Below are positions 1-64,000 of a DNA stretch of 64,000 nt, in pieces; positions within the stretch are counted from its first letter, which is position 1; each line of letters opens with the position of its first letter. The stretch is from Methanomassiliicoccus luminyensis B10 (GTDB lineage Archaea; Thermoplasmatota; Thermoplasmata; Methanomassiliicoccales; Methanomassiliicoccaceae). The translations under genes were made by a program, and so were the position numbers. The stretch covers positions 1 to 64,000 of the forward strand of contig NZ_CAJE01000017.1 in NCBI RefSeq assembly GCF_000308215.1, in the 5' to 3' direction. Below the pieces are notes generated by a model. The model saw nothing but the letters and a program-made list of their open reading frames with translations. It had not been told where the DNA came from and did not search any database.

Positions 1-219
1 TGAAATATCATGTCCCGAACCTTGTATCAACTTTTTAGATTCGTTGATTAACTTACTTGTTTGCTCAGTGAGGTTGTTTGCATTAACCCAGCTATCCTGT
101 CGTTCTATCTCCTTCAAAAGAGTTTTTAGATGGTTTCTGATGATTCTTCTGTTTTGCTCATCCAATATGGTGTCAGAGCTAGAAGCCTTTTTAATACCCT
201 TAACCACGTGATTTCCCAT
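1..219 (-). CDS. Hypothetical protein, 3' part cut by window edge
   Basis: An open frame begins with ATG at 219 and runs leftwards for 73 codons without a stop to the first base of the window, so only the N-terminal part is visible. The peptide starts MGNHVVKGIK and is rich in Lys, Asn, Glu and Ser; it is probably helical. I do not recognise a family. Base composition is AT-rich like the next two genes and unlike the GC-rich remainder of the window. It could be a chance frame, but the absence of stops in AT-rich sequence and the AT-rich upstream region (220-320) favour a real gene. Confidence 0.45.
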   Translation of the reverse strand, partial: MGNHVVKGIKKASSSDTILDEQNRRIIRNHLKTLLKEIERQDSWVNANNLTEQTSKLINESKKLIQGSGHDIS

Positions 220-329
220 ACTAAAATAAAAAAGGATTATTAATGGGTTATCTTTTATGTAATGCACATGATGTGGTCTACTCTTCTTTGAACAATACCA
301 GATTAAAATAAAAATTCACTTTCCAAATA

Positions 330-1298
330 TTATACGACGTGCTCAAGGCCAGAGGAGTCGGAGGCAACCTGTCCAAAACCTTTCTCTTCCAAAAATACCA
401 GTAAGGTTCCTTTTTCCAATTGAAAATCATCAATTTTTATAATGGCTCTTCTAATAAAATCTCTTAGTTCTTCAATAATGGGAGAAGTAACTACTAGACC
501 ACCCCTATTGCTGATTGGATTCATCGTGTGAGCAGTATGTGACCTCAATTTATAGAACACATTTACCCTCTTAAAAATATACTTTGAATCATCAAAATCA
601 TTGCCTATCAAAACGGCAAGATTTCTTGAGGTCTTATATCCAATTTCGTATCCATCAGATAACGAATTTTCAGCAGCCGTAATGAGCGCTAAAAAAGCCA
701 AGTCTGGATTCTCGAATTGAAGTTGATATGATCTGTTAAACGCATCTACTGAACTCTTTAGGTTCGCCTTATTTAAAAGTGACTCATGCTTTTTAACAAA
801 GCTGGTTATTTTTTGAGTTTCTTCTACTGTCAATGAAAATCTCGGGTGAGTTAGGAGTTTTCGTTGTCTTTCAGTTCGGTGATAAATTTTTGTAAAATCT
901 TCGTTTACACAATAGCACATAGCCGGCAGTGCAATATTACCTGGCTTATATAGTCGAAACAGCTTGATGATTGAATCCAAATAACCATAAACCAGTCTAT
1001 CCTCAAACTCTACTCTATGCTGGGTGAGCCATGAATCCATTTTATTGTTTTGTTCGTCATGAGGTGGATTGATTCGATTTCTGATCATATAAAGAGAGCC
1101 ATCTTCATGGTTGACCCAATCGTTCAGCATTATACTCCTCTCAACCAATTCTGGTGTAGTGCCCATCACCCCAGCGAGGAGAGGAAGTGCATCTGTTATC
1201 CCGAGCCTGGAAATCGTGAAATCATGGTCTAATGGAACGTCCAAGATTGTTTTATCAACACCGGTAAGAAAACCTATGAACGTAACAAAGGAGTGCAT
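330..1298 (-). CDS. HEPN-like domain protein (Apea-type), 322 aa
   Basis: Unknown protein whose C-terminal third resembles an Apea-like HEPN domain. Residues about 225-262 contain a TSRNLAVLIG segment and then LRSHTAH, which fits the R-x4-H signature of HEPN ribonucleases. The gene lies head-to-head with a paralogue at 1424-2437: both share a FIGF/YLGV-(x)-ILDL N-terminal block, a TSRN-AVL block and a KGFGQ/KGYGQ C-terminal tail. HEPN proteins often act as RNA-cutting toxins or in phage defence; that role is inferred from the motif only. The ATG at 1298 is the first in frame and aligns with the start of the conserved block. Composition is AT-rich, suggesting accessory or acquired DNA. Confidence 0.65.
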   Translation of the reverse strand: MHSFVTFIGFLTGVDKTILDVPLDHDFTISRLGITDALPLLAGVMGTTPELVERSIMLNDWVNHEDGSLYMIRNRINPPHDEQNNKMDSWLTQHRVEFEDRLVYGYLDSIIKLFRLYKPGNIALPAMCYCVNEDFTKIYHRTERQRKLLTHPRFSLTVEETQKITSFVKKHESLLNKANLKSSVDAFNRSYQLQFENPDLAFLALITAAENSLSDGYEIGYKTSRNLAVLIGNDFDDSKYIFKRVNVFYKLRSHTAHTMNPISNRGGLVVTSPIIEELRDFIRRAIIKIDDFQLEKGTLLVFLEEKGFGQVASDSSGLEHVV

Positions 1299-1423
1299 TG
1301 ATGGTTATCTAGGACTATGTGATAAAAGGATGTCTCATCTCGTTCCAACATCCATTCGACAGGTTGAAAGCCGTAATGGCTATTTTCTCATTAACTATGT
1401 CCCTCGTTGGAGTTAAATCCCTG

Positions 1424-2437
1424 ATGGGATTACCGGATGAAGCAATTCGTTCGGAAATAGAGTATTTAGGCGTCATATCCAACGCCAACCATTCTATTCT
1501 TGATCTATCCCTGGATGATGGCTTTCAGTTCGAACAAATGGATGTTAACGAATTTACTGGCTTAATCTCTGATTTAGAAGGGCTTCCAAAGGAAGTAGCG
1601 CACGGAAAAGCAAAGGAGTTTAGATGCATCAACTACGACGAAAAGAAAGTATATGTTATCCACAATAGCATCGTAACGGACTCTGACATTCCAGATGAAG
1701 ATAAATATCCGGATAATCCGAGCCAAGAGGAATTGGATGATTTTTTTGAAGCTTCTGACTATTATCAATTTTTATCCATACTTGGTTCAATACAAAGGGA
1801 TTGTTTGGATGATGGCGTGAGAGACTTGTGCCAAAAAATGAGATTGTTTAAGGAAGGTGGAGTTTCTCTTCAATTTTCTTACTGCTACTTGAACCGAATG
1901 GATAAAAAAGAACTCTTGGCTCAGAGCGTTCAAGACAGAGGAATTATCGATTTTTCTAACTATATAATTACGGAGTCCGAGAAAAGAGATCTGACAGATT
2001 TTATTAGAAATGTCGTCATCCCATTTAAAAGTGGTACCGTTCAACTAGCGTTAGAAAATTTTGACTTATCGTATTATACGTCTGCCCATATTCATGGTAT
2101 GTCTCTACCATTTCTTGTTTTAATGAATGGCATCGAAGCGCTGTACAATCCGGGATTTGGTGACTTACGTTCAAGAACATCTAGAAACTGTGCGGTTCTT
2201 TTAGGCGGTAGTGATATCGAAAAATGTAGGATGGTATCTACTCGGATGAAAGGGCTATATAAAAAAAGGGCTTTACTTCTTTCAAGTGGCAATAATAGTC
2301 TCATAAAGGAAAAAGATGTTTTAGACCTTAGACAATATCTTAGGGAATCCATCATTGGATTTTACAAACTGGGATTAAATGAGAGTGAAATTCGTTCTAT
2401 GCTTGATTCAAAAGGCTATGGACAAACGCTCCCTTAA
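1424..2437 (+). CDS. Paralogue of the 330-1298 HEPN-like protein with degenerate active motif
   Basis: Divergently transcribed paralogue of the preceding gene. Shared blocks are ILDLSLDDGF near the N-terminus, TSRNCAVLLGG, a following LYKKRALLLSSG segment, and a C-terminal SKGYGQ. At the place where the partner has R-x4-H this protein has RALLLSS, so the catalytic His is missing and nuclease activity is unlikely. The frame is open back to a GTG at 1319, but that would leave only 20 bp for two divergent promoters. ATG 1424 (also possible: 1376, 1397) gives an N-terminus comparable to the paralogue. It might be an inactive partner or inhibitor of the active copy; that is inference. Confidence 0.6.
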   Translation: MGLPDEAIRSEIEYLGVISNANHSILDLSLDDGFQFEQMDVNEFTGLISDLEGLPKEVAHGKAKEFRCINYDEKKVYVIHNSIVTDSDIPDEDKYPDNPSQEELDDFFEASDYYQFLSILGSIQRDCLDDGVRDLCQKMRLFKEGGVSLQFSYCYLNRMDKKELLAQSVQDRGIIDFSNYIITESEKRDLTDFIRNVVIPFKSGTVQLALENFDLSYYTSAHIHGMSLPFLVLMNGIEALYNPGFGDLRSRTSRNCAVLLGGSDIEKCRMVSTRMKGLYKKRALLLSSGNNSLIKEKDVLDLRQYLRESIIGFYKLGLNESEIRSMLDSKGYGQTLP

Positions 2438-2664
2438 AAAGAAAAATACTTGTCTACAAATAAGTTTGTACTCTCTACCTAATGGATTACGATGTTGGGC
2501 TCAAAAATTTCTAGTGTGGTCTAGTATCAGTATAATGTCGGATTCAGAAGAGTGAAGCCAATAATACAATAAATGAAATTGAACTGAGTTAACAGGAACA
2601 ATGAAACATCACGCTCTCGAAGGTACAACTACATGTTTCAAGAAGCCGTGGTTGATATTTGGGT

Positions 2665-3330
2665 ATGGGGTCCATTGATGGAATATATCACAGAGAAATA
2701 CTTGACTTGTTAAGCATGCTTTTTGACCAATCCATCATCCTTGATATTAAAAGGTTATCAGGCGAACGAAACAATAAGCAATCAGTACCGAATCTACAGC
2801 AAATGGTCAATGATATTGATAAAAAAATTGGGGGAGATAGCATTGCAGATCTAATCTGGGTTTATGAAGAACAGAGAGGACCCGACGGTACAACCTTTAA
2901 AAATGATACAGCCGCATATCATGATGAGAAAGATCGAGAGATATTTCGACCGTTGCAATATGCTATTTTAAGCTGTATCGCACCTCATAGAATGCTCAAT
3001 GCTCGATTTTCCATTCAGGAGAGCTGTGCACATGTTGAGATCGTCCTAAAGAAAAAATTGAAAGCGAAAAACATTGATGCCGACGAGTCTCCACTGGGGG
3101 CGGCTTTACATAAGGCGAAAAACCAAAAGCTCTTAGATGCAACAAATATAGAATTAATCGAAAAAATCAATCATGTATACAGGAAGGCTAAACATGATTT
3201 TTCCTTCAAAGGCATCCCGAGCGAAACCAATCCTAATTTTGACTCATCTATGTTCAATCTCCTAGAAGCGGTTTCCATGTTCTTCATCTGCCGTAAAGTC
3301 GGTTTGCTGCTAGATCCCGGTTTGGCATAG
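2665..3330 (+). CDS. Hypothetical protein, 221 aa
   Basis: I do not recognise a family. The protein starts MGSIDGIYHREI (a TTG two codons upstream is also open), is predicted to be soluble and helical, and has no signal peptide. The C-terminal half contains VYRKAKHDFS, which recalls the R/K-x-A-KHD loop seen in some HEPN-fold proteins, so it may be a third member of the HEPN-rich accessory cluster. That similarity is weak. AT-rich composition matches genes 1-3. The next 110 bp holds no gene before a dispersed repeat copy. Confidence 0.5.
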   Translation: MGSIDGIYHREILDLLSMLFDQSIILDIKRLSGERNNKQSVPNLQQMVNDIDKKIGGDSIADLIWVYEEQRGPDGTTFKNDTAAYHDEKDREIFRPLQYAILSCIAPHRMLNARFSIQESCAHVEIVLKKKLKAKNIDADESPLGAALHKAKNQKLLDATNIELIEKINHVYRKAKHDFSFKGIPSETNPNFDSSMFNLLEAVSMFFICRKVGLLLDPGLA

Positions 3331-3440
3331 TCGAGTAAGCATGATGTATTAAGGATAGTGAAAATGACCTAATCCAATAGTGGATAAGGAAAAGAAAGGG
3401 TTTGAGTTGACTCTGTTCGATGATTGAATTTCGATATTCA

Positions 3441-3499
3441 TCATCTGGCTCGAAGAATGTGCGGTCCCGGCTGAGCCCACTCATCTTCCTGTCCAGACA
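3441..3499. repeat. Dispersed hairpin repeat, copy 1
   Basis: CATCTGGCTC, a 14-nt variable spacer, then CCCGGCTGAGCCCACTCAT. GGCTC and GAGCC can pair. The same arrangement recurs at 5262, 26188 and 28479, always in this orientation and always 3' of a minus-strand gene (here 3977-4903). Confidence 0.75.
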
Positions 3500-3976
3500 G
3501 CAATCCTGATGGGTCCAACTATAGCTACACATCGATTTACTGGCCATGGATTTTGCTACCGGCATTGGAAAATGGTGCGCAATATCTGGCATAGCCATGG
3601 TTCGGTCCCACCGGGAATCACCGCGCGTTCGAACATCGAACGAATTTATTGACGACCCATGAACAATTTTTATGGCTCGCGGCCTAGTTGGCCGAACGGC
3701 CCAAAAGATCATGAACGTTCATTGAACATTAAAACACGAAAATGCTGAACATTATGGCATTTGCCCCTTGAGCTGCTGAAATTCCCATACGATCGCCGGA
3801 TGCTGGGCAAGGTAACCGCAACCTCTGTATTTTCGAACAGGGGCTCTAGTTTATATCGGGCGGATATCCATGAGACAGCATTGGAATGAGATTCTACGAA
3901 TATCGATCCCGGTGATTTTTTCAATGGTGTCGGAGCAACGCCTATTCTATTAAGCTGATAAAGAGCTCAGGAAGCA
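3500..3976. other. Non-coding or decayed stretch downstream of the Fic gene
   Basis: No convincing gene. Two minus-strand open frames (3284-3712 and 3709-3924) have no start signals or recognisable domains. The second contains a Tyr/Leu/Glu-rich segment that could be a remnant of a former gene, but I cannot name it. Together with the repeat at 3441-3499 this fills the space between two converging genes. Confidence 0.4.
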
Positions 3977-4903
3977 TCATTGAGCGCCTGAAGCTTTTCT
4001 TCCAACGACCTCGATATATAATTGAAGGGCCCTCTCGCTCGATTGCCATCTGTTCTTTACCTTAATTGCAGGGAGTTCCCCCTGATCTGCCCTCAGGGCC
4101 AGGTACTTTGCCGAATATGTCTCGCCACCCTGGAATTTGACCAAGGGCTTCAGCTCGTCTTCTATGGTTCCCACCTGGGACAAGAGGTTTAGGAGCGAGC
4201 TGCCTGTTCTGACCATGATGAAATCGGTCAAGGGTGCTAGGTCACCGCGATTTCCTGCCTGGAGCGATTTCAAGTATGCTTCGCGGTCACCCGGAAGAAC
4301 GTTAACTGGCGGCCAGTTATGCTTCATGAGGTGGAGATTCAACAATAACCTCCCCACACGACCGTTCCCATTGCTAAAGGGATGAATCGATTCGAAACCA
4401 TGATGCATCCAAGACCCTAACGTGAATGGTTCCTCTCCCTCCAAGTCCCTCTGGTCATATTCCTTGATCAGTTCTTCCATTCGCATAACGACCTTCTCTG
4501 GTCTGGGCGGAGAGAACTGAGCCCCACGAATGACTACATTGGTGCGTCTCCATTGGCCTGCATCGGCCATCAGTCCCTTGAAAATCTCTTCGTGGAGTTC
4601 AAGTATGTTGATAAGATCGATAGGCCGTGCTCTTCGGTTTATCAGGTTCCTAAAAGCCTTCTCGTGTTGCAGGGTCTCCATTATATCTGCGATCGGTTTT
4701 TCGACCCCTTTTTGATCAAGGAGGACCGTCTCTACTTCATCATAGGTGAGAGTGTTGCCTTCTATTGCGTTCGTACCGTAAGTGTTTAAGGAGCTCATCC
4801 CTTTCCAAATATTCTCGGGCAATGCGTCCAACGACCCCCTATTTAGAAATTCACCTCTGAGTTTCTCTAATATGTATTTTTGCATTATCCATGAATATGC
4901 CAT
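3977..4903 (-). CDS. Fic-family protein adenylyltransferase
   Basis: Fic-domain enzyme that is expected to transfer AMP (or another nucleotide moiety) to a protein hydroxyl. The catalytic loop HPFSNGNGRVGR (about residue 174) has every core residue of HPFx[D/E/N]GNGRxxR. An N-terminal TNAIEGN (about residue 43) fits the inhibitory [S/T]xxxE[G/N] motif, so this is probably an auto-inhibited class II Fic protein. The C-terminal 60 residues look like a small winged-helix-like tail. At 308 aa it is of normal length. A TATA-like tract lies 5-35 bp upstream of the ATG, so the transcript is nearly leaderless. Single gene; no antidote protein is seen beside it. Confidence 0.9.
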   Translation of the reverse strand: MAYSWIMQKYILEKLRGEFLNRGSLDALPENIWKGMSSLNTYGTNAIEGNTLTYDEVETVLLDQKGVEKPIADIMETLQHEKAFRNLINRRARPIDLINILELHEEIFKGLMADAGQWRRTNVVIRGAQFSPPRPEKVVMRMEELIKEYDQRDLEGEEPFTLGSWMHHGFESIHPFSNGNGRVGRLLLNLHLMKHNWPPVNVLPGDREAYLKSLQAGNRGDLAPLTDFIMVRTGSSLLNLLSQVGTIEDELKPLVKFQGGETYSAKYLALRADQGELPAIKVKNRWQSSERALQLYIEVVGRKASGAQ

Positions 4904-4904
4904 A

Positions 4905-4942
4905 TATTGTATATAACCTTATATGCATAATTTGACATATAC
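4905..4942 (-). promoter_or_regulatory. AT-rich promoter of the Fic gene
   Basis: The complement reads CATATAAGGTTATATAC followed by AATATATGG before the ATG, giving several archaeal box-A-like sequences within 40 bp of the start. Confidence 0.5.
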
Positions 4943-5261
4943 AAAGAAAAGCATATTCGCCGATGTGTAAACTAATTGACCTGAAAATCACCTACCTTTG
5001 ATCTCCAGACATGGATATAAAACGCGCTAAGGAGTTATGATGTGGTCTTCAAGGGGCAGCACGTGAAAGTACCTCTTGAAATTTGTTTTAACGTTCTGAT
5101 TCAACCCTATGTTGCTAATATTAAATGGGGGCGGAGCCCTATCGCACTCGGCTCGATTTTCATATGATGAAAAGAAAAGAGAGCCTCACCAAATACTGAG
5201 AGGCAATACGTTTATCAAGCTGGCTCTGAGTAATGTCGAAAGAATCGAACATAAATTCATA
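4943..5261. other. Intergenic, no gene seen
   Basis: No supported coding frame. Small overlapping frames here and up to 5518 lack start signals. The stretch is AT-rich and leads into repeat copy 2. Confidence 0.4.
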
Positions 5262-5318
5262 TCATCTGGCTCGTTCGATGTGTAGCCCCGGCTGAGCCCA
5301 CTCATCCTTCTATCCAGA
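5262..5318. repeat. Dispersed hairpin repeat, copy 2
   Basis: Same pattern as 3441-3499: CATCTGGCTC, 14-nt spacer, CCCGGCTGAGCCCACTCAT, then CTTCTATCC. It lies 200 bp beyond the 3' end of the ABC gene at 5519-7324. The bases just upstream (TCGAAC..AATTCATATCAT) also resemble those of copy 1. Confidence 0.75.
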
Positions 5319-5518
5319 TAACTATTTTTGAAATTCAATTCAAACGGTTTTTCCGTTTATAGTCAGTTCATCAAGGAACATGCGGTTGTACGATTCATTG
5401 ACGTTGGCGAACGAGGGTCGGCTCATGAGCGGCAGTCATGGACCATAGCGCCAATAGTGCTGCCGACCGCCACATCGACCACGTCGATAGGACCTCTGGC
5501 GCTCTTGAGCGACCGTGT

Positions 5519-7324
5519 TCAATTGCATTCCTCAAACTGGCTGTTGTACAGTTCGCTGTAGAACCCGCCCTGGCCCAGAAGCTGTTCATGGTTCCCGCTC
5601 TCCACGATGCTTCCGTTTCTCATGACGAGGATCACATCAGCGTCCTTTATCGTCGAAAGGCGGTGAGCGATGATGAAGGAGGTCCTTCCCACCGTGAGGT
5701 CGTTCATCGCTTTTTGGATGATCTGCTCGGTCCGGGTATCCACGGAGCTGGTGGCCTCGTCCAGGATCAGGAGGGGCGCATTCTGCACCACCGCACGGGC
5801 AATGGTCAGCTGCTGCCTCTGTCCAATGGACATTTTGGACTCGTCATCGAGCAGGGTATCGTAGCCATCCGGCAATGTGCTGATGAAATGGTGGATGCCG
5901 ACGGCCTTGCAGGCGTTCTCGATCTCCTCATCGGTGACGCCCTCCTTGCAATAGGCGATGTTCTCCCTGATGGTGCCCTGGAACAGCCAGGTATCCTGAA
6001 GGACCATGCAGAACATGTCATGCACGTTCTCCCTCGTGAGCTGCCTCGTCGATACATTGTCGATGAGGATATCGCCCGAGTTCACCTCGTAGAAGCGCAT
6101 CAGGAGGTTGACGATGGTGGTCTTGCCGGCCCCGGTCGGGCCGACTATCGCCACCTTTTCTCCGGCCTTCACCTTGACGGAGAAATCGTGGATGATCTCC
6201 TTCTCTGGAGTGTACCCGAAGAAAACGTTCCTGAACTCCACATCCCCTTTCACATCCCTATGGACCAGCGTCTTTCCGTCTTCGTTCTCCAGCTCCGGTT
6301 CGTCGAGGAACTCGAAGACCCGCTCCGAAGCTGCGGCGACAGATTGCAGGCTGGCCATGGCCTGTCCCAGCTGCGTGAGGGGCTGCGTGAACAGGCGCAC
6401 GTACACTATGAACGCGACTATTGTGCCTATGAGTATGGTGCCGTTGATGACCTGAACAGCGCCAACGATGCACACCATCACATATCCCAGATTTCCGATG
6501 AACCCCATGATGGGCATCATCATGCCGGAGAGGAACAGCGACTTGAACGCACTGTCAAAGAGTTCGCTGTTGAGGGAGTCGAACTCCCTCTGGGCAGCCT
6601 CCTCGCCATTGTACGCCTTGACGATATTGTGCCCTGCGTACCTCTCCTCGACATAGCCGTTTATCTTGCCCAGCGAGGCCTGCTGGCGGACGAAGTGCTT
6701 TTGCGACCTGGACATCACCAGCATCATCAATCCGAAGCCGCCCAGCGCGGAAGCGATGGCGGTCAGGGCCAAGGTGACATCGGTAATGAGCATCATCACC
6801 GTCGAGCCTATGAGCATCGCGGAAGCGCTCAAAAGCGTACCGAGGCTCTGGTTCATCGATTGACCGATGGTGTCCACATCGTTGGTCGCGCGGCTGAGGA
6901 CATCGCCGTAGCTGGTCCGATCGAAATACCTGAGCGGAAGGCGGTTGATCTTCTCCGATATGTCGGTGCGGAGGCGCTTCGACAGCTTCTGGACCACCGT
7001 GGCCACTATGTATCCTTGGCCGTAGGTCGTCACTGCCGAGATGATGTAGATCGTTACCAGGAACATGCCGATGCTGGCGACCCCGGCGAGGTCGAACGAG
7101 CCGGTCGTCATCCCGCCGTAGATCAGATTGGTTATCTCGCTGAGCTTGTCGGGCCCTATGACGGTAAGCGCGGTCCCAATGATCACGAGGACAGAGGCAA
7201 CGATGATGGCCACAGCGTATGGCCTCATGTAGGCCAGCATCTTTCGCCAGGCATCCTTGAAGCTCTTGGCCTTTCCCCCTTGGTGCCTGCCACCGGGTCC
7301 TCCCGGACGACCGCCCTGCATCAT
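5519..7324 (-). CDS. ABC exporter subunit (membrane + ATPase domains), second of pair
   Basis: Half-transporter of the MsbA/LmrA-type exporter fold: about six membrane helices (residues 35-330) then a nucleotide-binding domain with Walker A GPTGAGKTT, a variant signature MSIGQRQ, Walker B LLILDEATSSVD with intact catalytic Glu, and the switch His in AHRLS. The N-terminus begins with a Gly/Arg-rich tail MMQGGRPGGPGG. The ATG overlaps the stop of the upstream subunit (7321-9072) by 4 nt, so the two are co-translated and form a heterodimer. The likely function is export of lipids, drugs or peptides; the substrate cannot be told. Confidence 0.93.
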   Translation of the reverse strand: MMQGGRPGGPGGRHQGGKAKSFKDAWRKMLAYMRPYAVAIIVASVLVIIGTALTVIGPDKLSEITNLIYGGMTTGSFDLAGVASIGMFLVTIYIISAVTTYGQGYIVATVVQKLSKRLRTDISEKINRLPLRYFDRTSYGDVLSRATNDVDTIGQSMNQSLGTLLSASAMLIGSTVMMLITDVTLALTAIASALGGFGLMMLVMSRSQKHFVRQQASLGKINGYVEERYAGHNIVKAYNGEEAAQREFDSLNSELFDSAFKSLFLSGMMMPIMGFIGNLGYVMVCIVGAVQVINGTILIGTIVAFIVYVRLFTQPLTQLGQAMASLQSVAAASERVFEFLDEPELENEDGKTLVHRDVKGDVEFRNVFFGYTPEKEIIHDFSVKVKAGEKVAIVGPTGAGKTTIVNLLMRFYEVNSGDILIDNVSTRQLTRENVHDMFCMVLQDTWLFQGTIRENIAYCKEGVTDEEIENACKAVGIHHFISTLPDGYDTLLDDESKMSIGQRQQLTIARAVVQNAPLLILDEATSSVDTRTEQIIQKAMNDLTVGRTSFIIAHRLSTIKDADVILVMRNGSIVESGNHEQLLGQGGFYSELYNSQFEECN

Positions 7325-9072
7325 CTGCAGAGTTCCTCCTCGGATAGTTGAGAGTAGACAATGTCCTTGTACACCGGGCAGGTGCCGAGTAGATCGTGGT
7401 GCTTGCCTATGCCCGCGATATATCCATTGTCCAGTACGATGATCTTGTCGGCATCCAGTATCGTGCCGACCCTCTGGGCGACGATTATGCTGATCGCATC
7501 GGCCGTTTCTTTCTTGAGGGCGCTTCTGAGCTGGCGGTCGGTCTTATAATCCAGGGCCGAGAACGAATCGTCGAAGATGAATATCTCGGGCCGCCGATAT
7601 ACCGCGCGAGCGATGGAGAGGCGCTGCTTCTGGCCTCCCGAGATGTTCGTCCCGCCCTGAGCTATTGTGGCACTGTAGCCGCCCTCCGTGGCCTCCACGA
7701 ACTCTGTTGCCTGGGCGACCTCGACAGCTCCCCTCACATCCTCTTCCATGTTCTCGGACGTCCTGTCGCCATAAGCGACATTGGAGGCGATGGTGCCCGA
7801 GAACAGGCTGGCCTTCTGAGGCACATATCCTATCTTCCCATGAAGGGCCTTGAGAGTGTAATCGCGGACATCCACTCCGTCGATGGTGATGGAGCCCTCG
7901 GTGACATCGTATGAGCGCATGATAAGACTAACAATGGTGCTCTTCCCGCTCCCGGTAGAGCCGATGAACGCCACGGTCTCCCCTCGTTCTGCCTTGAAAC
8001 TGATGTCCTTCAAAACATAGTCGGATGCACCAGGATACTTGAACCCCACCTTGTCGAACACTATCTCGCCGTTGGCCGTTCCGGGCGATTCCGTGATCTG
8101 CCCATCCGTTATAGTCGGTTCCGTATCCAGTATCTCCTCGATACGCCTGGCGGCGACAACTGCCCGTGGCAGGATTATGAACACGATGATGAGCATCATG
8201 AAGCCCATGATGACCTGCATGGCGTACGAGAGGAAGGTGACCATGCTCGAGAACAGTATCATCTGCGTCCCGATGCCTACGGTGGCCGCAATGATCATCG
8301 CCCCTATCCAATAGATGGAAAGGGACAGCATGCTCATCACCGTTGATATCACTGGCGTCATCAGCGCCATGGCACGGCTGGTGAACAAGTTGTTGGATGT
8401 GAGGTTCTCGTTGGCCTTTTCGAACTTCTTCTCCTGATATTCCTGCGCGTTATATGCGCGGATGACACGAATGCCCTTGAGGTTCTCTCTTATGTCGCGG
8501 TTGACCTCATCGGTTAGCCACTGGATCTTCTTGAATCGGGGGACCACGAAGTACATCAGCGCCGAGATGACCACGATCATTACGACGATAGCCACAGCAG
8601 TAGCCGCGGTCCATTGCCAGTTTTTTCCGGAGATCTTAATGATCGCCCAGCCGGCCAGGATCGGTGCCCTGATTATCACCTGCAGCCCCAGCGCAACGGC
8701 CATCTGCACCTGCGTGATATCGTTGGTCGCGCGCGTTATCAGGCTTGCCGTTGAGAATTTGCCGATCTCGTTCGAGGAAAACGACTGGACCTTGCCAAAC
8801 TCCATGGAACGAAGCCGCTTGGATAGGCTCGTGGCGACATAGGCGGCCAGGTAACCTGTTGCCATTGCCATCAGAAGGCTTCCGAAAGAGAGGGCGAGCA
8901 TGATCATTCCCTCCCCCATGACCTCCTCCATGGTACCTCCGGTCTGGATCAGGTTGGTGATCGTGAACATATGATCCGGGATCATCAGGTCGAACCATAC
9001 CTGGACCACAATGAACGCCGTGATGGCGGTGATCAGCCCCCACTCTCTGGCCTTAAGGTACCGCAGAATCAT
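7321..9072 (-). CDS. ABC exporter subunit with degenerate catalytic site, first of pair
   Basis: Partner of the 5519-7324 gene. It has a six-helix membrane domain and an ATPase domain with Walker A GSTGSGKST, signature NISGGQ, and Walker B IFIFDDSFSALD. The usual catalytic Glu is Asp and the switch His is Gln (AQRVG), as in other heterodimeric exporters where one ATP site is non-hydrolytic. Here Asp/Gln lies in this subunit while the partner's signature is also altered. Length 583 aa is normal. It is the first gene of a two-gene operon; the upstream 260 bp contains the TATA shared region near 9190. Confidence 0.93.
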   Translation of the reverse strand: MILRYLKAREWGLITAITAFIVVQVWFDLMIPDHMFTITNLIQTGGTMEEVMGEGMIMLALSFGSLLMAMATGYLAAYVATSLSKRLRSMEFGKVQSFSSNEIGKFSTASLITRATNDITQVQMAVALGLQVIIRAPILAGWAIIKISGKNWQWTAATAVAIVVMIVVISALMYFVVPRFKKIQWLTDEVNRDIRENLKGIRVIRAYNAQEYQEKKFEKANENLTSNNLFTSRAMALMTPVISTVMSMLSLSIYWIGAMIIAATVGIGTQMILFSSMVTFLSYAMQVIMGFMMLIIVFIILPRAVVAARRIEEILDTEPTITDGQITESPGTANGEIVFDKVGFKYPGASDYVLKDISFKAERGETVAFIGSTGSGKSTIVSLIMRSYDVTEGSITIDGVDVRDYTLKALHGKIGYVPQKASLFSGTIASNVAYGDRTSENMEEDVRGAVEVAQATEFVEATEGGYSATIAQGGTNISGGQKQRLSIARAVYRRPEIFIFDDSFSALDYKTDRQLRSALKKETADAISIIVAQRVGTILDADKIIVLDNGYIAGIGKHHDLLGTCPVYKDIVYSQLSEEELCR

Positions 9073-9187
9073 TTTCCACCAATGCCTTCATCGCACCAAT
9101 CGCACACAAGGGCGCATCAGACCGGGAGATCGGAGGGGTTCATGAGATGAGCGCCTTGCGGATTTAGAGGCCGCCAATCCCGTCCCT

Positions 9188-9200
9188 CTTTATATACATT
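9188..9200 (+). promoter_or_regulatory. TATA box for the 9334 surface-protein gene
   Basis: CTTTATATACA fits archaeal box A on the plus strand. The 9073-9333 gap contains nothing else recognisable. The complement (TGTATATAAAG) could also serve the minus-strand ABC operon. Confidence 0.5.
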
Positions 9201-9333
9201 CGGCTTTTCTACCCACTCTTTGAAGGCGCATCTTGAGCGGCATGCCGTTCATTCCTTAACCCTACGAACTCGCTTCCAGGCAATCCACTGTCGGCGGCTG
9301 CAACGGGCAGTGATGAGGCAGTAGGGGACATCG

Positions 9334-11253
9334 ATGGGGTTTGATAGTCAAGCTGATAACTCGGATCTACGCTTGGGAACGGTTGTGCCCGGCGAGGAAT
9401 ATATTATGGCGGCAGACAGGCATAAGGGCGTAATGTCCAGAGGCGGTTCCGCACCCGAGCGCATCTCCCCTCGGCGCATCATCTTCGGCATGACCTCGGT
9501 CGCAGTGCTGTTCTTTCTTCTTTCAGCGAGCATGATCCCATCGGTGGACGGATTCGAAAGGCCGCCGCCGGTGACCAATGGAAGCGCGGGGGCCAATGTA
9601 ACCTATGACATCGATCTGAACTCCATGTGCATCACCTTTGAGGGCAGCGGCCCCATGTATGACTATGACGATCCCGATGTCCCGCCCAACGACCCCCGGG
9701 CCGGTGCTCCCCCGTGGTCCGAGCTCAACCTCAGGAGCGCGATCATAGAGAAAGGCGTGACGAGAGTGGGCGACAGCGCTCTCCGGTACAATCCGGATAT
9801 TGCGAGCGTAAGCCTCCCTGATGGACTTGAGTCGATAGGTACCAATGCATTCTCCGGCACTTCCATAACACTAATCGACCTGCCGGATACGCTCACCAGC
9901 ATAGGCACGCTGGCATTTTTCGGTACAAGGCTAACGGCCGTGACCGTTCCGGATTCCGTGGAGACGATAGGCGGCAGCGCCTTCGCCAAGAACGTTAACC
10001 TTGCCACCGTCGTCATCGGTGACGGGGTCCGCATCCTTTCCCAAGGCCTTGTGGCGGACACTCCTGTCCTGACATCGTTCACCATCGGAAAGAACGTCAC
10101 CGCGATCGAGAGATGGCTTACGAGCGGCTCCGGCCTCAAGGATCTGTGCATACCGGGGAAGGTGGCATGGATATCCCCGGAGGCCTTCTCAACAAGGTAC
10201 CTCGATTCCCTGGAACGTATCGATGTGGAACCCGGCAACGAATATTATTCCAGCTCGGACGGCATACTTTTCAACAATGACAAGAGCGAGATCGTCAGAT
10301 TCCTCCCCACCTCCGGGATTGCGGAGTACTATATACCGGACGGCGTGGAATCCATATCCCCTTTTGCGTTCTACATGTGCATCTCACTGGAAAGGGTCGT
10401 GCTTCCAGATTCGGTGGGATATATCGGTAAGAACGCCTTCGGACAGTGCACCGGAATGAAATATCTGTCCATATCCGACGGTGTTACCCAGATCGACAAG
10501 TCCGGTGTGGACACCGGAAGCGTGCTTGAATATCTGTATATCGGAAGCGGAATGAAGGCCGTTGACGGCACTATCGTTCCGTCCCTCGGTTCCGCGATCA
10601 ATATACACATCGGCGCCGGCGTCACACATCTGGATTATGAAACGATGAGGCAGAACCCCTACCTTAAGAGCATAACCGTCGATCTCAACAACCCTCATTT
10701 CGCGTCTGTTAACGGTGCACTCTACAACAACAACATCAAACAGCTGCTCGTCGTTCCTGGCGCTTTGACTGGCCATTTCATAATGCCCAACAGCGTCACG
10801 CATATAAGCGATAACTCGTTCAGATACTCTTCCTTGTCTTCCGTTACCCTGAGCAACGATCTTTCGGTTATAGGCAGGGGCGCGTTCGCGGGCACCTCCC
10901 TCACAAGCATAAAGATACCTCTTAGTGTGAAGATCATAGGTGATGATGCCTTTGCAGGCTGTTCCAATATGACAATGATCCACTTTGAAGGGGGGGCCCT
11001 CCCGACGATAGGCAGGAACGCCTTCGACACCGGGGGGTCCGAGGCCGTAAGGGTGTATTCGGCCATGACCCCCGGGTTCCTGGACAGATATTCTGGAGAT
11101 ACGGACCTAGCGTACTACGACTCCGAGGCATCATATGCCAGCATTGTCGACGAGATGGCCCGCAACACTGCCTATATACTTGTGGCCATTGTCATTCTGT
11201 CCGTATCCTTGGTAGGAATAGAGGTGGCGATCTCCAAAAAGAGCAGAAGGTGA
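9334..11253 (+). CDS. BspA-type leucine-rich-repeat surface protein
   Basis: Membrane-anchored cell-surface protein. Hydrophobic segments lie at about residues 50-68 (signal/anchor) and 612-632 (C-terminal anchor followed by SKKSRR). Between them are about 15 LRR_5 repeats of the form L-x2-I-x-IP-x-(S/G)-V-x2-IG-x2-AF-x-(G)-C/T, period about 23 residues. These are the Treponema pallidum/BspA-like repeats common in gut-associated microbes, where they are thought to mediate adhesion. ATG 9334 follows GGGG at 6 nt; ATG 9406 (after GAGG) would give a shorter n-region and is an alternative. Convergent with the next LRR gene, whose stop is 1 bp away. Confidence 0.88.
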   Translation: MGFDSQADNSDLRLGTVVPGEEYIMAADRHKGVMSRGGSAPERISPRRIIFGMTSVAVLFFLLSASMIPSVDGFERPPPVTNGSAGANVTYDIDLNSMCITFEGSGPMYDYDDPDVPPNDPRAGAPPWSELNLRSAIIEKGVTRVGDSALRYNPDIASVSLPDGLESIGTNAFSGTSITLIDLPDTLTSIGTLAFFGTRLTAVTVPDSVETIGGSAFAKNVNLATVVIGDGVRILSQGLVADTPVLTSFTIGKNVTAIERWLTSGSGLKDLCIPGKVAWISPEAFSTRYLDSLERIDVEPGNEYYSSSDGILFNNDKSEIVRFLPTSGIAEYYIPDGVESISPFAFYMCISLERVVLPDSVGYIGKNAFGQCTGMKYLSISDGVTQIDKSGVDTGSVLEYLYIGSGMKAVDGTIVPSLGSAINIHIGAGVTHLDYETMRQNPYLKSITVDLNNPHFASVNGALYNNNIKQLLVVPGALTGHFIMPNSVTHISDNSFRYSSLSSVTLSNDLSVIGRGAFAGTSLTSIKIPLSVKIIGDDAFAGCSNMTMIHFEGGALPTIGRNAFDTGGSEAVRVYSAMTPGFLDRYSGDTDLAYYDSEASYASIVDEMARNTAYILVAIVILSVSLVGIEVAISKKSRR

Positions 11254-11254
11254 T

Positions 11255-13165
11255 TCATCTTCTTCTGAGGCATACCGCCGTTGCCGCGAGCAATAGCGCT
11301 ATTGTTGCGATCGCCGCGATCATGATCGCGGAGGCCCCCTCTCCTTCCTGATCTTCCCATATGCGCGCCTCGTATTGCGATATGCTCTCCGCATCCTCCC
11401 ATGACGCAGAGTGTTCCTCATCATAGAATATGGTGAAATCCGGATGCGCTCCGCGGAACACGTGTACCCCGAATTCAGGAGGGGCTCCCTCGAAGTGCGC
11501 ATATCGCATTTCGCTGCATTCGTACATCGCCCGGTCTCCCACATACCTCACGCTCGAAGGTATCGTCACTTCCGCAAGCGACGTGAAGGAAAGAGCGCGG
11601 GGGCCTATCTCCGTGATCGTGGAAGGTATTGTTACTTTGCTGAATTTCGCACCCTGCATGGAGTTGTCGCCCAAGGCCGTCGTTCCGTCCGGTATCGTGT
11701 ATGACGAGAGCGCTTTTCCCGAAGGATAACATTTCAATTCCATGTCCTTGCTGAACAGAACTCCATCGATGGAAAGGAATTCCGTGTTGCGGCTGTCGAC
11801 CGTTATGTCCGTCAGCCGGGGACAGGACAGGAATGCATCCCTTCCGATGGTTCCGGTGCATTCCCCGATGCTCACGGTCATCACACCGGAACTTTTGAAC
11901 GCCCCATCCCCTATGGATACCGCGGAATCGAGCACCGCTTCCTCCAAGGCCACGCAGTTGTAGAATGCCCCGGACCCTATGCGTTCGACGCCCTGCATCG
12001 GGAAGGAGATCAGGGATGTGCATTCCGAGAACGCATTGCTCCCTATTTCGGTGACGCCTCCGTTGACAAGGTTCAGATCAGTCAGGCTGCTGTCGGATAG
12101 GAATGCGCTGTTCCCCACCGACCCGATCGTTCCGTATGCCGTGACGGTTCTGAGCGCATAACAGTTGTCGAAGGACCAATCCGGTATAGCGTCTATCCCC
12201 GAGCCGAGCGTCACGCTCTCAAGCTTGTAACACGCCCTGAACACGCCTTCTTTGTACGTTGTCACGGAATCCGGAACGGTCACGGCCGTGATCTCACAAT
12301 TCATTCTGAAGCTTTCAAAGCCCATATACTCCAGACCGGACGGAAGGGTCAGAACTTCGAGGGACGCTTCCGACCCGGCACTGGATGAAGGGATCTCCAT
12401 CCTGAACGCCTCGTCGTCTATGGCCAGAAGCGTGGAAGGAAGGGTAAGGGAGGATAGGTTCTTGCAGTACATGAACGCCCTTTCCTCTATCATCGACACC
12501 CCTTCGGCGATCGAGACTTCCGTGATGTTCCAATTGCCGTAGAACGCCCACGGTGCCACCGATCTCATCTCATATACAATTCCGTCCTTCGTGACGGATG
12601 CTGGTATCTCCACCCTGCTGCCGGACATCCAGCCGCACACGTGCGCCGTGTCGTTGACGATGTAATATTTCAGAGAACCGTCCGAATATTCTTCGGTCTG
12701 GGACTTTGAACCAGAATATCCGTCCCACGATCCCGAATGCGCGGACAGGTAGTGGGCCGCTGCGCTGCCGAGCGCGCCCTGCCCGATCTCCGGCATGGGC
12801 CCCATGAAATAGATGTCGTTCAACTGCATACATCCGCTGAATGCGTTCTTACCGATGACAGTTACCCGTTCTGGTATTATCACCGTCTTGAGATATGTAT
12901 TCCCGGAGAACGCGGAATCCCCTATCGAAGTCACCTGGTATCCTTCCATGGACGACTGTACGGTAAGGTTTTCCGCCGTGCCCGAGTAGGCGGTGATCTC
13001 CGACCAGTAACGCCCGTTCTGCAAGTGCGTCGTGTATTGGTAGGTGCTCTCGTCGAAGGTATTCCATTCGTCGAATGTGGGCTCGGCGGACGATCCCACC
13101 GGTTGAAGGGACAGGAGTGCTGTTGCAAGGAGCAATGCTGCAGCTAACACCGCCATCTTACGCAT
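11255..13165 (-). CDS. BspA-type leucine-rich-repeat surface protein, last gene of six-gene operon
   Basis: Starts with a clear signal peptide (residues 1-28, hydrophobic AVLAAALLLATALLSL, then SSA cleavage-like site), followed by LRR_5 repeats from about residue 78 to 590 with an interruption near residues 135-180, and a C-terminal membrane helix (about 610-630) ending CLRRR. It is therefore exported and held by its C-terminus. Its ATG overlaps the stop of the preceding membrane-anchored protein by 8 nt, so translation is coupled. Context (ABC-2 exporter, a second LRR protein, two unknown membrane-attached proteins) suggests it belongs to a dedicated surface complex. Confidence 0.88.
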   Translation of the reverse strand: MRKMAVLAAALLLATALLSLQPVGSSAEPTFDEWNTFDESTYQYTTHLQNGRYWSEITAYSGTAENLTVQSSMEGYQVTSIGDSAFSGNTYLKTVIIPERVTVIGKNAFSGCMQLNDIYFMGPMPEIGQGALGSAAAHYLSAHSGSWDGYSGSKSQTEEYSDGSLKYYIVNDTAHVCGWMSGSRVEIPASVTKDGIVYEMRSVAPWAFYGNWNITEVSIAEGVSMIEERAFMYCKNLSSLTLPSTLLAIDDEAFRMEIPSSSAGSEASLEVLTLPSGLEYMGFESFRMNCEITAVTVPDSVTTYKEGVFRACYKLESVTLGSGIDAIPDWSFDNCYALRTVTAYGTIGSVGNSAFLSDSSLTDLNLVNGGVTEIGSNAFSECTSLISFPMQGVERIGSGAFYNCVALEEAVLDSAVSIGDGAFKSSGVMTVSIGECTGTIGRDAFLSCPRLTDITVDSRNTEFLSIDGVLFSKDMELKCYPSGKALSSYTIPDGTTALGDNSMQGAKFSKVTIPSTITEIGPRALSFTSLAEVTIPSSVRYVGDRAMYECSEMRYAHFEGAPPEFGVHVFRGAHPDFTIFYDEEHSASWEDAESISQYEARIWEDQEGEGASAIMIAAIATIALLLAATAVCLRRR

Positions 13166-13985
13166 TTTCTTTTTCGTCCCCCTGCAACGGATCCCCTTCC
13201 TGCGCCAGGGGCTTCGACCATCTGGGTTTTACGAAGGACATTGCCAGCAGCGTCGCCACGGCCGCGACCATGATGATCGAGAGGATCGCGATCCATGTGC
13301 TGCCTGAACTCTCGAATCCTTCGATGCTGTAGTAGACGGTTGCGTTTATGGTGTTCGTTGAATCGTTCACGAACCACAGCGGGTACACGCCGTTCTCTTC
13401 AATGTCCACCGTCACCTCGTACGTCCCTGTCTCTGCATCGTACTTTGCCAGCCTGGCTATGTTCTCTCCATCGAAGTATGCTGTCATCTTCGCCGGCTTG
13501 GTCGACCATTTGATAATCGCCGTCGAGCCCTTCATGAAGAAATGCTGTATGCTATCCACACCCACGAATTTCTCGAACGTCAGCTGAAGGTATCCCTCAA
13601 ATAACGTCCCGGAGAAATTATAGAATTCGAGTATCACCTCGTATCCGTTGGCATAGGTTTCCGAACTGAAGAAATACGCTGCCACTCGGTCCCCTTTCTG
13701 TATGACGGCGAAGTCGTGGGCCGGCAGGAACACCGACGTCTCCCCGTTCACGTACCTGAGGAACTCCTTGTGGTTGTCTGAACCCACTATGAAGAAGTAG
13801 TAGGAGTTCTCTTCATATGAGGGAAGTGTGCCCAAACTTATGAACTCTGAACAGTAGACATTCTTCACGTTCATCTGTTTCTGGTTCTGTACGTCCGTCG
13901 CTCCCTCCGAATAAGGTGAGAAGCATACCGTCAGCATCGTTAGCGTCATTATCACTGCTAGCGCCGGCACGGTTCTTTTCATCAT
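13158..13985 (-). CDS. Membrane-anchored extracellular protein of unknown family
   Basis: 275 aa: signal peptide at residues 1-29, an extracellular beta-rich domain of about 200 residues (many Tyr, Phe, Thr and Gly), and a C-terminal membrane helix (about 232-252) with a charged 23-residue cytoplasmic tail. No known catalytic motif. The middle section (YFDGENIARL...VTVDIEENGVYPLWFVN) looks like an immunoglobulin-type or accessory sandwich fold, which is a guess. The start overlaps the permease stop by 4 nt (ATGA) and the end overlaps the LRR gene, making it an obligate part of the operon. It may be an exporter-associated subunit. Confidence 0.75.
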   Translation of the reverse strand: MMKRTVPALAVIMTLTMLTVCFSPYSEGATDVQNQKQMNVKNVYCSEFISLGTLPSYEENSYYFFIVGSDNHKEFLRYVNGETSVFLPAHDFAVIQKGDRVAAYFFSSETYANGYEVILEFYNFSGTLFEGYLQLTFEKFVGVDSIQHFFMKGSTAIIKWSTKPAKMTAYFDGENIARLAKYDAETGTYEVTVDIEENGVYPLWFVNDSTNTINATVYYSIEGFESSGSTWIAILSIIMVAAVATLLAMSFVKPRWSKPLAQEGDPLQGDEKENA

Positions 13986-14902
13986 ATCTCCCTACTCCTT
14001 GTCTTGGACATCCCTATCAGAAGGAACAATACGCCGCAAATAAGACTGGCCGTTGCCGCAAGCGGGACAGATGCGGTCATTTGGACATCGATATTGGTAA
14101 GCAACAACGATACGGACAGCGTCTGGTCGGACCCCAGAGACGCAAGTGCGAGGTCCCCGGCGAAGCTCGGCACGTATCCCACGAGATCCCCGAACCCCCC
14201 TGCGTCCGCCATTATCAGAGTGAATGCGGGTATCATGATGAATATCAGTACGAAGGGGAACATCGTGGAACCGTGGGACATGAATGCACTAAGCCCGTAT
14301 GCGATGCTGCAGAATGCGAAACTCCCCGCAATGCTCAGAAGCATCGCCTCCCCTATGGCCGCCGAACTCACGGAATCGTATCCTGCAAACGTGGCCATCA
14401 ATATGGACACCGCGAACGCCGACAGGATCGTTGCCAATACCAATGCGTATCCCGCGAGGAACTTGCCCAGATAGAATGTCATCCTGGACTGCGGCAACGG
14501 GAAGTTCAGATACGCCGTGCGGTACCTGAACTCAGAGGGCAACATGGACCCGCATATCATACATGAGATCAGGGCCATCATCACCGGCAGCAAACCCAGG
14601 CATATGGCGACGTATGTCTCTCCCGTATCGCCGATCTCCTCGCGGATGGGATTGATTATGGCGCTGTCAAGTACGCCGGAATATATCAAGACGGGGATAA
14701 GGGCCACGAATACGATCATCAGGATCGGCAGATAGCTCTTTGTGAAGAGCTTCATCTGGCTCAGGAAGACGGTCCAAAGTTGCCCTGCCTTGTTGGTTAA
14801 TTCATATTTCTCGTCTCTTTGCTTGTTCGCTCCATAATTGTCATACACATTCTCTTCCATTCGGCCGAACATGTCGGACATGTTAATTCCGGGCAGCTTC
14901 AT
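13982..14902 (-). CDS. ABC-2 type transporter permease
   Basis: Integral membrane protein with about six hydrophobic helices: residues 55-75, 100-125, 148-178, 185-205, 215-235 and 282-302 counting from ATG 14902. The N-terminal 45 residues are cytoplasmic. The frame is open upstream, but ATG 14902 overlaps the ATPase stop by 4 nt (ATGA), which fixes the start. Together with the ATPase at 14899-15861 it forms an ABC-2 exporter. Sitting between genes for secreted or anchored proteins, it may move a lipid or modify or assemble the surface proteins; the LRR proteins themselves carry Sec signals. Confidence 0.88.
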   Translation of the reverse strand: MKLPGINMSDMFGRMEENVYDNYGANKQRDEKYELTNKAGQLWTVFLSQMKLFTKSYLPILMIVFVALIPVLIYSGVLDSAIINPIREEIGDTGETYVAICLGLLPVMMALISCMICGSMLPSEFRYRTAYLNFPLPQSRMTFYLGKFLAGYALVLATILSAFAVSILMATFAGYDSVSSAAIGEAMLLSIAGSFAFCSIAYGLSAFMSHGSTMFPFVLIFIMIPAFTLIMADAGGFGDLVGYVPSFAGDLALASLGSDQTLSVSLLLTNIDVQMTASVPLAATASLICGVLFLLIGMSKTRSREI

Positions 14903-15861
14903 TCGACGTTTACCTCCCCTTCGGTCAGTTCCATATACAGCTGCTCTATATCCAACCCCTTCTCGTTCATTGCCATCAGCCTCAGGCCATGTTCCTGAAC
15001 GATGTCGACCACCCTGGACTGATCGTCGGTGGAGCCGCAAAAATCAAGCCTTACCTCATAATCCCCCATGAGGTTCACGGACCTGACCCCCGTGCTTGCG
15101 GATATGTCTTTTATAAATGTCTGTGTCATCGGTTTTACGGTGCGTACACTTAGCTCCACCCTTCCCTTGGACCTGTCCACATAATCTTTGATGAGCTTGT
15201 TGACATCACCGGAAGCTATCAGCTTCCCGTTCCTGATCATGCTGACAGATCCGCACATCTCTGACACTTCCTTCAGCATGTGCGTGCTTATGAGCATCGC
15301 GCGGTCCCTTCTCTTAAGTTCGGAAAGGACCGCACGCATCTCGATCATCCCTCGGGGGTCCAGACCGGAGGTGGGTTCATCGAGTATCAATATGCTGGGG
15401 TTGGAGATCATGGATTGGGCTAGCACGGTCCTCTGCCTCATCCCCTTGGAGAATTTGCTCAGAGGTTTGTCGCGCCATTCCCACATCTTCACCTCTTCCA
15501 GCACATCCCTGGACCTTATGGCGATCTCCCGCTCATTGAGCCCATAGATCCTTCCAACATACTGCAACGCCTCGGAAGGCGTGAATGACGCATAGAACTC
15601 TGGTGTCTCGATGACACACCCCACTTCCGAAAGCGCGGTGCGATGGTCGGATATATCCTGACCGTTTATCATCACTGTGCCTTGCGTGGGCCATATTAGG
15701 CCAGTGATCATCTTCAGCGTCGTGCTCTTTCCCGAGCCGTTCGGACCGAGCAGACCCATGAACTCTCCTCTGCGCACATTCATGCTCAGATCGTCCACCG
15801 CCGTAAACGACCCGAACCTCTTGACCAGCCCACGTGCCTCTATAGCGCATCCTTCGTCCAT
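14899..15861 (-). CDS. ABC-2 type transporter ATP-binding protein
   Basis: 320 aa ATPase with Walker A GPNGSGKST (about residue 39), Q-loop, signature FSKGMRQR in place of LSGGQ (usual for ABC-2 drug/polysaccharide types), Walker B ILILDEPTSGLD, and switch His in STHML. The last 90 residues form the typical accessory domain of the CcmA family. ATG 15861 is preceded by GAGGTG at 6 nt spacing, and that Shine-Dalgarno overlaps the stop of the upstream gene. Partner permease overlaps by 4 nt. Confidence 0.93.
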   Translation of the reverse strand: MDEGCAIEARGLVKRFGSFTAVDDLSMNVRRGEFMGLLGPNGSGKSTTLKMITGLIWPTQGTVMINGQDISDHRTALSEVGCVIETPEFYASFTPSEALQYVGRIYGLNEREIAIRSRDVLEEVKMWEWRDKPLSKFSKGMRQRTVLAQSMISNPSILILDEPTSGLDPRGMIEMRAVLSELKRRDRAMLISTHMLKEVSEMCGSVSMIRNGKLIASGDVNKLIKDYVDRSKGRVELSVRTVKPMTQTFIKDISASTGVRSVNLMGDYEVRLDFCGSTDDQSRVVDIVQEHGLRLMAMNEKGLDIEQLYMELTEGEVNVE

Positions 15862-15870
15862 CCGAACACC

Positions 15871-16818
15871 TCACAGGCCCCAGTTCATATCATCAGGAGT
15901 CTGCCACGGGGTCGGAGGGTTGCCTCCGGCCGACTTGGACCCGTGACCTATTCCGATGTACATGTCCGAAGTTATCGACAGCTCCGAGAGATTGCATGAT
16001 TCCCACGCAGTCCCGTTCCACATAAGGGAATGGAGTTGCGACCCTACGTTGCCGATCCTGTTTATCGTGCCGCTGGCATCGTTGTATCCTATCATCACAT
16101 TGTTGCCGAACGCCCTTTTGCACGCATCCCTGAACGCATCGGCCATTGTTCCCCCGTATCCCGTCACCCAGTATCCGTCAGCCACGAATCTGTCCGTCTG
16201 TGAAGAATACGGTTGCGATTTGACGGCCGGAGGGTCATTGTTGTAGTTGTCGTAGAAATAGAATTTAACGCCGGTGCCGGTCCCCGGTTCCTTGGACTCC
16301 CCGAAATACCACTGTATGTCATCAGGGGTCTGCCACGGGGCCGGAGGGTTGCCTCCGCTACCCCCGGACCATCTCCCATGACCTATGGCCATGTACTTTA
16401 CTTTGTACGTCTCCGTACTTCCGAGCCATATATCCGAGGTCCACTTTCCTCCTGCCCACCCTATGTGTGCATAATTGCCATCCGTCGTGTTGGCCCACCC
16501 ACCCAGACCGTCGCCGGTCATGACGACATCGATGCCTGCCCGTTCACATGCATCCTTGAAGCATTCTGTCTTGGTGTCGCCGTATCCTTTGACCCAGAAT
16601 CCGTTGGCCAGATGTGTGTTTTCAGCGAGCAGCCCCGACTTTTGGTCATATTCGTAGTTGTCGTAGAAGAAGAAACTGATGTAGCCGCCCTCAGTTTCGC
16701 CTTTCCCAACGTTTTCCCCCTCGCCGCCATCGTCACTGAGATACACATAGGCCAGCGACGAGGCCGCTATCACCACGACCGCCAGAATCGCGAAGAGCTT
16801 TGAAGTGTTAGCATTCAT
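15871..16818 (-). CDS. Secreted protein with two tandem copies of an unknown domain
   Basis: 315 aa. An N-terminal signal anchor (residues 5-25) is followed by a Gly/Glu linker and two homologous domains of about 115 residues. Each domain has F(F/Y)FYDNY at its start, a W-V-(K/T)-GYG-x-T-x2-(A/C)-F-(K/R)-DAC block, a VM segment, and ends with IGHG-x-(S/W)-(G/A)GNPP-(A/T)-PWQTPDD. The repetition is also visible at DNA level. I know no family with this signature. GGAGGAG lies 9 nt before ATG 16818, so the longer open frame back to 17070 is not used. It is second in the six-gene operon, 35 bp behind the LRR gene. Confidence 0.82.
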   Translation of the reverse strand: MNANTSKLFAILAVVVIAASSLAYVYLSDDGGEGENVGKGETEGGYISFFFYDNYEYDQKSGLLAENTHLANGFWVKGYGDTKTECFKDACERAGIDVVMTGDGLGGWANTTDGNYAHIGWAGGKWTSDIWLGSTETYKVKYMAIGHGRWSGGSGGNPPAPWQTPDDIQWYFGESKEPGTGTGVKFYFYDNYNNDPPAVKSQPYSSQTDRFVADGYWVTGYGGTMADAFRDACKRAFGNNVMIGYNDASGTINRIGNVGSQLHSLMWNGTAWESCNLSELSITSDMYIGIGHGSKSAGGNPPTPWQTPDDMNWGL

Positions 16819-16853
16819 TTTGATCATCTCCTCCCATTTGTTCGGATGTCGTA

Positions 16854-18875
16854 TTATCCTCTCCGTTTTGACATTAAACGCTCCGCTACGATAAGGGCCG
16901 CGGAGAACAGCACTATCCCGATCGCCAAGAGGGTAGTGTTCCCTCTGACCTCTTCCAGCAGACCCACCGGCCTGACCTCTGAGTCGTAATATGACAACGT
17001 TGTGAACTTCCCGGCATAACGGTCCATGAAGCCTGCCGGGAAGACGGAATACACTCTCAGACTGCCCCACTTATCCACATCGCCAAGGTAGAACGAGTTA
17101 TACCCCATGCTGGGCGGTTGACTCCCTTCGAAGAACACCATCTTCAAATTCACGCAACCGGAGAAGGCCTCGCTTCCGATGGATGCGACCTTCTTTGGTA
17201 TCTTTATCGATGTGATGTACTTGTTGCCATAGAACGCCCCGCTGCCTATGCCCTTCAGGTTCTCGCTCATGACCACCTCCGATATCGAGGTGTATTGGAA
17301 GACCCCACCCCGGATATACTCGATCGTGTTGGGCATAACATACTGTCCCGATTTCCCGGCGGGGATGAGAACGATGTCCCGCATGTTCTTCGTGTATACT
17401 ATGTTCCCCACGGAAGTCAGCTGAGTGTTTTCGGGGTCCACGTTGACCTCCCTCAGCTTTCCGTAAGCGAAGAGTTCCGTGCTTATCGAGACAACTCCTG
17501 TGCCCAGGTCCAGAACCTCCAGGTTCCTGTCCAACATGTTGTCTGTTATCGCCGTTATTCCATTACCGATCTTCACATATTTCGCGGAAATGCCCTTCTC
17601 CTCTATGCTCTTGACACTGTTCGGAACTGTGACAGAGTCCAAGCAGATGGCCATCTTTCCTATTGACAGGACCGTATTGGATATCACAAGTTCCTGAAGG
17701 TTCGTGTCCCAGAAGACAAGGTCCCCTATGCTGATGACATACCTTGGCACCTCATACACGGGATCCATCCTTCCGGGAGGATATGCAACGAGCTCTACCA
17801 TTCCCTTTGTAAACAGAACACCTTCGTAACTCTCAAAGAACTGGTTCCCTTCATCGACATAGATATTAAGAAGGGACGAACCCGTGAAGGCCGTTGTAAC
17901 GGTATCCCATTCAGTGAAAAAATAAGCGAAGTTCTTAGGCAGGGTTATCGATTTCAGAGACGTCGTTCTGGGAAAGACATCCGTATCCATTCCCGTGACG
18001 CCATCGCCGAACGTTACATCGGTCAGCGCCGTACAGCCCCCAAAAAGACCGGTGTTTATCATCGACACTCCGTCCCCGATCACGGCCTTTTCCAAACCGG
18101 TGCATCCGCTGAACACACTGCTTCCGAGGGAAACGACGCTGTTCGGCACCGTTATTGTCCTCATGGTAGTTCCGGAGAACGCTCCGTTCTCTATTCTATT
18201 GACGCCTTCTTCTATGTTCAACGTTTCAAGAGTTGATATGCCGCTGAATGCACCAGCGCCTATGATGTTTACATTTGACGGTATCGTCAGTGATACCAGT
18301 TTGGTCCCGCTGAATGCTCCTGAACCTATCGTGGTAACGTTGGACGGTATCTCCAGCACATTAAGCGCTGTTCCGCTGAATGCGTTGGAACCGATCGTCG
18401 TCATTTTGGGAGGTAGGATAATAGAGGTCAGCATGGTCATGCTGAATGCGCTGTTGCCTATCGAAACGATACTGTCAGGAAGATCTATCGACATTATGGA
18501 TGTGCCCGAGAACGCGGACTCCCCGATTGTCAGCAGCCCATCCGGCAGAGTCACCGTTTTTATCTCCGGATTATATGCGAAGATGTTGCCCCCCAGGCCC
18601 GTTATGCCTGTCTCGACCGTTACTGTCTCGACAGACAGGTCCCTCCATCCCGGAAGCCCGTAGGCGCCTCCCTGCTTGAAGTCATATGTGCTTCCTTCGC
18701 CTTTTATCGTAAGTGTTTTGGTATCGCTTTCATACGCCCATGTCGCCTTTTGTCCAGCCCTGCCGGAATCGGTGACTTCTGCGGCCACGTCACCAGAGGC
18801 GAAGGATGTGTTCAATGAGATGAGGGCCGCAAATAATACGGCTGCCACCACGATGAACATCTTTTCCTTTCCCAC
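16854..18875 (-). CDS. BspA-type leucine-rich-repeat surface protein, first gene of six-gene operon
   Basis: About 673 aa. Signal peptide (KEKMFIVVAAVLFAALISL), a short beta-rich N-domain with TWAYESDTKTLTIKGEG (a sequence style shared with the giant protein at 20365), some 18 LRR_5 repeats, a C-terminal membrane helix near residues 645-663 and a KRRG tail. I place the start at GTG 18875 because AGAGGT sits 6 nt upstream; ATG 18860 is the alternative. The frame extends to 18947 without support. It heads an operon of six genes with gaps of at most 35 bp. A TATA box and a duplicated motif upstream suggest regulation. Confidence 0.88.
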   Translation of the reverse strand: MGKEKMFIVVAAVLFAALISLNTSFASGDVAAEVTDSGRAGQKATWAYESDTKTLTIKGEGSTYDFKQGGAYGLPGWRDLSVETVTVETGITGLGGNIFAYNPEIKTVTLPDGLLTIGESAFSGTSIMSIDLPDSIVSIGNSAFSMTMLTSIILPPKMTTIGSNAFSGTALNVLEIPSNVTTIGSGAFSGTKLVSLTIPSNVNIIGAGAFSGISTLETLNIEEGVNRIENGAFSGTTMRTITVPNSVVSLGSSVFSGCTGLEKAVIGDGVSMINTGLFGGCTALTDVTFGDGVTGMDTDVFPRTTSLKSITLPKNFAYFFTEWDTVTTAFTGSSLLNIYVDEGNQFFESYEGVLFTKGMVELVAYPPGRMDPVYEVPRYVISIGDLVFWDTNLQELVISNTVLSIGKMAICLDSVTVPNSVKSIEEKGISAKYVKIGNGITAITDNMLDRNLEVLDLGTGVVSISTELFAYGKLREVNVDPENTQLTSVGNIVYTKNMRDIVLIPAGKSGQYVMPNTIEYIRGGVFQYTSISEVVMSENLKGIGSGAFYGNKYITSIKIPKKVASIGSEAFSGCVNLKMVFFEGSQPPSMGYNSFYLGDVDKWGSLRVYSVFPAGFMDRYAGKFTTLSYYDSEVRPVGLLEEVRGNTTLLAIGIVLFSAALIVAERLMSKRRG

Positions 18876-18952
18876 GTGCCTACCTCTTATTTCTGTTTTG
18901 CCAACCGCGATGATGAGAAGGAACAATCGCACACCATGGGCGGCCATTTAAG

Positions 18953-19023
18953 TTGGATGTATGCTCCCAGATATACTGTTAATTGGATGTATTCTCCCAA
19001 ATACATTGTAACTATTTATATTT
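18953..19023 (-). promoter_or_regulatory. Promoter with duplicated operator-like motif
   Basis: In the gene's direction: TATAAATA (19013-19020), then 14 bp, then GGGAGAATACATCCAA (18983-18998), then 14 bp, then GGGAGCATACATCCAA (18953-18968). The two copies are 30 bp apart. The same motif follows the TATA box of the giant LRR gene at 20279-20291. The expected start site falls on or near the first copy. Confidence 0.65.
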
Positions 19024-19237
19024 CCTCACCTAAGCTCCTGCACTTCCCCATCTCATCCGTGGATTCCTTGGCCCAATAACCGGCGAACGACAGCTTACTG
19101 GATCACTCTCTGAACGATGGGGCTATAATTCCTCTCACATATCCCAGGTCCTTCACGAACATGGAGGAGGTGGCCCGCGTACTATCAACAGACATCGTGA
19201 AGGGTCGAGGAAATTATAATCTGGAACTCTTCGCGAT

Positions 19238-20210
19238 GTGAGAAAAGAGAACACCTCGTTCACATCGTTTGGAGAATTGAAGATGAACGAGGTGTTCGAG
19301 TGCGAGCCGGCGAAGCATGTGCATAAACAACGCGACTGGTTCAAGGTCAGGAAGTACGTTGTAGAACGGATCAGGAAGGGCAATACGCAGTCTCGCGCCG
19401 CATATCTGATCCGGGTGCCGGTGGCGTTCGCAACGAAGAGACGGAACCGCTGGAACGATGCGAGGTGCAGGGATGTGGTTCGCACGCTGTCGATGAGGCC
19501 CCGGACCATAATGGGGGAGAAGAGGCGGTTCGCCGAGAGCATCGCAGATCTAAGGATGAAATATACTTTTCTGGGCACGCAGAAGATCATGACGATGCTC
19601 GACATTGACCTCAATCATCAGAAGGTACGCGAGGTCCTAGTCGAGAATGGTCTCGTGAGACAGGGGCCTAGGAAGCGTCGCGTATGGCGAGCGTCGAGCG
19701 CAAGCATCTGAACTCGCTGTGGCATTGCGATATCAGGGAGGCCGATGATGTCAAGCCCAGGCCCCTATTGATGCTCTTCGACGATCACTCGCAATCCACC
19801 ATCGCGTCGAAGCTCTTGAGGCCGGACACCGCTGAGGTAGTGTCAGAACTGTTAATCGTAACATTGAGTGTCTTTAGCGTCCTCGCCAAATGTTGGCTGA
19901 CCACGCTGCATTTCTACACAACAGGCGGCCGTCCGACTGTTTTCGGATGCACCCGTGAGTTGTTGGGAATCAAGCACATCACGGCCGGCGTTCGCCGGCA
20001 GACCACGTGCGGCAAGATCGAACGCTGGAATCGCTCGCTCCAGGAGGGGTTCATGGACAGGCTGGATGGTACGAGAGGTTCGAGGCGGATCTCCCATAAT
20101 GTCTGGAGTGGTACAGCTGCCACAGGCCTCATCACTCCCCGGTCTGGGATCTCCTGTCGGTGTACTTCATCGATCTCATGAGCATCGATAACTTCGCCAT
20201 GACGACGAAC
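19238..20210 (+). pseudogene. Decayed DDE (rve-type) insertion-sequence transposase
   Basis: Two overlapping frames (19238-19711 and 19684-20181) together read like an IS481/IS3-group transposase. The first gives an N-terminal helical/HTH part. The second begins with the catalytic core: LWHCDIREAD, a FDDHS motif, and the downstream GKIERWNRSLQE containing the third acidic residue. A further frameshift near 20075 and an in-frame stop separate the usual C-terminal end, still readable as LEWYSCHRPHHS in another frame. So the element has at least two frameshifts and is inactive. I could not identify its terminal inverted repeats. It separates two divergent LRR genes. Confidence 0.75.
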
Positions 20211-20258
20211 GTTCACGATGTGCAAAGATAATGCACGTGATGATTTTGGTAAAAAAAC

Positions 20259-20323
20259 TAATATATGCCCCTGCTGATGGAGCATACATCCTACATATCC
20301 AATATGATGGATGATATATCCAA
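20259..20323 (+). promoter_or_regulatory. Promoter of the giant LRR gene with shared motif
   Basis: TAATATAT (20259-20266), then 12 bp, then GGAGCATACATCC (20279-20291), followed by further imperfect CATATCCAA and ATATATCCAA elements up to 20323. This is the same order and orientation relative to the gene as at 18953-19023. Confidence 0.6.
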
Positions 20324-20364
20324 CTAAACGCAAGGATATGTTGGAAAGAGCAGGATTGATTCCG

Positions 20365-23300
20365 ATGACGAGGAATGGCGCATACGACAGCCCGAAAGCA
20401 GGCAGGCCGCTTCTGGCAATGGCCATCATAGCGGTGTTCTGCCTCGTGGCGGGAGCACTGGCAGTGTTGATGTCGAACGACACGTCGGCAGAGAGTTTCG
20501 CGTACGAATACGATGAGGGAACGTACACCCTCACTATAACCGGCGAGGGCGCAATGCCCAACTACACTGATGCATGGGACGGTTCCGGAAGGCCTCAGTG
20601 GTACAACATCAGGAACGATGTCGCGACCGTCGTTATAGGCGACGGAGTCACATCGATCGGCAACTATGCGTTCCAGGACTTCATCTCACTCCAGAAGGTC
20701 GAGTTCGGAGAGGCGAAGATAACCCGCATAGGGAACTATTCTTTCGGAGCATGCAGCGTGCTGCGGTCGTTCACGATGCCTGACACGGTGACAGCGATAG
20801 GGAACTACGCGTTCACGGGATGCAGCCAGCTGAGATCCATTGAGATACCGGCAAGCGTGGGAACCATGGGTACATACTTATTCAACTCATGTTCGAGCCT
20901 CGAAACAGTAACATTCGCCACCGGCACGATCATTGCCAGCATTGAGAATGTGTTCAGGGGCTGCACCGGCCTTAGTTCGATCACCATACCGGACAGCGTC
21001 ACGAACGCAAAATCTGCATTTTACGGCTGTTCCAACCTCGCCTCCGTAACTTTCGGGACCGGTCTGACCGCCATAAGCGACCAGATGTTCTCAAATTGCA
21101 AGAAGCTCGAGACGGTAACACTGCCGGGCACCATCACTCAAATCGGACAGGGGGCATTCTACAAGGCAGGGATCAAATTCATAGATCTTAAGAGCATAAC
21201 ATCGTTTGGCAATTCCGCTTTCAGAGACTGCGTCTCGCTTGAAAGCATAAGCATCCCCGCGGGCACCACTGCCATTCCGCAGCAGATGTTCGACGGATGC
21301 ACGGCGCTTAAGACGGTGGACCTTCCCGGCTCCATCGAAACGATAGGCGGTTCAGCATTCCAGGGAGCCGCTTTGGAGACGTTCAAGGCGCCGGACAAGG
21401 TGAAGGAGCTGGGAGACTATGTGTTCAAAAAATCAAAACTCAAGACCCTGGACCTGAACAACGTTGAGAGCATTGGATACGAGACCTTTGCCTATTGCGC
21501 GAATTTGACCGACGTGGACATAGGTAAGTTGAACACTATAGCCAGAGAGTACTCGTTCAGAAGCTGTACCTCGTTGCAGACGATGAACCTTACAGGGGTC
21601 GATATCACCGACGCATCAGACATGTTCTACGGATGCACGGCGCTTAAGGAGGTGACCCTGGACGACGATGCAACGACCATTCCGGCCGCGATGTTCATGG
21701 GCTGTTCTTCGCTCACGACAGTCAAGATGGGTGACGAAGTGATATCGTTCGGAGCCAGCGCGTTCGCCGGCTGCGAGGCGCTGGAAACCCTAAAGTTCCC
21801 GGCCACGCTTCAAACGATAGACAACAGCGCTCTGAAAGGCACCGGCTTAAAGAGCGTCACCCTCGGCGCGGGAGTGAACTCCATCGGAAGGGGAGCATTT
21901 GAAAAGTGCACTGCCCTGAAAACAGTGGACATGAGCAAGGCCATCAAACTGGAAAAGATATTAGAGGGAACATTCCAGGACTGCACCGCCCTGACGGACG
22001 TGATCTTACCTGAGGGGCTGAAGGAGATATACCAAAATGCGTTCTGTCGCTGCACGTCGCTGAAGGCCATTGATATACCCGCGTCCGTGACCGGACTGGG
22101 CCTCAGCCAATGGGGGTCCAGCAACCAGGGTTCATTCCAGGGATGTTCTGCGTTGGAGACGGTGACGGGAGGGGAGGGGCTGAGCACCGTATACGAATTG
22201 ACGTTTAACGGATGCAAATCGCTTAAGGCCATAGGGTTCGATCTTGCGGAGTCCTCTCCGTTCAAAGTAATGGACGGCGTCCTCTATCAGAAGACAGGGG
22301 AAACTCTGAAGCTCCTGTACCTGCCGGGCGGAAGGACCGGAGCGTTCACGGTCCCTGACGCTGTCACTTCGTTCGGGACCTATGCGTTCACCGGCTGCAG
22401 TATCTCCGAGATAGTGTTCACCGCGAACGTCCCGGACCTCGCCATATCCCTGGCGGGCAACACGAACCTTGTGAAGGTGACGCTGCCCGAAGGAATAGTA
22501 TCTATTGGAGACGGTAGATTGGGACTTGGGATATTCGATGGATGCACAGCGCTGAGGTCCATCACGCTGCCGAGCACGCTCACTACGATAGGTGCTAACT
22601 CATTCAGGGGCACCGGTCTTGAGAACGTAGTCCTTCCCAACAAGGTAAAGACCATGTGGGGTTCTGCATTCGCCAATTGCGTGAACCTGAAGAGCATAAC
22701 CTTGGGATACAACCTCAGTACCATTCACCCAGGTACATTCCAGGGCTGCGCGGCACTGGAGAGCATCGATCTGAGGTATATCGTCACGGTGGAGCAGTAC
22801 GCGTTCAACGGCTGCACCAGCCTCGACGAGATTAAGTTCGGGATATATACACACACCCTGAACAACGCCTTCATCGACTGTACCGCTCTGCAATATGTCT
22901 ACCTCGACGGTGTCGATCTGGCTATAACAGGTAGCTCGTTCTCCGGCTGCACCGCGCTGGGGAAGGTGGTCTTCGGAGAAGGGGTGAAGACAATAGGTCC
23001 GCAGGCGTTCACCAACTGTCCGAACCTCATGAGCATAAATGTGGTCTATGAGAACCCCCACTTCGCGCTGTATGACGGAATGATATTCACTGCGGATTTC
23101 ACCGACATACAGTTCATACCGATGACCAAGACGCATGTCGTCATACCGGACACCGTGAAATATATCCCCGCGATAAGGGACAAGGGCGCGCTCCAGTCGA
23201 TCGTGTTCGGGAGCGGCATAGTGAGGTACGACTATGAAAACTACGAAAACAGGGGCTACCCGCTCGATAGATGCACCGCGCTGGAATCCGTGACCATCGG

Positions 23301-24903
23301 CAAAGGGGCGTTATATGTGGGCGGCCTGACTTTCGCCTCCTGTCCCAACCTGAAGGAGGTCATACTTCCGGAGGGTCTGTTGGAGATATCCGGTTCGGTG
23401 TTCGAGGGCTGCACAGGGCTGAAGCAGGTAGTCATACCCAGCACCGTGACCAAGATCACCAGTGGTGCCTTCGGGGGATGCACCAATCTGACAAAGATAG
23501 AGATCGCTCCGGCGGAAGCGCCCAGAGAGAACGTCCTGTTCGTGAAGAACGGCGTGGTGTACAATGCCACTGGAACGATGCAGTGCTATGCTCCCGGACT
23601 GAGGGACATAGTCGTGCCGGACGAGGTCAAGAAGCTGTCAAGCTTCGATAGTGATCCGAACCTGAGATCGGTGGTCATAGGCACCGGGGTGACAGAGATA
23701 AGTACCTCCGGATCGTCCGGGTACTGTTCGTTCGGTTACAGCTCGATCGAGACGCTGGTCCTCGGTCCGAGGGTCGTGAAGATCGACGGATGGGCAGTGC
23801 TGTACTGCCCCAACCTGAAGGACATCTACATCACCGGCTCCGTCCCGCCGGCGTTCACTGAAAATGTGTTCAAGGGCATGAGCTCGGATCAGGTGGTGAA
23901 CATACACTCGGTGCACGGAGAGGGATTCATTACCGGACTTGAGGACTCGCCTACCTTCGTGTACACGACGTGGGGCATGAAGGTGACCTTCAACGCTCCT
24001 GAAGTCGGTATCGTGGTGGACGTGAACCCGCTTCCCTACGTAGCGTTCGACGGGAACGCCACGTTCACGATATCTCCGGCCAAGGGATATCGTATGCAAG
24101 TATCCGCCACCGTGGGCACGCTCACCAACGTGGGGAACGTGTACACCCTGTACAACATCACCGAGGATACCGTTATAACCGTAGCTGCCGAGTTCGTGGG
24201 AACGATCGATGTTGACGTCGATGATATACTCACCGACGGAAAGATCGATGCCGACAAGCTGCTCGACCTCCTGACCGGGCCGGGATACAACCCGGACGGA
24301 GTGAACATCAGGATGGACAAGGGCAGCCTGTACCAGATACCGGCGGAGGCGTTCGCGTCATCGGCAGGAAAGCATCTGTCGGTGACCATATACGACGGAG
24401 CCACCGTCATATACACCTGGACGTTCGATACGTCGGGAGCGATGGGGACGGCGTCGAACATGAACCTCGCCATAACTTCCGCGTTGTACGGTTCCGGCGA
24501 TGCCCTGGACCAGGCGGTGAAGGAGTACATCGAGAAGAACGGGAAAGCGGGCAAAGCGATCTACCTGAACTTCGCAGCTTCCGGCACCCTCCCTTATGAA
24601 AGCATAATAAAATACTTCGTGGGGAAGGAATACGCCGGACAGACGTTCTCGCTGTTCTACTACGGGTCGGCGGAGCTGGTGAACCAGGATCAGACGGTGA
24701 CGGTGGACGGCGACGGGTACGCGGAGATGCGGATAGCGCACCTCTCCTCCTACGTCCTGATAACGGACGACATGGCGGCCGGTAAAGGCGAGGGCGGTGA
24801 CGACAGTGTGCTCATCATCGGCGCCGTCGTGGCCATCGTGGCTGTTATCGGCGTCCTGGCATTGTTCCTGGTAAGGAGGCGGAATACTCCGAAGCAGAAA
24901 TGA
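20365..24903 (+). CDS. Giant BspA-type leucine-rich-repeat surface protein, about 1,512 aa
   Basis: Exported adhesin-like protein. Order: signal peptide with hydrophobic core LLAMAIIAVFCLVAGALAVL; N-domain FAYEYDEGTYTLTITGEGAMPNY; roughly 45 LRR_5 repeats (IG..AF.GC..L..V.LP) to about residue 1190; a beta-rich domain resembling the InlB/B-repeat style (MKVTFNAPEVGIVV..., about 1,210-1,280); a C-terminal alpha/beta region; and a final membrane helix (DDSVLIIGAVVAIVAVIGVLALFLV) with an RRRN tail. Upstream ATGs at 20311 and 20338 are open, but ATG 20365 has AGGA at 9 nt and lies beyond the regulatory motif. It is the largest gene in the window; the likely role is binding host or community surfaces. 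Confidence 0.9.
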   Translation: MTRNGAYDSPKAGRPLLAMAIIAVFCLVAGALAVLMSNDTSAESFAYEYDEGTYTLTITGEGAMPNYTDAWDGSGRPQWYNIRNDVATVVIGDGVTSIGNYAFQDFISLQKVEFGEAKITRIGNYSFGACSVLRSFTMPDTVTAIGNYAFTGCSQLRSIEIPASVGTMGTYLFNSCSSLETVTFATGTIIASIENVFRGCTGLSSITIPDSVTNAKSAFYGCSNLASVTFGTGLTAISDQMFSNCKKLETVTLPGTITQIGQGAFYKAGIKFIDLKSITSFGNSAFRDCVSLESISIPAGTTAIPQQMFDGCTALKTVDLPGSIETIGGSAFQGAALETFKAPDKVKELGDYVFKKSKLKTLDLNNVESIGYETFAYCANLTDVDIGKLNTIAREYSFRSCTSLQTMNLTGVDITDASDMFYGCTALKEVTLDDDATTIPAAMFMGCSSLTTVKMGDEVISFGASAFAGCEALETLKFPATLQTIDNSALKGTGLKSVTLGAGVNSIGRGAFEKCTALKTVDMSKAIKLEKILEGTFQDCTALTDVILPEGLKEIYQNAFCRCTSLKAIDIPASVTGLGLSQWGSSNQGSFQGCSALETVTGGEGLSTVYELTFNGCKSLKAIGFDLAESSPFKVMDGVLYQKTGETLKLLYLPGGRTGAFTVPDAVTSFGTYAFTGCSISEIVFTANVPDLAISLAGNTNLVKVTLPEGIVSIGDGRLGLGIFDGCTALRSITLPSTLTTIGANSFRGTGLENVVLPNKVKTMWGSAFANCVNLKSITLGYNLSTIHPGTFQGCAALESIDLRYIVTVEQYAFNGCTSLDEIKFGIYTHTLNNAFIDCTALQYVYLDGVDLAITGSSFSGCTALGKVVFGEGVKTIGPQAFTNCPNLMSINVVYENPHFALYDGMIFTADFTDIQFIPMTKTHVVIPDTVKYIPAIRDKGALQSIVFGSGIVRYDYENYENRGYPLDRCTALESVTIGKGALYVGGLTFASCPNLKEVILPEGLLEISGSVFEGCTGLKQVVIPSTVTKITSGAFGGCTNLTKIEIAPAEAPRENVLFVKNGVVYNATGTMQCYAPGLRDIVVPDEVKKLSSFDSDPNLRSVVIGTGVTEISTSGSSGYCSFGYSSIETLVLGPRVVKIDGWAVLYCPNLKDIYITGSVPPAFTENVFKGMSSDQVVNIHSVHGEGFITGLEDSPTFVYTTWGMKVTFNAPEVGIVVDVNPLPYVAFDGNATFTISPAKGYRMQVSATVGTLTNVGNVYTLYNITEDTVITVAAEFVGTIDVDVDDILTDGKIDADKLLDLLTGPGYNPDGVNIRMDKGSLYQIPAEAFASSAGKHLSVTIYDGATVIYTWTFDTSGAMGTASNMNLAITSALYGSGDALDQAVKEYIEKNGKAGKAIYLNFAASGTLPYESIIKYFVGKEYAGQTFSLFYYGSAELVNQDQTVTVDGDGYAEMRIAHLSSYVLITDDMAAGKGEGGDDSVLIIGAVVAIVAVIGVLALFLVRRRNTPKQK

Positions 24904-24924
24904 GCACGCCTCTGCAAACCTCTT

Positions 24925-24940
24925 AACTCCTCTTTTTTCT
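24925..24940 (+). terminator. T-rich terminator of the giant LRR gene
   Basis: AACTCCTCTTTTTTCT follows the stop codon by about 20 bp; archaeal termination commonly needs only such a T-rich tract. Confidence 0.45.
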
Positions 24941-25029
24941 ATAAAGTGGTGTCAGTGAAATGGCTGGGTCACAAATTCGAATCGGTCAATTCAATACAGT
25001 AATAGTTAAAATCTTAAATTATCCAGAGC

Positions 25030-26097
25030 ATGCCTGGGCACATGGGTGGGAAGATTAAGAGCACGATCACCGCCGTAGCGATTATGGCTCTGCTGTTCTT
25101 TGGCATCTACGCAGGCGTGATGACATACTCAGGTCACGATCCTCCCTATTCGACGGTCACTTCGAAGAGCATGCAGCACGAGGATGGGCGCTCTCATCTC
25201 GGAGCGATCGATACGGGAGACATGGTCTTGGTGCGCGACAAATCAAAGACCCCGATAGTTTCGTATCTTGAGGGTCGCAGCATCGGTTATTCCAAGTTCG
25301 GAGATTATGGCAGTGTGATCGTCTATGAAAGAGGGAATGATCGAAATCCCGTAATACATAGGGCTTTGATGTACATTGAAATAGTGCCAGATGGCGGGAA
25401 CAAAGCGGTCAAGGTCTATTATTTGAATAAATATCTGGACGAAGCCGGGGCCCCCATGTGGTCGTGCAGCACCGGATCCGTGGACCCGAATTCGCTGTCA
25501 GGCAGGCTCACGCTGTTCGATATGGGCTACAACAGCAAAGATGTGGTTGTCGATCTAGATCCGATAATCTCCAATAATGATATCGGGGCCGCTGGATACA
25601 TCACAAAAGGGGACAACAACGACGATGTCGATCAGCCGTTCATCTCGCCTCTCGTCACCTATGAGATGATAGAATCTGTTCCCGTTGCAGAGATCCCTTG
25701 GTTGGGATGCTTGAAATTGATAATCGACGGAAAAGCCTCGACAGTAAACGAGAACGTTCCGAACAGCCTTCCGTATCTGGGGATCGTTATTCTGAGCATT
25801 ACCATCGTATGGGCAGCCGCGGCAGAGATATTATTTTTCGTTCGCAGAATGAGCCTAGACTCCCCCCTCCATGATAACAAGGACCAAGTAGGCGACGGGG
25901 GCCTCGACCCCCAATGCCTCGAGCAGCTCCCGCCGCAGCTAGATGATCTTGTCGACGCGCCGCTCCCGCCCCAGCCTGGTCACATTCAGCAGGCCGAGGA
26001 TGCGCAAAATCGCGTCCGTCCATATCTTCCCCAGCAGGTCGACCTTCCTCGCTCGGTTCAGCAACAGGGAGAGGAACAGCACGAAGAATACCCTTGA
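25030..26097 (+). CDS. Archaeal signal peptidase I-like protein with an anomalous C-terminal tail
   Basis: Membrane-bound S26 signal peptidase, expected to cleave Sec signal peptides of the neighbouring surface proteins. Membrane helix at residues 10-30; catalytic Ser in TSKSMQ (about residue 48); a conserved DTGDMVLVR strand; catalytic His in VIHRAL; TKGDNND near residue 197, the conserved Asp box of the archaeal/ER type (Ser-His-Asp). A second membrane helix (about 250-272) is where such proteins normally end. The remaining 75 residues are rich in Pro, Gln and Asp and are the antisense of a transposase fragment (25880-26110), so the original 3' end appears to have been replaced. Confidence 0.8.
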   Translation: MPGHMGGKIKSTITAVAIMALLFFGIYAGVMTYSGHDPPYSTVTSKSMQHEDGRSHLGAIDTGDMVLVRDKSKTPIVSYLEGRSIGYSKFGDYGSVIVYERGNDRNPVIHRALMYIEIVPDGGNKAVKVYYLNKYLDEAGAPMWSCSTGSVDPNSLSGRLTLFDMGYNSKDVVVDLDPIISNNDIGAAGYITKGDNNDDVDQPFISPLVTYEMIESVPVAEIPWLGCLKLIIDGKASTVNENVPNSLPYLGIVILSITIVWAAAAEILFFVRRMSLDSPLHDNKDQVGDGGLDPQCLEQLPPQLDDLVDAPLPPQPGHIQQAEDAQNRVRPYLPQQVDLPRSVQQQGEEQHEEYP

Positions 26098-26110
26098 ATC
26101 GTGGCCGGGC
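25880..26110 (-). pseudogene. C-terminal remnant of an IS1634-like transposase
   Basis: The minus strand, read from 26110, gives HDSRVFFVLFLSLLLNR, then KVDLLGKIWTDAILRIL, then RRVDKII, a stop, and LRRELLEALGVEAP. This order (G/H-D-S/G-R-L-F..F-SL, then a helical block, then K-x-R-x-LEALGV-x-P) matches the C-terminal end of IS1634-group transposases as I know them. An internal stop and the missing upstream part show it is a dead fragment. It overlaps, antisense, the odd tail of the signal peptidase gene. Confidence 0.5.
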
Positions 26111-26187
26111 CGGCTACGCGAAGGGGCAGCGCCTGCAAATCATCTTTGGGTCGGAGAAATCGTCCTTGACCCGGTCCCTCTGCCTTC

Positions 26188-26236
26188 ATCATCTAGCTAA
26201 CGTCAAGAGTGGCCCCGGCTGGCCCACTCAACTTCT
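26188..26236. repeat. Dispersed hairpin repeat, copy 3 (diverged)
   Basis: CATCTAGCTA, 14-nt spacer, CCCGGCTGGCCCACTCAA, then CTTCTAA. It has lost two bases in the GGCTGAGCC core. Same orientation as the other copies, 130 bp 3' of the minus-strand beta-helix gene. Confidence 0.65.
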
Positions 26237-26365
26237 AAACACCAATAAGCTCTGAGAACGGACTGTCGGGACGGTGTTTCGGATCAGAAAAAGAAGAGCG
26301 GGAAGAGGTTTCAGATGAGGTCCGTGACCTCTTTTCGAGCTCACTTCATCGGTGCGGCTGCCTAA

Positions 26366-28333
26366 CTACCACCACGGGAAGGCGGGGAAGGAGAATACCG
26401 GGCTCGTGACGACCGGCTCGATCGCCGGCATGCCAACGTTCATGGCCACTGTCGTCCAGCTTGCGAAAAATACTACACCACTGGAGTAGTAGAAGCTGTA
26501 CGGCATGTGGGGGGGCGGCTCAGGCCCCGGCTCAGGAACGTAGTAGTTCTCGCCACCGATCCAGATCCCACTTCCGTCGCAGATGTTGTTCCGCTCGACG
26601 ACGATGTCACCGAACTCCGCTCCGTTCATGCGGAACGGGTCCCCGCCGTTGTGGCAGAGGATGTTGTCCGTTACGGTAACGTCGCCATAGTTCGCTCCGT
26701 CGAAGCAGACACCATGACCGCCGTTGTGCTGGACGTTGTTGTCGATGACAGTAACGTCACCATAGTCGTTGGCGTCGAAGCATATCCCGGCATTGGTGTT
26801 GTTGTGGACGAAGTTCCCTGAGACGAGGACGTCACCGATATCGCCATCGGCCGCGCTCACGAAGATCCCATCGCCGCCGTTGTTCTCCGCCGCGTTGGCG
26901 TCGATTACGACGCTGCCTATTTCAGCGCCCCCAGGGCCGACGGAGATGTGGATGCCAGAGACAGAATTTCTGCTGGCAACATTGTCCTCTACGACGATGC
27001 CGTCCATACTGCCGTTGCTGGCGTGGACGTAGATGCCGCTGTCGCTGTTGTCGTTTGCGGTGTTCCCTTCGATGGCGACCTCGCCGATCTCGGTGCCGAC
27101 GACATAGAGACCCACATAGCGGTTGTTCTCAGCGGTGTTGCCGATGACGGAGACATTCTCTATGCCCTCGAAGGAGTAAACGAATATCCCGTTGCCGTTC
27201 TCGCTCCCGCTGGCTACATTGTCCACTATGGTCACGTTCCCGAGGCCGTAGGCGCTGAGGTAGATGCCATCATAGGCGTTGTCCTCGAACACATTGCCCC
27301 TGACCGTGGCAGTGCCTATCTCCTCGACGACGAGGATATCGACACCGTAGCCGCCGTTGTCTCTGACAGTGTTGTCCTCGACAAGGATGCTGCCGATGCC
27401 GCCGACGGAAGTGCTGACGAGCACACCGTAGCCTGAGTTGCCCGACACATTGTTGCCGCTCATCGCGACGCTCGGGAGATCGTTGTAGGCATAGATGGAA
27501 ACACCATAGCCGCCGTTGTCGTTGACGATGTTGTCCTCGATGACGATATTCTCGAAGTTGGTGTCCGCATCGCTTACTTGGATGTAGATGCCTACGTTCT
27601 GGTTGCCCTCTACGGTGTTCCTCCGGACCTCTACGCTGCCGATGTCACTGCTGTACCCAACCAGATAGATGCCGTTCTGCCCGTTGTCACTTACGACGTT
27701 GTCCTCGATGGTGACCTCCTCGGTATCGAAGCCAGTATATGTGGCCATGATGCCGATGGCGTCATTGTCGGTAATGACATTCCCACTTATGACGGGCTCA
27801 TCACAATTGGTCAGCGATATCGCGTAGTAGTTCTCCGAGAATTCGGAATCGCGAATATCGACCTCGGCCCCGGTGGCCGAGACGGCAGTCAGTGCGTGGT
27901 GGAACACGGCGTTGCTTATCGATACGGTGGGAGCGGAGGTCGTGCCCAAAACGGCAGTGATGCCCGTCCAATAATCGGTTGCGTTCGTGACCGCGTTGGC
28001 GTCGAACAGCACCGGCGATGCTGCCGTACCTTCGACGACGAGGCTTCCGCCTTGGACATATATCCCGGCGCCGGCCTCGAACAGCACGATCACACCTTCC
28101 TGTATTGTCAGAGTAACGCCGTCCGGGACTATCAATTGGCCGGTGACCACATAGGTCTCACCTGTAACCCACACGGTATCTCCAGGCAGTGTTCCGCTCA
28201 CATCATGCGTTGCCGCGCTGACGTTCGCTGGGCTCAGCAGGAACGACAAGGCCAATGCCAAGATCAACGCGGACGCCAACGTCCGTTTGGCCATGGGCCC
28301 CTTCAGCGCTTTCGCTAAACTGTTCGCTCTCAT
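26366..28333 (-). CDS. Right-handed parallel beta-helix surface protein (NosD/PbH1 type)
   Basis: 655 aa. Signal peptide at residues 15-41 (TLASALILALALSFLLSPANVSA). From about residue 110 to 600 there are some 18 beta-helix coils with the pattern (I/V)-x-DN-x-V-x-(D/G)-N-x2-(Y/D)-GI-x-(V/I), period 25-30 residues. Such proteins bind or cleave polysaccharides, but no catalytic residues can be assigned. Unusually there is no C-terminal membrane anchor; the protein ends in a Pro- and aromatic-rich segment, SPVFSFPAFPWW. AGAGGT precedes ATG 28333 by 8 nt. The promoter region near 28395-28420 has TTTTAAATAC on the minus strand. Confidence 0.85.
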   Translation of the reverse strand: MRANSLAKALKGPMAKRTLASALILALALSFLLSPANVSAATHDVSGTLPGDTVWVTGETYVVTGQLIVPDGVTLTIQEGVIVLFEAGAGIYVQGGSLVVEGTAASPVLFDANAVTNATDYWTGITAVLGTTSAPTVSISNAVFHHALTAVSATGAEVDIRDSEFSENYYAISLTNCDEPVISGNVITDNDAIGIMATYTGFDTEEVTIEDNVVSDNGQNGIYLVGYSSDIGSVEVRRNTVEGNQNVGIYIQVSDADTNFENIVIEDNIVNDNGGYGVSIYAYNDLPSVAMSGNNVSGNSGYGVLVSTSVGGIGSILVEDNTVRDNGGYGVDILVVEEIGTATVRGNVFEDNAYDGIYLSAYGLGNVTIVDNVASGSENGNGIFVYSFEGIENVSVIGNTAENNRYVGLYVVGTEIGEVAIEGNTANDNSDSGIYVHASNGSMDGIVVEDNVASRNSVSGIHISVGPGGAEIGSVVIDANAAENNGGDGIFVSAADGDIGDVLVSGNFVHNNTNAGICFDANDYGDVTVIDNNVQHNGGHGVCFDGANYGDVTVTDNILCHNGGDPFRMNGAEFGDIVVERNNICDGSGIWIGGENYYVPEPGPEPPPHMPYSFYYSSGVVFFASWTTVAMNVGMPAIEPVVTSPVFSFPAFPWW

Positions 28334-28478
28334 ATATCGAACCTCTCCTAGACAATGCTGTAGATTATCTAGAGCGAGAAATGTTTGTTATTCATGGTAT
28401 TTAAAATTTTTTAATTAAAAGAAATCAACAGGAATACTGGCCCTGCGCCATATGGGGACGATTAGTTCTCGGTTATTG

Positions 28479-28535
28479 CCATCTGGCTCAGGAGATAAGT
28501 GGTCTCCCGGCTGAGCCCATTCATGATTCTATCTG
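28479..28535. repeat. Dispersed hairpin repeat, copy 4
   Basis: CATCTGGCTC, 16-nt spacer, CCCGGCTGAGCCCATTCAT, then GATTCTATC. It lies 75 bp beyond the 3' end of the aldehyde dehydrogenase gene, after that gene's terminator. Confidence 0.75.
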
Positions 28536-28556
28536 CTAAATACTAAAAATGATTAG

Positions 28557-28592
28557 AAAAAGGAGAATCCCCGTTCACGCGGGGACCCTTTT
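28557..28592 (-). terminator. Hairpin terminator of the aldehyde dehydrogenase gene
   Basis: On the minus strand TCCCCG-CGTGAA-CGGGGA (28568-28585) is followed by TTCTCCTTTTTCT. This stem plus T-tract resembles a bacterial intrinsic terminator. Confidence 0.65.
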
Positions 28593-28609
28593 AACAAAGG
28601 CGGGAAAGG

Positions 28610-30001
28610 TCAGAACGCCGCATCGATGTCCGGTATGCCGATGACCTTGTGGTTCACGAACTCCTTGATGCCCAGGCCGGTCAGTTCGCGACCGTAGCCA
28701 GAGCGGCGTATTCCGCCGAAGGGGATGTCGGCCTTGACCATCGTGGGATGGTTGACGAAGACCATGCCGGTGGATATCTTGGCGGCCACTTCGGCACCGT
28801 GCTTCACATCGGACGTGAAGACCGAGCCTCCCAGGCCGAAGGAGGAATCGTTGGCGATCCTTATGGCATCGGCTTCGTCCTTGGCCCGGAAGATCATGGA
28901 AACAGGGCCGAAGAACTCCCAGCGGTAGGCGGGATTGTCCGGTCCGACCGCGGTCAGGATGGTCGGCTGGAAGAACGCGCCCTTCGACGGCACCTTGGGC
29001 CCGACCTCCCGTGCCTTCGCCCCGTGCTCCACGGCCTGCCGTACCTGCCCCTTCAGATCGTCGGCGGCCTTCTTCGAAGAAAGCGGCTGCAACGTGGTAG
29101 CTGGGTCGAACGGATCGCCGGCCCGCAGGGCCGCCACACCCTTCTCGTACAGTTCCATGAAGTCATCGTAGATCTCGTCGACCACGATGATCCTCTTGGA
29201 TGAGCAGCAGACCTGCCCTCCGTTCCAATGGCGTCCGAACACCGCCCACTTCACCGTCTTATCCAGGTCTGCGTCGGCCAGCACTACAAAGGCATCGGCG
29301 CCTCCCAGCTCCATGGTCGATTTCTTCAGCGCTTTGGCGGCCTGAGCGGCGATGACCGCGCCCGCCGCTTCCCCGCCGGTGAAGGCGACCCCGTGGACCC
29401 TGGGGTCGTTCAGGATCCTTTCGACCTGCGCACGGGTCGCATAGAGGTTCTTGAAACCGCCCGCGGGAAGCCCCGCCTCGCGCATCAGCCTCTCAAAGGC
29501 GGCCGCGCTCTGGGGGACGTTGGAAGCGTGCTTCAACAGGACGGTGTTGCCGGCGGAGAGCTGCGGCGCGATGACGCGGGCGATCTGGTAATAGGGGAAG
29601 TTCCACGGCTCGACGGCCAGCAGTACGCCCAGCGGCTCATGGACCACCGTGAACTCACCTTTCGCGGGATCGTCCACCGGCAGCTTTTCGGGCTGCAGCA
29701 GCGTTTCGGCGTTCTTCGCATAATATTCGAAGATCCGCGCCGACAGTTCGACCTCCGCCTCCGCCTCGGCGGTGACCTTCCCCATCTCCAGGGTAAGGAG
29801 CTTGGCATAATCGTTCTTGGCCCCGCGCAGTAGGGAGGCCGCCTTGTTCATGACCGCAGCGCGTACGGCAAAGGAGCTTTCGCGCCAGGAGCGGAATGCG
29901 GCGTCGGCCTGGGCAATGGCCTGTTCGACCTCTTCGTCCGTCGCATCGGGAAACTGCTTCACAAGCTCATTGGTGTAGGGATTTATTGTTGCGTAGGTCA
30001 T
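28610..30001 (-). CDS. NAD(P)-dependent aldehyde (succinate-semialdehyde-type) dehydrogenase
   Basis: 463 aa soluble enzyme that oxidises an aldehyde to the acid. Key residues: PWNFPYYQ substrate/cofactor strand, FTGGEAAG nucleotide-binding loop, general-base Glu in MELGGADAFVV, and catalytic Cys in NGGQVCCSSKR. The sequence is closest in style to the short YneI/GabD1-like succinate-semialdehyde dehydrogenases. ATG 30001 has GGAGGAA 4 nt upstream; the frame open to 30148 is not used. A bacterial-like Shine-Dalgarno and hairpin terminator, and no pathway partners nearby, are consistent with acquisition from bacteria, though that is inference. Confidence 0.9.
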   Translation of the reverse strand: MTYATINPYTNELVKQFPDATDEEVEQAIAQADAAFRSWRESSFAVRAAVMNKAASLLRGAKNDYAKLLTLEMGKVTAEAEAEVELSARIFEYYAKNAETLLQPEKLPVDDPAKGEFTVVHEPLGVLLAVEPWNFPYYQIARVIAPQLSAGNTVLLKHASNVPQSAAAFERLMREAGLPAGGFKNLYATRAQVERILNDPRVHGVAFTGGEAAGAVIAAQAAKALKKSTMELGGADAFVVLADADLDKTVKWAVFGRHWNGGQVCCSSKRIIVVDEIYDDFMELYEKGVAALRAGDPFDPATTLQPLSSKKAADDLKGQVRQAVEHGAKAREVGPKVPSKGAFFQPTILTAVGPDNPAYRWEFFGPVSMIFRAKDEADAIRIANDSSFGLGGSVFTSDVKHGAEVAAKISTGMVFVNHPTMVKADIPFGGIRRSGYGRELTGLGIKEFVNHKVIGIPDIDAAF

Positions 30002-30259
30002 GATGTTCCTCCTTCCCTTCCGAATTAAGGACAGCCCCCTATTTGACGTCCCGGGATTAATGGTTTTACAATTATCCTTTCGGACCTTGCGGAAGAATGC
30101 GCGCCATTGCTGAAGTTTCACTACCCCATCATCGGCGCGCCTCACCACGCATGAGGCCGGGCCGCTTCATCATACCGACAACGTCGCATGTCATGGGGCG
30201 AACAATATCAATGCGGTTGAATGCTTCGTCGTCTTCCCTGGGGCGATAGAATCGAATGG

Positions 30260-30403
30260 ATGGATAGCAAGGGCCTGGTAATCATCGAAGAACTGCCGAA
30301 CGGGCATGACGGCATCAAGCTCAGCGGCAGAGGGAAGGAAGCCTACAAGCGGCTTGTCCAGTGTATCGATGAGGTGATCCATGGGAAGATGGGGCCGGAA
30401 TGA
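30260..30403 (+). CDS. Possible small winged-helix-like protein or fragment
   Basis: 47-aa frame MDSKGLVIIEELPNGHDG.. ending in a Lys/Glu-rich helix. KGLV....LSGRGKEAYKRL resembles the wing and last helix of archaeal winged-helix regulators (KGLI....LTxxGKE), so this may be the leftover C-terminus of a lost regulator. No start signal is convincing. The rest of 30002-30569 shows no other gene. Confidence 0.3.
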   Translation: MDSKGLVIIEELPNGHDGIKLSGRGKEAYKRLVQCIDEVIHGKMGPE

Positions 30404-30569
30404 GGCTGAACGGGAGAACGCCCAGAAAAATCCGAAGTACGGTCAGCTATGTCAGCGGAGAGCGCGTTCGGCGGACCAATGGGGTGCTGTACGGGCCGCT
30501 TCGCTCGAGAGGAGCTCAGCATCACGCCATTGTCTGAGGGGATTGGGGATGCAATGGGCCCGATGATCA

Positions 30570-31202
30570 TCATTTTTCAGATGGGCGTTGCCATCTTCTC
30601 TCTTTTAGATTCTGCCACGCGCCTTTTATGGCCGCCAGATCGGCCTGGCGATCGTCGCATTTCAGCTCTAGCTGGTCAGCGAACTCTTTGGTCAAAGCGT
30701 GATATCGTTCGAAGTCACCGACACTGGTGTCGATCGCCAAGCATCGCGAGTAGCCGTCGAACTGCAGTTTGGCGAAGTAGATCTTTGTGAACCCCTGCTC
30801 CTCAAGGCCGAGCATCTGATCGTCCTTGACGATCGCATCCATGCCAAGCTCTGCCCAGCCGGGTGTGGAGAACCATGTACCCGGACAAACAGCGCGTTCC
30901 TTGGCATACTCTATCGGGCCGAGCATCGAGGCGATGCAGTCCTCCTCGCGGAGCATGACGAACGGCACCCTGATGTCCTTCGGCATCGAGTCGAGGGACT
31001 TGCAGATCGCGTAGCCGAGGAACACGACGTCCACTTCACCCTCCAACGCGTTCACTTTTTCGATGACCGTTGACCGCAGCTGGTCGGGGTAGTCATGCAG
31101 GCCCCACTCGAGATACTCGCGGTGAACGACCTCAGGGTCACCAGCGGTGATCTTCTCTATCTCTCGCTTCATTATCTCGCAGGCGACGATGCCGATGCGC
31201 AT
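30570..31202 (-). CDS. DUF1638 family protein
   Basis: 210 aa soluble protein starting MRIGIVACEIMKREIE, followed by VDVVFLGYAICKSLDS and REEDCIASMLG, blocks typical of DUF1638. Members are frequent in methanogens near corrinoid-dependent methyltransferase genes; their role is unknown. Conserved Cys residues (positions about 8, 66, 88) could bind metal. ATG 31202 is preceded by GGAGG at about 9 nt; the longer frame to 31244 would put translation before the expected transcript start. A perfect box A lies about 90 bp upstream. Confidence 0.8.
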   Translation of the reverse strand: MRIGIVACEIMKREIEKITAGDPEVVHREYLEWGLHDYPDQLRSTVIEKVNALEGEVDVVFLGYAICKSLDSMPKDIRVPFVMLREEDCIASMLGPIEYAKERAVCPGTWFSTPGWAELGMDAIVKDDQMLGLEEQGFTKIYFAKLQFDGYSRCLAIDTSVGDFERYHALTKEFADQLELKCDDRQADLAAIKGAWQNLKERRWQRPSEK

Positions 31203-31287
31203 GATCAGCCGCCTCCGGCGATCCTCGTTTCGTTGAAGTGGCATACGTACTCTGGACGCTTCATGACATCATCTCATCAAAACTAGT

Positions 31288-31304
31288 ACGTGGATATATA
31301 AGGT
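31288..31304 (-). promoter_or_regulatory. TATA box of the DUF1638 gene
   Basis: The minus strand reads ACCTTATATATCCACG, a near-consensus archaeal box A. Confidence 0.6.
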
Positions 31305-31383
31305 TTCTAGATTTGTAATCAAATTCCCCATATTAACGCATCTATTGAAATTATATGCATACTATAATGTACATTTTCAATCA

Positions 31384-31470
31384 GGACCTTCTCATTCAAA
31401 GTGAGCTCTCCAACGTCGGCTGAAGGTCCTTCCTCAGTAGGTCATTCCGGCTTACAGAACGACCTGCCGA
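31384..31470. other. Hairpin-rich intergenic segment, possible structured RNA
   Basis: Between divergent promoters. GGACCTT (31384) pairs with AAGGTCC (about 31423), enclosing CTCA-TTCAAAG-TGAG. Next to it AGGTCATTC and GAACGACCT can pair over 9 positions, with the one mismatch becoming a G-U pair if the minus strand is transcribed. No tRNA or known riboswitch is recognised. Confidence 0.35.
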
Positions 31471-31543
31471 CCAGGGAGCTTACGGCGATGTGCCCTCATG
31501 ACCATATTAATAATATATACGCATGAAATAAATCAGGCAGCTG

Positions 31544-31741
31544 ATGAAATGCCCCACATGCGGCAAGGAAATGGAGCCTGGACTGCTGATAGCAGAAAGT
31601 TTCATCGGCGGGGCGAAATGGGTAGGCGGTCATGACGGCAAGCCGGAGAAAGAGAAGCTCGTGAGCCCGGACCTGCTGGGCAATGTGAAGCTGCTCGGCT
31701 ACAGGTGCCGCAGCTGCCGGCAACTGGTCCTAAAATATTGA
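31544..31741 (+). CDS. Small zinc-ribbon protein (DUF6487-like)
   Basis: 65 aa. CPTCGKEM at the N-terminus and CRSCRQL at the C-terminus supply four cysteines for a zinc ribbon; the middle GGAKWVGGHDGKPE segment is typical of the small PF20097-type proteins. The role is unknown, possibly nucleic-acid or protein binding. A TATA-like TAATATATACGC at 31507-31518 lies about 25 bp before the start region, so the transcript has a very short leader. Confidence 0.7.
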   Translation: MKCPTCGKEMEPGLLIAESFIGGAKWVGGHDGKPEKEKLVSPDLLGNVKLLGYRCRSCRQLVLKY

Positions 31742-31849
31742 ACTATCTTCATCAAGAGCGCCTATTACCGTTCGATTCACAACTACAATATTACATTTGG
31801 CGCTCATTTTTAATACGGACACGTCGTTCCTTCATCGCGAGGGATAAAA

Positions 31850-32284
31850 ATGCGCAGTGAAGAAGATATTGCCAGATGTTTCACGGAAGGTTTTGATTGC
31901 GCGATGGTCACACTCATGGAAGTGGCGGACGACATCGGCATGACCGAGGATCAGGCCAAAAAGACCGCTTCGTGCTTCGGAGTGGGAATGCTGCAGGGAA
32001 GCATCTGCGGCGCCGTCACCGGTGCGTTCCTCGCTATCGGGTACGCTCACGGGAACACCGTGCCCAATGACTCGGCCCAAAAGGGACTGGTCATGGCGAA
32101 GAAGGAAGAGTTCCTGAAAGAGTTCACGGAAGAGTTCGGGGACATAACGTGCCCGGCGCTGCTCGGAGGACTGGACCTGCGGAAGCAGGAGGACATGGCA
32201 GAGGCCCGCCAAAAGGAGCTCCTGTCCAAGTTCTGCCCCAAGATATGCAAGCGCTCTGCCGAGATCGTCAAGACGGTGGTCTGA
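31850..32284 (+). CDS. C_GCAxxG_C_C family redox/metal protein
   Basis: 144 aa soluble protein of the C_GCAxxG_C_C family, thought to bind a metal or redox centre. Visible motif residues: FDCAMV near residue 17, then SCFGVGMLQGSICGAVTGA (the GxxGxxCGAxxGA core), TCPALLG and C-PKIC at the end. Length and cysteine order fit the family. TTTTAATACGG at 31807-31817 is a likely TATA box, giving a leader of under 20 nt. It is a monocistronic gene converging on the methyltransferase-like gene. Confidence 0.85.
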   Translation: MRSEEDIARCFTEGFDCAMVTLMEVADDIGMTEDQAKKTASCFGVGMLQGSICGAVTGAFLAIGYAHGNTVPNDSAQKGLVMAKKEEFLKEFTEEFGDITCPALLGGLDLRKQEDMAEARQKELLSKFCPKICKRSAEIVKTVV

Positions 32285-32334
32285 GAGCAGATCGGGCTTC
32301 CCCCTGAGCGCCGATGCCAAGCGCCTTTAGTTCT

Positions 32335-33372
32335 CTAAGGCACGTAGCTGCGCACGGCATCGGCCATCAATTTCATGCGGCCCAGCGGCAAGCCCCTGTC
32401 CACGGAGCAGGAGCAGGTGAAGATGTAGCTTACATCATCAAAATGGCCGAGACAGTCGTTGACGTCCCTCGCCACCCGGTCGTCCGGGCCCAGGCAGATG
32501 GTCGTGAACGTATCGATGCCGCCCATTATGGAGCACTTGCCGTCGATCAGGCTTACCATCTTGCCAGGGTCGTTCGATTCCCCGTAGTACAGGCAGTCGA
32601 CGCCCATCCCGATCATCTCGGACAGTATCTGCGCGCCGGCCTCATCGGAGGTGAACACCGAATGAGGATGGAACACGATGGGGAGGCCGAGCTTGCGTAT
32701 GTTGCTCATCGACCCCCTCAGTTCGCCGAAGGAGAACGACCTCAGCGCGTCAGGGCCGATGAGGTCGATGTTGTCAAAGGCCGCCGTGAGCAGCACGGCG
32801 TCCAGATCGGTCTCCGCCGAGACGCCTTCGATGGTGATCTTCGACACCTCCCCGCCGAACCTTATCAGGTCGCGGGCGAGGCCGGGGTCCAGGTACAGGT
32901 CCATCAGGAAAGTTTGCAACCCCCTCAGTGGAACGGCGGTGCTCATCGGCGCCGGTATGTTCATCAGCAGAGCGACATCGGGCGCTCCCTTGCGTACGGT
33001 CGAGAACGATGCCTTGGTGCCGCCCATGAAGCCTTCGATCTCCGAGGGGTCGTGCCTGTAGAGCGACGTAGCGTCCTCGAAGGGGGCCTTGCTGACGTAT
33101 GGTATCCCCCGCTCGGGGAATTCTTTCTTCCCCCCGAACGCGGCGAAGTCGATGGACTGGTAGGACCCGACCACGGCGTCGTGGCCCAGATGCCTCTGGA
33201 GCGCCAGGATCGACCTGCCCCCCAGCTCCCCGTCCAGCCTCCCCTGGGGATAGACCGTGGGCGTGGGGACGTTCAGCACGTCCATTCCCAGGGAAAGATC
33301 GAACAGGAAGATCGGCCTCTTCCCGGCATCCTCCGACATCATGTGGCTTCTGAACAGCTCCCTTGAGTTCAT
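32335..33372 (-). CDS. UroD-family / MtaA-like corrinoid methyltransferase homologue
   Basis: 345 aa TIM-barrel protein of the uroporphyrinogen decarboxylase superfamily, in the subgroup containing methylcobamide:coenzyme M methyltransferases (MtaA, MtbA). It has the MNSRELFRSHM N-terminus, a MNIPAPMSTA segment, and the C-terminal zinc site region: VFHPHS where MtaA has H-x-C, and TCSCSVDRGLP supplying the last Cys. The first zinc Cys therefore seems replaced by His, so the metal ligands and perhaps the substrate differ. It lies 36 bp downstream of the radical SAM gene. A methyltransferase on a non-standard substrate is likely, but CoM specificity is not assured. Confidence 0.8.
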   Translation of the reverse strand: MNSRELFRSHMMSEDAGKRPIFLFDLSLGMDVLNVPTPTVYPQGRLDGELGGRSILALQRHLGHDAVVGSYQSIDFAAFGGKKEFPERGIPYVSKAPFEDATSLYRHDPSEIEGFMGGTKASFSTVRKGAPDVALLMNIPAPMSTAVPLRGLQTFLMDLYLDPGLARDLIRFGGEVSKITIEGVSAETDLDAVLLTAAFDNIDLIGPDALRSFSFGELRGSMSNIRKLGLPIVFHPHSVFTSDEAGAQILSEMIGMGVDCLYYGESNDPGKMVSLIDGKCSIMGGIDTFTTICLGPDDRVARDVNDCLGHFDDVSYIFTCSCSVDRGLPLGRMKLMADAVRSYVP

Positions 33373-33408
33373 CTCGGTTCCCCCCCTCCGTTCGTCCCCG
33401 GAACCTCG

Positions 33409-34494
33409 TCAGATAGATCCCGTCGCCCTGAGGTAGTCCATGTCCAGCCTCACGGTTTTCCCGTCCCCGCGGAGCAGTTTGTCAAAGCCCGCCTCGAACA
33501 GCATCCTGCGGCAGGCCGCGGTGGACATCCCCCTTCCCGCTTCGGTCTTGGCGAGGACGTCACGGGGATTGCCGCCGTATTCCGCGGTCAGCAAGTTGGC
33601 CCCGGAAAGGAACCCCAGGACCGACGACTCATGGACATTGACGCTGGGGAGCTTCCTGGAGCTGGCGGTGGCCAGGCTGAAGACCGCCGCCATTTGGGCA
33701 AGGCGAGCGTCAGTGATGATGCCGTGGCGGGCCAGCGGCGTTCCGGGCACCGCGACGCGCTTCATGACCGCCAGGCTGACGCATCCCATCTCCACGCCGA
33801 GGAAGAAGTTGTCCACGATCTCTTCGACGGAGTGCTCCGGTCCTATCGGCTCGCAGCAGGTCGAGACCGCGATCCCCGCGTTCTGCATATTCCGGATGGT
33901 CTGAAGCCGGTCCTGGGGCCTCAGCGAGGTGTCGGTGCCTTCCCTCAATCTGCAGACATGGTACCCCACGTCCACTCCGGCCTGCTTCAGCTCCACGCAG
34001 GAATCGTAGTCGGTGTCCCCGATGTTCACGCTGATCCTGACCCCTTCCGGGATGGTCCTCCTGGTGAGCCGGACCATCTCCAGAAGGCGGTCGAGATCGT
34101 ACTTGTGCATGGACATCAGAAGGACGGTGCACACGTCATTGAACTCGGCCAATCCGATGAGCCGCTCCCTGAGCTCATCGTCGGTCATCTCGAACTTATT
34201 GGCCTTGGTGTAGTCCGCGTTGAAATTGCAGAAATTGCACCTTCCGGGGCACGGCCCTACCATCACCCCGAACTGCGCCGCAATTATGCCCATGTTGCCG
34301 GAGGCCTTCCTTACCAGGTCGTTCGCGAGCATGCGCACCAGATAGGCCTCGGAAGAATGATCGGGGAACCCCAGCAGGAAGGAGCACTCCTTCTTGGACA
34401 TGGGCTGCCTGCCATATCCCTTCATCATGATCTCGTACGCCTTCTTGTCCACAATGCCGCCCAGGTCCGCTGGCCCACCAGGATTGATGCTCAT
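33409..34494 (-). CDS. BioB-like radical SAM enzyme
   Basis: 361 aa. Residues about 84-92 hold CPGRCNFCNF, a canonical CxxxCxxC [4Fe-4S]/SAM motif, in a TIM-barrel with the GxIxGxxHS-like block EPIGPEHSVEEI typical of the BioB/HydE/PylB group. The substrate is unknown; it is not an obvious biotin synthase, since no biotin genes are nearby. GAGGAGGGGG lies 5 nt before ATG 34494. A separate TATA box is seen at 34661-34668. It forms a two-gene unit with the UroD-family methyltransferase, which suggests making or processing a methylated cofactor or corrinoid-linked compound. Confidence 0.85.
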   Translation of the reverse strand: MSINPGGPADLGGIVDKKAYEIMMKGYGRQPMSKKECSFLLGFPDHSSEAYLVRMLANDLVRKASGNMGIIAAQFGVMVGPCPGRCNFCNFNADYTKANKFEMTDDELRERLIGLAEFNDVCTVLLMSMHKYDLDRLLEMVRLTRRTIPEGVRISVNIGDTDYDSCVELKQAGVDVGYHVCRLREGTDTSLRPQDRLQTIRNMQNAGIAVSTCCEPIGPEHSVEEIVDNFFLGVEMGCVSLAVMKRVAVPGTPLARHGIITDARLAQMAAVFSLATASSRKLPSVNVHESSVLGFLSGANLLTAEYGGNPRDVLAKTEAGRGMSTAACRRMLFEAGFDKLLRGDGKTVRLDMDYLRATGSI

Positions 34495-34654
34495 GTGTCC
34501 CCCTCCTCGATCGCCGTCATCGCCGCAGAGGGCACCGATATTCGGTGCCGCCCATCTCTGCAAGAGAGCCTCCTCCGGGCATCCTGGGGGATGCGCCAGC
34601 GGCGGTCCCGCGGCCGGCTAATGAGGGTACAACATTTGAAAACTATTAACAATT

Positions 34655-34675
34655 TTTGATTTTATACTCAAACAT
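34655..34675 (-). promoter_or_regulatory. TATA box for the radical SAM / methyltransferase pair
   Basis: Minus strand GAGTATAAAATCAAAAATTG. A 12-mer AACTATTAACAA at 34641-34652 just downstream recurs inverted at 49948-49959. Confidence 0.5.
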
Positions 34676-34690
34676 TCTCGGCGCTGGTGT

Positions 34691-35029
34691 TCATCCTCTT
34701 ACGTGCGCGAGTATCTCTTCTGCGTACCGCTTCCCCAATGGCACATCGATGAAATGGTAGAAGTGCATGCTGCCGCTCCTGTACAGCGTTATCTGGACGC
34801 CCTTCCAGTCAAACTGCACGAGCATCTCGGTGGTCTTATTGCTGATGTCCTTCAGGACATCGGCGGCGTGGGCCATGTCGACCGCGATCTTCGTCCGGGG
34901 GGTCAGCATCATGGAATCGCCTCCGCAGAGCCAGGTGACGTGGAATTTTATCTCTTGCCCGTTCGTCGTGCCGCTCACTTCCCGAATGCGCCTCTCTCCT
35001 GGATCACAGGAGGTTTGTCCCGATGTCAC
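34691..35029 (-). CDS. Small unknown protein coupled to the ABC transporter operon
   Basis: About 112 aa. GTG 35029 overlaps the stop of the ATPase gene by 4 nt (GTGA), so it is the last gene of the transporter operon. The frame is open further up, but that part is antisense-like and ignored. Visible features: IKFHVTWLCGGDSMMLTPRTKI, ADVLKDISNKTTEMLVQFDWKGVQITLYRSGSMHFYHF, ending GKRYAEEILAHV. This looks like a small alpha/beta sensor-like fold; no known motif. A role connected with the transporter is inferred from the overlap. Confidence 0.65.
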   Translation of the reverse strand: MTSGQTSCDPGERRIREVSGTTNGQEIKFHVTWLCGGDSMMLTPRTKIAVDMAHAADVLKDISNKTTEMLVQFDWKGVQITLYRSGSMHFYHFIDVPLGKRYAEEILAHVRG

Positions 35030-36156
35030 TCCACCGACCTCTTCCTGGAGATAAGGCCCTTGAACGAACCGAGGACGCTCGCTCTGCTCTCGATGACGGG
35101 GGCCGTCACCTTGTCTGCGGCCGGCTCCGGTTCCACGGCCCACATCATCTTTGTATCGAGATCGAACCTCAGCTCGTCACCGGGCTGATAGATGAACCTG
35201 GTTGACACGGCTATGTTCAGGTCCGTCCCATTATGGTCGATGACGTATTCGGACCTTGCGCCCAGGTATGACACGGACCTCACCTTCGCCGAGAACGCCC
35301 CGTGGTCCGAGCACAGCAGGCCCTCGGGCCGGATGAGGAGGATGGCGTCGCCCGTCCTGTTCGGCAGGCCCTCGATGTCGAAGGTCCCGATGGATGACGT
35401 GACGGACGTTCCCTCCTGCCTTGCCGGGATGAAGTTCTTCCAACCGAAGAATTTGGCGACCTTGGCGGAAGCGGGCCGGCAATAGAACTCCTCAGGCTCA
35501 CCGCACTGGACGATCTTTCCGTCTATCAGAAGGCCTATGCGGTCGGCGATGGAGACCGCTTCCTGCTGATCATGGGTGACGAACAGCACGGTCAGGTTCA
35601 GGCTCTTGCAGATCTCCCGGATGTTCTTGCGCATCTCTATCCTGAGCTCGGCATCCAGCGCGCTCAGGGGCTCATCGAGGAGCAGCAGCTTCGGGCTGGT
35701 CATCAGCGCTCTGGCCAGCGATACCCTCTGCTCCTGTCCCCCCGATATCTCCGTGGACCTCCTATCCTCGAACCCTTCAAGCTTCACCAGCCTCAACATC
35801 TCGGCGGTCTTGGCCGCCAGCTCCTCCTTGCGGTACCTGCTGGTGACCCTGAGCGCGAGATCGACGTTCTGACCGACGGTCATGTGCCTGAACAACAAAG
35901 GCTTCTGGAAGACCATGGCGATCGGTCTCTTTTCCGTCTTGACGCCATCCATGCGCTCTCCGTCGATGAGCACCGAGCCGGAATCCTGCTCCTCCAGGCC
36001 CGCGATTATCTTGAGTGTAGTGGACTTCCCGCAGCCAGAGGGGCCCAGGATGACCATGATCTCTCCCTCATGGAGGGACAGGCCCAGCCCGTCCAACGTT
36101 GCGCTCGGTGCGTTCTTGTACCTTTTCGAGATGTCCTTCAATTCCAGGAAGCTCAT
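35026..36156 (-). CDS. ABC importer ATP-binding protein (PotA/FbpC/YnjD type)
   Basis: 376 aa. Walker A GPSGCGKST, signature ISGGQEQR, Walker B LLLLDEPLSALD, switch His in VTHDQ; the last 130 residues form a TOBE-type regulatory domain. This architecture belongs to importers of polyamines, iron, molybdate, sulfate or thiamine. ATG 36156 overlaps the permease stop by 4 nt (ATGA), and the frame beyond it is not used. It completes an importer with genes 36153-36950, 36947-37804 and 37822-39480. Confidence 0.93.
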   Translation of the reverse strand: MSFLELKDISKRYKNAPSATLDGLGLSLHEGEIMVILGPSGCGKSTTLKIIAGLEEQDSGSVLIDGERMDGVKTEKRPIAMVFQKPLLFRHMTVGQNVDLALRVTSRYRKEELAAKTAEMLRLVKLEGFEDRRSTEISGGQEQRVSLARALMTSPKLLLLDEPLSALDAELRIEMRKNIREICKSLNLTVLFVTHDQQEAVSIADRIGLLIDGKIVQCGEPEEFYCRPASAKVAKFFGWKNFIPARQEGTSVTSSIGTFDIEGLPNRTGDAILLIRPEGLLCSDHGAFSAKVRSVSYLGARSEYVIDHNGTDLNIAVSTRFIYQPGDELRFDLDTKMMWAVEPEPAADKVTAPVIESRASVLGSFKGLISRKRSVE

Positions 36157-36950
36157 GGATTGTATCTCCCCATTTCGGCAGAATCGCCGAGCATCTTCGA
36201 TGAGAGCACGAACACGAACAGGGCCGGCAGGATGAACAATAGCGTCATTACGGCGACCGTGGTGCTGCTTGACCAGGTGGCTATCAGCGGCAACAGCAAT
36301 GTAGCTATGGTCGTGAACCCCACGGGTGCAAGGAAATTGACCACCAGGAACATCGACCAGGAGACCATGAAGGTGTACATGCACGCCACGATCAGCCCGG
36401 ACCTTATGGACGGCAGGGTCACGTGTATCAGCGTGTTCAGCTTGCTGATGCCCAAGGTGGCGGCCTGGCGCTCATAGTCGGCGTCATAGTTCCTGAACAA
36501 AGGTATCAGCAGCATTATGATGTATGGCAGGGTGAACACCGTTTGGGCTATCACCACGGAGGCCCACGAGAGGTACAGCCCCATGCTGACGAACACCTCC
36601 CTGACCCCGTACAGGATGGCGATGCCGGGCGCCAGCGCCGGGAGCAGCATCAGTATCTCCAGCGCCCTCCTGCCCCTGAAATCCCTCATGCCGAGCGTCT
36701 TGGCGGCATAGAACCCCAAGGCCAATGACAGCAGTGTCACCGTCACCGCCAGGACGACGCTGTTGTAAATGGCCGTAACATAAGTGTCCGTGGTCAGGAC
36801 CGCAATGAACCTGTCGGCGGTGAAGCTGTTGGGCATCAGACGGGGGAAGGTCCATGTGCTGGAGAAGGACCATCCGATCAAGGGGTAGATCGGGACCAGG
36901 ACCAGCACCGTCATCATGACGATGATCGCGCCTTTGGCGTACCGGTTCAA
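36153..36950 (-). CDS. ABC importer permease, second subunit
   Basis: 265 aa, six membrane helices, with the EAA-like cytoplasmic loop YERQAATLGISKLNTLIHVTLP. The start is TTG 36950: it overlaps the preceding gene's stop as TTGA, and GGAGG lies 8 nt upstream; no ATG occurs before the first helix that would keep it whole. Heterodimer with 36947-37804. Confidence 0.9.
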   Translation of the reverse strand: MNRYAKGAIIVMMTVLVLVPIYPLIGWSFSSTWTFPRLMPNSFTADRFIAVLTTDTYVTAIYNSVVLAVTVTLLSLALGFYAAKTLGMRDFRGRRALEILMLLPALAPGIAILYGVREVFVSMGLYLSWASVVIAQTVFTLPYIIMLLIPLFRNYDADYERQAATLGISKLNTLIHVTLPSIRSGLIVACMYTFMVSWSMFLVVNFLAPVGFTTIATLLLPLIATWSSSTTVAVMTLLFILPALFVFVLSSKMLGDSAEMGRYNP

Positions 36951-37804
36951 TCCGTCCGCCTCCCTTTCCCCTTGGGAATCGCGAACCAGAAGTACACTAT
37001 CGTCAGGGCCAGTGTGACCATGGTTATGATGTTCGACAGCACGTACGCCCGATCGAGGTGCTCCATCCCGTAGATGCTGCGGAACAGGTTGTACGACTCG
37101 ATGGCCAAGGTGTCGTTGAGCCCCAGGAGCAGGGGGACCTCGTAGGAGCCGAACGCGAACGCGAAGCAGATGATCGACGACGAGATGATGGCGGGGCTTA
37201 TCATGGGGAGGACGATATGCCTGAACCTCGCCCAAGGGCCCATGCCCAAGGTGGCGGCCTGCTGCTCGTATTCGGGGGTCGCCGACTGCAGCACCGACAG
37301 GACGGAGAGGCCGATGAAGGGGGCGAACTTCCAGGCGAATGACATGATCACCCCCGAGCCGCTGGTCCCGCCAACGATGGTGGGGAACGCCGCGTACGTG
37401 TCTATCAATCCCAGCTGATAAGCCAGGCTGGACATGAACCCGGACGGCAAAAGCAGGAACAGCATCATCGCCGCCACCGACAGGTGCGGAATGGACGCGT
37501 TCATCTGGAACAGGAACAATGACAGCTTCTTGCCGGCGAAGGTGCCCCTTATGGCCATCGAGATCACCACCGCCGCGGCCACGGCCAAGATGGTGGAGAA
37601 CGCGGATACCTCAAGGGTGTAGCGGAAAGTATCCAGGAAGTGAGGGTCGCTGATGACCTCGGCGTACGTCGACAGGCCTATGAAATCGGCATGCGTGTTG
37701 TACATGCTGTTCTTGACCGAGAGGGCCAGCGGGAGGAAAAAGAAAATAAGCAGGAACGCAAGAGGCAGCGCTACGGCGATCGCCCCTCTTGCGTTCCCCT
37801 TCAT
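36947..37804 (-). CDS. ABC importer permease, first subunit
   Basis: 285 aa starting MKGNARGAIAVALPLAFLLIFFFLP; six membrane helices and the loop YEQQAATLGMGPWARFRHIVLP that contacts the ATPase. ATG 37804 lies 17 bp behind the binding-protein stop. The EAA loop is nearly the same as in its partner (QAATLG), as expected of a CysTW/PotBC-type pair. Confidence 0.9.
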   Translation of the reverse strand: MKGNARGAIAVALPLAFLLIFFFLPLALSVKNSMYNTHADFIGLSTYAEVISDPHFLDTFRYTLEVSAFSTILAVAAAVVISMAIRGTFAGKKLSLFLFQMNASIPHLSVAAMMLFLLLPSGFMSSLAYQLGLIDTYAAFPTIVGGTSGSGVIMSFAWKFAPFIGLSVLSVLQSATPEYEQQAATLGMGPWARFRHIVLPMISPAIISSSIICFAFAFGSYEVPLLLGLNDTLAIESYNLFRSIYGMEHLDRAYVLSNIITMVTLALTIVYFWFAIPKGKGRRTD

Positions 37805-37821
37805 GCTCCATCCGCTCGTGC

Positions 37822-39480
37822 TCAGGTGTAGCCCAATGCCGTAGCCCATAGCACTCCCAGGGTGATGTAGAACTTGGACAGGTTCGCATCCACTGCGGTC
37901 CCGGCAAGCCTCTCGGGCGTCACGAACAGGTCCACGAGCGCGGTGTCCGACGACCAATCATCTATGAAGCCGAAGTACCGCTCATACTGGGATTCGTAGT
38001 AGGGCCCGTTCACCCCGCCGATGTACTGGAGGTACTTGTCGAGGTCGATGTTGGGGATCTCCCCCGTTATCTTGTACCACATGGCCTGGACATACGGATC
38101 ATTGAGCAGATTGGCAACGACCAGGCACCCCGCCTTGGAGTTAGAGTCGTTGTTGATGGTCCAACAATACTGCTCCATGACGCTGGTGTCCATGGAGTAG
38201 ATGCCGACATCGAGGGACATGTCGGCGGCTCTGTTGACCTGCGATGCCACGACCGTGAACGAGAGAAGGACGGTGCCGTCGTTGATGCGGGTGTCGTCCG
38301 TGTTGTACCCGACCAACTTCTTGTAGATGTCGTTAGTGTACTCTGCGTACCATGATCTCCCATCCACCTTGTACGTGTAGTCATCGAGTTCGTCGAGGTA
38401 GATGAACATGTACCCAAGGACCGACCGAAGGGCCTCCGCACCATCCCCCACCGCCTCGGTCTGCTTGTCGATCCATTTTGCGTATGCGGCCTTGACCGCA
38501 GATGGGTCGGAAGTATCGACCCCATCGGTGTACTGGCTGTAGTAGTACGCGGCGGGGTCGGTGCATGCGGTCCACGAGGTCTTTTCCCCGTCCCAGGCCA
38601 GCTCATAAGCGGCCCCATACATGAACGAATACCCGATATAGTAGCTGTTGTGCCCGCCCCTGGTGTCACAGTATGTGAACTGGCCGGGATATATCTTGAT
38701 CCAGCTGTAAAGTTCGGTATAGTCATGGGGCAGGCCGTAGACCACCGAAATGGCCGCGTCGCTGTTGAGGAGGGCCATGACGTCATCGATGGCATATGCC
38801 GCGCCGTCCGCGATGCCGGCCCACTCCAGGTTCGCCGGGCCGGAACCTTCCGTAAGGGTGATCGTTTTGACCGTGGTCCCTTTCTGCAGCTTCATCTCGT
38901 TATAATCCAGGGCCGGGTCCTCGCAGCCCCTGTTGTACATGAGCATGAGCTGCCCGCCGCTGAACTCGATCTCGTTCCCGACATATCCGGTCGAGTTGCC
39001 GCTGATCGAGTAGCTGACCTGGCTGTCCGTTCCCTCGGAGAGGAAGATCGCGTTCGGTATCGCTCTCTTCCAGTCCTCGTTCCACCACAGGCCGGTAAAG
39101 GCATCGTACCCGCTGACCCCCATCCAGTACATGTCGTACTTGGGTGCTCCGCCGGACTGAGCGTCGTTCATCGCGCCGATGAAGCCCAGATCGTCGCCGT
39201 AGGTCACTGTAACACCGTACTTGGCGGCCAGGGGGATGAGGATCTCATCGAAGAACCGGTCGTTGTACGTATCCCTGTAGAACGCCAGGTTCACCGTCTG
39301 GCCCTGCGCCTCCTTGAATATGTCCCCCCATGTCATCGTGTCGAGGTCGTTTTCAACGGACGGGCCGCTGTATACTGCAGATGAACCTTTCGGCCACGCC
39401 AGGAACGTGACGGCTGCGACCAGCAGCAAGAACACCACCACAAGCGCGGCTATCTTCTTGTTATTCAGCACTAATTCCAC
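37822..39480 (-). CDS. ABC importer solute-binding protein, unusually long
   Basis: About 552 aa, anchored outside the membrane by an N-terminal helix (AALVVVFLLLVAAVTFLAW). It has the extracellular solute-binding fold of the YnjB/iron-polyamine type: an early VNLAFYRDTYNDRFFDEILIP segment, many Trp and Tyr, and a late NDPYVQAMWYKITGEIPNIDLDKY segment. The family is usually 350-420 aa, so there are extra insertions, mainly between residues 230 and 400. GTG 39480 has GAGG at 8 nt; the ATG-free extension to 39531 is ignored. Substrate unknown; clustering with a radical SAM enzyme, a methyltransferase and a CobW GTPase hints at a metal, cofactor precursor or methylated compound. Confidence 0.85.
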   Translation of the reverse strand: MELVLNNKKIAALVVVFLLLVAAVTFLAWPKGSSAVYSGPSVENDLDTMTWGDIFKEAQGQTVNLAFYRDTYNDRFFDEILIPLAAKYGVTVTYGDDLGFIGAMNDAQSGGAPKYDMYWMGVSGYDAFTGLWWNEDWKRAIPNAIFLSEGTDSQVSYSISGNSTGYVGNEIEFSGGQLMLMYNRGCEDPALDYNEMKLQKGTTVKTITLTEGSGPANLEWAGIADGAAYAIDDVMALLNSDAAISVVYGLPHDYTELYSWIKIYPGQFTYCDTRGGHNSYYIGYSFMYGAAYELAWDGEKTSWTACTDPAAYYYSQYTDGVDTSDPSAVKAAYAKWIDKQTEAVGDGAEALRSVLGYMFIYLDELDDYTYKVDGRSWYAEYTNDIYKKLVGYNTDDTRINDGTVLLSFTVVASQVNRAADMSLDVGIYSMDTSVMEQYCWTINNDSNSKAGCLVVANLLNDPYVQAMWYKITGEIPNIDLDKYLQYIGGVNGPYYESQYERYFGFIDDWSSDTALVDLFVTPERLAGTAVDANLSKFYITLGVLWATALGYT

Positions 39481-39749
39481 AAGATCATCCTCACATATTC
39501 CATTCGGACTGACTCCCTGTATAAAGTGCAATATTTAATATTTTACATGGGATTGTAATATTTGGTTTATAACTCAAAACCAGCATTCTCACATCATGCA
39601 ATGTCATGATCTCTCGTCCGTACAGCGCTGGATCCACCCTGCATCATGGAAAGATGTGGCCCGAGCTCGACCGGTCCCGCAAAAGAGCGCTAGGCTCAGC
39701 GAGTGATTATGTCAGGTATCCTTAAATCGGACCAAGCGGGTGCATCACC

Positions 39750-40904
39750 ATGCAGCGCGGGACGGAGGCAGGTAACGAGAAGCGATCCAAGTTGGTAGTT
39801 CTAGGCGGATATCTGGGCGCGGGCAAGACCACCCTGGCGGTGGCATTGGCAAGGAAGCTGAGCGCCGAGAACGGCCTGTCCGTATCGATAATAACCAATG
39901 ATCAGGGCGAGGTCTTGGTGGACACAGAGTTCGTGAGGAACGCCGGCTTCGATGTCAGAGGCGTGAGCGGGGGATGCTTCTGCACCAAGCTCCCCACGTT
40001 CATAGCGCATGCCAAGGATCTTGTGGAGACTGGCAGGCCCGACGTGATAATCGCTGAGCCCATCGGCACGTCCACGAACATCCTCGCGAACGTCATCATG
40101 CAGATAAGGGACGCATATCCCGACCAGTTCGAGGTTGCCCCTTTCTTCGTTGTCGTTGATGGTACCAGGCTTGCCGATCCGCCCCGCGGAAAACCGATCT
40201 ACGACCTGGACGACAGCGCCCGTGTTCCCACGAACCAGGTGGAGGAAGCGGAGATCATCCTGGTATCGAAAACGGACCGGTTGGAGAATGCCGATGAGCT
40301 CGCGAGGATCGAGCGGATCCTTCGTTCGAAGAACCCCGGCGCCGACATCATCGCGTTCTCATCGCACAGCGGACAGAACCTCGACAAGATCGCCAAGATG
40401 GTCCTTTCCGACCTCACCAGCAGCAAAGAGCGCAAGCCGCAGGACGGCCGCCTGTTCGCCGCGGAGAAGGCGTCCCTCGGCTGGTACAATTCCCATGCGG
40501 ACTTTGTCAGCGGCGGCAGGCTGGACTCATACTCCGTCATCTCATCGGTCATGAAGGCGGTCGCAGAACGGTTCGGCGACGAGAGGACCGCCCACGTAAA
40601 GGTCCTGATGGAATCGAAGACCGTGGGCGTGAAGATGAGCATGGTGGCTGGCTCCGTGCAGACCGACGGAGTGCGCGGGGGGCGCTATATCGAAGGAGAG
40701 GGGCGGCTCATTCTGAACGCGAGGGTCAGGGGTTCACCGGATGAGCTGAAGAGCAATATCTCAGAGGCGGTGGTGTCCTCCTTGGAAGGAGCGGGCGCGC
40801 AGATCACACAGTTCTCTGAGGTGGCGTTCACCCCCAAGCCGGAATTCGCATCACCTGGGCCCAATGTGGATCGGAACGCGCAAGGCTGCTCCACCGCCCG
40901 ATAA
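39750..40904 (+). CDS. CobW/HypB/UreG-type G3E GTPase (metallochaperone)
   Basis: 384 aa. Walker A GGYLGAGKTT, a GGCFC metal-binding C-x-C motif (about residue 75), AEPIGTS (Walker B/switch region) and SKTD (NKxD variant for guanine binding). Such GTPases deliver Zn, Co or Ni to target proteins. The C-terminal 170 residues form a longer extension than in standard CobW (usually about 300-350 aa) and contain SLGWYNSHADF. Divergent from the solute-importer operon across an AT-rich 270-bp gap, so metal delivery to a product of that cluster is plausible. Confidence 0.88.
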   Translation: MQRGTEAGNEKRSKLVVLGGYLGAGKTTLAVALARKLSAENGLSVSIITNDQGEVLVDTEFVRNAGFDVRGVSGGCFCTKLPTFIAHAKDLVETGRPDVIIAEPIGTSTNILANVIMQIRDAYPDQFEVAPFFVVVDGTRLADPPRGKPIYDLDDSARVPTNQVEEAEIILVSKTDRLENADELARIERILRSKNPGADIIAFSSHSGQNLDKIAKMVLSDLTSSKERKPQDGRLFAAEKASLGWYNSHADFVSGGRLDSYSVISSVMKAVAERFGDERTAHVKVLMESKTVGVKMSMVAGSVQTDGVRGGRYIEGEGRLILNARVRGSPDELKSNISEAVVSSLEGAGAQITQFSEVAFTPKPEFASPGPNVDRNAQGCSTAR

Positions 40905-40913
40905 GCCCATCGC

Positions 40914-40997
40914 CTGAAAAGATGATACGATCTCAGCTACTTTGGATATGTAACTAAGTTTCTCGGGGATAGATACCCTCGGAACATCATCTTTCAG
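40914..40997. other. Long-range inverted repeat before the 41002 gene
   Basis: CTGAAAAGATGAT (40914-40926) is complementary to ATCATCTTTCAG (40986-40997), with one bulged A and a 59-nt loop. It ends 4 bp before the next start codon and could be a leader structure or a terminator of the CobW gene. Confidence 0.4.
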
Positions 40998-41001
40998 AAC
41001 C

Positions 41002-41637
41002 ATGGAGCCTGAAACGGGTTTGGAAATGAAGTTCAAGCGGGAGCTGGAGACCTTCTTCCGCCTCACCATCGTGAACGTCGGCATCGCCGGGATCACCTTC
41101 GGGCTGGGAATTGGCCTCGCGCTCAACCTGATAGAGAGCATCTTCTCGGGAGACCTGCAGTTGCTCCCCATCCTCTACACCGCCCTGGGCGTGGGGATCT
41201 TCACTGCAGGGTTCTACTGGCTGATCAACACGGTCGAGGTCATGGATGGAGTCAGCGACCTCAAGGCCGCCTACGAGGGAACAAAGGAGGACCGCAGGGA
41301 AGAGACCATCACCGGCCTGATGATCGAGATGATGGCATACTACCGCTCCAACCGGACGATCATTTCCAGGATGTCCACGCTGACACCGGCGGCCGGGACA
41401 TTGGCCGCCATCGGAGGGGGCATCGCCACGCTCGCCTCGGCGGCTTCGATCGTTTCCGACGGGGCCGCCTTAGAGAACATCGTTCCGCTGCTCGGCGGCA
41501 TCGCCCTCTTGGGTGTGGGGGCGGCGAGCGTCTTTGTCGCCCGCTATTTCACCAGATATTCCCGGTCCTGGGACGCCAGGCTGAAGGAGGCCGAGGAGAT
41601 CGAGGATGCTCTCCAGAAGAAACTGGAGGCCGACTGA
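41002..41637 (+). CDS. Four-helix membrane protein of unknown function
   Basis: 211 aa. Two hydrophobic helices (residues 23-50 and 56-78), a charged cytoplasmic section of about 45 residues, and two more helices (about 130-152 and 160-182), followed by a charged helical tail (SWDARLKEAEEIEDALQKKLEAD). No catalytic motif. ATG 41026 (MKFKRELETFF) is an alternative start. The next gene, a winged-helix regulator, begins 2 bp after the stop; such membrane protein/regulator pairs are common in archaea, so they probably act together as a sensing or stress unit. Confidence 0.7.
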   Translation: MEPETGLEMKFKRELETFFRLTIVNVGIAGITFGLGIGLALNLIESIFSGDLQLLPILYTALGVGIFTAGFYWLINTVEVMDGVSDLKAAYEGTKEDRREETITGLMIEMMAYYRSNRTIISRMSTLTPAAGTLAAIGGGIATLASAASIVSDGAALENIVPLLGGIALLGVGAASVFVARYFTRYSRSWDARLKEAEEIEDALQKKLEAD

Positions 41638-41638
41638 G

Positions 41639-41914
41639 ATGAGGGGGCGCCGCACCCCCTACGAGATATACTGGGAGGTCCTGGTATTCTGCCGCGAGCC
41701 CAGGACCTTCACCAACATCATCAACCGCTGCGACCTGAACTCGAAGATCGGGCAGCAGCACCTTTCTTTCCTGACCTCGAAGGGATACCTCGATGCCGAG
41801 GAGCGGGACGGCAGGACGGCTTACCGGACCACCGAGAAGGCCCAGGAGTACATCGCACTGTTCTCGAGGATGTACGGGGCGCTGTTCGACGACGTCCCTG
41901 GGTTCAAGCTTTGA
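41639..41914 (+). CDS. Archaeal winged-helix transcription regulator (PF14947-like)
   Basis: 91 aa. R-x-PYEIYWEVLVFC, then T-NIINRCDLNSKIGQQHLSFLTSKGYLDAEERDGRTAYRTTEKAQEYI, i.e. recognition helix, wing and the Y-x-TT-x-K end that defines the small archaeal HTH_45 type. Starts 2 bp after the membrane protein's stop. Probably autoregulates this pair. Confidence 0.82.
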   Translation: MRGRRTPYEIYWEVLVFCREPRTFTNIINRCDLNSKIGQQHLSFLTSKGYLDAEERDGRTAYRTTEKAQEYIALFSRMYGALFDDVPGFKL

Positions 41915-41982
41915 CCGGTCCACGAGGATCTCTTCCGGGCCCCGCTCGGCCACCGGGGCTTACGGGGCCCGGGTCCCCGCCG

Positions 41983-43814
<1,832 letters not shown>

Positions 43815-43821
<7 letters not shown>

Positions 43822-45572
43822 GTCGATCCGCTCCTCTCCTTGACGGCGATGTCCCAGTCCATGGATTCGGCGTGAGCCTGCCACATCGTCCGGTACGTCG
43901 GCGAGATGGCAAGGAGTTCGGCATGGGTCCCCTGGGCGGATATCCTGCCGCCGTCCAGCAGGATGATGTTGTCCGCCTCGGCGACCGTGGACAGGCGGTG
44001 GGCGATCACTATCAGCGTTCTCCCCCGGATCAGGCCGTTCAACGCCTCCTGTATCTTGTCCTCGTTCTCCGGGTCGGTGAACGAGGTTGCCTCGTCCAGT
44101 ACGACGATCGGCGAGTTCTTGAGCATGGCCCGGGCGATGGCGATGCGCTGGCGCTGCCCCCCGGACAGCTTGTCCCCGGCGTCCCCGACCACGGTATCGT
44201 ATCCGTGCTCCGTTCCCATGATGAAGTCGTGGCACTGCGCGATCTTGGCCATCTTCAGCACCTCCTCGTCAGTGGCGTCCGGCCTGCCCATGCGGATGTT
44301 TTCCCTGATAGTGGTATTGAACAGGAAGATGTCCTGGGACACGTAGCTGATCGAGTTCATCAGCGTCTCGAAGGTAAGGTCCCGTATGTTGATGCTGCCG
44401 ATCCTGATCTCGCCGCTCTTGACGTCCCAGAACCGGACGAGAAGCTTGGCCAGGGTGGACTTGCCCGCTCCGGACTCGCCCACCAGGGCGGTGACCGTGT
44501 TCGCCTTCGCCACGAACGAGACGTCCTTTACCACCTCCTTGTCCTCGTAAGCGAAGGTCACCCTGTCGAAGGTGACGGTGTGGTCCTCCGGCACGCTGGC
44601 GATCCTGCCGCTCTCGATCTCCGGCTCACTGAAGAATTGCTCGATCTTCTGGGCCTTCTGCTGGAGAATGGGGAAGGTGGGGAAGAACTCCACCAGCCGG
44701 GTCAGCGGCGCTCCCACGCTCATGGCGAGCAGTATGCACAGCACCAGGGTGCCGAGGGCGAGGGTCCCTTCCGAATAGAACAGCATGCCCGCGGGCAGCA
44801 GCAACAGAAGGGTCGAGGGCAGGATGATGCTGTACACTACCATGTAGTTCCACGATACCCTGTACCAATCCAGGGTGTTCTTCCTGTAGTTCTCGACCGA
44901 GGCGGTGTACTTCTTGAAGGAGGTAGTGGTCTGGTTGAACACCTTGATGACCTCCATGCCGGAGATGTACTCGACGATGTTCTCGTTCATCTCCTTGGAG
45001 GCCTGGTAGTAAGGCCCCATCCTTTTCATGCCGTCCTTGAACATGAGGACGACGGGGACCAGGCCGATGAGCCACACCGCGATGGCCGCGAGGGCCAGGC
45101 GCCAGTCCAGGATGAACAGGACCGCGGTGACGATAACTATGGTGATAATGTTGGATATGCCCTCTGGCATAGCATGCGCCAGGAGGAGCTCCATGTCCTC
45201 TATGTTCTCAACGAAGTTCTTCTTCAGCCCGCCGCTGCCGTGCTTGTTCACCGTCCCCATGGACACTTTCATCATCTTGTCGGCCACCCTCTCCCGCATG
45301 CCCATGAGCGTGTCATAGGCCAGGTGGTGGGACGCGGCAAGACCCCTGTGATGCAGGTACGTTTTCAGGACCAGGGTGGCAAGGACCGCTCCGGCGATTA
45401 TGCCGAGGTATGCCAGGTCGAGCGCCCCCTCCCCGGTGAAGCGCACGATGATGTCCTGGATCAGGAAATACGGGACAATGCCCAGGACCACCGCCGCGGT
45501 GAGCAGAATGATCGAGATCCACATTTGCTTCTTGGAGTCGCGGGCGTAGGCATAGATGTTCATCAGACCCAT
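43815..45572 (-). CDS. ABC transporter, exporter fold (IrtA/YbtP-like), first of pair
   Basis: 585 aa. Six-helix domain with HHLAYDTLMGMRERVADKMMKVSMG coupling region, Walker A GESGAGKST, signature LSGGQRQR, Walker B IVVLDEATSFTDPENE, His in AHRLS; both sites look active. ATG 45572 has GGAGGG at 7 nt, so the longer frame to 45620 is less likely. With the second subunit it may take up or expel a metal-chelate. A DtxR-type palindrome about 400 bp upstream supports an iron link, provided that the small frame in between belongs to the same transcript. Confidence 0.9.
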
Positions 45573-45690
45573 GTTCCCGCCCTCCGTGTCGCCAGACATC
45601 CTGGGCGTCTGGGGCGGCATTCCGGTTCAGTGCCGAGAACGACCTCTGCGATATGCCGACCGTTCATCCCTTCCGATGGTGCGCTTGGTT

Positions 45691-45933
45691 TCATGACCTA
45701 CCCTCTTGAAATGGCAATGGCCGCCGGTGCGGCTGGGGCCGTACGCAGGATGGTGCGTTCATCGGCCCGACGATCGGGGCGACCTTCTCAAGGGTCGCAG
45801 CACATGGTCCGTTGCTGCCCAAGCCATCACGATCGCGGATCATATCATGGGTCCCCGAAGCCGCCTTCTCCTGCCAGACATAAGATTTCATGGTCGACAG
45901 GATGCTTGTCACGATCCGGCCGATCACGATCAT
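45691..45933 (-). CDS. Possible leader peptide gene, 80 aa
   Basis: Open frame starting ATG 45933 with AGGAA 6 nt upstream, lying just downstream of the palindromic promoter and in the direction of the ABC pair. The product (MIVIGRIVTSILSTMKSYV...) has a short hydrophobic start, a Cys and a Pro/Arg-rich end; no family recognised. It could be chance; 45573-46122 holds no other gene. Confidence 0.3.
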   Translation of the reverse strand: MIVIGRIVTSILSTMKSYVWQEKAASGTHDMIRDRDGLGSNGPCAATLEKVAPIVGPMNAPSCVRPQPHRRPLPFQEGRS

Positions 45934-45961
45934 GCAAGGTTCCTAACAGCGATGACTTCCG

Positions 45962-45992
45962 TCGTATTTAAGATTTAGGATATCCTAAATCT
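45962..45992 (-). promoter_or_regulatory. DtxR/IdeR-type palindrome overlapping a TATA box
   Basis: 45971-45992 is a perfect 22-bp palindrome with half-site AGATTTAGGAT. Its core TTTAGG-N4-CCTAAA fits metal-dependent DtxR-family operators. On the minus strand TTAAATAC (box A) begins within 2 bp of its end, so a bound repressor would block transcription toward the ABC pair. Confidence 0.65.
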
Positions 45993-46122
45993 CTGATCAA
46001 AAGTACCGGCATCGTCGCTCCCATCAATGTTTTAACGCAGTCATTCTATTATTTTGCGTAAGAAAAAAATGATAGCTATTAAATATCCCACATTTTGTTA
46101 CGAAAACCCAAGGAGATTTGCT

Positions 46123-46482
46123 ATGGCAATCGAATTGGTAGAAATAATGAATGTGATCGGTGGACTGGTGCTGTGCGTCGGGATCGTCGGAGCTTTGCCC
46201 GGCATCGGAAAATACCTGGAGAAGGCCGGCAAGTGGCTCGGAGGGTTCCAGATCATCATCGGCATCATAACACTGATCGTTGGCATTCTAGATCTCTTTT
46301 CCCTGCAGGGTATAGTGGCTACGCTGGTAGGCATCATCTTGCTGACCGGCGTCTTCTACATGATACCTGTGCTCGGCAAGTACCTGGAGAGGTTCGGAAA
46401 GTGGCTCGGAGGGTTCCAGACCATTATCGGAGTGATAGCGCTGATCATCGGCATCCTGGGAATGCTCGATGTAGTGGTCTGA
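46123..46482 (+). CDS. Small membrane protein with internal duplication
   Basis: 119 aa, about four membrane helices arranged as two homologous halves. Each half contains GKYLE-(K/R)-x-GKWLGGFQ-x-IIG-(I/V)-I-x-LI-(V/I)-GIL, so the gene arose by duplication of a two-helix unit. GGAG is about 8 nt before ATG 46123; the frame to 46054 is not used. No known function; the paired amphipathic KYLExxGKWLGG segments probably lie on the cytoplasmic face. Monocistronic, with a strong terminator at 46502. Confidence 0.75.
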   Translation: MAIELVEIMNVIGGLVLCVGIVGALPGIGKYLEKAGKWLGGFQIIIGIITLIVGILDLFSLQGIVATLVGIILLTGVFYMIPVLGKYLERFGKWLGGFQTIIGVIALIIGILGMLDVVV

Positions 46483-46501
46483 GCACGAACGCCAAACCTT
46501 G

Positions 46502-46537
46502 AAAAGGACGAACAGGGCGACCCGTTCGTCCTTTTTT
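46502..46537 (+). terminator. Hairpin terminator
   Basis: AAAGGACGAAC, 9-nt loop, GTTCGTCCTTTTTT: an 11-bp stem followed by T residues, directly behind the duplicated membrane protein gene. Confidence 0.8.
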
Positions 46538-46610
46538 ACTTCACTTCGCCTTCGACATACAGCGTAGACGTCTTTTTTATCGGGCCGCCTCGACTTCATT
46601 ACTGAGAACC

Positions 46611-47011
46611 ATGGTCGAGACGGTAAAGGATTACATGATCCCCAAGGAAGAGGTGGTAACCCCCGACGACTCGGTGACCGCCGCCATTGATCTCATGGTC
46701 GAGAGGGACAGTGGCAGCGTCATAGTGGTGGACAGAGAGGAGAAGAGGAGAGGCCGGTGGGCATCTTCACCGAGCGGGACCTGCTCCGCCACGCTCGGAT
46801 ACATCAAGCCAAGTTCATGAGCCTCAAGATATCCGAGGTCATGTCCTCACCGGTACACACCGTCACCAGGGACACGCCCCTGAGCTCCGCGATCAGGATC
46901 ATGAAGGAGAAGGGCATCAGCAGGGTCCCCGTGGTGGACGAGGAGGGGCGCCTGACAGGCCTGTTGTTCTGGCGGGACATTCTCTATGGCATGGCATTCT
47001 CCAGGCTGTGA
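46611..47011 (+). pseudogene. Two-CBS-domain protein gene with a frameshift
   Basis: 46611 starts MVETVKDYMIPKEEVVTPDD, a CBS domain, which reads to VIVVDREEKRR. There the frame shifts in a purine-rich run (about 46737-46757); the continuation VGIFTERDLLRHARI is in another frame, followed by a complete second CBS domain (VMSSPVHTV.. to SRVPVVDEEGRLTGLLFWRDIL), ending at 47011. Joined, the product would be a normal stand-alone two-CBS protein of about 133 aa that binds adenosine nucleotides. Either a recent mutation, a sequencing error in the GA-rich tract, or (less likely) programmed frameshifting. Confidence 0.75.
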
Positions 47012-47315
47012 ACGGGGGCCGTTCCCTAAACCATATTAAGCCAGAAAAAAAGGAGGGCGCAGGGAGGCACGCCGCTGCCTGCTCCCTGCCGCTCCCCATG
47101 GTTGATGCCATCATTTACCGATGAAACGACGGGGGGCTACTCCCGTCATCTAAGATGTAATTTGAGTAAGTATGTAAATATTTTACTATTAACTCTAATA
47201 TTTGATGATAATGAGCCGCATTGATCGGAGTGGCGGGTTTCCGGACCAGGCCCGTCGCCCCCCGATAATCAGGGAAGGGGGCACGGCCATGGGGATGCAG
47301 ACGACTCGTCCGGCA
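47012..47315. other. Convergent intergenic region with hairpins
   Basis: No gene. GACGGG-N8-CCCGTC at 47128-47147 can form a hairpin, followed by AT-rich sequence containing TACTATTAACT (47184-47194). Probably termination signals for the flanking convergent genes. Confidence 0.4.
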
Positions 47316-48542
47316 TCATGGACCGCCGGGGCATTTCTCCAGTGCTAGCTCCAGGTCCCTTATGATGTCCTCGGGATCTTCCAGGCCCACCGAGAAGCGG
47401 AAAACGCCCTTCCCCGCGTACTGGTCCCAGGACTCCCGCTGCTCTGGAGTGTCGAGCCTGAAGGATGTCTCCAGCATGTCGTCCGTGGGCAGGTAGAACA
47501 GCAGGGAACGCTGGTGTCCCAGCGAAACGGCGTAGTGGATTATCTGCAGTTCCCTGGCGAAGACCTCCGCCGCGGCGGGGCCGTCCTCCATCTGGAACGT
47601 GATCATGCCGGAGAAGTTCTTCATCTGCCTCTTCGCCAGCTCATGCTGGGGGTGGCTCTCCAGCCCGGGGTAGATGACCTTCTTTACCTTGGAGTGGCCC
47701 TCCAGGAAGCGGGCGACCTGGAGCGCGTTCTCCTGGTGCGCCCTCATCCGCAGGGGGAACGTGGCAAGGCCCCGCATGATGAGCCAGGCGTTGAACGGGC
47801 TGAGAGCTGCGCCGAAGCGGATGCCGACGGTCCTGCGGAGCTGCGCCAGCTCTTCCTTGGGGCCGAGGACCGCCCCTCCCAGGGCGTCGCCGTGGCCGCT
47901 CAGGTACTTGGTCAGGGAATGGACCACGAAGTCGGCGCCGAGGTCGAGGGGGCGCGTGGCGATGGGGGTGGCGAAGGTAGAATCGACCGCCAGTTTCGCT
48001 CCCGCCTTATGCGCGATGTCGGCGACCGCGGCGATATCGGTGATGCGGAGGAGAGGATTGCAGGGAGTCTCGATGTAGATCAGCTTGGTGTTCTTCTTGA
48101 CCGCACCTTTCACCGCGTCCAGGTCGGAGGTGTCGACCTTGGTGACCTCTATCCCCAGCCCGGGGACCGTATCGTTGGTCATCTCCGACAGCGCGGCATA
48201 GGCCACGTCGCTCACCACGACGTGGTCCCCCGCCCGGAGGACGTGGAACAGCAGCGCGGAGATCGCCGCCATCCCGCTGCTGAGGGCCACCGAGGCCTCG
48301 GCGTTCTCCAGCGCGGCGAGCTTTACCTCGAGCTGATGGACGGTAGGATTGCCCCACCGGGTGTACACCCAGCCCGCGTCCTCCTCCATGCCCCGCGCTG
48401 AGAAGCCGGTGCTCGCTTCGGTGACGAATGTAGTGGACATGACGATGTTCGGCGCGGATGCTTTGGTCACGGGGTCCGGTTCCTCCCCGGCGTGGATGGA
48501 GGTCGTGCTTATCCCTGTCGGGAACGTGATCTTGCGAGACAC
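47316..48542 (-). CDS. Cys/Met-metabolism PLP enzyme (cystathionine gamma-synthase / methionine gamma-lyase type)
   Basis: About 408 aa, fold type I PLP enzyme. The N-terminus TTSIHAGEEPDP and YTRWGNPT, the SSGMAAI phosphate loop, the Asp in VDSTFATP, and the PLP-binding Lys in HSLTKYLSGHGD are all present. These enzymes catalyse gamma- or beta-elimination/replacement on sulfur amino acids (cystathionine, homocysteine, methionine); the exact reaction cannot be decided from motifs. GTG 48542 gives a family-like N-terminus; an earlier frame to 48635 has no support. Stand-alone gene. Confidence 0.88.
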   Translation of the reverse strand: MSRKITFPTGISTTSIHAGEEPDPVTKASAPNIVMSTTFVTEASTGFSARGMEEDAGWVYTRWGNPTVHQLEVKLAALENAEASVALSSGMAAISALLFHVLRAGDHVVVSDVAYAALSEMTNDTVPGLGIEVTKVDTSDLDAVKGAVKKNTKLIYIETPCNPLLRITDIAAVADIAHKAGAKLAVDSTFATPIATRPLDLGADFVVHSLTKYLSGHGDALGGAVLGPKEELAQLRRTVGIRFGAALSPFNAWLIMRGLATFPLRMRAHQENALQVARFLEGHSKVKKVIYPGLESHPQHELAKRQMKNFSGMITFQMEDGPAAAEVFARELQIIHYAVSLGHQRSLLFYLPTDDMLETSFRLDTPEQRESWDQYAGKGVFRFSVGLEDPEDIIRDLELALEKCPGGP

Positions 48543-48677
48543 GAGGTGAAAGATTATGCCGCGGTAGATAACTGGTAGGTCGTCCGGTAGGTCGGAACGG
48601 AATAATCCGAGGGTAGGCGGTGACGCCGCCCCCATGCCAATCTAGAAGAACGGCATATGATGGTACCGTGCCGGGGG

Positions 48678-49496
48678 ATGCCGACGGGCAAGAAGGAAAG
48701 CTACGCGAAAGAGGTGAGGGACCTGCTGTCCGGATATCTCCGGACCGCCGACGATGGAAAGACCCGCGAGTACCTGGCCAGGAACAGCAGCCTCCCCGGC
48801 CCGCGGGGGAACCTGGAACTGGCCCATGCGTTCGCCGACGAGGTGGGGACGCTCTCCGGGACGGAGCCGGGGAAGATGTGGGAGCTCGCTTCCAGCTTGT
48901 CCTCCCTGTCCCCGGACGAGGCGCCGGTGAACGACCCCAAAGAGCTGATACCGTTCTGCGGGGCCGTGGCCATCGGAGCGATAGGCTCGATGCAGGAAGG
49001 ATATGAACAGAAGGCGCTCGCCCGCCTGAGGGAGAAGGCGGAGGACCCCCGCTGGAGGACCCGGGAGGGCGTGGCCATGGGCCTTCAGAGGATCATCGGG
49101 AAGCGGGGGTCGAGGATAGTGAAGGAGCTTGACAGCTGGATCGCCGAGGACCGCTGGCTGGTCATGAGGGCGGCGGCCGCAGGAGTGGCCGAGCCCGCTT
49201 TGCTGAAGGACCCGAACACTGCCGCGGAGGCTTTGGAGATCCACAGGAAGATCGTCGCCCGCATGCTCGCTTCCGATCATCGGAGATCAGAAGGGTTCAG
49301 GACCCTGAGGCAGGCGCTCGGGTACTCCCTCAGCGTAGCGGTGTGCGCATGCCCTGAAGAAGGGTTCGGCTACCTGCGCGAGCTGGTGGGAGCGGACGAC
49401 CCCGATGTGCGGTGGATCGTCAAAGAGAACCTGAAAAAGAACCGGCTCCTCAGGGGCTTCCCCGGCGAGACAGGAGCGCTGAAGGCCCTGATATGA
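48678..49496 (+). CDS. HEAT-like alpha-helical repeat protein
   Basis: 272 aa, entirely helical, no membrane segments. Paired helices such as RTREGVAMGLQRIIGKRGSRIVKELDSWIAEDRWLVMRAAAAGVAEP and DPDVRWIVKENLKKNRL are typical of HEAT/DNA-alkylation-repeat scaffolds. No glycosylase active-site Asp/Trp could be assigned. An ATG at 48657 is open too. Function unknown; likely a protein- or nucleic-acid-binding scaffold. Confidence 0.65.
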   Translation: MPTGKKESYAKEVRDLLSGYLRTADDGKTREYLARNSSLPGPRGNLELAHAFADEVGTLSGTEPGKMWELASSLSSLSPDEAPVNDPKELIPFCGAVAIGAIGSMQEGYEQKALARLREKAEDPRWRTREGVAMGLQRIIGKRGSRIVKELDSWIAEDRWLVMRAAAAGVAEPALLKDPNTAAEALEIHRKIVARMLASDHRRSEGFRTLRQALGYSLSVAVCACPEEGFGYLRELVGADDPDVRWIVKENLKKNRLLRGFPGETGALKALI

Positions 49497-49511
49497 TCTG
49501 GCCGTCCGTCC

Positions 49512-49895
49512 TCAGGACTGCACGAACTTGATGTATTCGAGGCCCTCGTTCTTCTGGAAGGCCGACATCATGTCCCTCACGGCGCCGGCGTCCCCGCTGA
49601 CCAGGAACACGTCCAGGCACTTGCCGTTCTTCAGGTGGGAGTGCACCTGAGTAAGTATGGTGCTCCTGTACTGGTGGCTGGCCTCGTCCATCTCGTGCCC
49701 CGCGCCGGACTTGTGCACGGCGATGACGATCCCCTCGATGGCGCCTTCCAGCTTCTCCCGTTCCCTTATCTCCGCTTCGGCTGACCTCAGGCAGACCCTG
49801 ATAGCCTCGCTCCTGCCGGCAAGCCCCAGCATCTTCTGGAGCTTGTCAAGGTCCTCAAGGTTCTTGTCGGTCAGAGAGACGCTGACGATCGACAT
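49512..49895 (-). CDS. nikR: NikR-type nickel-responsive regulator
   Basis: 127 aa. An N-terminal ribbon-helix-helix (MSIVSVSLTDKNLEDLDKLQKMLGLAGRSEAIR) is followed by an ACT-like metal domain with the nickel ligands: His in ASHQYR, then VHSHL (H-x-H) and KCLDVFLV (Cys). These correspond to the H76/H87/H89/C95 set of E. coli NikR. The start at 49895 matches family N-termini; upstream ATGs at 49904 and 49982 are less likely. It is transcribed divergently from a metal importer, and its own TATA box lies inside an inverted repeat, suggesting autoregulation and control of the importer by nickel. Confidence 0.88.
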   Translation of the reverse strand: MSIVSVSLTDKNLEDLDKLQKMLGLAGRSEAIRVCLRSAEAEIREREKLEGAIEGIVIAVHKSGAGHEMDEASHQYRSTILTQVHSHLKNGKCLDVFLVSGDAGAVRDMMSAFQKNEGLEYIKFVQS

Positions 49896-49922
49896 ATTTC
49901 GCATGGGTAGGTGAATGTTATT

Positions 49923-49970
49923 AGCATATTTATGTATGCTCACGCCGTTGTTAATAGTTAGGACTATATC
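49923..49970. promoter_or_regulatory. Divergent nikR / metal-importer promoter with inverted repeat
   Basis: AGCATA-N6-TATGCT at 49923-49940 is a perfect 6-bp inverted repeat overlapping CATAAATATG, the likely nikR TATA box. TTGTTAATAGTT (49948-49959) and ACTATATCC (49963-49971) follow toward the importer gene. Confidence 0.55.
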
Positions 49971-50002
49971 CATTATTATCATCTAATGGCCATAGTGAGA
50001 GA

Positions 50003-50977
50003 ATGTCCTTAAACAGGAAGTCACGCACCATAATCGCACTGGCCGTCGTCGGTGCCCTGGTACTATCCGGCGGATTCGCTTTTGCCTACTATAGCACAGG
50101 ACAGAGCTCGGACAAGATGCAGGTGGTGGCGACGTTCTATCCTCTGTACTACTTTTCCTCCGAGATCGGGAAGGACAAGGCTGACGTGAGCATGCTCATC
50201 CCCGACAACGCGGAGCCGCATTCATGGGAGCCGCGCCCCTCCGACGTGGTGAAGGTGGACAAAGCCGATATCCTCGTGTACAACGGCGCGGGCTTCGAGC
50301 CGTGGATGGATGAGTTCCTTGAGCTGACCACTAAAAAGGAGGTTGTCGTGGTGGACACCAGCAAGAACGTGTCCCTGATGGAGGGGCATGATCATGATCA
50401 CGAGGAGGGAGAAGAGCATGATCATGAAGAGGAGGAGCACGACCACGGGCCCAACGATCCCCACTTCTGGCTCGACCCAAGGAGCGCCAAGGTGCAGGTA
50501 GATAATATCCTGGCCGCCTTCGTGGAGGCGGACCCCGACAACGCCGACTTCTACGAGGCCAACGCCGAGGACCTCAAGTCCCGGCTGGACGCCTTGGACC
50601 AGGAGTTCGCGGACGGCCTGGCCGATCGGACCAAGGACGATATCGTGACCACTCACGAGGGGTTCAATTACCTCGCCGCCAGGTACGGGTTCAACGTGCA
50701 CAGTGTCATGGGCATATACGCCGATACGGGCGACATTACTCCTGAGGCCATGGCCGAGCTTGAAGACCTCATCAACGATCTCGGGATCGGCTACATCTTC
50801 GGGGAGCCGACCTACTCGGACACTACCATCGAGAGCCTGGCCCATGACACCGGCGCCGAGGTGCTCATCCTCGACGGCATACACGGGCGGTCCGGACCGC
50901 ACGCGGACATGGACTACTTCGAGATAATGCGGGCGAACCTGCAGGCGCTGCGGACCGGCCTGGGAGTAAGCACTTAA
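50003..50977 (+). CDS. ZnuA/TroA-type metal-binding protein of ABC importer
   Basis: 324 aa lipoprotein-like or anchored cluster A-I binding protein. N-terminal signal anchor (TIIALAVVGALVLSGGFAFA), PHSWEPRPSD with the first metal His, a His/Asp/Glu-rich flexible loop (HDHDHEEGEEHDHEEEEHDHG, about residues 128-148), DPHFWLDP (second His), a TTHEGFNYLA (third His) and DGIHG near the end. This family carries Zn or Mn; the divergent NikR makes nickel a possible cargo here. First gene of a three-gene operon. Confidence 0.9.
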   Translation: MSLNRKSRTIIALAVVGALVLSGGFAFAYYSTGQSSDKMQVVATFYPLYYFSSEIGKDKADVSMLIPDNAEPHSWEPRPSDVVKVDKADILVYNGAGFEPWMDEFLELTTKKEVVVVDTSKNVSLMEGHDHDHEEGEEHDHEEEEHDHGPNDPHFWLDPRSAKVQVDNILAAFVEADPDNADFYEANAEDLKSRLDALDQEFADGLADRTKDDIVTTHEGFNYLAARYGFNVHSVMGIYADTGDITPEAMAELEDLINDLGIGYIFGEPTYSDTTIESLAHDTGAEVLILDGIHGRSGPHADMDYFEIMRANLQALRTGLGVST

Positions 50978-51003
50978 ATCCCCCTTTTCATGTGGTGAGC
51001 GGA

Positions 51004-51783
51004 ATGGTCGAAAAGGTAGTAGAGATCAGGGACCTGGTCGTCAAGTACGGCAACAACACCGCCCTCGACGGGGTGTCGCTGGATGTCGAGAAGGGGGATG
51101 TGCTGGGCATCATCGGCCCCAACGGAGGAGGGAAGACGACCCTCCTCAACGCGATGCTCGGCAATGTCAAGATCGCCTCCGGCTCGGTGAAGCTGTTCGG
51201 TACCGAGCTGGGGAAGTTCAGGGACCACCACAAGATCGGGTACGTCTCGCAGCACGCCATCCAGTTCGATCCCCTGTTCCCCGCCACGGTGGAGGAGATC
51301 GTGCGCCTGGGGTGCATCACCCGCAACAGGCTGGGGCGCAGGCTTTCCTCCGATGACAAGAGGGCGGTCCGCGAGGCCATGGAGCTGGTCGGCATCGACA
51401 ATGTGAGGGGGAAGAAGATCAGCGAGCTGTCCGGCGGGCAGAAGCAGCGCATCTTCATCGCCAAGGCGCTGGTCAGGGAGCCGGAGCTGATCATCCTCGA
51501 TGAGGCGGCCAGCGGGCTGGACGTCGGCATCCAGGACCGCTTCGTCAAGCTGCTCCGGAAGCTGAGGGATGAAAGGGGAGTGACGGTCATCACCGTCTCC
51601 CATGACATCTCCAGCGTGATGTGCCAGGCCAATAAGCTGGCCATCGTCAACCGCAAGCTGGAGTTCACCGAGATCACCGAGGGAACGGACCCTCACCAGG
51701 CTATGAGGGACGCCTACGGCGAGCATTTCACCTTCGTGTTCCACCACGAGCGCGACGGCTGCGTAGGCCACAACCATGGGTGA
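51004..51783 (+). CDS. ZnuC-type metal ABC transporter ATPase
   Basis: 259 aa. Walker A GPNGGGKTT, signature LSGGQKQR, Walker B LIILDEAASGLD, switch His in VSHDIS. The C-terminus FVFHHERDGCVGHNHG is His-rich and may bind metal. Start ATG 51004, 26 bp after the binding-protein stop; ATG 50992 is also open. Downstream permease overlaps or nearly touches. Confidence 0.92.
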   Translation: MVEKVVEIRDLVVKYGNNTALDGVSLDVEKGDVLGIIGPNGGGKTTLLNAMLGNVKIASGSVKLFGTELGKFRDHHKIGYVSQHAIQFDPLFPATVEEIVRLGCITRNRLGRRLSSDDKRAVREAMELVGIDNVRGKKISELSGGQKQRIFIAKALVREPELIILDEAASGLDVGIQDRFVKLLRKLRDERGVTVITVSHDISSVMCQANKLAIVNRKLEFTEITEGTDPHQAMRDAYGEHFTFVFHHERDGCVGHNHG

Positions 51784-51787
51784 GAAC

Positions 51788-52705
51788 ATGCTGGAGATCA
51801 ACGACCTTATCAACATGTTCGAGTACGCCTTCTTCCAGCGCGCCTTCATCGGCGGGCTGTTCGCGGCCGCCCTGTGCTCCTTGTTGGGAGTGTTCATTGT
51901 GCTGAGGCGGGCGGCGCTCATCGGCGAGGGGGTCGCCCACCTCTCCTTCGGCGGCATCGCCCTGGGCCTGTTCATGTCGGTGTACCCTCTCGACACTGCC
52001 CTCCTGATGTCGCTGGTGGGCATCTTCGCCATCTCCTACATGCAGCGCAAGAAGATCGTGTACTCGGAGATGGCCATCGGCATCATGATCGCCTTCGGCC
52101 TCGGCCTGGGCTCAGTGCTGGCGAGCCTCAGCGGCGGCTTCAGCGTGGACCTGTTCTCTTACCTGTTCGGCTCCATCCTGACCATCTCCAACAGCGATCT
52201 CACGCTGATCGTCGGCCTGTCCCTCGCCGTGCTGGCGTTCGTGCTCCTGTTCTTCAAGGAGCTGATGCACATGACCTTTGACGAACAGGGCGCCAGGCTG
52301 TCCGGGATACCGGTGTTCTGGCTCGACCTGGCGTTCAACGTCGTGCTCGCTTTCACCGTGGTGGTGTCGATCAAGATCGTCGGCTCGCTCCTCGTATCCG
52401 CCCTGATCATCATCCCCGCCTCCTCGGCGATGCAGCTCTCGAGGTCGTTCCGGGGGACCGTTGCCATCAGCGTCGTTCTCGGCGCCATGGCGGTAGTGGC
52501 GGGCCTGGTGGCCTCATTCGTCTACGATGTCGCCACGGGCGGCGCCATCGTTCTGTGCAGCATCGGCATATTCCTGCTGTGCATATTGTTCAAGAAGATC
52601 CAGGGGAAGGAGGAGGGGGCGCCCGAGTACGAGAACGCGAAGCAGGGCGACCTCATCAGGATCGAGAGCGAGGCGCCCACGGCCGATGCCAAGGACCGAC
52701 CGTGA
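51788..52705 (+). CDS. ZnuB-type metal ABC transporter permease
   Basis: 305 aa, eight or nine membrane helices with RRAALIGEGVAHLSFGGIALG (the conserved region of ABC-3 permeases) and the SIKIVGSLLVSALIIIPASSA block. The start is ATG 51788 (GGTGA upstream) or ATG 51776, which overlaps the ATPase stop. A charged cytoplasmic tail of about 45 residues follows the last helix. With 50003 and 51004 it forms one divalent-metal importer. Confidence 0.92.
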   Translation: MLEINDLINMFEYAFFQRAFIGGLFAAALCSLLGVFIVLRRAALIGEGVAHLSFGGIALGLFMSVYPLDTALLMSLVGIFAISYMQRKKIVYSEMAIGIMIAFGLGLGSVLASLSGGFSVDLFSYLFGSILTISNSDLTLIVGLSLAVLAFVLLFFKELMHMTFDEQGARLSGIPVFWLDLAFNVVLAFTVVVSIKIVGSLLVSALIIIPASSAMQLSRSFRGTVAISVVLGAMAVVAGLVASFVYDVATGGAIVLCSIGIFLLCILFKKIQGKEEGAPEYENAKQGDLIRIESEAPTADAKDRP

Positions 52706-52737
52706 TCCCGGGGACCTCTTAAGTACGGGGCGGGGGG

Positions 52738-54555
52738 TCAAAGGCCGATCTCTTTGGCCCTCTGGTCCACTCTCTTCTTCACTTCGGCGGACATCTCGAT
52801 CTCGTCCGGCCACTCCCGGGCGAAGCCATCGGCCGGCCCCTTCCTGGTGGCGTCCACGATGACGCTCCTCTCGCCGATCCTTATGTCCCTCAGGGGGTCG
52901 ATGTTGTTGAACGATCTCCAAAGGACCAGGGAGTCGTCGGCGAGGTCGATGTCGTCGTAGAGGACGACCACGCCCTGATCGGCGGTCCTCCCGGCCTCGG
53001 CGAGCCTGCCGATGAAATGGTTCGTGCTCTGCCCTCCCTTCCTCAGGGCGATGAGCTGCAGGGGGTTCCTTGACCCGGGCGCGATGGCCCGGCAGGATAC
53101 GAACCCCCGGTCCAGGGCCCTGAGCGAAGCGATCGTCTCCTCCCCGGAGCCGGTGCGCCCGAACCTCTTCTTCCCCCGGGGAGGCTCCCCTGCCAGCCGG
53201 GCCGTCGCGTCGATGCCCAGCTTGCCGCCGTACAGGGCATGGGGGGCGGAGTGGTCCAGGACGTCGAGCATTCCCTCCGTCACCACCAGGTCGCTCCACG
53301 GGTCCATGGCGTCAAGGAGGTGGGCGAGCAGCCTTTTCTTGTCCCTGAGCAGGGAGGCGTCGTCCACCACCGCGATCATCTTGGCGAAGCTCATCTGGCC
53401 GTTACCCCACAGCGAGCTCATGACCTTTCTCGCCTGCATGGGGTACTCCTTCCTGATGGCTACTACCACGATGTTGTGGAACACCCCCTCCCAGGGCATC
53501 CAGTAGTCGACGATCTCCGGCACGATCATGCGCAGCGGCGGGAGGAACACCCGCTCGGTGGCCTTCGCCATGTAGCAGTCCTCCATGGGAGGACGGCCGA
53601 CCACGGTGGCGCTGTAGATGGCGTCCCGGCGGTGCGTGAGAGCGGTGACGTGGAATACGGGGTACTCGCCCGGCAGCGAGTAGTAGCCAGTATGGTCGCC
53701 GAAGGGGCCCTCGGTCCTCCGCTCCTCCGGGTCGACGTATCCCTCGAGCACGAACTCGGCGGTTGCCGGGACCTCCAGGTCGACGGTCCGGCACTTCACC
53801 AGGTCGACCGGCGAGCCGCGGACGAAGCCGGCCAGGAGCATCTCGTCGAGGCCCTGGGGCATGGGGGCGGTGGCGGCGTAGGTGACCGCGGGATCGGTGC
53901 CGATGGCCACCGCCACTTCCATTCTTTTCCCCGCCCTCCTGTACCCGTCGAAGTAATGGCTCCCGTCCTTGTGCACGTGCCAATGCATCCCGGTGGTGCG
54001 GCGGTCGAACAGCTGCATGCGGTACATGCCCGCGTTGCGCTTCCCTTCCAGGCTCTTGGTGAAGACCACGGGCAGGGTGATGAACCTGCCGCCGTCCTGG
54101 GGCCAGCACTTCAGCGCCGGCAGCAGACCGAGGTCAACGTCGTCCCCTTCCAGCACGACCTCCTGGCAGGGGGGCCGCGACATCCTCCTCACCCGGGGGA
54201 GGCACTTCGAAAGGGACAGCAGCTCCGGGAGGAGAGCGGCCTTCTGCCGGAACGTGGCGGGCGGCCTCATGTCCAGAAGCCCCGAGACCCTGGCACCCAG
54301 CGCGTCAAGGTCCTGGGCCCCCAGGGCCATGGACATTCTCTCCCCGCTCCCGAAGGCATTGGTGAGGACCGGGAACCCGCTGCCCTCTACCCTCTCGAAC
54401 AGCAGCGCCTTGCCGCCGCCGGGGCTCTTGGACATGCGGTCGGTGATCTCCGTTATCTCCAGCTCGGGGGACACCTCCGCCTTGACACGCAGTAGCTCAC
54501 CCTCCGCCTCGAGGCGGGAGAGGAAGTCCCTCAGGTCACGGAACGCGGCTGTCAC
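52738..54555 (-). CDS. UbiD/MqnL-type prenylated-FMN decarboxylase
   Basis: 605 aa. Removes the carboxylate of a (prenylated) aromatic acid using prenyl-FMN. Features: N-terminal FRDLRDFLSRLEAEGELLRV, the prFMN/metal region MHWHVHKDGSHYFDGYRRAGKRMEVAVAIGTDP, and the active-site strand PEERRTEGPFGDHTGYYS. The length near 600 aa is like the menaquinone (futalosine) branch enzymes of epsilon-proteobacteria rather than E. coli UbiD (about 495). GTG 54555 is used: it overlaps the UbiE stop by 20 nt and has GGAG 7 nt before. Last gene of the five-gene operon; the UbiX flavin prenyltransferase it needs is not in this window. Confidence 0.9.
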   Translation of the reverse strand: MTAAFRDLRDFLSRLEAEGELLRVKAEVSPELEITEITDRMSKSPGGGKALLFERVEGSGFPVLTNAFGSGERMSMALGAQDLDALGARVSGLLDMRPPATFRQKAALLPELLSLSKCLPRVRRMSRPPCQEVVLEGDDVDLGLLPALKCWPQDGGRFITLPVVFTKSLEGKRNAGMYRMQLFDRRTTGMHWHVHKDGSHYFDGYRRAGKRMEVAVAIGTDPAVTYAATAPMPQGLDEMLLAGFVRGSPVDLVKCRTVDLEVPATAEFVLEGYVDPEERRTEGPFGDHTGYYSLPGEYPVFHVTALTHRRDAIYSATVVGRPPMEDCYMAKATERVFLPPLRMIVPEIVDYWMPWEGVFHNIVVVAIRKEYPMQARKVMSSLWGNGQMSFAKMIAVVDDASLLRDKKRLLAHLLDAMDPWSDLVVTEGMLDVLDHSAPHALYGGKLGIDATARLAGEPPRGKKRFGRTGSGEETIASLRALDRGFVSCRAIAPGSRNPLQLIALRKGGQSTNHFIGRLAEAGRTADQGVVVLYDDIDLADDSLVLWRSFNNIDPLRDIRIGERSVIVDATRKGPADGFAREWPDEIEMSAEVKKRVDQRAKEIGL

Positions 54556-55291
54556 GGCCCTTCTCCATGACGTACAGGTGGCAGATGTTCATCGTCTGCG
54601 GCACCGAGCTCACGATCCTGAAGCCCTTGCGCTCCATGAGCCGCTCCACCTCGTCCGGAGCCGGGAAGGTCAGGATGGAGTCCCGCAAGTACTCGTAAGC
54701 GGCCTGGTTCCCGGACTGGAACCTCCCGATGAGCGGCATTATCCTGGTCAGGTACAGGAGGTATATCGGGCGGGTGATCCTGCACGCCGGCACCGAGAGC
54801 TCGAGCACCAGGAACCTTCCGCCCGGGCGCAGTACCCGGTGGACCTCTCCCACGAACCTGTCGATGTCCACCATGTTCCTTATCCCGTACGCGACCATGG
54901 CCTTGTCGAAGGTGCCGTCGGGAAAGGGCATCGCCAGAGCGTCGCCCTTCACCAGGGAGTACCGTCCCTTGACCTTCTGCCGCCCCCACTTCCTCTCGGC
55001 CTCCAGCATCATGTTCTTGGAGAGGTCGATGCCCACGATGGAGCACTCCGTCCTCCCGGCGGCCTGGATGGCCATGTCCCCGGTGCCGGTGGCGATGTCC
55101 AGGACCTCGTCCCCTTTCTGGATGTCCAGCCTGTCGAGCCCCTGCTTCCTCCACATGATGTCCGCCGACATCGACATCATGCGGTTCAGGTTGTCATACG
55201 TCGGGGTGATGGCGTCGAACAGCCCCCCTATGGTCTCCGGCCGCTTGTCAATGGCCGCTCCGTTCGTTCCAACATCGCCGCTCTCGCTCAT
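54536..55291 (-). CDS. UbiE/MenG-type quinone C-methyltransferase
   Basis: 251 aa SAM-dependent methyltransferase. FDAITPTYDNLNRMMS near the start and VLDIATGTGD (motif I), VAYGIRNMVD and RPGGRFLVLELS are the standard UbiE/MenG landmarks, so it probably methylates the ring of a demethylquinone. ATG 55291 overlaps the stop of the permease-UbiA fusion by 4 nt, and its own end overlaps the UbiD gene. Soluble. The coupling fixes these three genes as one pathway. Confidence 0.92.
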   Translation of the reverse strand: MSESGDVGTNGAAIDKRPETIGGLFDAITPTYDNLNRMMSMSADIMWRKQGLDRLDIQKGDEVLDIATGTGDMAIQAAGRTECSIVGIDLSKNMMLEAERKWGRQKVKGRYSLVKGDALAMPFPDGTFDKAMVAYGIRNMVDIDRFVGEVHRVLRPGGRFLVLELSVPACRITRPIYLLYLTRIMPLIGRFQSGNQAAYEYLRDSILTFPAPDEVERLMERKGFRIVSSVPQTMNICHLYVMEKGRDSRVP

Positions 55292-56913
55292 GCCATCACC
55301 ACCCCGAACAATATGGAGGCGAACACCAGGACAGAGATAACGCTATTGACGTTGAAGAAGGCCACGTCGATCTTGGAGAGGTCGTCGGGCCGGACCAGGC
55401 GATGCTCCAGGACGAACAGGACCACGATCGCGGCTGTGAACGCCAGGTAGACGGGGCTGAGCGGCACCAGCCAATAGAGGGAGGCCAGGCATAGTACGCT
55501 CGCGGCGTGGAGCGCGGACGATATGGCCATCGCCCGGTCCACTCCGAGGTTCGCGGGCATCGAGAACAACCCCTCCCTGCGGTCGAAATCCACGTCCTGG
55601 CAGGAATACAGGATGTCGAAGCCGGCGATGTACAGCATCAGGCCCATGCTGAGCACGAGCACCTCCAGCGATGCCCCGCCGGTGATAGCGATGCTGACGC
55701 CCAGGGGCATCATGCCGATAGCCAGCCCCAGCATCAGGTGGCTGGCCCAGGTGACGCGCTTGGCATAGGAGTACGCGAACAGGAAGACCAGCACCGGGAA
55801 CGACAATATGAAGCAGGTCCATGAGAGCATCGCCGCCGAACCGATGAACAGGAAGGAGGACAGCGCCACGAAGGCGGTCGCCTCTCTTGTCGTCAGCGAA
55901 CCGGAGGGGATGTGCCGCTCCTTCGTCCTGGGGTTCCTGGCATCGATGGCCGCGTCCGCTATGCGGTTGAAGCCCATGGCCGCGGACCTCGCGCCCACGA
56001 TGGCCAGTATCGCCCAGAACACCATCTCGAAGGTGACGGCGTGATCACGGCCCAGGATCACCAGGGCGGCCAGGCCGAACGGCAGCGCGAAGACGGTATG
56101 ACTGACCTTGATCATGCGGGCGTACGTCGCGGCCTTGGCCAGGAGCGGGCTGTCCGCGGCCTCCTCGGGCGCCTCCCTCCACCGGCACATCCTCCTCTCG
56201 GCGAAGGTAAAGGCCTCGTACAACACGATGCCCAGGAGGCTCATGGCCAGGATGCCCACGTAGATCTGGGTGTACTGCCCCCAGTTCCAGGCGTTCACGA
56301 TGAAGTAGCCGAGGCCGGAGGAGCCGGCGAACGACTCGGTGAAGAACAGCACCGATATCGCCGTCCCGGTGACGATGCGCAGTGCGGTGAAGCTGCTGGG
56401 GAGGGCGGCGGGGACTATCGCCTCCCTCAGGATGTCCCCCTCGCTGGCGTTCATCGAGCGCATCGAGTCGATGTACTTCTGGTCGATGCCGCTGACCCCC
56501 TCCTTGGTGGTCACCAGTATCTGGAAGAAGACTATGATGGTGATGAGGATGATCTTGGAGAGGTCGTCCAGGCCGAACAGGAGTATGATCACCGGCAGGA
56601 AGGCCATCTTGGGGATCGGGTAGGTCAGGAAGATCAGGGGGCTGACGTACCGGTCCACCCTCCGCCGGTAGCCGATGAACACGGCCAGGGGGAATGCCAG
56701 CAGCCACGCGACCGCTATGCTCACCGCGACCCTGTAGGTGCTTATCAAGAAGTCGGACCAGAACGCCCCCGTCTGGGCGGCGTCGAAGAACGCCAGGAAG
56801 GTCTCTTCGGGCCCGGGCAGGACGTTGGAATCGATGACCACCGCGGCCAGCTTCCACACCAGGATGCAGACGGCCAGCGATAGGATGTACCCCAGGAGCC
56901 TCTGTCGGTTCAT
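55288..56913 (-). CDS. Fusion of ABC importer permease with UbiA/MqnP prenyltransferase
   Basis: 541 aa in one uninterrupted frame. Residues 1-250 are an SsuC/TauC/ThiX-type permease: five or six helices, YPIPKMAFLPVIILLFG, and the EAA loop ASEGDILREAIVPAALPSSFTALRI. After a hydrophilic linker (about 251-270, RWREAPEEAADS) residues 271-541 are a complete UbiA-superfamily prenyltransferase: IKVSHTVFALPFGLAAL, first Asp motif NRIADAAIDARNP, second Asp motif DVDFDRREG, and about eight helices. The wording is closest to MqnP of the futalosine menaquinone route. The protein would bring an aromatic acid across the membrane and hand it to the prenyltransferase. I know of no described fusion of this type. 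Confidence 0.9.
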   Translation of the reverse strand: MNRQRLLGYILSLAVCILVWKLAAVVIDSNVLPGPEETFLAFFDAAQTGAFWSDFLISTYRVAVSIAVAWLLAFPLAVFIGYRRRVDRYVSPLIFLTYPIPKMAFLPVIILLFGLDDLSKIILITIIVFFQILVTTKEGVSGIDQKYIDSMRSMNASEGDILREAIVPAALPSSFTALRIVTGTAISVLFFTESFAGSSGLGYFIVNAWNWGQYTQIYVGILAMSLLGIVLYEAFTFAERRMCRWREAPEEAADSPLLAKAATYARMIKVSHTVFALPFGLAALVILGRDHAVTFEMVFWAILAIVGARSAAMGFNRIADAAIDARNPRTKERHIPSGSLTTREATAFVALSSFLFIGSAAMLSWTCFILSFPVLVFLFAYSYAKRVTWASHLMLGLAIGMMPLGVSIAITGGASLEVLVLSMGLMLYIAGFDILYSCQDVDFDRREGLFSMPANLGVDRAMAISSALHAASVLCLASLYWLVPLSPVYLAFTAAIVVLFVLEHRLVRPDDLSKIDVAFFNVNSVISVLVFASILFGVVMA

Positions 56914-57644
56914 AGTGCTTCCACCGCCCTCCGCACCTCTTTGCAGGCGGAGAAGAACGACTCGTCCTCCCGGTAGCCCTTGGTCCCCGCCCGGCGATTG
57001 GGGATCAGGGCCTTCCTGGAGCAGGGGCGTCCGCCCAGCACCAAGATGTCGTCCCCCAGGAAGACCGCTTCCTCGATGCTGTGAGTGACCATCACGGTGG
57101 TCAGCCCGGTCCGGCCGCGGATGTCCAGCAGGGCGTCCTGCAGCTTCTCCCGGTTGAGCGTATCAAGGGATGAGAAGGGCTCGTCCATGAGGAGGATCTT
57201 CGGCTCCAATGCCAGCGCCCGGCCGATGGCGACCCTCTGCCTCTCGCCCCCGCTGAGCCGGACGGGGTAATCATCCCGGTGCTCCTCCAGGCCCAGTTCG
57301 CGCATGAGCGCATCGGAGCGGAGCTTCTGCTCGCTCCCGGCCACCTTGCGTATCTTCATCCCCAGGCAGATGTTCTCCCGCACCGTCTTCCACGGCAGCA
57401 GGCCGAAGTCCTGGAGGATGAACGCCACGTCCTCGGAGGGGCCGTCCACCGTCCCCCCGTTCACGGTGACCCTGCCGGCGGAGGGCTTGGTGAGACCGGA
57501 AAGGATGTACAGGAGGGTGGTCTTGCCGCAGCCCGAGGGGCCGATGACGGTGAGCGAGCCGCCCTTCCCCACCGAGAACGACAGGTCCTCGATCACCCTG
57601 AACCCCCGGTCGAACTCCTTGTCCAGATGCTCCACTTCGATCAT
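56910..57644 (-). CDS. SsuB/TauB-type ABC importer ATPase
   Basis: 244 aa. Walker A GPSGCGKTT, Q-loop LQDFGLLPWKTVRENI, signature LSGGERQR, Walker B ILLMDEPFSSLD, switch His VTHSIEEA: the nitrate/sulfonate/taurine/thiamine-precursor class. ATG 57644 lies 5 bp past the binding-protein stop; the longer frame to 57734 is not used. Its stop overlaps the fusion gene's ATG by 4 nt, so ATPase and permease-UbiA are made together. Confidence 0.93.
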   Translation of the reverse strand: MIEVEHLDKEFDRGFRVIEDLSFSVGKGGSLTVIGPSGCGKTTLLYILSGLTKPSAGRVTVNGGTVDGPSEDVAFILQDFGLLPWKTVRENICLGMKIRKVAGSEQKLRSDALMRELGLEEHRDDYPVRLSGGERQRVAIGRALALEPKILLMDEPFSSLDTLNREKLQDALLDIRGRTGLTTVMVTHSIEEAVFLGDDILVLGGRPCSRKALIPNRRAGTKGYREDESFFSACKEVRRAVEAL

Positions 57645-57649
57645 TTGCC

Positions 57650-58600
57650 TCACTCGTACAGCTCCACAGCCATGATGCTCTCGTACGGTATCCTGGAGGC
57701 CAGCTTGGGTCCCGAAGGATAGCCGATCATCCACTCCTGCACCTTGTCCACTTCCTCCTCGCTGGGGAGGGCCGGCCCCGATAGGGGCGGGAAGTCGAAG
57801 GTGCCTATCAGTGATCCAGGGAAGGAGAGCTTGCTCTTCAGTATGTCGGCGTATCGCGTGGGGTCCTGGTTGACCAGGGCCGCGCTCTCGTTGTAGGCGG
57901 CGAGGAACCCTTTCGCCAGGTCGAGGTGTTCCGACACGAACCCGCCCCTCAGCGCGATGATGCTGGTGGTGATGTTATAGGAGGTGTCGTTGGCGACCTC
58001 CCGGGCCCCCGCGTTCAAGGCCACGGTGACGAACGGCTCGGGAAGGAAGGCCAGCATGCCCTGGTTCAGGCTTTCCCTGCGCAGAGGGATCGCCGGCACC
58101 TCTTCCTTCGTTACATCGGAGGGGGCCTCGGCGAGCATCTCATCCAGCAGGTACTCCACTATGGTGCCGGTAGAGGTCGCGACCTCCATCCCCCCGATAT
58201 CAGACAGCCCCACCTCGCCTTCCCCCGGCGGAGCCAATAAGGCGAACATCCGGTGGTCGGAGGTATGGTGAGCTATGGTGACGACCTTCACGTCCTCGCC
58301 CGAACTTTTTAGGATCAGCGTTTTCATGAGGTCCCCGAAATAGCCGTCGATCTTGCCCGCGGTGAACGCCGTGATGCACTCGGCCGCGCTGCTGAACTGG
58401 ACTAGTTCGACCTTCACGCCTTCCTTCTCGAAGAGCCCCTGCTCCTGGGCGACGTAAAGGGGCAGGGTGTCGATCACCGGGAGGACCCCGATCCGGACGA
58501 CATCGTCGTCCTCCGGCTGGACCGTGACGGCGATGCCGGCCGCCATCAGCACGACGGCCGCGATGGCGATGGCGAGGGTCTGCACGCTTCCTTTTTCCAT
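57650..58600 (-). CDS. NMT1/THI5-type ABC binding protein
   Basis: 316 aa exported binding protein with an N-terminal anchor (TLAIAIAAVVLMAAGIAVTV). VRIGVLPVIDTLPLYVAQEQGLFEKEGVKVELV followed by A-GKIDGYFGDL is the NMT1-like signature, a fold that also gives rise to the menaquinone enzymes MqnA and MqnD. Substrates of the class include sulfonates, pyrimidines and aromatic carboxylates. ATG 58600 has AAAGGGG 8 nt upstream; the TTG at 58618 is less likely. First gene of the operon. The downstream enzymes suggest an aromatic or naphthoic acid as cargo; that is inference. Confidence 0.9.
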   Translation of the reverse strand: MEKGSVQTLAIAIAAVVLMAAGIAVTVQPEDDDVVRIGVLPVIDTLPLYVAQEQGLFEKEGVKVELVQFSSAAECITAFTAGKIDGYFGDLMKTLILKSSGEDVKVVTIAHHTSDHRMFALLAPPGEGEVGLSDIGGMEVATSTGTIVEYLLDEMLAEAPSDVTKEEVPAIPLRRESLNQGMLAFLPEPFVTVALNAGAREVANDTSYNITTSIIALRGGFVSEHLDLAKGFLAAYNESAALVNQDPTRYADILKSKLSFPGSLIGTFDFPPLSGPALPSEEEVDKVQEWMIGYPSGPKLASRIPYESIMAVELYE

Positions 58601-58919
58601 TCCCTGAGCCCCTTTCAACCGCGTGTATACGGCTACCTCTTGAAGTCTTTTTCCAATCGGATGCCGGAAGTTGGCGGCCTCGGGCCTGGCAACGGACCGT
58701 CCCCCCCCCCCATCGGGGACCGATCATGGCGCTGGGCATTCCGGCAACCAATGCGCGGGCATCAAAGAGGATAAATACCGGCCGGATTCCGTTCTATTTC
58801 ATTGGTGCGACGAACGGGCGGTGATACGGAGAGGGACCTTGGTCAGGCCCTTGGATCGTTGTGTGGTGAGGGGTGAAAGCGCTCGTGGCCTGAGGGGTTC
58901 GGGAAAGCCAGGTGCCGCC
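58601..58919. other. Divergent intergenic region
   Basis: Between the quinone operon and the glycosyltransferase. GATAAATACC (58770-58779) is a likely plus-strand TATA box, implying a leader of over 110 nt. No gene seen, although the glycosyltransferase frame is open through part of it. Confidence 0.45.
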
Positions 58920-60080
58920 ATGATCGATCATGTCCTGTTGCTCTATGCCATCATCATCCTTTCATATACCCCGCTCGGCCTGTACCAGATGTTCCTCGTT
59001 GCTCGAAGCGTCATTTTGCTGAGGGGGCTGGAAGAGAAGCAGTACCCGAAGCTGGATGTCAAGAACAAGCTCGTGGTGGCCATTACCACCAATGGCAATG
59101 CCACCGACGTAGTGGAGAAGATCATAGCGACGACGATGGGCTACGGTCTGGACCTGAGAATGTACGTGATCAAGGAGGAGAGTGACACTTTCAGGTACAG
59201 CTGCCAGGAGATCGTGGTGCCGAAGGACTACCAGTGCGCTCACGGCTCCAGGAACAAAATGCGCGCTCTCCAGTACGGGATCGAGTGGATGGGCGGGAAT
59301 GGCCTCGGCAAGGAGACCTATATCTGCCACCTCGACGACGACAGCATGGTCTCCAAGGAATACTTGGAGTATGTGATCGACAGCATGACCGAAGAGGGCG
59401 GGCAGGGGAGCATCCGGCTCAGGGAGTTCGGGCGGAGTTTATTCTCGTCCCTGGCCGACATCGTGAGGATATCCAACTGCGAGGCGTGGTGTAAGCATTT
59501 CAACATATGGGACAGGCCGAAGTTCGTTCACGGGGAGGGCTTGGTAGTGAGGGCGGACGTGGAGAAGGAGATAGGCTGGGATTTCGGGACCTACGGGGCA
59601 GAGGACCTCATGATGGGGCTGGAGATCTCCAGACGCTACAGGTTCGGCCTCATGCCACAGGGGAACATCTGGATCGCCCCGCCGACCAGTGTCCGGGACT
59701 TTTTCAAGCAGAGGAGAAGATGGTTCTGGTCGATATTCCGGAACGAGGGGAAGGTCAGGGGCCTGAGTCTCAAGGTCTATCTGATGTACGTGTATCTTTA
59801 CATAGCGGGGGTGACCGGAATAATCGGTTTTCTTATCCTCCCGTACACCATTATTTTCGCGCCGGCCCTGACGCCCCATCTCGCGCCCTTCTGGATCATC
59901 AACACGGCCTGTTTCTATATCTATTATCAGTACGGCGCCTCATACCATGGCTCGCTGAGGGTCTCCGCGCTCCTCCTGTTCCTGCAGCTCCCCGTCGCAT
60001 TCTACGAGGGCCTGACCATAATCTATTCCTTGGTGACCCGCCCCGACTTCAATACGTTCGAGACCATTAAGAAGGTTTGA
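58920..60080 (+). CDS. Membrane glycosyltransferase, family 2-like
   Basis: 386 aa. An N-terminal helix (residues 5-30) is followed by a GT-A catalytic domain with LVVAITTNGNAT, a LDDDS metal-binding motif (about residue 140), a GAEDLMMG acceptor/base region and QRRRWFW, the processive-type Q/RxxRW motif; three or four C-terminal helices complete it. The arrangement resembles Egghead-like beta-mannosyltransferases. It likely makes a lipid-linked or surface glycan. The open frame to 58671 is unsupported; ATG 58920 precedes the first helix. Confidence 0.85.
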   Translation: MIDHVLLLYAIIILSYTPLGLYQMFLVARSVILLRGLEEKQYPKLDVKNKLVVAITTNGNATDVVEKIIATTMGYGLDLRMYVIKEESDTFRYSCQEIVVPKDYQCAHGSRNKMRALQYGIEWMGGNGLGKETYICHLDDDSMVSKEYLEYVIDSMTEEGGQGSIRLREFGRSLFSSLADIVRISNCEAWCKHFNIWDRPKFVHGEGLVVRADVEKEIGWDFGTYGAEDLMMGLEISRRYRFGLMPQGNIWIAPPTSVRDFFKQRRRWFWSIFRNEGKVRGLSLKVYLMYVYLYIAGVTGIIGFLILPYTIIFAPALTPHLAPFWIINTACFYIYYQYGASYHGSLRVSALLLFLQLPVAFYEGLTIIYSLVTRPDFNTFETIKKV

Positions 60081-60112
60081 ACTCCCCGCGAAAGACACCG
60101 TTGCTGACGAGA

Positions 60113-60127
60113 GTAACTATATAAAAT
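60113..60127 (+). promoter_or_regulatory. TATA box of the DUF2769 gene
   Basis: AACTATATAAAATGC, close to the archaeal consensus, 40 bp before the start codon. Confidence 0.65.
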
Positions 60128-60163
60128 GCCGGCTCGAATTTAAACAGGACGGAGTGGGGATTT

Positions 60164-60454
60164 ATGGACAAGTTCCAATCTATGCAGCAGAAGATCATGT
60201 TGATGAGGCCGGAGGAAAAAGCGCAGGACATGGACCAGAAGCTGACCATGTGCATATGTGGGAAATGCCCCTCTTACACCGACGACAACCGCGACAGGCA
60301 GCAGGCGCTGTTCTGCAGCAAGGGGAGGCCGCAGAGCTGCGACACGACCAACAAGGGCTGCATATGCTCCGACTGCCCGGTATCCAGCGAGATGGGGTTG
60401 ACGCATACGAGCTATTGCATAAAGGGCTCGGAGCGCGATCAGAGAGGGATGTGA
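60164..60454 (+). CDS. DUF2769 cysteine-rich protein
   Basis: 96 aa. CICGKCPSY, LFCSKG, CDTTNKGCICSDCPV and YCIKG give at least nine cysteines in the order of DUF2769, a family found mainly in methanogenic archaea and probably binding zinc or an iron-sulfur centre. GGAGTGGGG stands before ATG 60164. Strong promoter and monocistronic. Function unknown. Confidence 0.85.
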   Translation: MDKFQSMQQKIMLMRPEEKAQDMDQKLTMCICGKCPSYTDDNRDRQQALFCSKGRPQSCDTTNKGCICSDCPVSSEMGLTHTSYCIKGSERDQRGM

Positions 60455-60494
60455 ACCGGGACGCTCGGGCCGGACGGACGGCGCGGCATAATTA

Positions 60495-61571
60495 TCACAG
60501 CGGTGCGCGCCCACGGGACGCCTGTTCTTCGATGAAGTCCACGGCCCTGCCCATGCTGTCCTCCCAGGACGGCAGGGATGCGGCGTGCTCCCGGGCCGTC
60601 GAGGAGAGCGCCTCCAGAGTTGCACGGTTATGATCCAGGAAGGAGATGCGCCCGGCCAGGGCGGCGGGGTCCCCGGGGGGCACCCGATATCCGACCTCAG
60701 GGGGCACCGTTTCTTTCAGGCCTCCGACGTCGGAGGCGATCACGGGGACCCCGTGGCAGCACGCTTCCACGCAGGTGATGCCATACCCCTCGTGGAAGGA
60801 GGGGGCCACCAGAACATGGCCGTCCTCCAGCATCTCATCGAGCGCTGGCCTCGGGACGTAGCCGTGAAAAGCAATGCGATCGCCGAGACCTTCCTTCCTG
60901 ACGGTCCTCTCCACTTTCCGGAAGAAGCTCCGGTCCGCCGGCGCGCCGACGACATCAAGGCTCACATCCTCGTCCTTGAGCATCGCCACGGCCCGGACCA
61001 GCACGTCCAGGCCCTTGTGCGGAAGGATGTTGCCTACATACAATAAGCGGAGCTTTCCGGACCGGAAGTCCTTTGCCCTTCCTTCGATCTCGGCGCGATC
61101 CCTGCCGGGGCAGGCCACCACGCCCGTGATGTTCTTGCCCAGCAGCCCGCTGACGGCCTCCTTCGAATCGTTGCTGTTGAGCACGAAGGCGTCCACCGAC
61201 CCGAGGTACCTTTTCTCCAGGGCGCGGCTCAATGCCCTCCGCCGCGCCGACCTCTCGGCCGAGCAGGCGAGGTGGTGGACGATCGAGATGATGGGAGCGG
61301 GCGAACGCTCCCGGAACCGGCGGTTCAACATGAACAGGGAGGGATGGCAGAGTTCGTCCTCGAGCAGCACGTCCGGGGAAGCGCCGGTCATCTCCTCCAA
61401 CGTCCGGGAGGACAGGTTGTCCAAGGCGCCCAAGGGATAGCGCCTCAGAGGTAGGGAGATAATATTTGCATCATGCCCCCGGGATTCGAGCTCGTTCACC
61501 AGCATGCGGTCGTAGAGGTAGCCCCCGCTCCGGGAATCGATAGAGCCGTAGATTACCAGGGCGGCCCTCAA
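60495..61571 (-). CDS. Glycosyltransferase family 4
   Basis: 358 aa GT-B enzyme. LLYVGNILPHKGLDVLVRAV starts the C-terminal Rossmann domain, and the nucleotide-sugar site APSFHEGYGITCVEACCHGVPVIASDVGG carries the E-x7-E motif. No membrane helix. The start is taken as TTG 61571, which overlaps the PTPS stop as TTGA; the frame further upstream is antisense to PTPS. Third in an operon with the PTPS homologue and the dehydrogenase, so it may glycosylate a product of those enzymes. Confidence 0.87.
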   Translation of the reverse strand: MRAALVIYGSIDSRSGGYLYDRMLVNELESRGHDANIISLPLRRYPLGALDNLSSRTLEEMTGASPDVLLEDELCHPSLFMLNRRFRERSPAPIISIVHHLACSAERSARRRALSRALEKRYLGSVDAFVLNSNDSKEAVSGLLGKNITGVVACPGRDRAEIEGRAKDFRSGKLRLLYVGNILPHKGLDVLVRAVAMLKDEDVSLDVVGAPADRSFFRKVERTVRKEGLGDRIAFHGYVPRPALDEMLEDGHVLVAPSFHEGYGITCVEACCHGVPVIASDVGGLKETVPPEVGYRVPPGDPAALAGRISFLDHNRATLEALSSTAREHAASLPSWEDSMGRAVDFIEEQASRGRAPL

Positions 61572-61948
61572 TCCCTGACCCTCTCCTCGTACGAGGCCGA
61601 GGCCGCCTCGCTCTCCCACACCGCGACCTTGGCCGTGGACACGCTGGTCCAGTCATCGGCGGCGACGAAACGCCCCCAGATGGCGAAGGCCAGGTTCTCG
61701 ATGCTCGGCGCCGCTTCCTGGAAATCGGGCAGGTCGTTCAGGGTGCGGTCCGAGTACAGCTTCAGTATCCCGTCGAGCACCTCACCGATCCTGTCGAGGT
61801 CCGCCAGGTAGCCGCTGTGGTCCAACGAGCTTCCGCGCACCGTCACCTCGACCGTGTACCGGTGGCTGTGGACCTCCTTCTCCCTCCCGGAGGCGTTGGG
61901 CATGTGGTGCTGCGCGATCAGTTCCTTCCTCAGCGAAGTCGAGTACAT
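61568..61948 (-). CDS. PTPS/QueD-family protein lacking the catalytic cysteine
   Basis: 126 aa. The zinc ligands of 6-pyruvoyl-tetrahydropterin synthases are visible as AQHHMPN and VHSHRYTVEV (H..H-x-H), and ENLAFAIW resembles the PSSENL substrate loop. The catalytic Cys that lies a few residues before the H-x-H in QueD is missing; the whole protein has no cysteine. It may therefore catalyse a different pterin reaction or be a binding protein. It ends in an overlap with the glycosyltransferase start and lies 1 bp behind the dehydrogenase stop region. Confidence 0.8.
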   Translation of the reverse strand: MYSTSLRKELIAQHHMPNASGREKEVHSHRYTVEVTVRGSSLDHSGYLADLDRIGEVLDGILKLYSDRTLNDLPDFQEAAPSIENLAFAIWGRFVAADDWTSVSTAKVAVWESEAASASYEERVRD

Positions 61949-61949
61949 C

Positions 61950-62975
61950 TCAATTCCCTCCTCGGTAGTCCAGCATGACCTGTATCACGTCCTCCCCGTT
62001 GCGATCGATGAGGTCGTACGCCCTCGCCGCGTCATCGATGTCCACCCTATGGGTGATGAGGCGGCGGGGCCGGACCTCGGCGAGCGCCTTCCACGCCAGG
62101 TCCAGCCTCCTGCGCTTGTCCCATCGTCCCGACAGGGACGAGGGAACGGTGCTGACCTGGCTGCTCGCGATCCTCAGCCGGTTGCGGTGGAAATCCTCCC
62201 CGAAGTTCACCACCGCCTCCTTGTTCCCGTACCAGGAACCCACCACGATGCGCCCCTCGAAGCCCGCGACGTGGGTGGCGTACTCCATGGCCGCGGGGTC
62301 CCCGGACAGCTCGAACACCAGGTCGGCCTTCCGCCTCCCCAGGCCGGCGCGGCGCACCAGCTCGGCGGGAGGGATGCCATGCTCCAGGGACATACCGGCG
62401 CCCATCAGCCCGGACATCTCCCGGCGCTTGGGGTAGCGGTCCATCGTGATGATGGACGACAGCGGATGCCTCGACAGCAGCGCGGTGGTCAGGAGGCCGA
62501 TGACCCCCTGCCCTATGACCACGACGTCCTCGCCCATCATGGGCGCCCCGTCCATGACGATGGACAGGGCGGTCTCCACGCTGGGCAGGAATATGGCGTC
62601 CTCCGGCCCGATCCCCTCGGCCACCGGCACCAGCTCCTCCGGGCGCGCGGTGAAGTGGCTCTCGTGAGGGTGGAAGGCGAACACGGTGCGGCCGATCAGG
62701 CCGTGCGGAGCGTCCTCCCCGGCCCCCACGACCCTGCCCACCGCGGAGTAGCCGTACTTGAAGGGATACCGCAGGGGAGCGTCCAGCGACCCTATGGCGG
62801 TGTCGAGCCTGGTCCCCTCGTCCAGGTGGTGCCGGTAGAACAGCATCTCGGTGCCGGCACTGACGCCGGAGACGAGGGTCTCCACCAGCACTTCTCCCGG
62901 GCTGGGGGAGGGGGTGTCCTCCTCCATCACCTCCACTCTTCTCGGCTCCGTGAAATAAAGGGACCGCCGCCTCAT
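61950..62975 (-). CDS. MDR-family dehydrogenase, BchC-like, without zinc ligands
   Basis: 341 aa medium-chain dehydrogenase/reductase. SGVSAGTEMLFYR replaces the usual catalytic-zinc C-G-T-D, KYGYSAVGRVVGAG replaces GHExxG, and VIGQGVIGLLTTALL is the NAD(P)-binding Gly motif. Loss of Cys and His suggests a zinc-independent enzyme; the wording is like the BchC/'zinc-binding dehydrogenase' group that goes with PTPS and GT4 genes in bacteria. ATG 62975 (MRRRSLYFTEP) is the family-like start; the much longer frame to 63866 is antisense to HEAT and Cys-rich genes. First gene of a three-gene operon. Confidence 0.83.
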   Translation of the reverse strand: MRRRSLYFTEPRRVEVMEEDTPSPSPGEVLVETLVSGVSAGTEMLFYRHHLDEGTRLDTAIGSLDAPLRYPFKYGYSAVGRVVGAGEDAPHGLIGRTVFAFHPHESHFTARPEELVPVAEGIGPEDAIFLPSVETALSIVMDGAPMMGEDVVVIGQGVIGLLTTALLSRHPLSSIITMDRYPKRREMSGLMGAGMSLEHGIPPAELVRRAGLGRRKADLVFELSGDPAAMEYATHVAGFEGRIVVGSWYGNKEAVVNFGEDFHRNRLRIASSQVSTVPSSLSGRWDKRRRLDLAWKALAEVRPRRLITHRVDIDDAARAYDLIDRNGEDVIQVMLDYRGGN

Positions 62976-63085
62976 GTTCTCCGCCGTCCGTGAACGATTG
63001 GACCCGCGGGGACTTGTACCTTGCCAATAGCGGGCCTTCGGGGCCTCGCAAGGTATATGCTCCGCAGGGCTCCTACACGCCCTCG

Positions 63086-63277
63086 ATGCCGGAGGACCAA
63101 AGTCCCAGGGCCCGCTGCCTTTGGCACGCCGACGACGGACGGTGCTCCAGCTGCAAGGCCCGCCGGATACGCGCGGACGTGCTGAAGCTGAAGGACTACG
63201 ACGTCTGCTGCCCGGAGAGGGATTACCCCAGCTGCGATTTCTACGCCGAAAGGCCGGCGGTCCCGCGGAAGAGGTGA
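63086..63277 (+). CDS. Small cysteine-rich protein
   Basis: 63 aa. CLWHADDGRCSSCKARR and VCCPERDYPSCDF contribute seven cysteines and one His, suggesting a zinc or iron-sulfur site. A possible TATA (AGGTATATGC) lies at 63050-63059. The HEAT-repeat gene begins 2 bp after the stop, so the two are probably co-expressed. Family not recognised. Longer frame from 62990 is unlikely. Confidence 0.55.
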   Translation: MPEDQSPRARCLWHADDGRCSSCKARRIRADVLKLKDYDVCCPERDYPSCDFYAERPAVPRKR

Positions 63278-63279
63278 GC

Positions 63280-63828
63280 ATGGACGACGAGCTTTTAGTT
63301 GTCTGCAAGGAGGCCCTCGCCCTGACCCCCTCGGTCCGATCGGCCGCGCTGGAGCGCCTGGAGTCCCTGGCCCGGGAGAAGAAGATGGACGGGAGAGCGG
63401 TCGCCTGCCTTATCCCCCTGCTGCACGCGCCCGAGCCGGAGGAGCGCAGGAAGGCGTCCTGGATCATGGGGAAGCTGGCCCAGAACAAGGAGGAGGCCTG
63501 CTGGCCGCTGGAGGCTCTGAACAATGCCCTGCACGATGACGACGCGGAGGTCAGGGAGAACGCCGCGTGGGCGTTCGGGGAGCTAGCGGGCATGAGGATC
63601 GGGGCCGTGGGGACCCTGGAGCGCCTGAACCTGCTGCTGGGTGACCGGGACGCCAAGGTACGGGGGATGGCCGCCTGGGCCCTGGGGCGGATGGCCGAGA
63701 AGATAGGGCTGGGCTTCTCCTCATCGGTGGAGCCGCTCGCCGCGCTGCGGGAGGACCGCAGCGTATTGGTGAGGGAGAGCGCCGCCTTCGCCCTGGAGCG
63801 GCTGCGCGGCATCGGCATCACGGAATGA
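63280..63828 (+). CDS. HEAT-repeat protein
   Basis: 182 aa, four or five HEAT/PBS-lyase-type repeats: DAEVRENAAWAFGELA, DAKVRGMAAWALGRMA and SVLVRESAAFALERL show the D-x-x-VR-x-x-A-x-x-AL pattern. Such scaffolds bind proteins or modify cofactors. GAGGTGAGC is directly upstream of ATG 63280 and overlaps the preceding stop. It follows a small Cys-rich protein that may be its partner. The remaining 63829-64000 shows no supported gene. Confidence 0.85.
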   Translation: MDDELLVVCKEALALTPSVRSAALERLESLAREKKMDGRAVACLIPLLHAPEPEERRKASWIMGKLAQNKEEACWPLEALNNALHDDDAEVRENAAWAFGELAGMRIGAVGTLERLNLLLGDRDAKVRGMAAWALGRMAEKIGLGFSSSVEPLAALREDRSVLVRESAAFALERLRGIGITE

Positions 63829-64000
63829 GGGGCGCCGAGCCCGAGGCGGACCAGCAAAGATCTCATCGGATGCTCGCAGTACCGCGGGCTTGTGCATCGT
63901 GCCTCCGTGAGCGTTTTCGGGAGCCGGTCCTGAACTCCAGCCGTTCTGCCATCGGGGAGAGCGCCTTCCCTCGCGCGAGGCGCCCGAGAGCCTCATGTGT

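Follow-up and report, generated by a model that had tools for sequence, protein, structure and literature searches.

A six-gene surface operon of Methanomassiliicoccus luminyensis that probably belongs to a corrinoid regulon

In Methanomassiliicoccus luminyensis B10, two leucine-rich repeat (LRR) surface proteins are encoded together with an ABC-2 exporter and two further membrane-anchored proteins. What would such a combination of proteins do? We analyzed the first 64,000 nucleotides (the window) of contig C17 (NZ_CAJE01000017.1) from this genome, which comprises 2,620,233 bases in 26 contigs. The operon consists of six minus-strand genes, which run from 18875 to 11255, and a seventh gene lies upstream of it:

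16854 to 18875, minus strand: LRRa, a secreted, C-terminally anchored BspA-type LRR protein of 673 amino acids (Pfam LRR_5, E 8e-82)
15871 to 16818, minus strand: TAND, an N-terminally anchored protein with two repeats of a domain like the transcobalamin beta-domain or DUF4430 (predicted beta-grasp)
14899 to 15861, minus strand: ATPase of an ABC-2 exporter, first gene of the triad discussed below (ABC_tran, E 1e-32)
13982 to 14902, minus strand: ABC-2 permease, second gene of the triad (ABC2_membrane_2, E 7e-7, and alignment)
13158 to 13985, minus strand: BETA, third gene of the triad, with a signal peptide, a beta-rich ectodomain, a C-terminal transmembrane helix, and a KPRWSK tail
11255 to 13165, minus strand: LRRb, a secreted, C-terminally anchored LRR protein (LRR_5) with relatives in corrinoid-importer clusters
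20311 to 24903, plus strand: LRRbig, an LRR surface protein of 1530 amino acids with operator-like sites at its promoter and start

An earlier note on this DNA had proposed a six-gene operon here, and the six genes are indeed co-directional and tightly packed. The junctions, in gene order, are gaps of 35 and 9 bp followed by overlaps of 4, 4, and 8 nt; these sizes are as the note had given them, with three overlapping junctions instead of four. Both ends encode secreted and anchored LRR proteins, as it had also claimed: LRRa and LRRb contain PF13306 (LRR_5) repeats (E 8e-82 and 4e-72). Judged by eye, both also begin with a signal sequence and end in a hydrophobic helix that carries a basic tail; BETA has the same features at its two ends, and TAND is anchored at its N-terminus only. 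LRRa starts with the GTG at 18875, and the in-frame ATG at 18947 is a possible alternative. The ATPase and the permease are adjacent, with a 4-nt overlap, and exceed the Pfam cut-offs for ABC_tran and ABC2_membrane (114.1 bits with a cut-off of 25, and 29.3 bits with a cut-off of 27.2), which identifies them as an ABC-2 exporter pair. At E ≤ 1, neither TAND nor BETA matched a Pfam family, and NCBIfam likewise yielded nothing of use for them.

LRR_5 proteins are clustered in this region: 4 of the roughly 11 in the 2.62-Mb genome are encoded within C17:9.3-25 kb. At 0.51-0.56, the operon has a lower G+C content than other parts of the genome (0.58-0.64). Positions 19238-20181, next to the operon, contain transposase-like remnants. 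Rfam gave zero matches, so there is no known riboswitch, and scans for bacterial promoters and terminators were at chance level.

The relatives of LRRb point to corrinoids. Outside the window, nearly all close relatives of LRRb adjoin TAND genes or genes for BtuF-type proteins, and in three genomes (G116, G041, and G042) TAND and LRR matches lie in a single open frame. On contig C12 of the same genome, a cluster at 461-470 kb encodes an LRR protein, a BtuD-like protein, FecCD, a propeller, a substrate-binding protein (SBP), and a TAND-like protein. For its importer subunits, the top or near-top scores went to models of BtuC, BtuF, and a corrinoid ATPase, although none reached its cut-off. None of the six genes of the operon encodes an SBP, a FecCD permease, or a BtuD ATPase; these are present in sister clusters (L119, L042, and L033). 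According to the available excerpts of PMC10804542, BtuC is abundant in Methanomassiliicoccales. The window operon shares the TAND and LRRb families with the clusters of these BtuFCD importers, and also their operator, and differs from them in having no importer subunits.

This operator is a palindrome, TTGGATGTATAATCCAA, that is common to the promoters of the importer and TAND clusters when these are compared. We spotted the pattern by inspection, and it is supported by loci outside those used to see it. The promoter of the window operon contains twin candidate operators, TTGGATGTATnnTCCCA, 30 bp apart, and LRRbig has a similar pair:

18983 to 18999, plus strand: distal operator copy, TTGGATGTATTCTCCCA, with 1 mismatch to TTGGATGNATNNTCCAA, just 3' of the TATA-like AAATATAAATAG
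18953 to 18969, plus strand: proximal operator copy, TTGGATGTATGCTCCCA, with 1 mismatch, 30 bp from the distal copy
20277 to 20293, minus strand: operator-like site in the LRRbig promoter, with 2 mismatches, 30 bp from the next site
20307 to 20323, minus strand: operator-like site at the start of LRRbig, with 2 mismatches

The pair upstream of LRRa lies 15-60 bases after the TATA-like element, over the expected transcription start, and both copies are one base off the palindrome (TCCCA for TCCAA). With up to 2 mismatches, the window contains exactly these four matches, all in the LRRa and LRRb​ig promoters and in pairs 30 bp apart, and none of 100 shuffles reached four. LRRbig is therefore probably a member of the same regulon, in a separate operon. 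Across the genome, a looser pattern had 34 matches with at most 1 mismatch, versus 2 for a reversed (mirror) control. Among the 147 genomes of the order, 115 contain the exact consensus, and none contains a match to the control.

In M. luminyensis, the sites precede cobT, cbiT-cbiL-cbiF-cbiG-cbiH, cbiC, genes for cobN/BchH-type chelatases, cysG-hemA, and several BtuF/SBP-FecCD operons, as well as cbiM. In other genomes, sites are also found by the genes for CobA, CbiS, and CfbA and by many SBP/FecCD operons; of the 29 loci that we inspected there, about twenty are no more than 400 bases from a gene related to corrinoids, to cobalt, or to an importer. Some sites precede genes without an evident role in corrinoid metabolism, such as an alcohol dehydrogenase on contig C15 and a locus on C21. 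A literature search found no published operator of this sequence. It may have precedents, because the excerpts of PMC10746257 that were available mention predicted cobalamin regulons of archaea (CblR, with an unknown regulator).

TAND provides a second link to corrinoids. An AlphaFold model of the first of its two repeats predicts a beta-grasp fold (pLDDT 65, pTM 0.69; one good model out of five, from four sequences). The 13 best VIA-align rows for this model were all beta-domains of intrinsic factor or transcobalamin, with Z of 5.5-6.8 over 88-93 residues, where a Z under 8 can reflect a common arrangement. The next match was the DUF4430-type structure 3u7z. Foldseek gave weak results (transcobalamin at E 0.3 at best). 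By hhalign, TAND matched the N-terminal domains of binding and propeller proteins from importers with 90% probability (E 1.4e-6, calculated for a single comparison); one of the importer-domain sets includes a DUF4430-positive protein. TAND itself does not match the DUF4430 profile (PF14478), which has one match elsewhere in the genome. The models thus predict that the TAND domains are closest to the beta-domain of intrinsic factor and transcobalamin. The differences are that TAND is only 3-9% identical to these proteins, has no alpha-domain, and has two beta-domains in tandem.

The TAND profile matches proteins in 43 of the 147 genomes. For 43 of 65 TAND-type proteins, a BtuF-type protein whose N-terminus is DUF4430-like is encoded no more than 10 kb away. 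About 1.6 would be expected by chance; this estimate takes the genomes to be 1.6 Mb and leaves contig ends out of account, although these reduce the number that can be observed.

Could LRRa, LRRb, and TAND instead be adhesins that attach the cell to corrinoid-producing bacteria or to mucus, so that the regulon controls adhesion and the operon's proteins bind no corrinoid? BspA-type LRRs have been linked to adhesion. In the available part of PMC7883539, LRRs are treated as one kind of adhesion factor, and M. luminyensis is named as an outlier whose LRR counts resemble those of the host-associated clade. Also, excerpts of PMC10804542 describe B12 transport genes, including a btuCDF locus, beside genes for adhesin-like proteins. 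However, the predicted resemblance of TAND to a corrinoid-binding domain and its association with BtuF-type proteins, which is far above chance, make this unlikely.

The make-up of the operon is as unusual as the earlier note had stated, but it is not unique. In a metagenome-assembled genome of Methanomethylophilaceae from sheep colon (G115; contig JAFVZR010000088.1), an ortholog of LRRa heads an operon with the order LRRa-TAND-ATPase-permease-BETA, as in the window. The ATPases are 73% identical, the permeases 56%, the BETA proteins about 60%, and the TAND proteins 48%. The operator site before this LRRa is weak. Two contigs of G115 have an exact common end of 141 bp inside BETA, which implies that the operon continues into the importer genes of the second contig. 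There, BETA is followed by genes for a short TAND-like protein (by eye), an SBP, a propeller-FecCD fusion, and an ATPase. Two families share this gene order, yet the other genomes of the host's family lack it; the comparison of genomes therefore suggests that the five-gene operon passed laterally between the host lineage and Methanomethylophilaceae.

The ATPase, the permease, and BETA form a triad that is more widespread than the operon. A profile of the permease found close relatives in Methanomethylophilaceae, and the triad is present in 28 genomes: that of M. luminyensis and 27 others, all Methanomethylophilaceae. It was found in none of 14 other genomes from the host's own family, where permease matches were weak (E 1e-19 or worse, versus 1e-128). 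In the 28 genomes, the ATPase precedes the permease and a BETA-type protein directly follows it, mostly with an overlap of 1 or 4 nt. The BETA-type proteins have a signal peptide, a beta-rich body, a C-terminal helix, and mostly a KPKWSK-like tail; the window's triad shows the same coupled genes, signal peptide, and K-P-[KR]-W tail. Among the triads that we aligned, the ATPases are 59-73% identical.

Within the stretches that we read, an LRR gene lies near the triad in just 5 of the 28 genomes. The LRR gene is co-directional with the triad in the window and in G115 and is on the opposite strand in three others (G073, G075, and G098). Many genomes have the pair and BETA without a nearby LRR gene, an arrangement that the earlier note had said would count against its proposal, so LRR proteins are not obligate partners. 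The middle of the operon does contain an ABC-2 pair, a tandem-domain protein, and an anchored beta-rich protein, as proposed there, but the six genes are not one fixed system.

What the triad transports is the weakest step in our account. We found no relatives of it in viral contigs, and profiles of the permease, BETA, and TAND found no usable relatives in PDB by sequence search. The predicted structure of BETA is poor (pLDDT 55), and we set aside the Foldseek list from that model. The triad resembles NosDFY in combining an ABC2_membrane_2 permease, an ATPase, and a third, extracytoplasmic protein. It differs in that BETA has no NosD or beta-helix match in Pfam and the operon lacks the context of N2O reductase. 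We dropped the idea that the triad is always part of corrinoid uptake: for most of the other genomes we found no operator upstream of it, most have no importer partner for it, and its FecCD neighbors are mainly in one genus (g18). Two further ABC-2 pairs, of a different subfamily, are in the operator regulon (cbiC-ABC2 and FecCD-FecCD-cobN-ABC2). Because of these two pairs, our first choice, which is tentative, is that the triad exports a molecule of the corrin pathway or a ligand for scavenging. Our second choice is that its ATP is used to drive BETA or neighboring proteins.

These results also bear on whether the operon has a joint function at all. A general ABC-2 triad and a surface island of LRR and TAND genes might have been joined by insertion, to be transcribed together and no more. 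In most genomes the triad stands alone and without the operator, and in the window there are transposase-like remnants next to the operon and four clustered LRR genes. But a genome of another family retains the five-gene order even though the proteins have diverged to 48-73% identity. This points to selection on the unit as a whole, and we consider a chance union improbable.

It also seems quite improbable that cobalt or another metal, instead of intact corrinoids, is what the system collects. The regulon does include the cobalt transporter gene cbiM, which has a Fur-like gene next to it, and 3u7z is labelled as a putative metal-binding protein. However, most of the sites precede genes for assembly of the corrin ring or for FecCD importers, which carry chelates, and the best fold matches of TAND are corrinoid carriers.

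The earlier note's own suggestion, an apparatus for surface display, lipid modification, or signalling, gained no support and is very improbable: the nearest solved structures to the ATPase are ABCA lipid transporters and the anchored LRR proteins could be exported or modified, but the operon encodes no enzyme, sensor, or sortase, the triad is rarely accompanied by LRR proteins, and the genome context and the shared operator favor a corrinoid (B12) regulon.

We therefore think it likely that this is a corrinoid-regulated scavenging operon, acting at the surface of a gut Methanomassiliicoccus, that recruited an ABC-2 triad. When corrinoids are scarce, a regulator would leave the twin sites, or would activate at them, and LRRa, TAND, the triad, and LRRb would then be made together. 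LRRa and LRRb would form an anchored layer that captures or docks a source of corrinoid. The two transcobalamin-type beta-grasp domains of TAND would bind the corrinoid, or a complex of protein and corrinoid, and would hand it over to a BtuF-type protein whose own N-terminal domain is similar. Import would be via a BtuC/BtuD-type importer, which is encoded elsewhere in the genome of M. luminyensis and next door in G115. The triad would be an older module, with BETA as the partner that acts together with the ATP-driven pair from outside the membrane; in this operon, its most likely task would be to move a corrinoid-pathway molecule or a scavenging ligand outward. Of this picture, the sequences themselves show the operon, the conserved triad, the linkage of the domains, and the common operator, whereas we infer the ligand, its hand-over, the regulator, and the ABC-2 cargo.

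A similar division of labor is described for gut Bacteroides in the available part of PMC6143338, where BtuG, a surface beta-propeller, takes B12 from intrinsic factor, and BtuG and BtuH feed BtuFCD. The sister importer operons of M. luminyensis and its relatives also encode a beta-propeller. In contrast to Bacteroides, there is no outer membrane or BtuB here, the predicted capture components are LRR proteins and transcobalamin-type domains, and the window operon adds the ABC-2 triad. We found no description of this operon, of the TAND domain, or of the operator in the available parts of PMC10804542, PMC7883539, and PMC6143338.

Methanomassiliicoccales form methane from methylamines via corrinoid methyltransferases. 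Given this dependence, the supply of corrinoids may limit them in the gut. More speculatively, and with considerable doubt, transcobalamin-type beta-domains and LRR proteins may enable gut methanogens to scavenge corrinoids at the cell surface, controlled by an operator for B12 that is shared across the order and with a step powered by an ABC-2 transporter and its tail-anchored partner; this would be an archaeal counterpart, and a possible competitor, of the host's intrinsic factor. The order as a whole now has a candidate B12 operator, which makes its regulon directly readable, and surface LRR and transcobalamin-like proteins are linked to this candidate regulon. How these archaea control their uptake of corrinoids, and how they compete with bacteria and with the host's B12 carriers, thereby become directly testable questions.

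A third LRR protein, LRRc, which resembles LRRa, is encoded at 9334-11253 of the window, on the strand opposite LRRb; the ends of these two genes are 1 bp apart. We found no operator upstream of LRRc. Close to the LRR cluster lies a gene for a secreted beta-helix (NosD-like) protein (26366-28333).

At 19238-20181, two overlapping plus-strand frames resemble, by eye, a broken integrase or transposase; neither has a Pfam match. Over the first 4,000 positions (1-4000), likely foreign DNA, the G+C content drops to 0.38-0.41, versus 0.49-0.68 in the rest of the window.

The genome has a second DUF4430 context (locus L127:3673-7016), where a Pfam-positive DUF4430 protein with a propeller adjoins an ECF-type transporter. 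The TAND protein of another genome, G080 (L042:7657-9792), carries five Flg_new_2 (InlB B-type) repeats followed by two TAND domains.

ABC-2 pairs also occur in two corrinoid-regulon operons, CbiC-ABC2 (L172:7418-9702) and FecCD-FecCD-CobN-ABC2 (L171:6039-13723). In two genomes, CbiM is flanked by a Fur-family gene with an adjoining operator site (G000:C20:368-727, locus L176; and L191:1058-1480), and this Fur-family protein is a candidate corrinoid regulator.

At locus L173, with operator sites at 4794 and 4866, each of two divergent genes has such a site; they encode an amidohydrolase and CbpB (3222-4637), a radical SAM peptide-modifying enzyme that scores above the cut-off for TIGR04163. 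This locus may yield a peptide product with a link to corrinoids.
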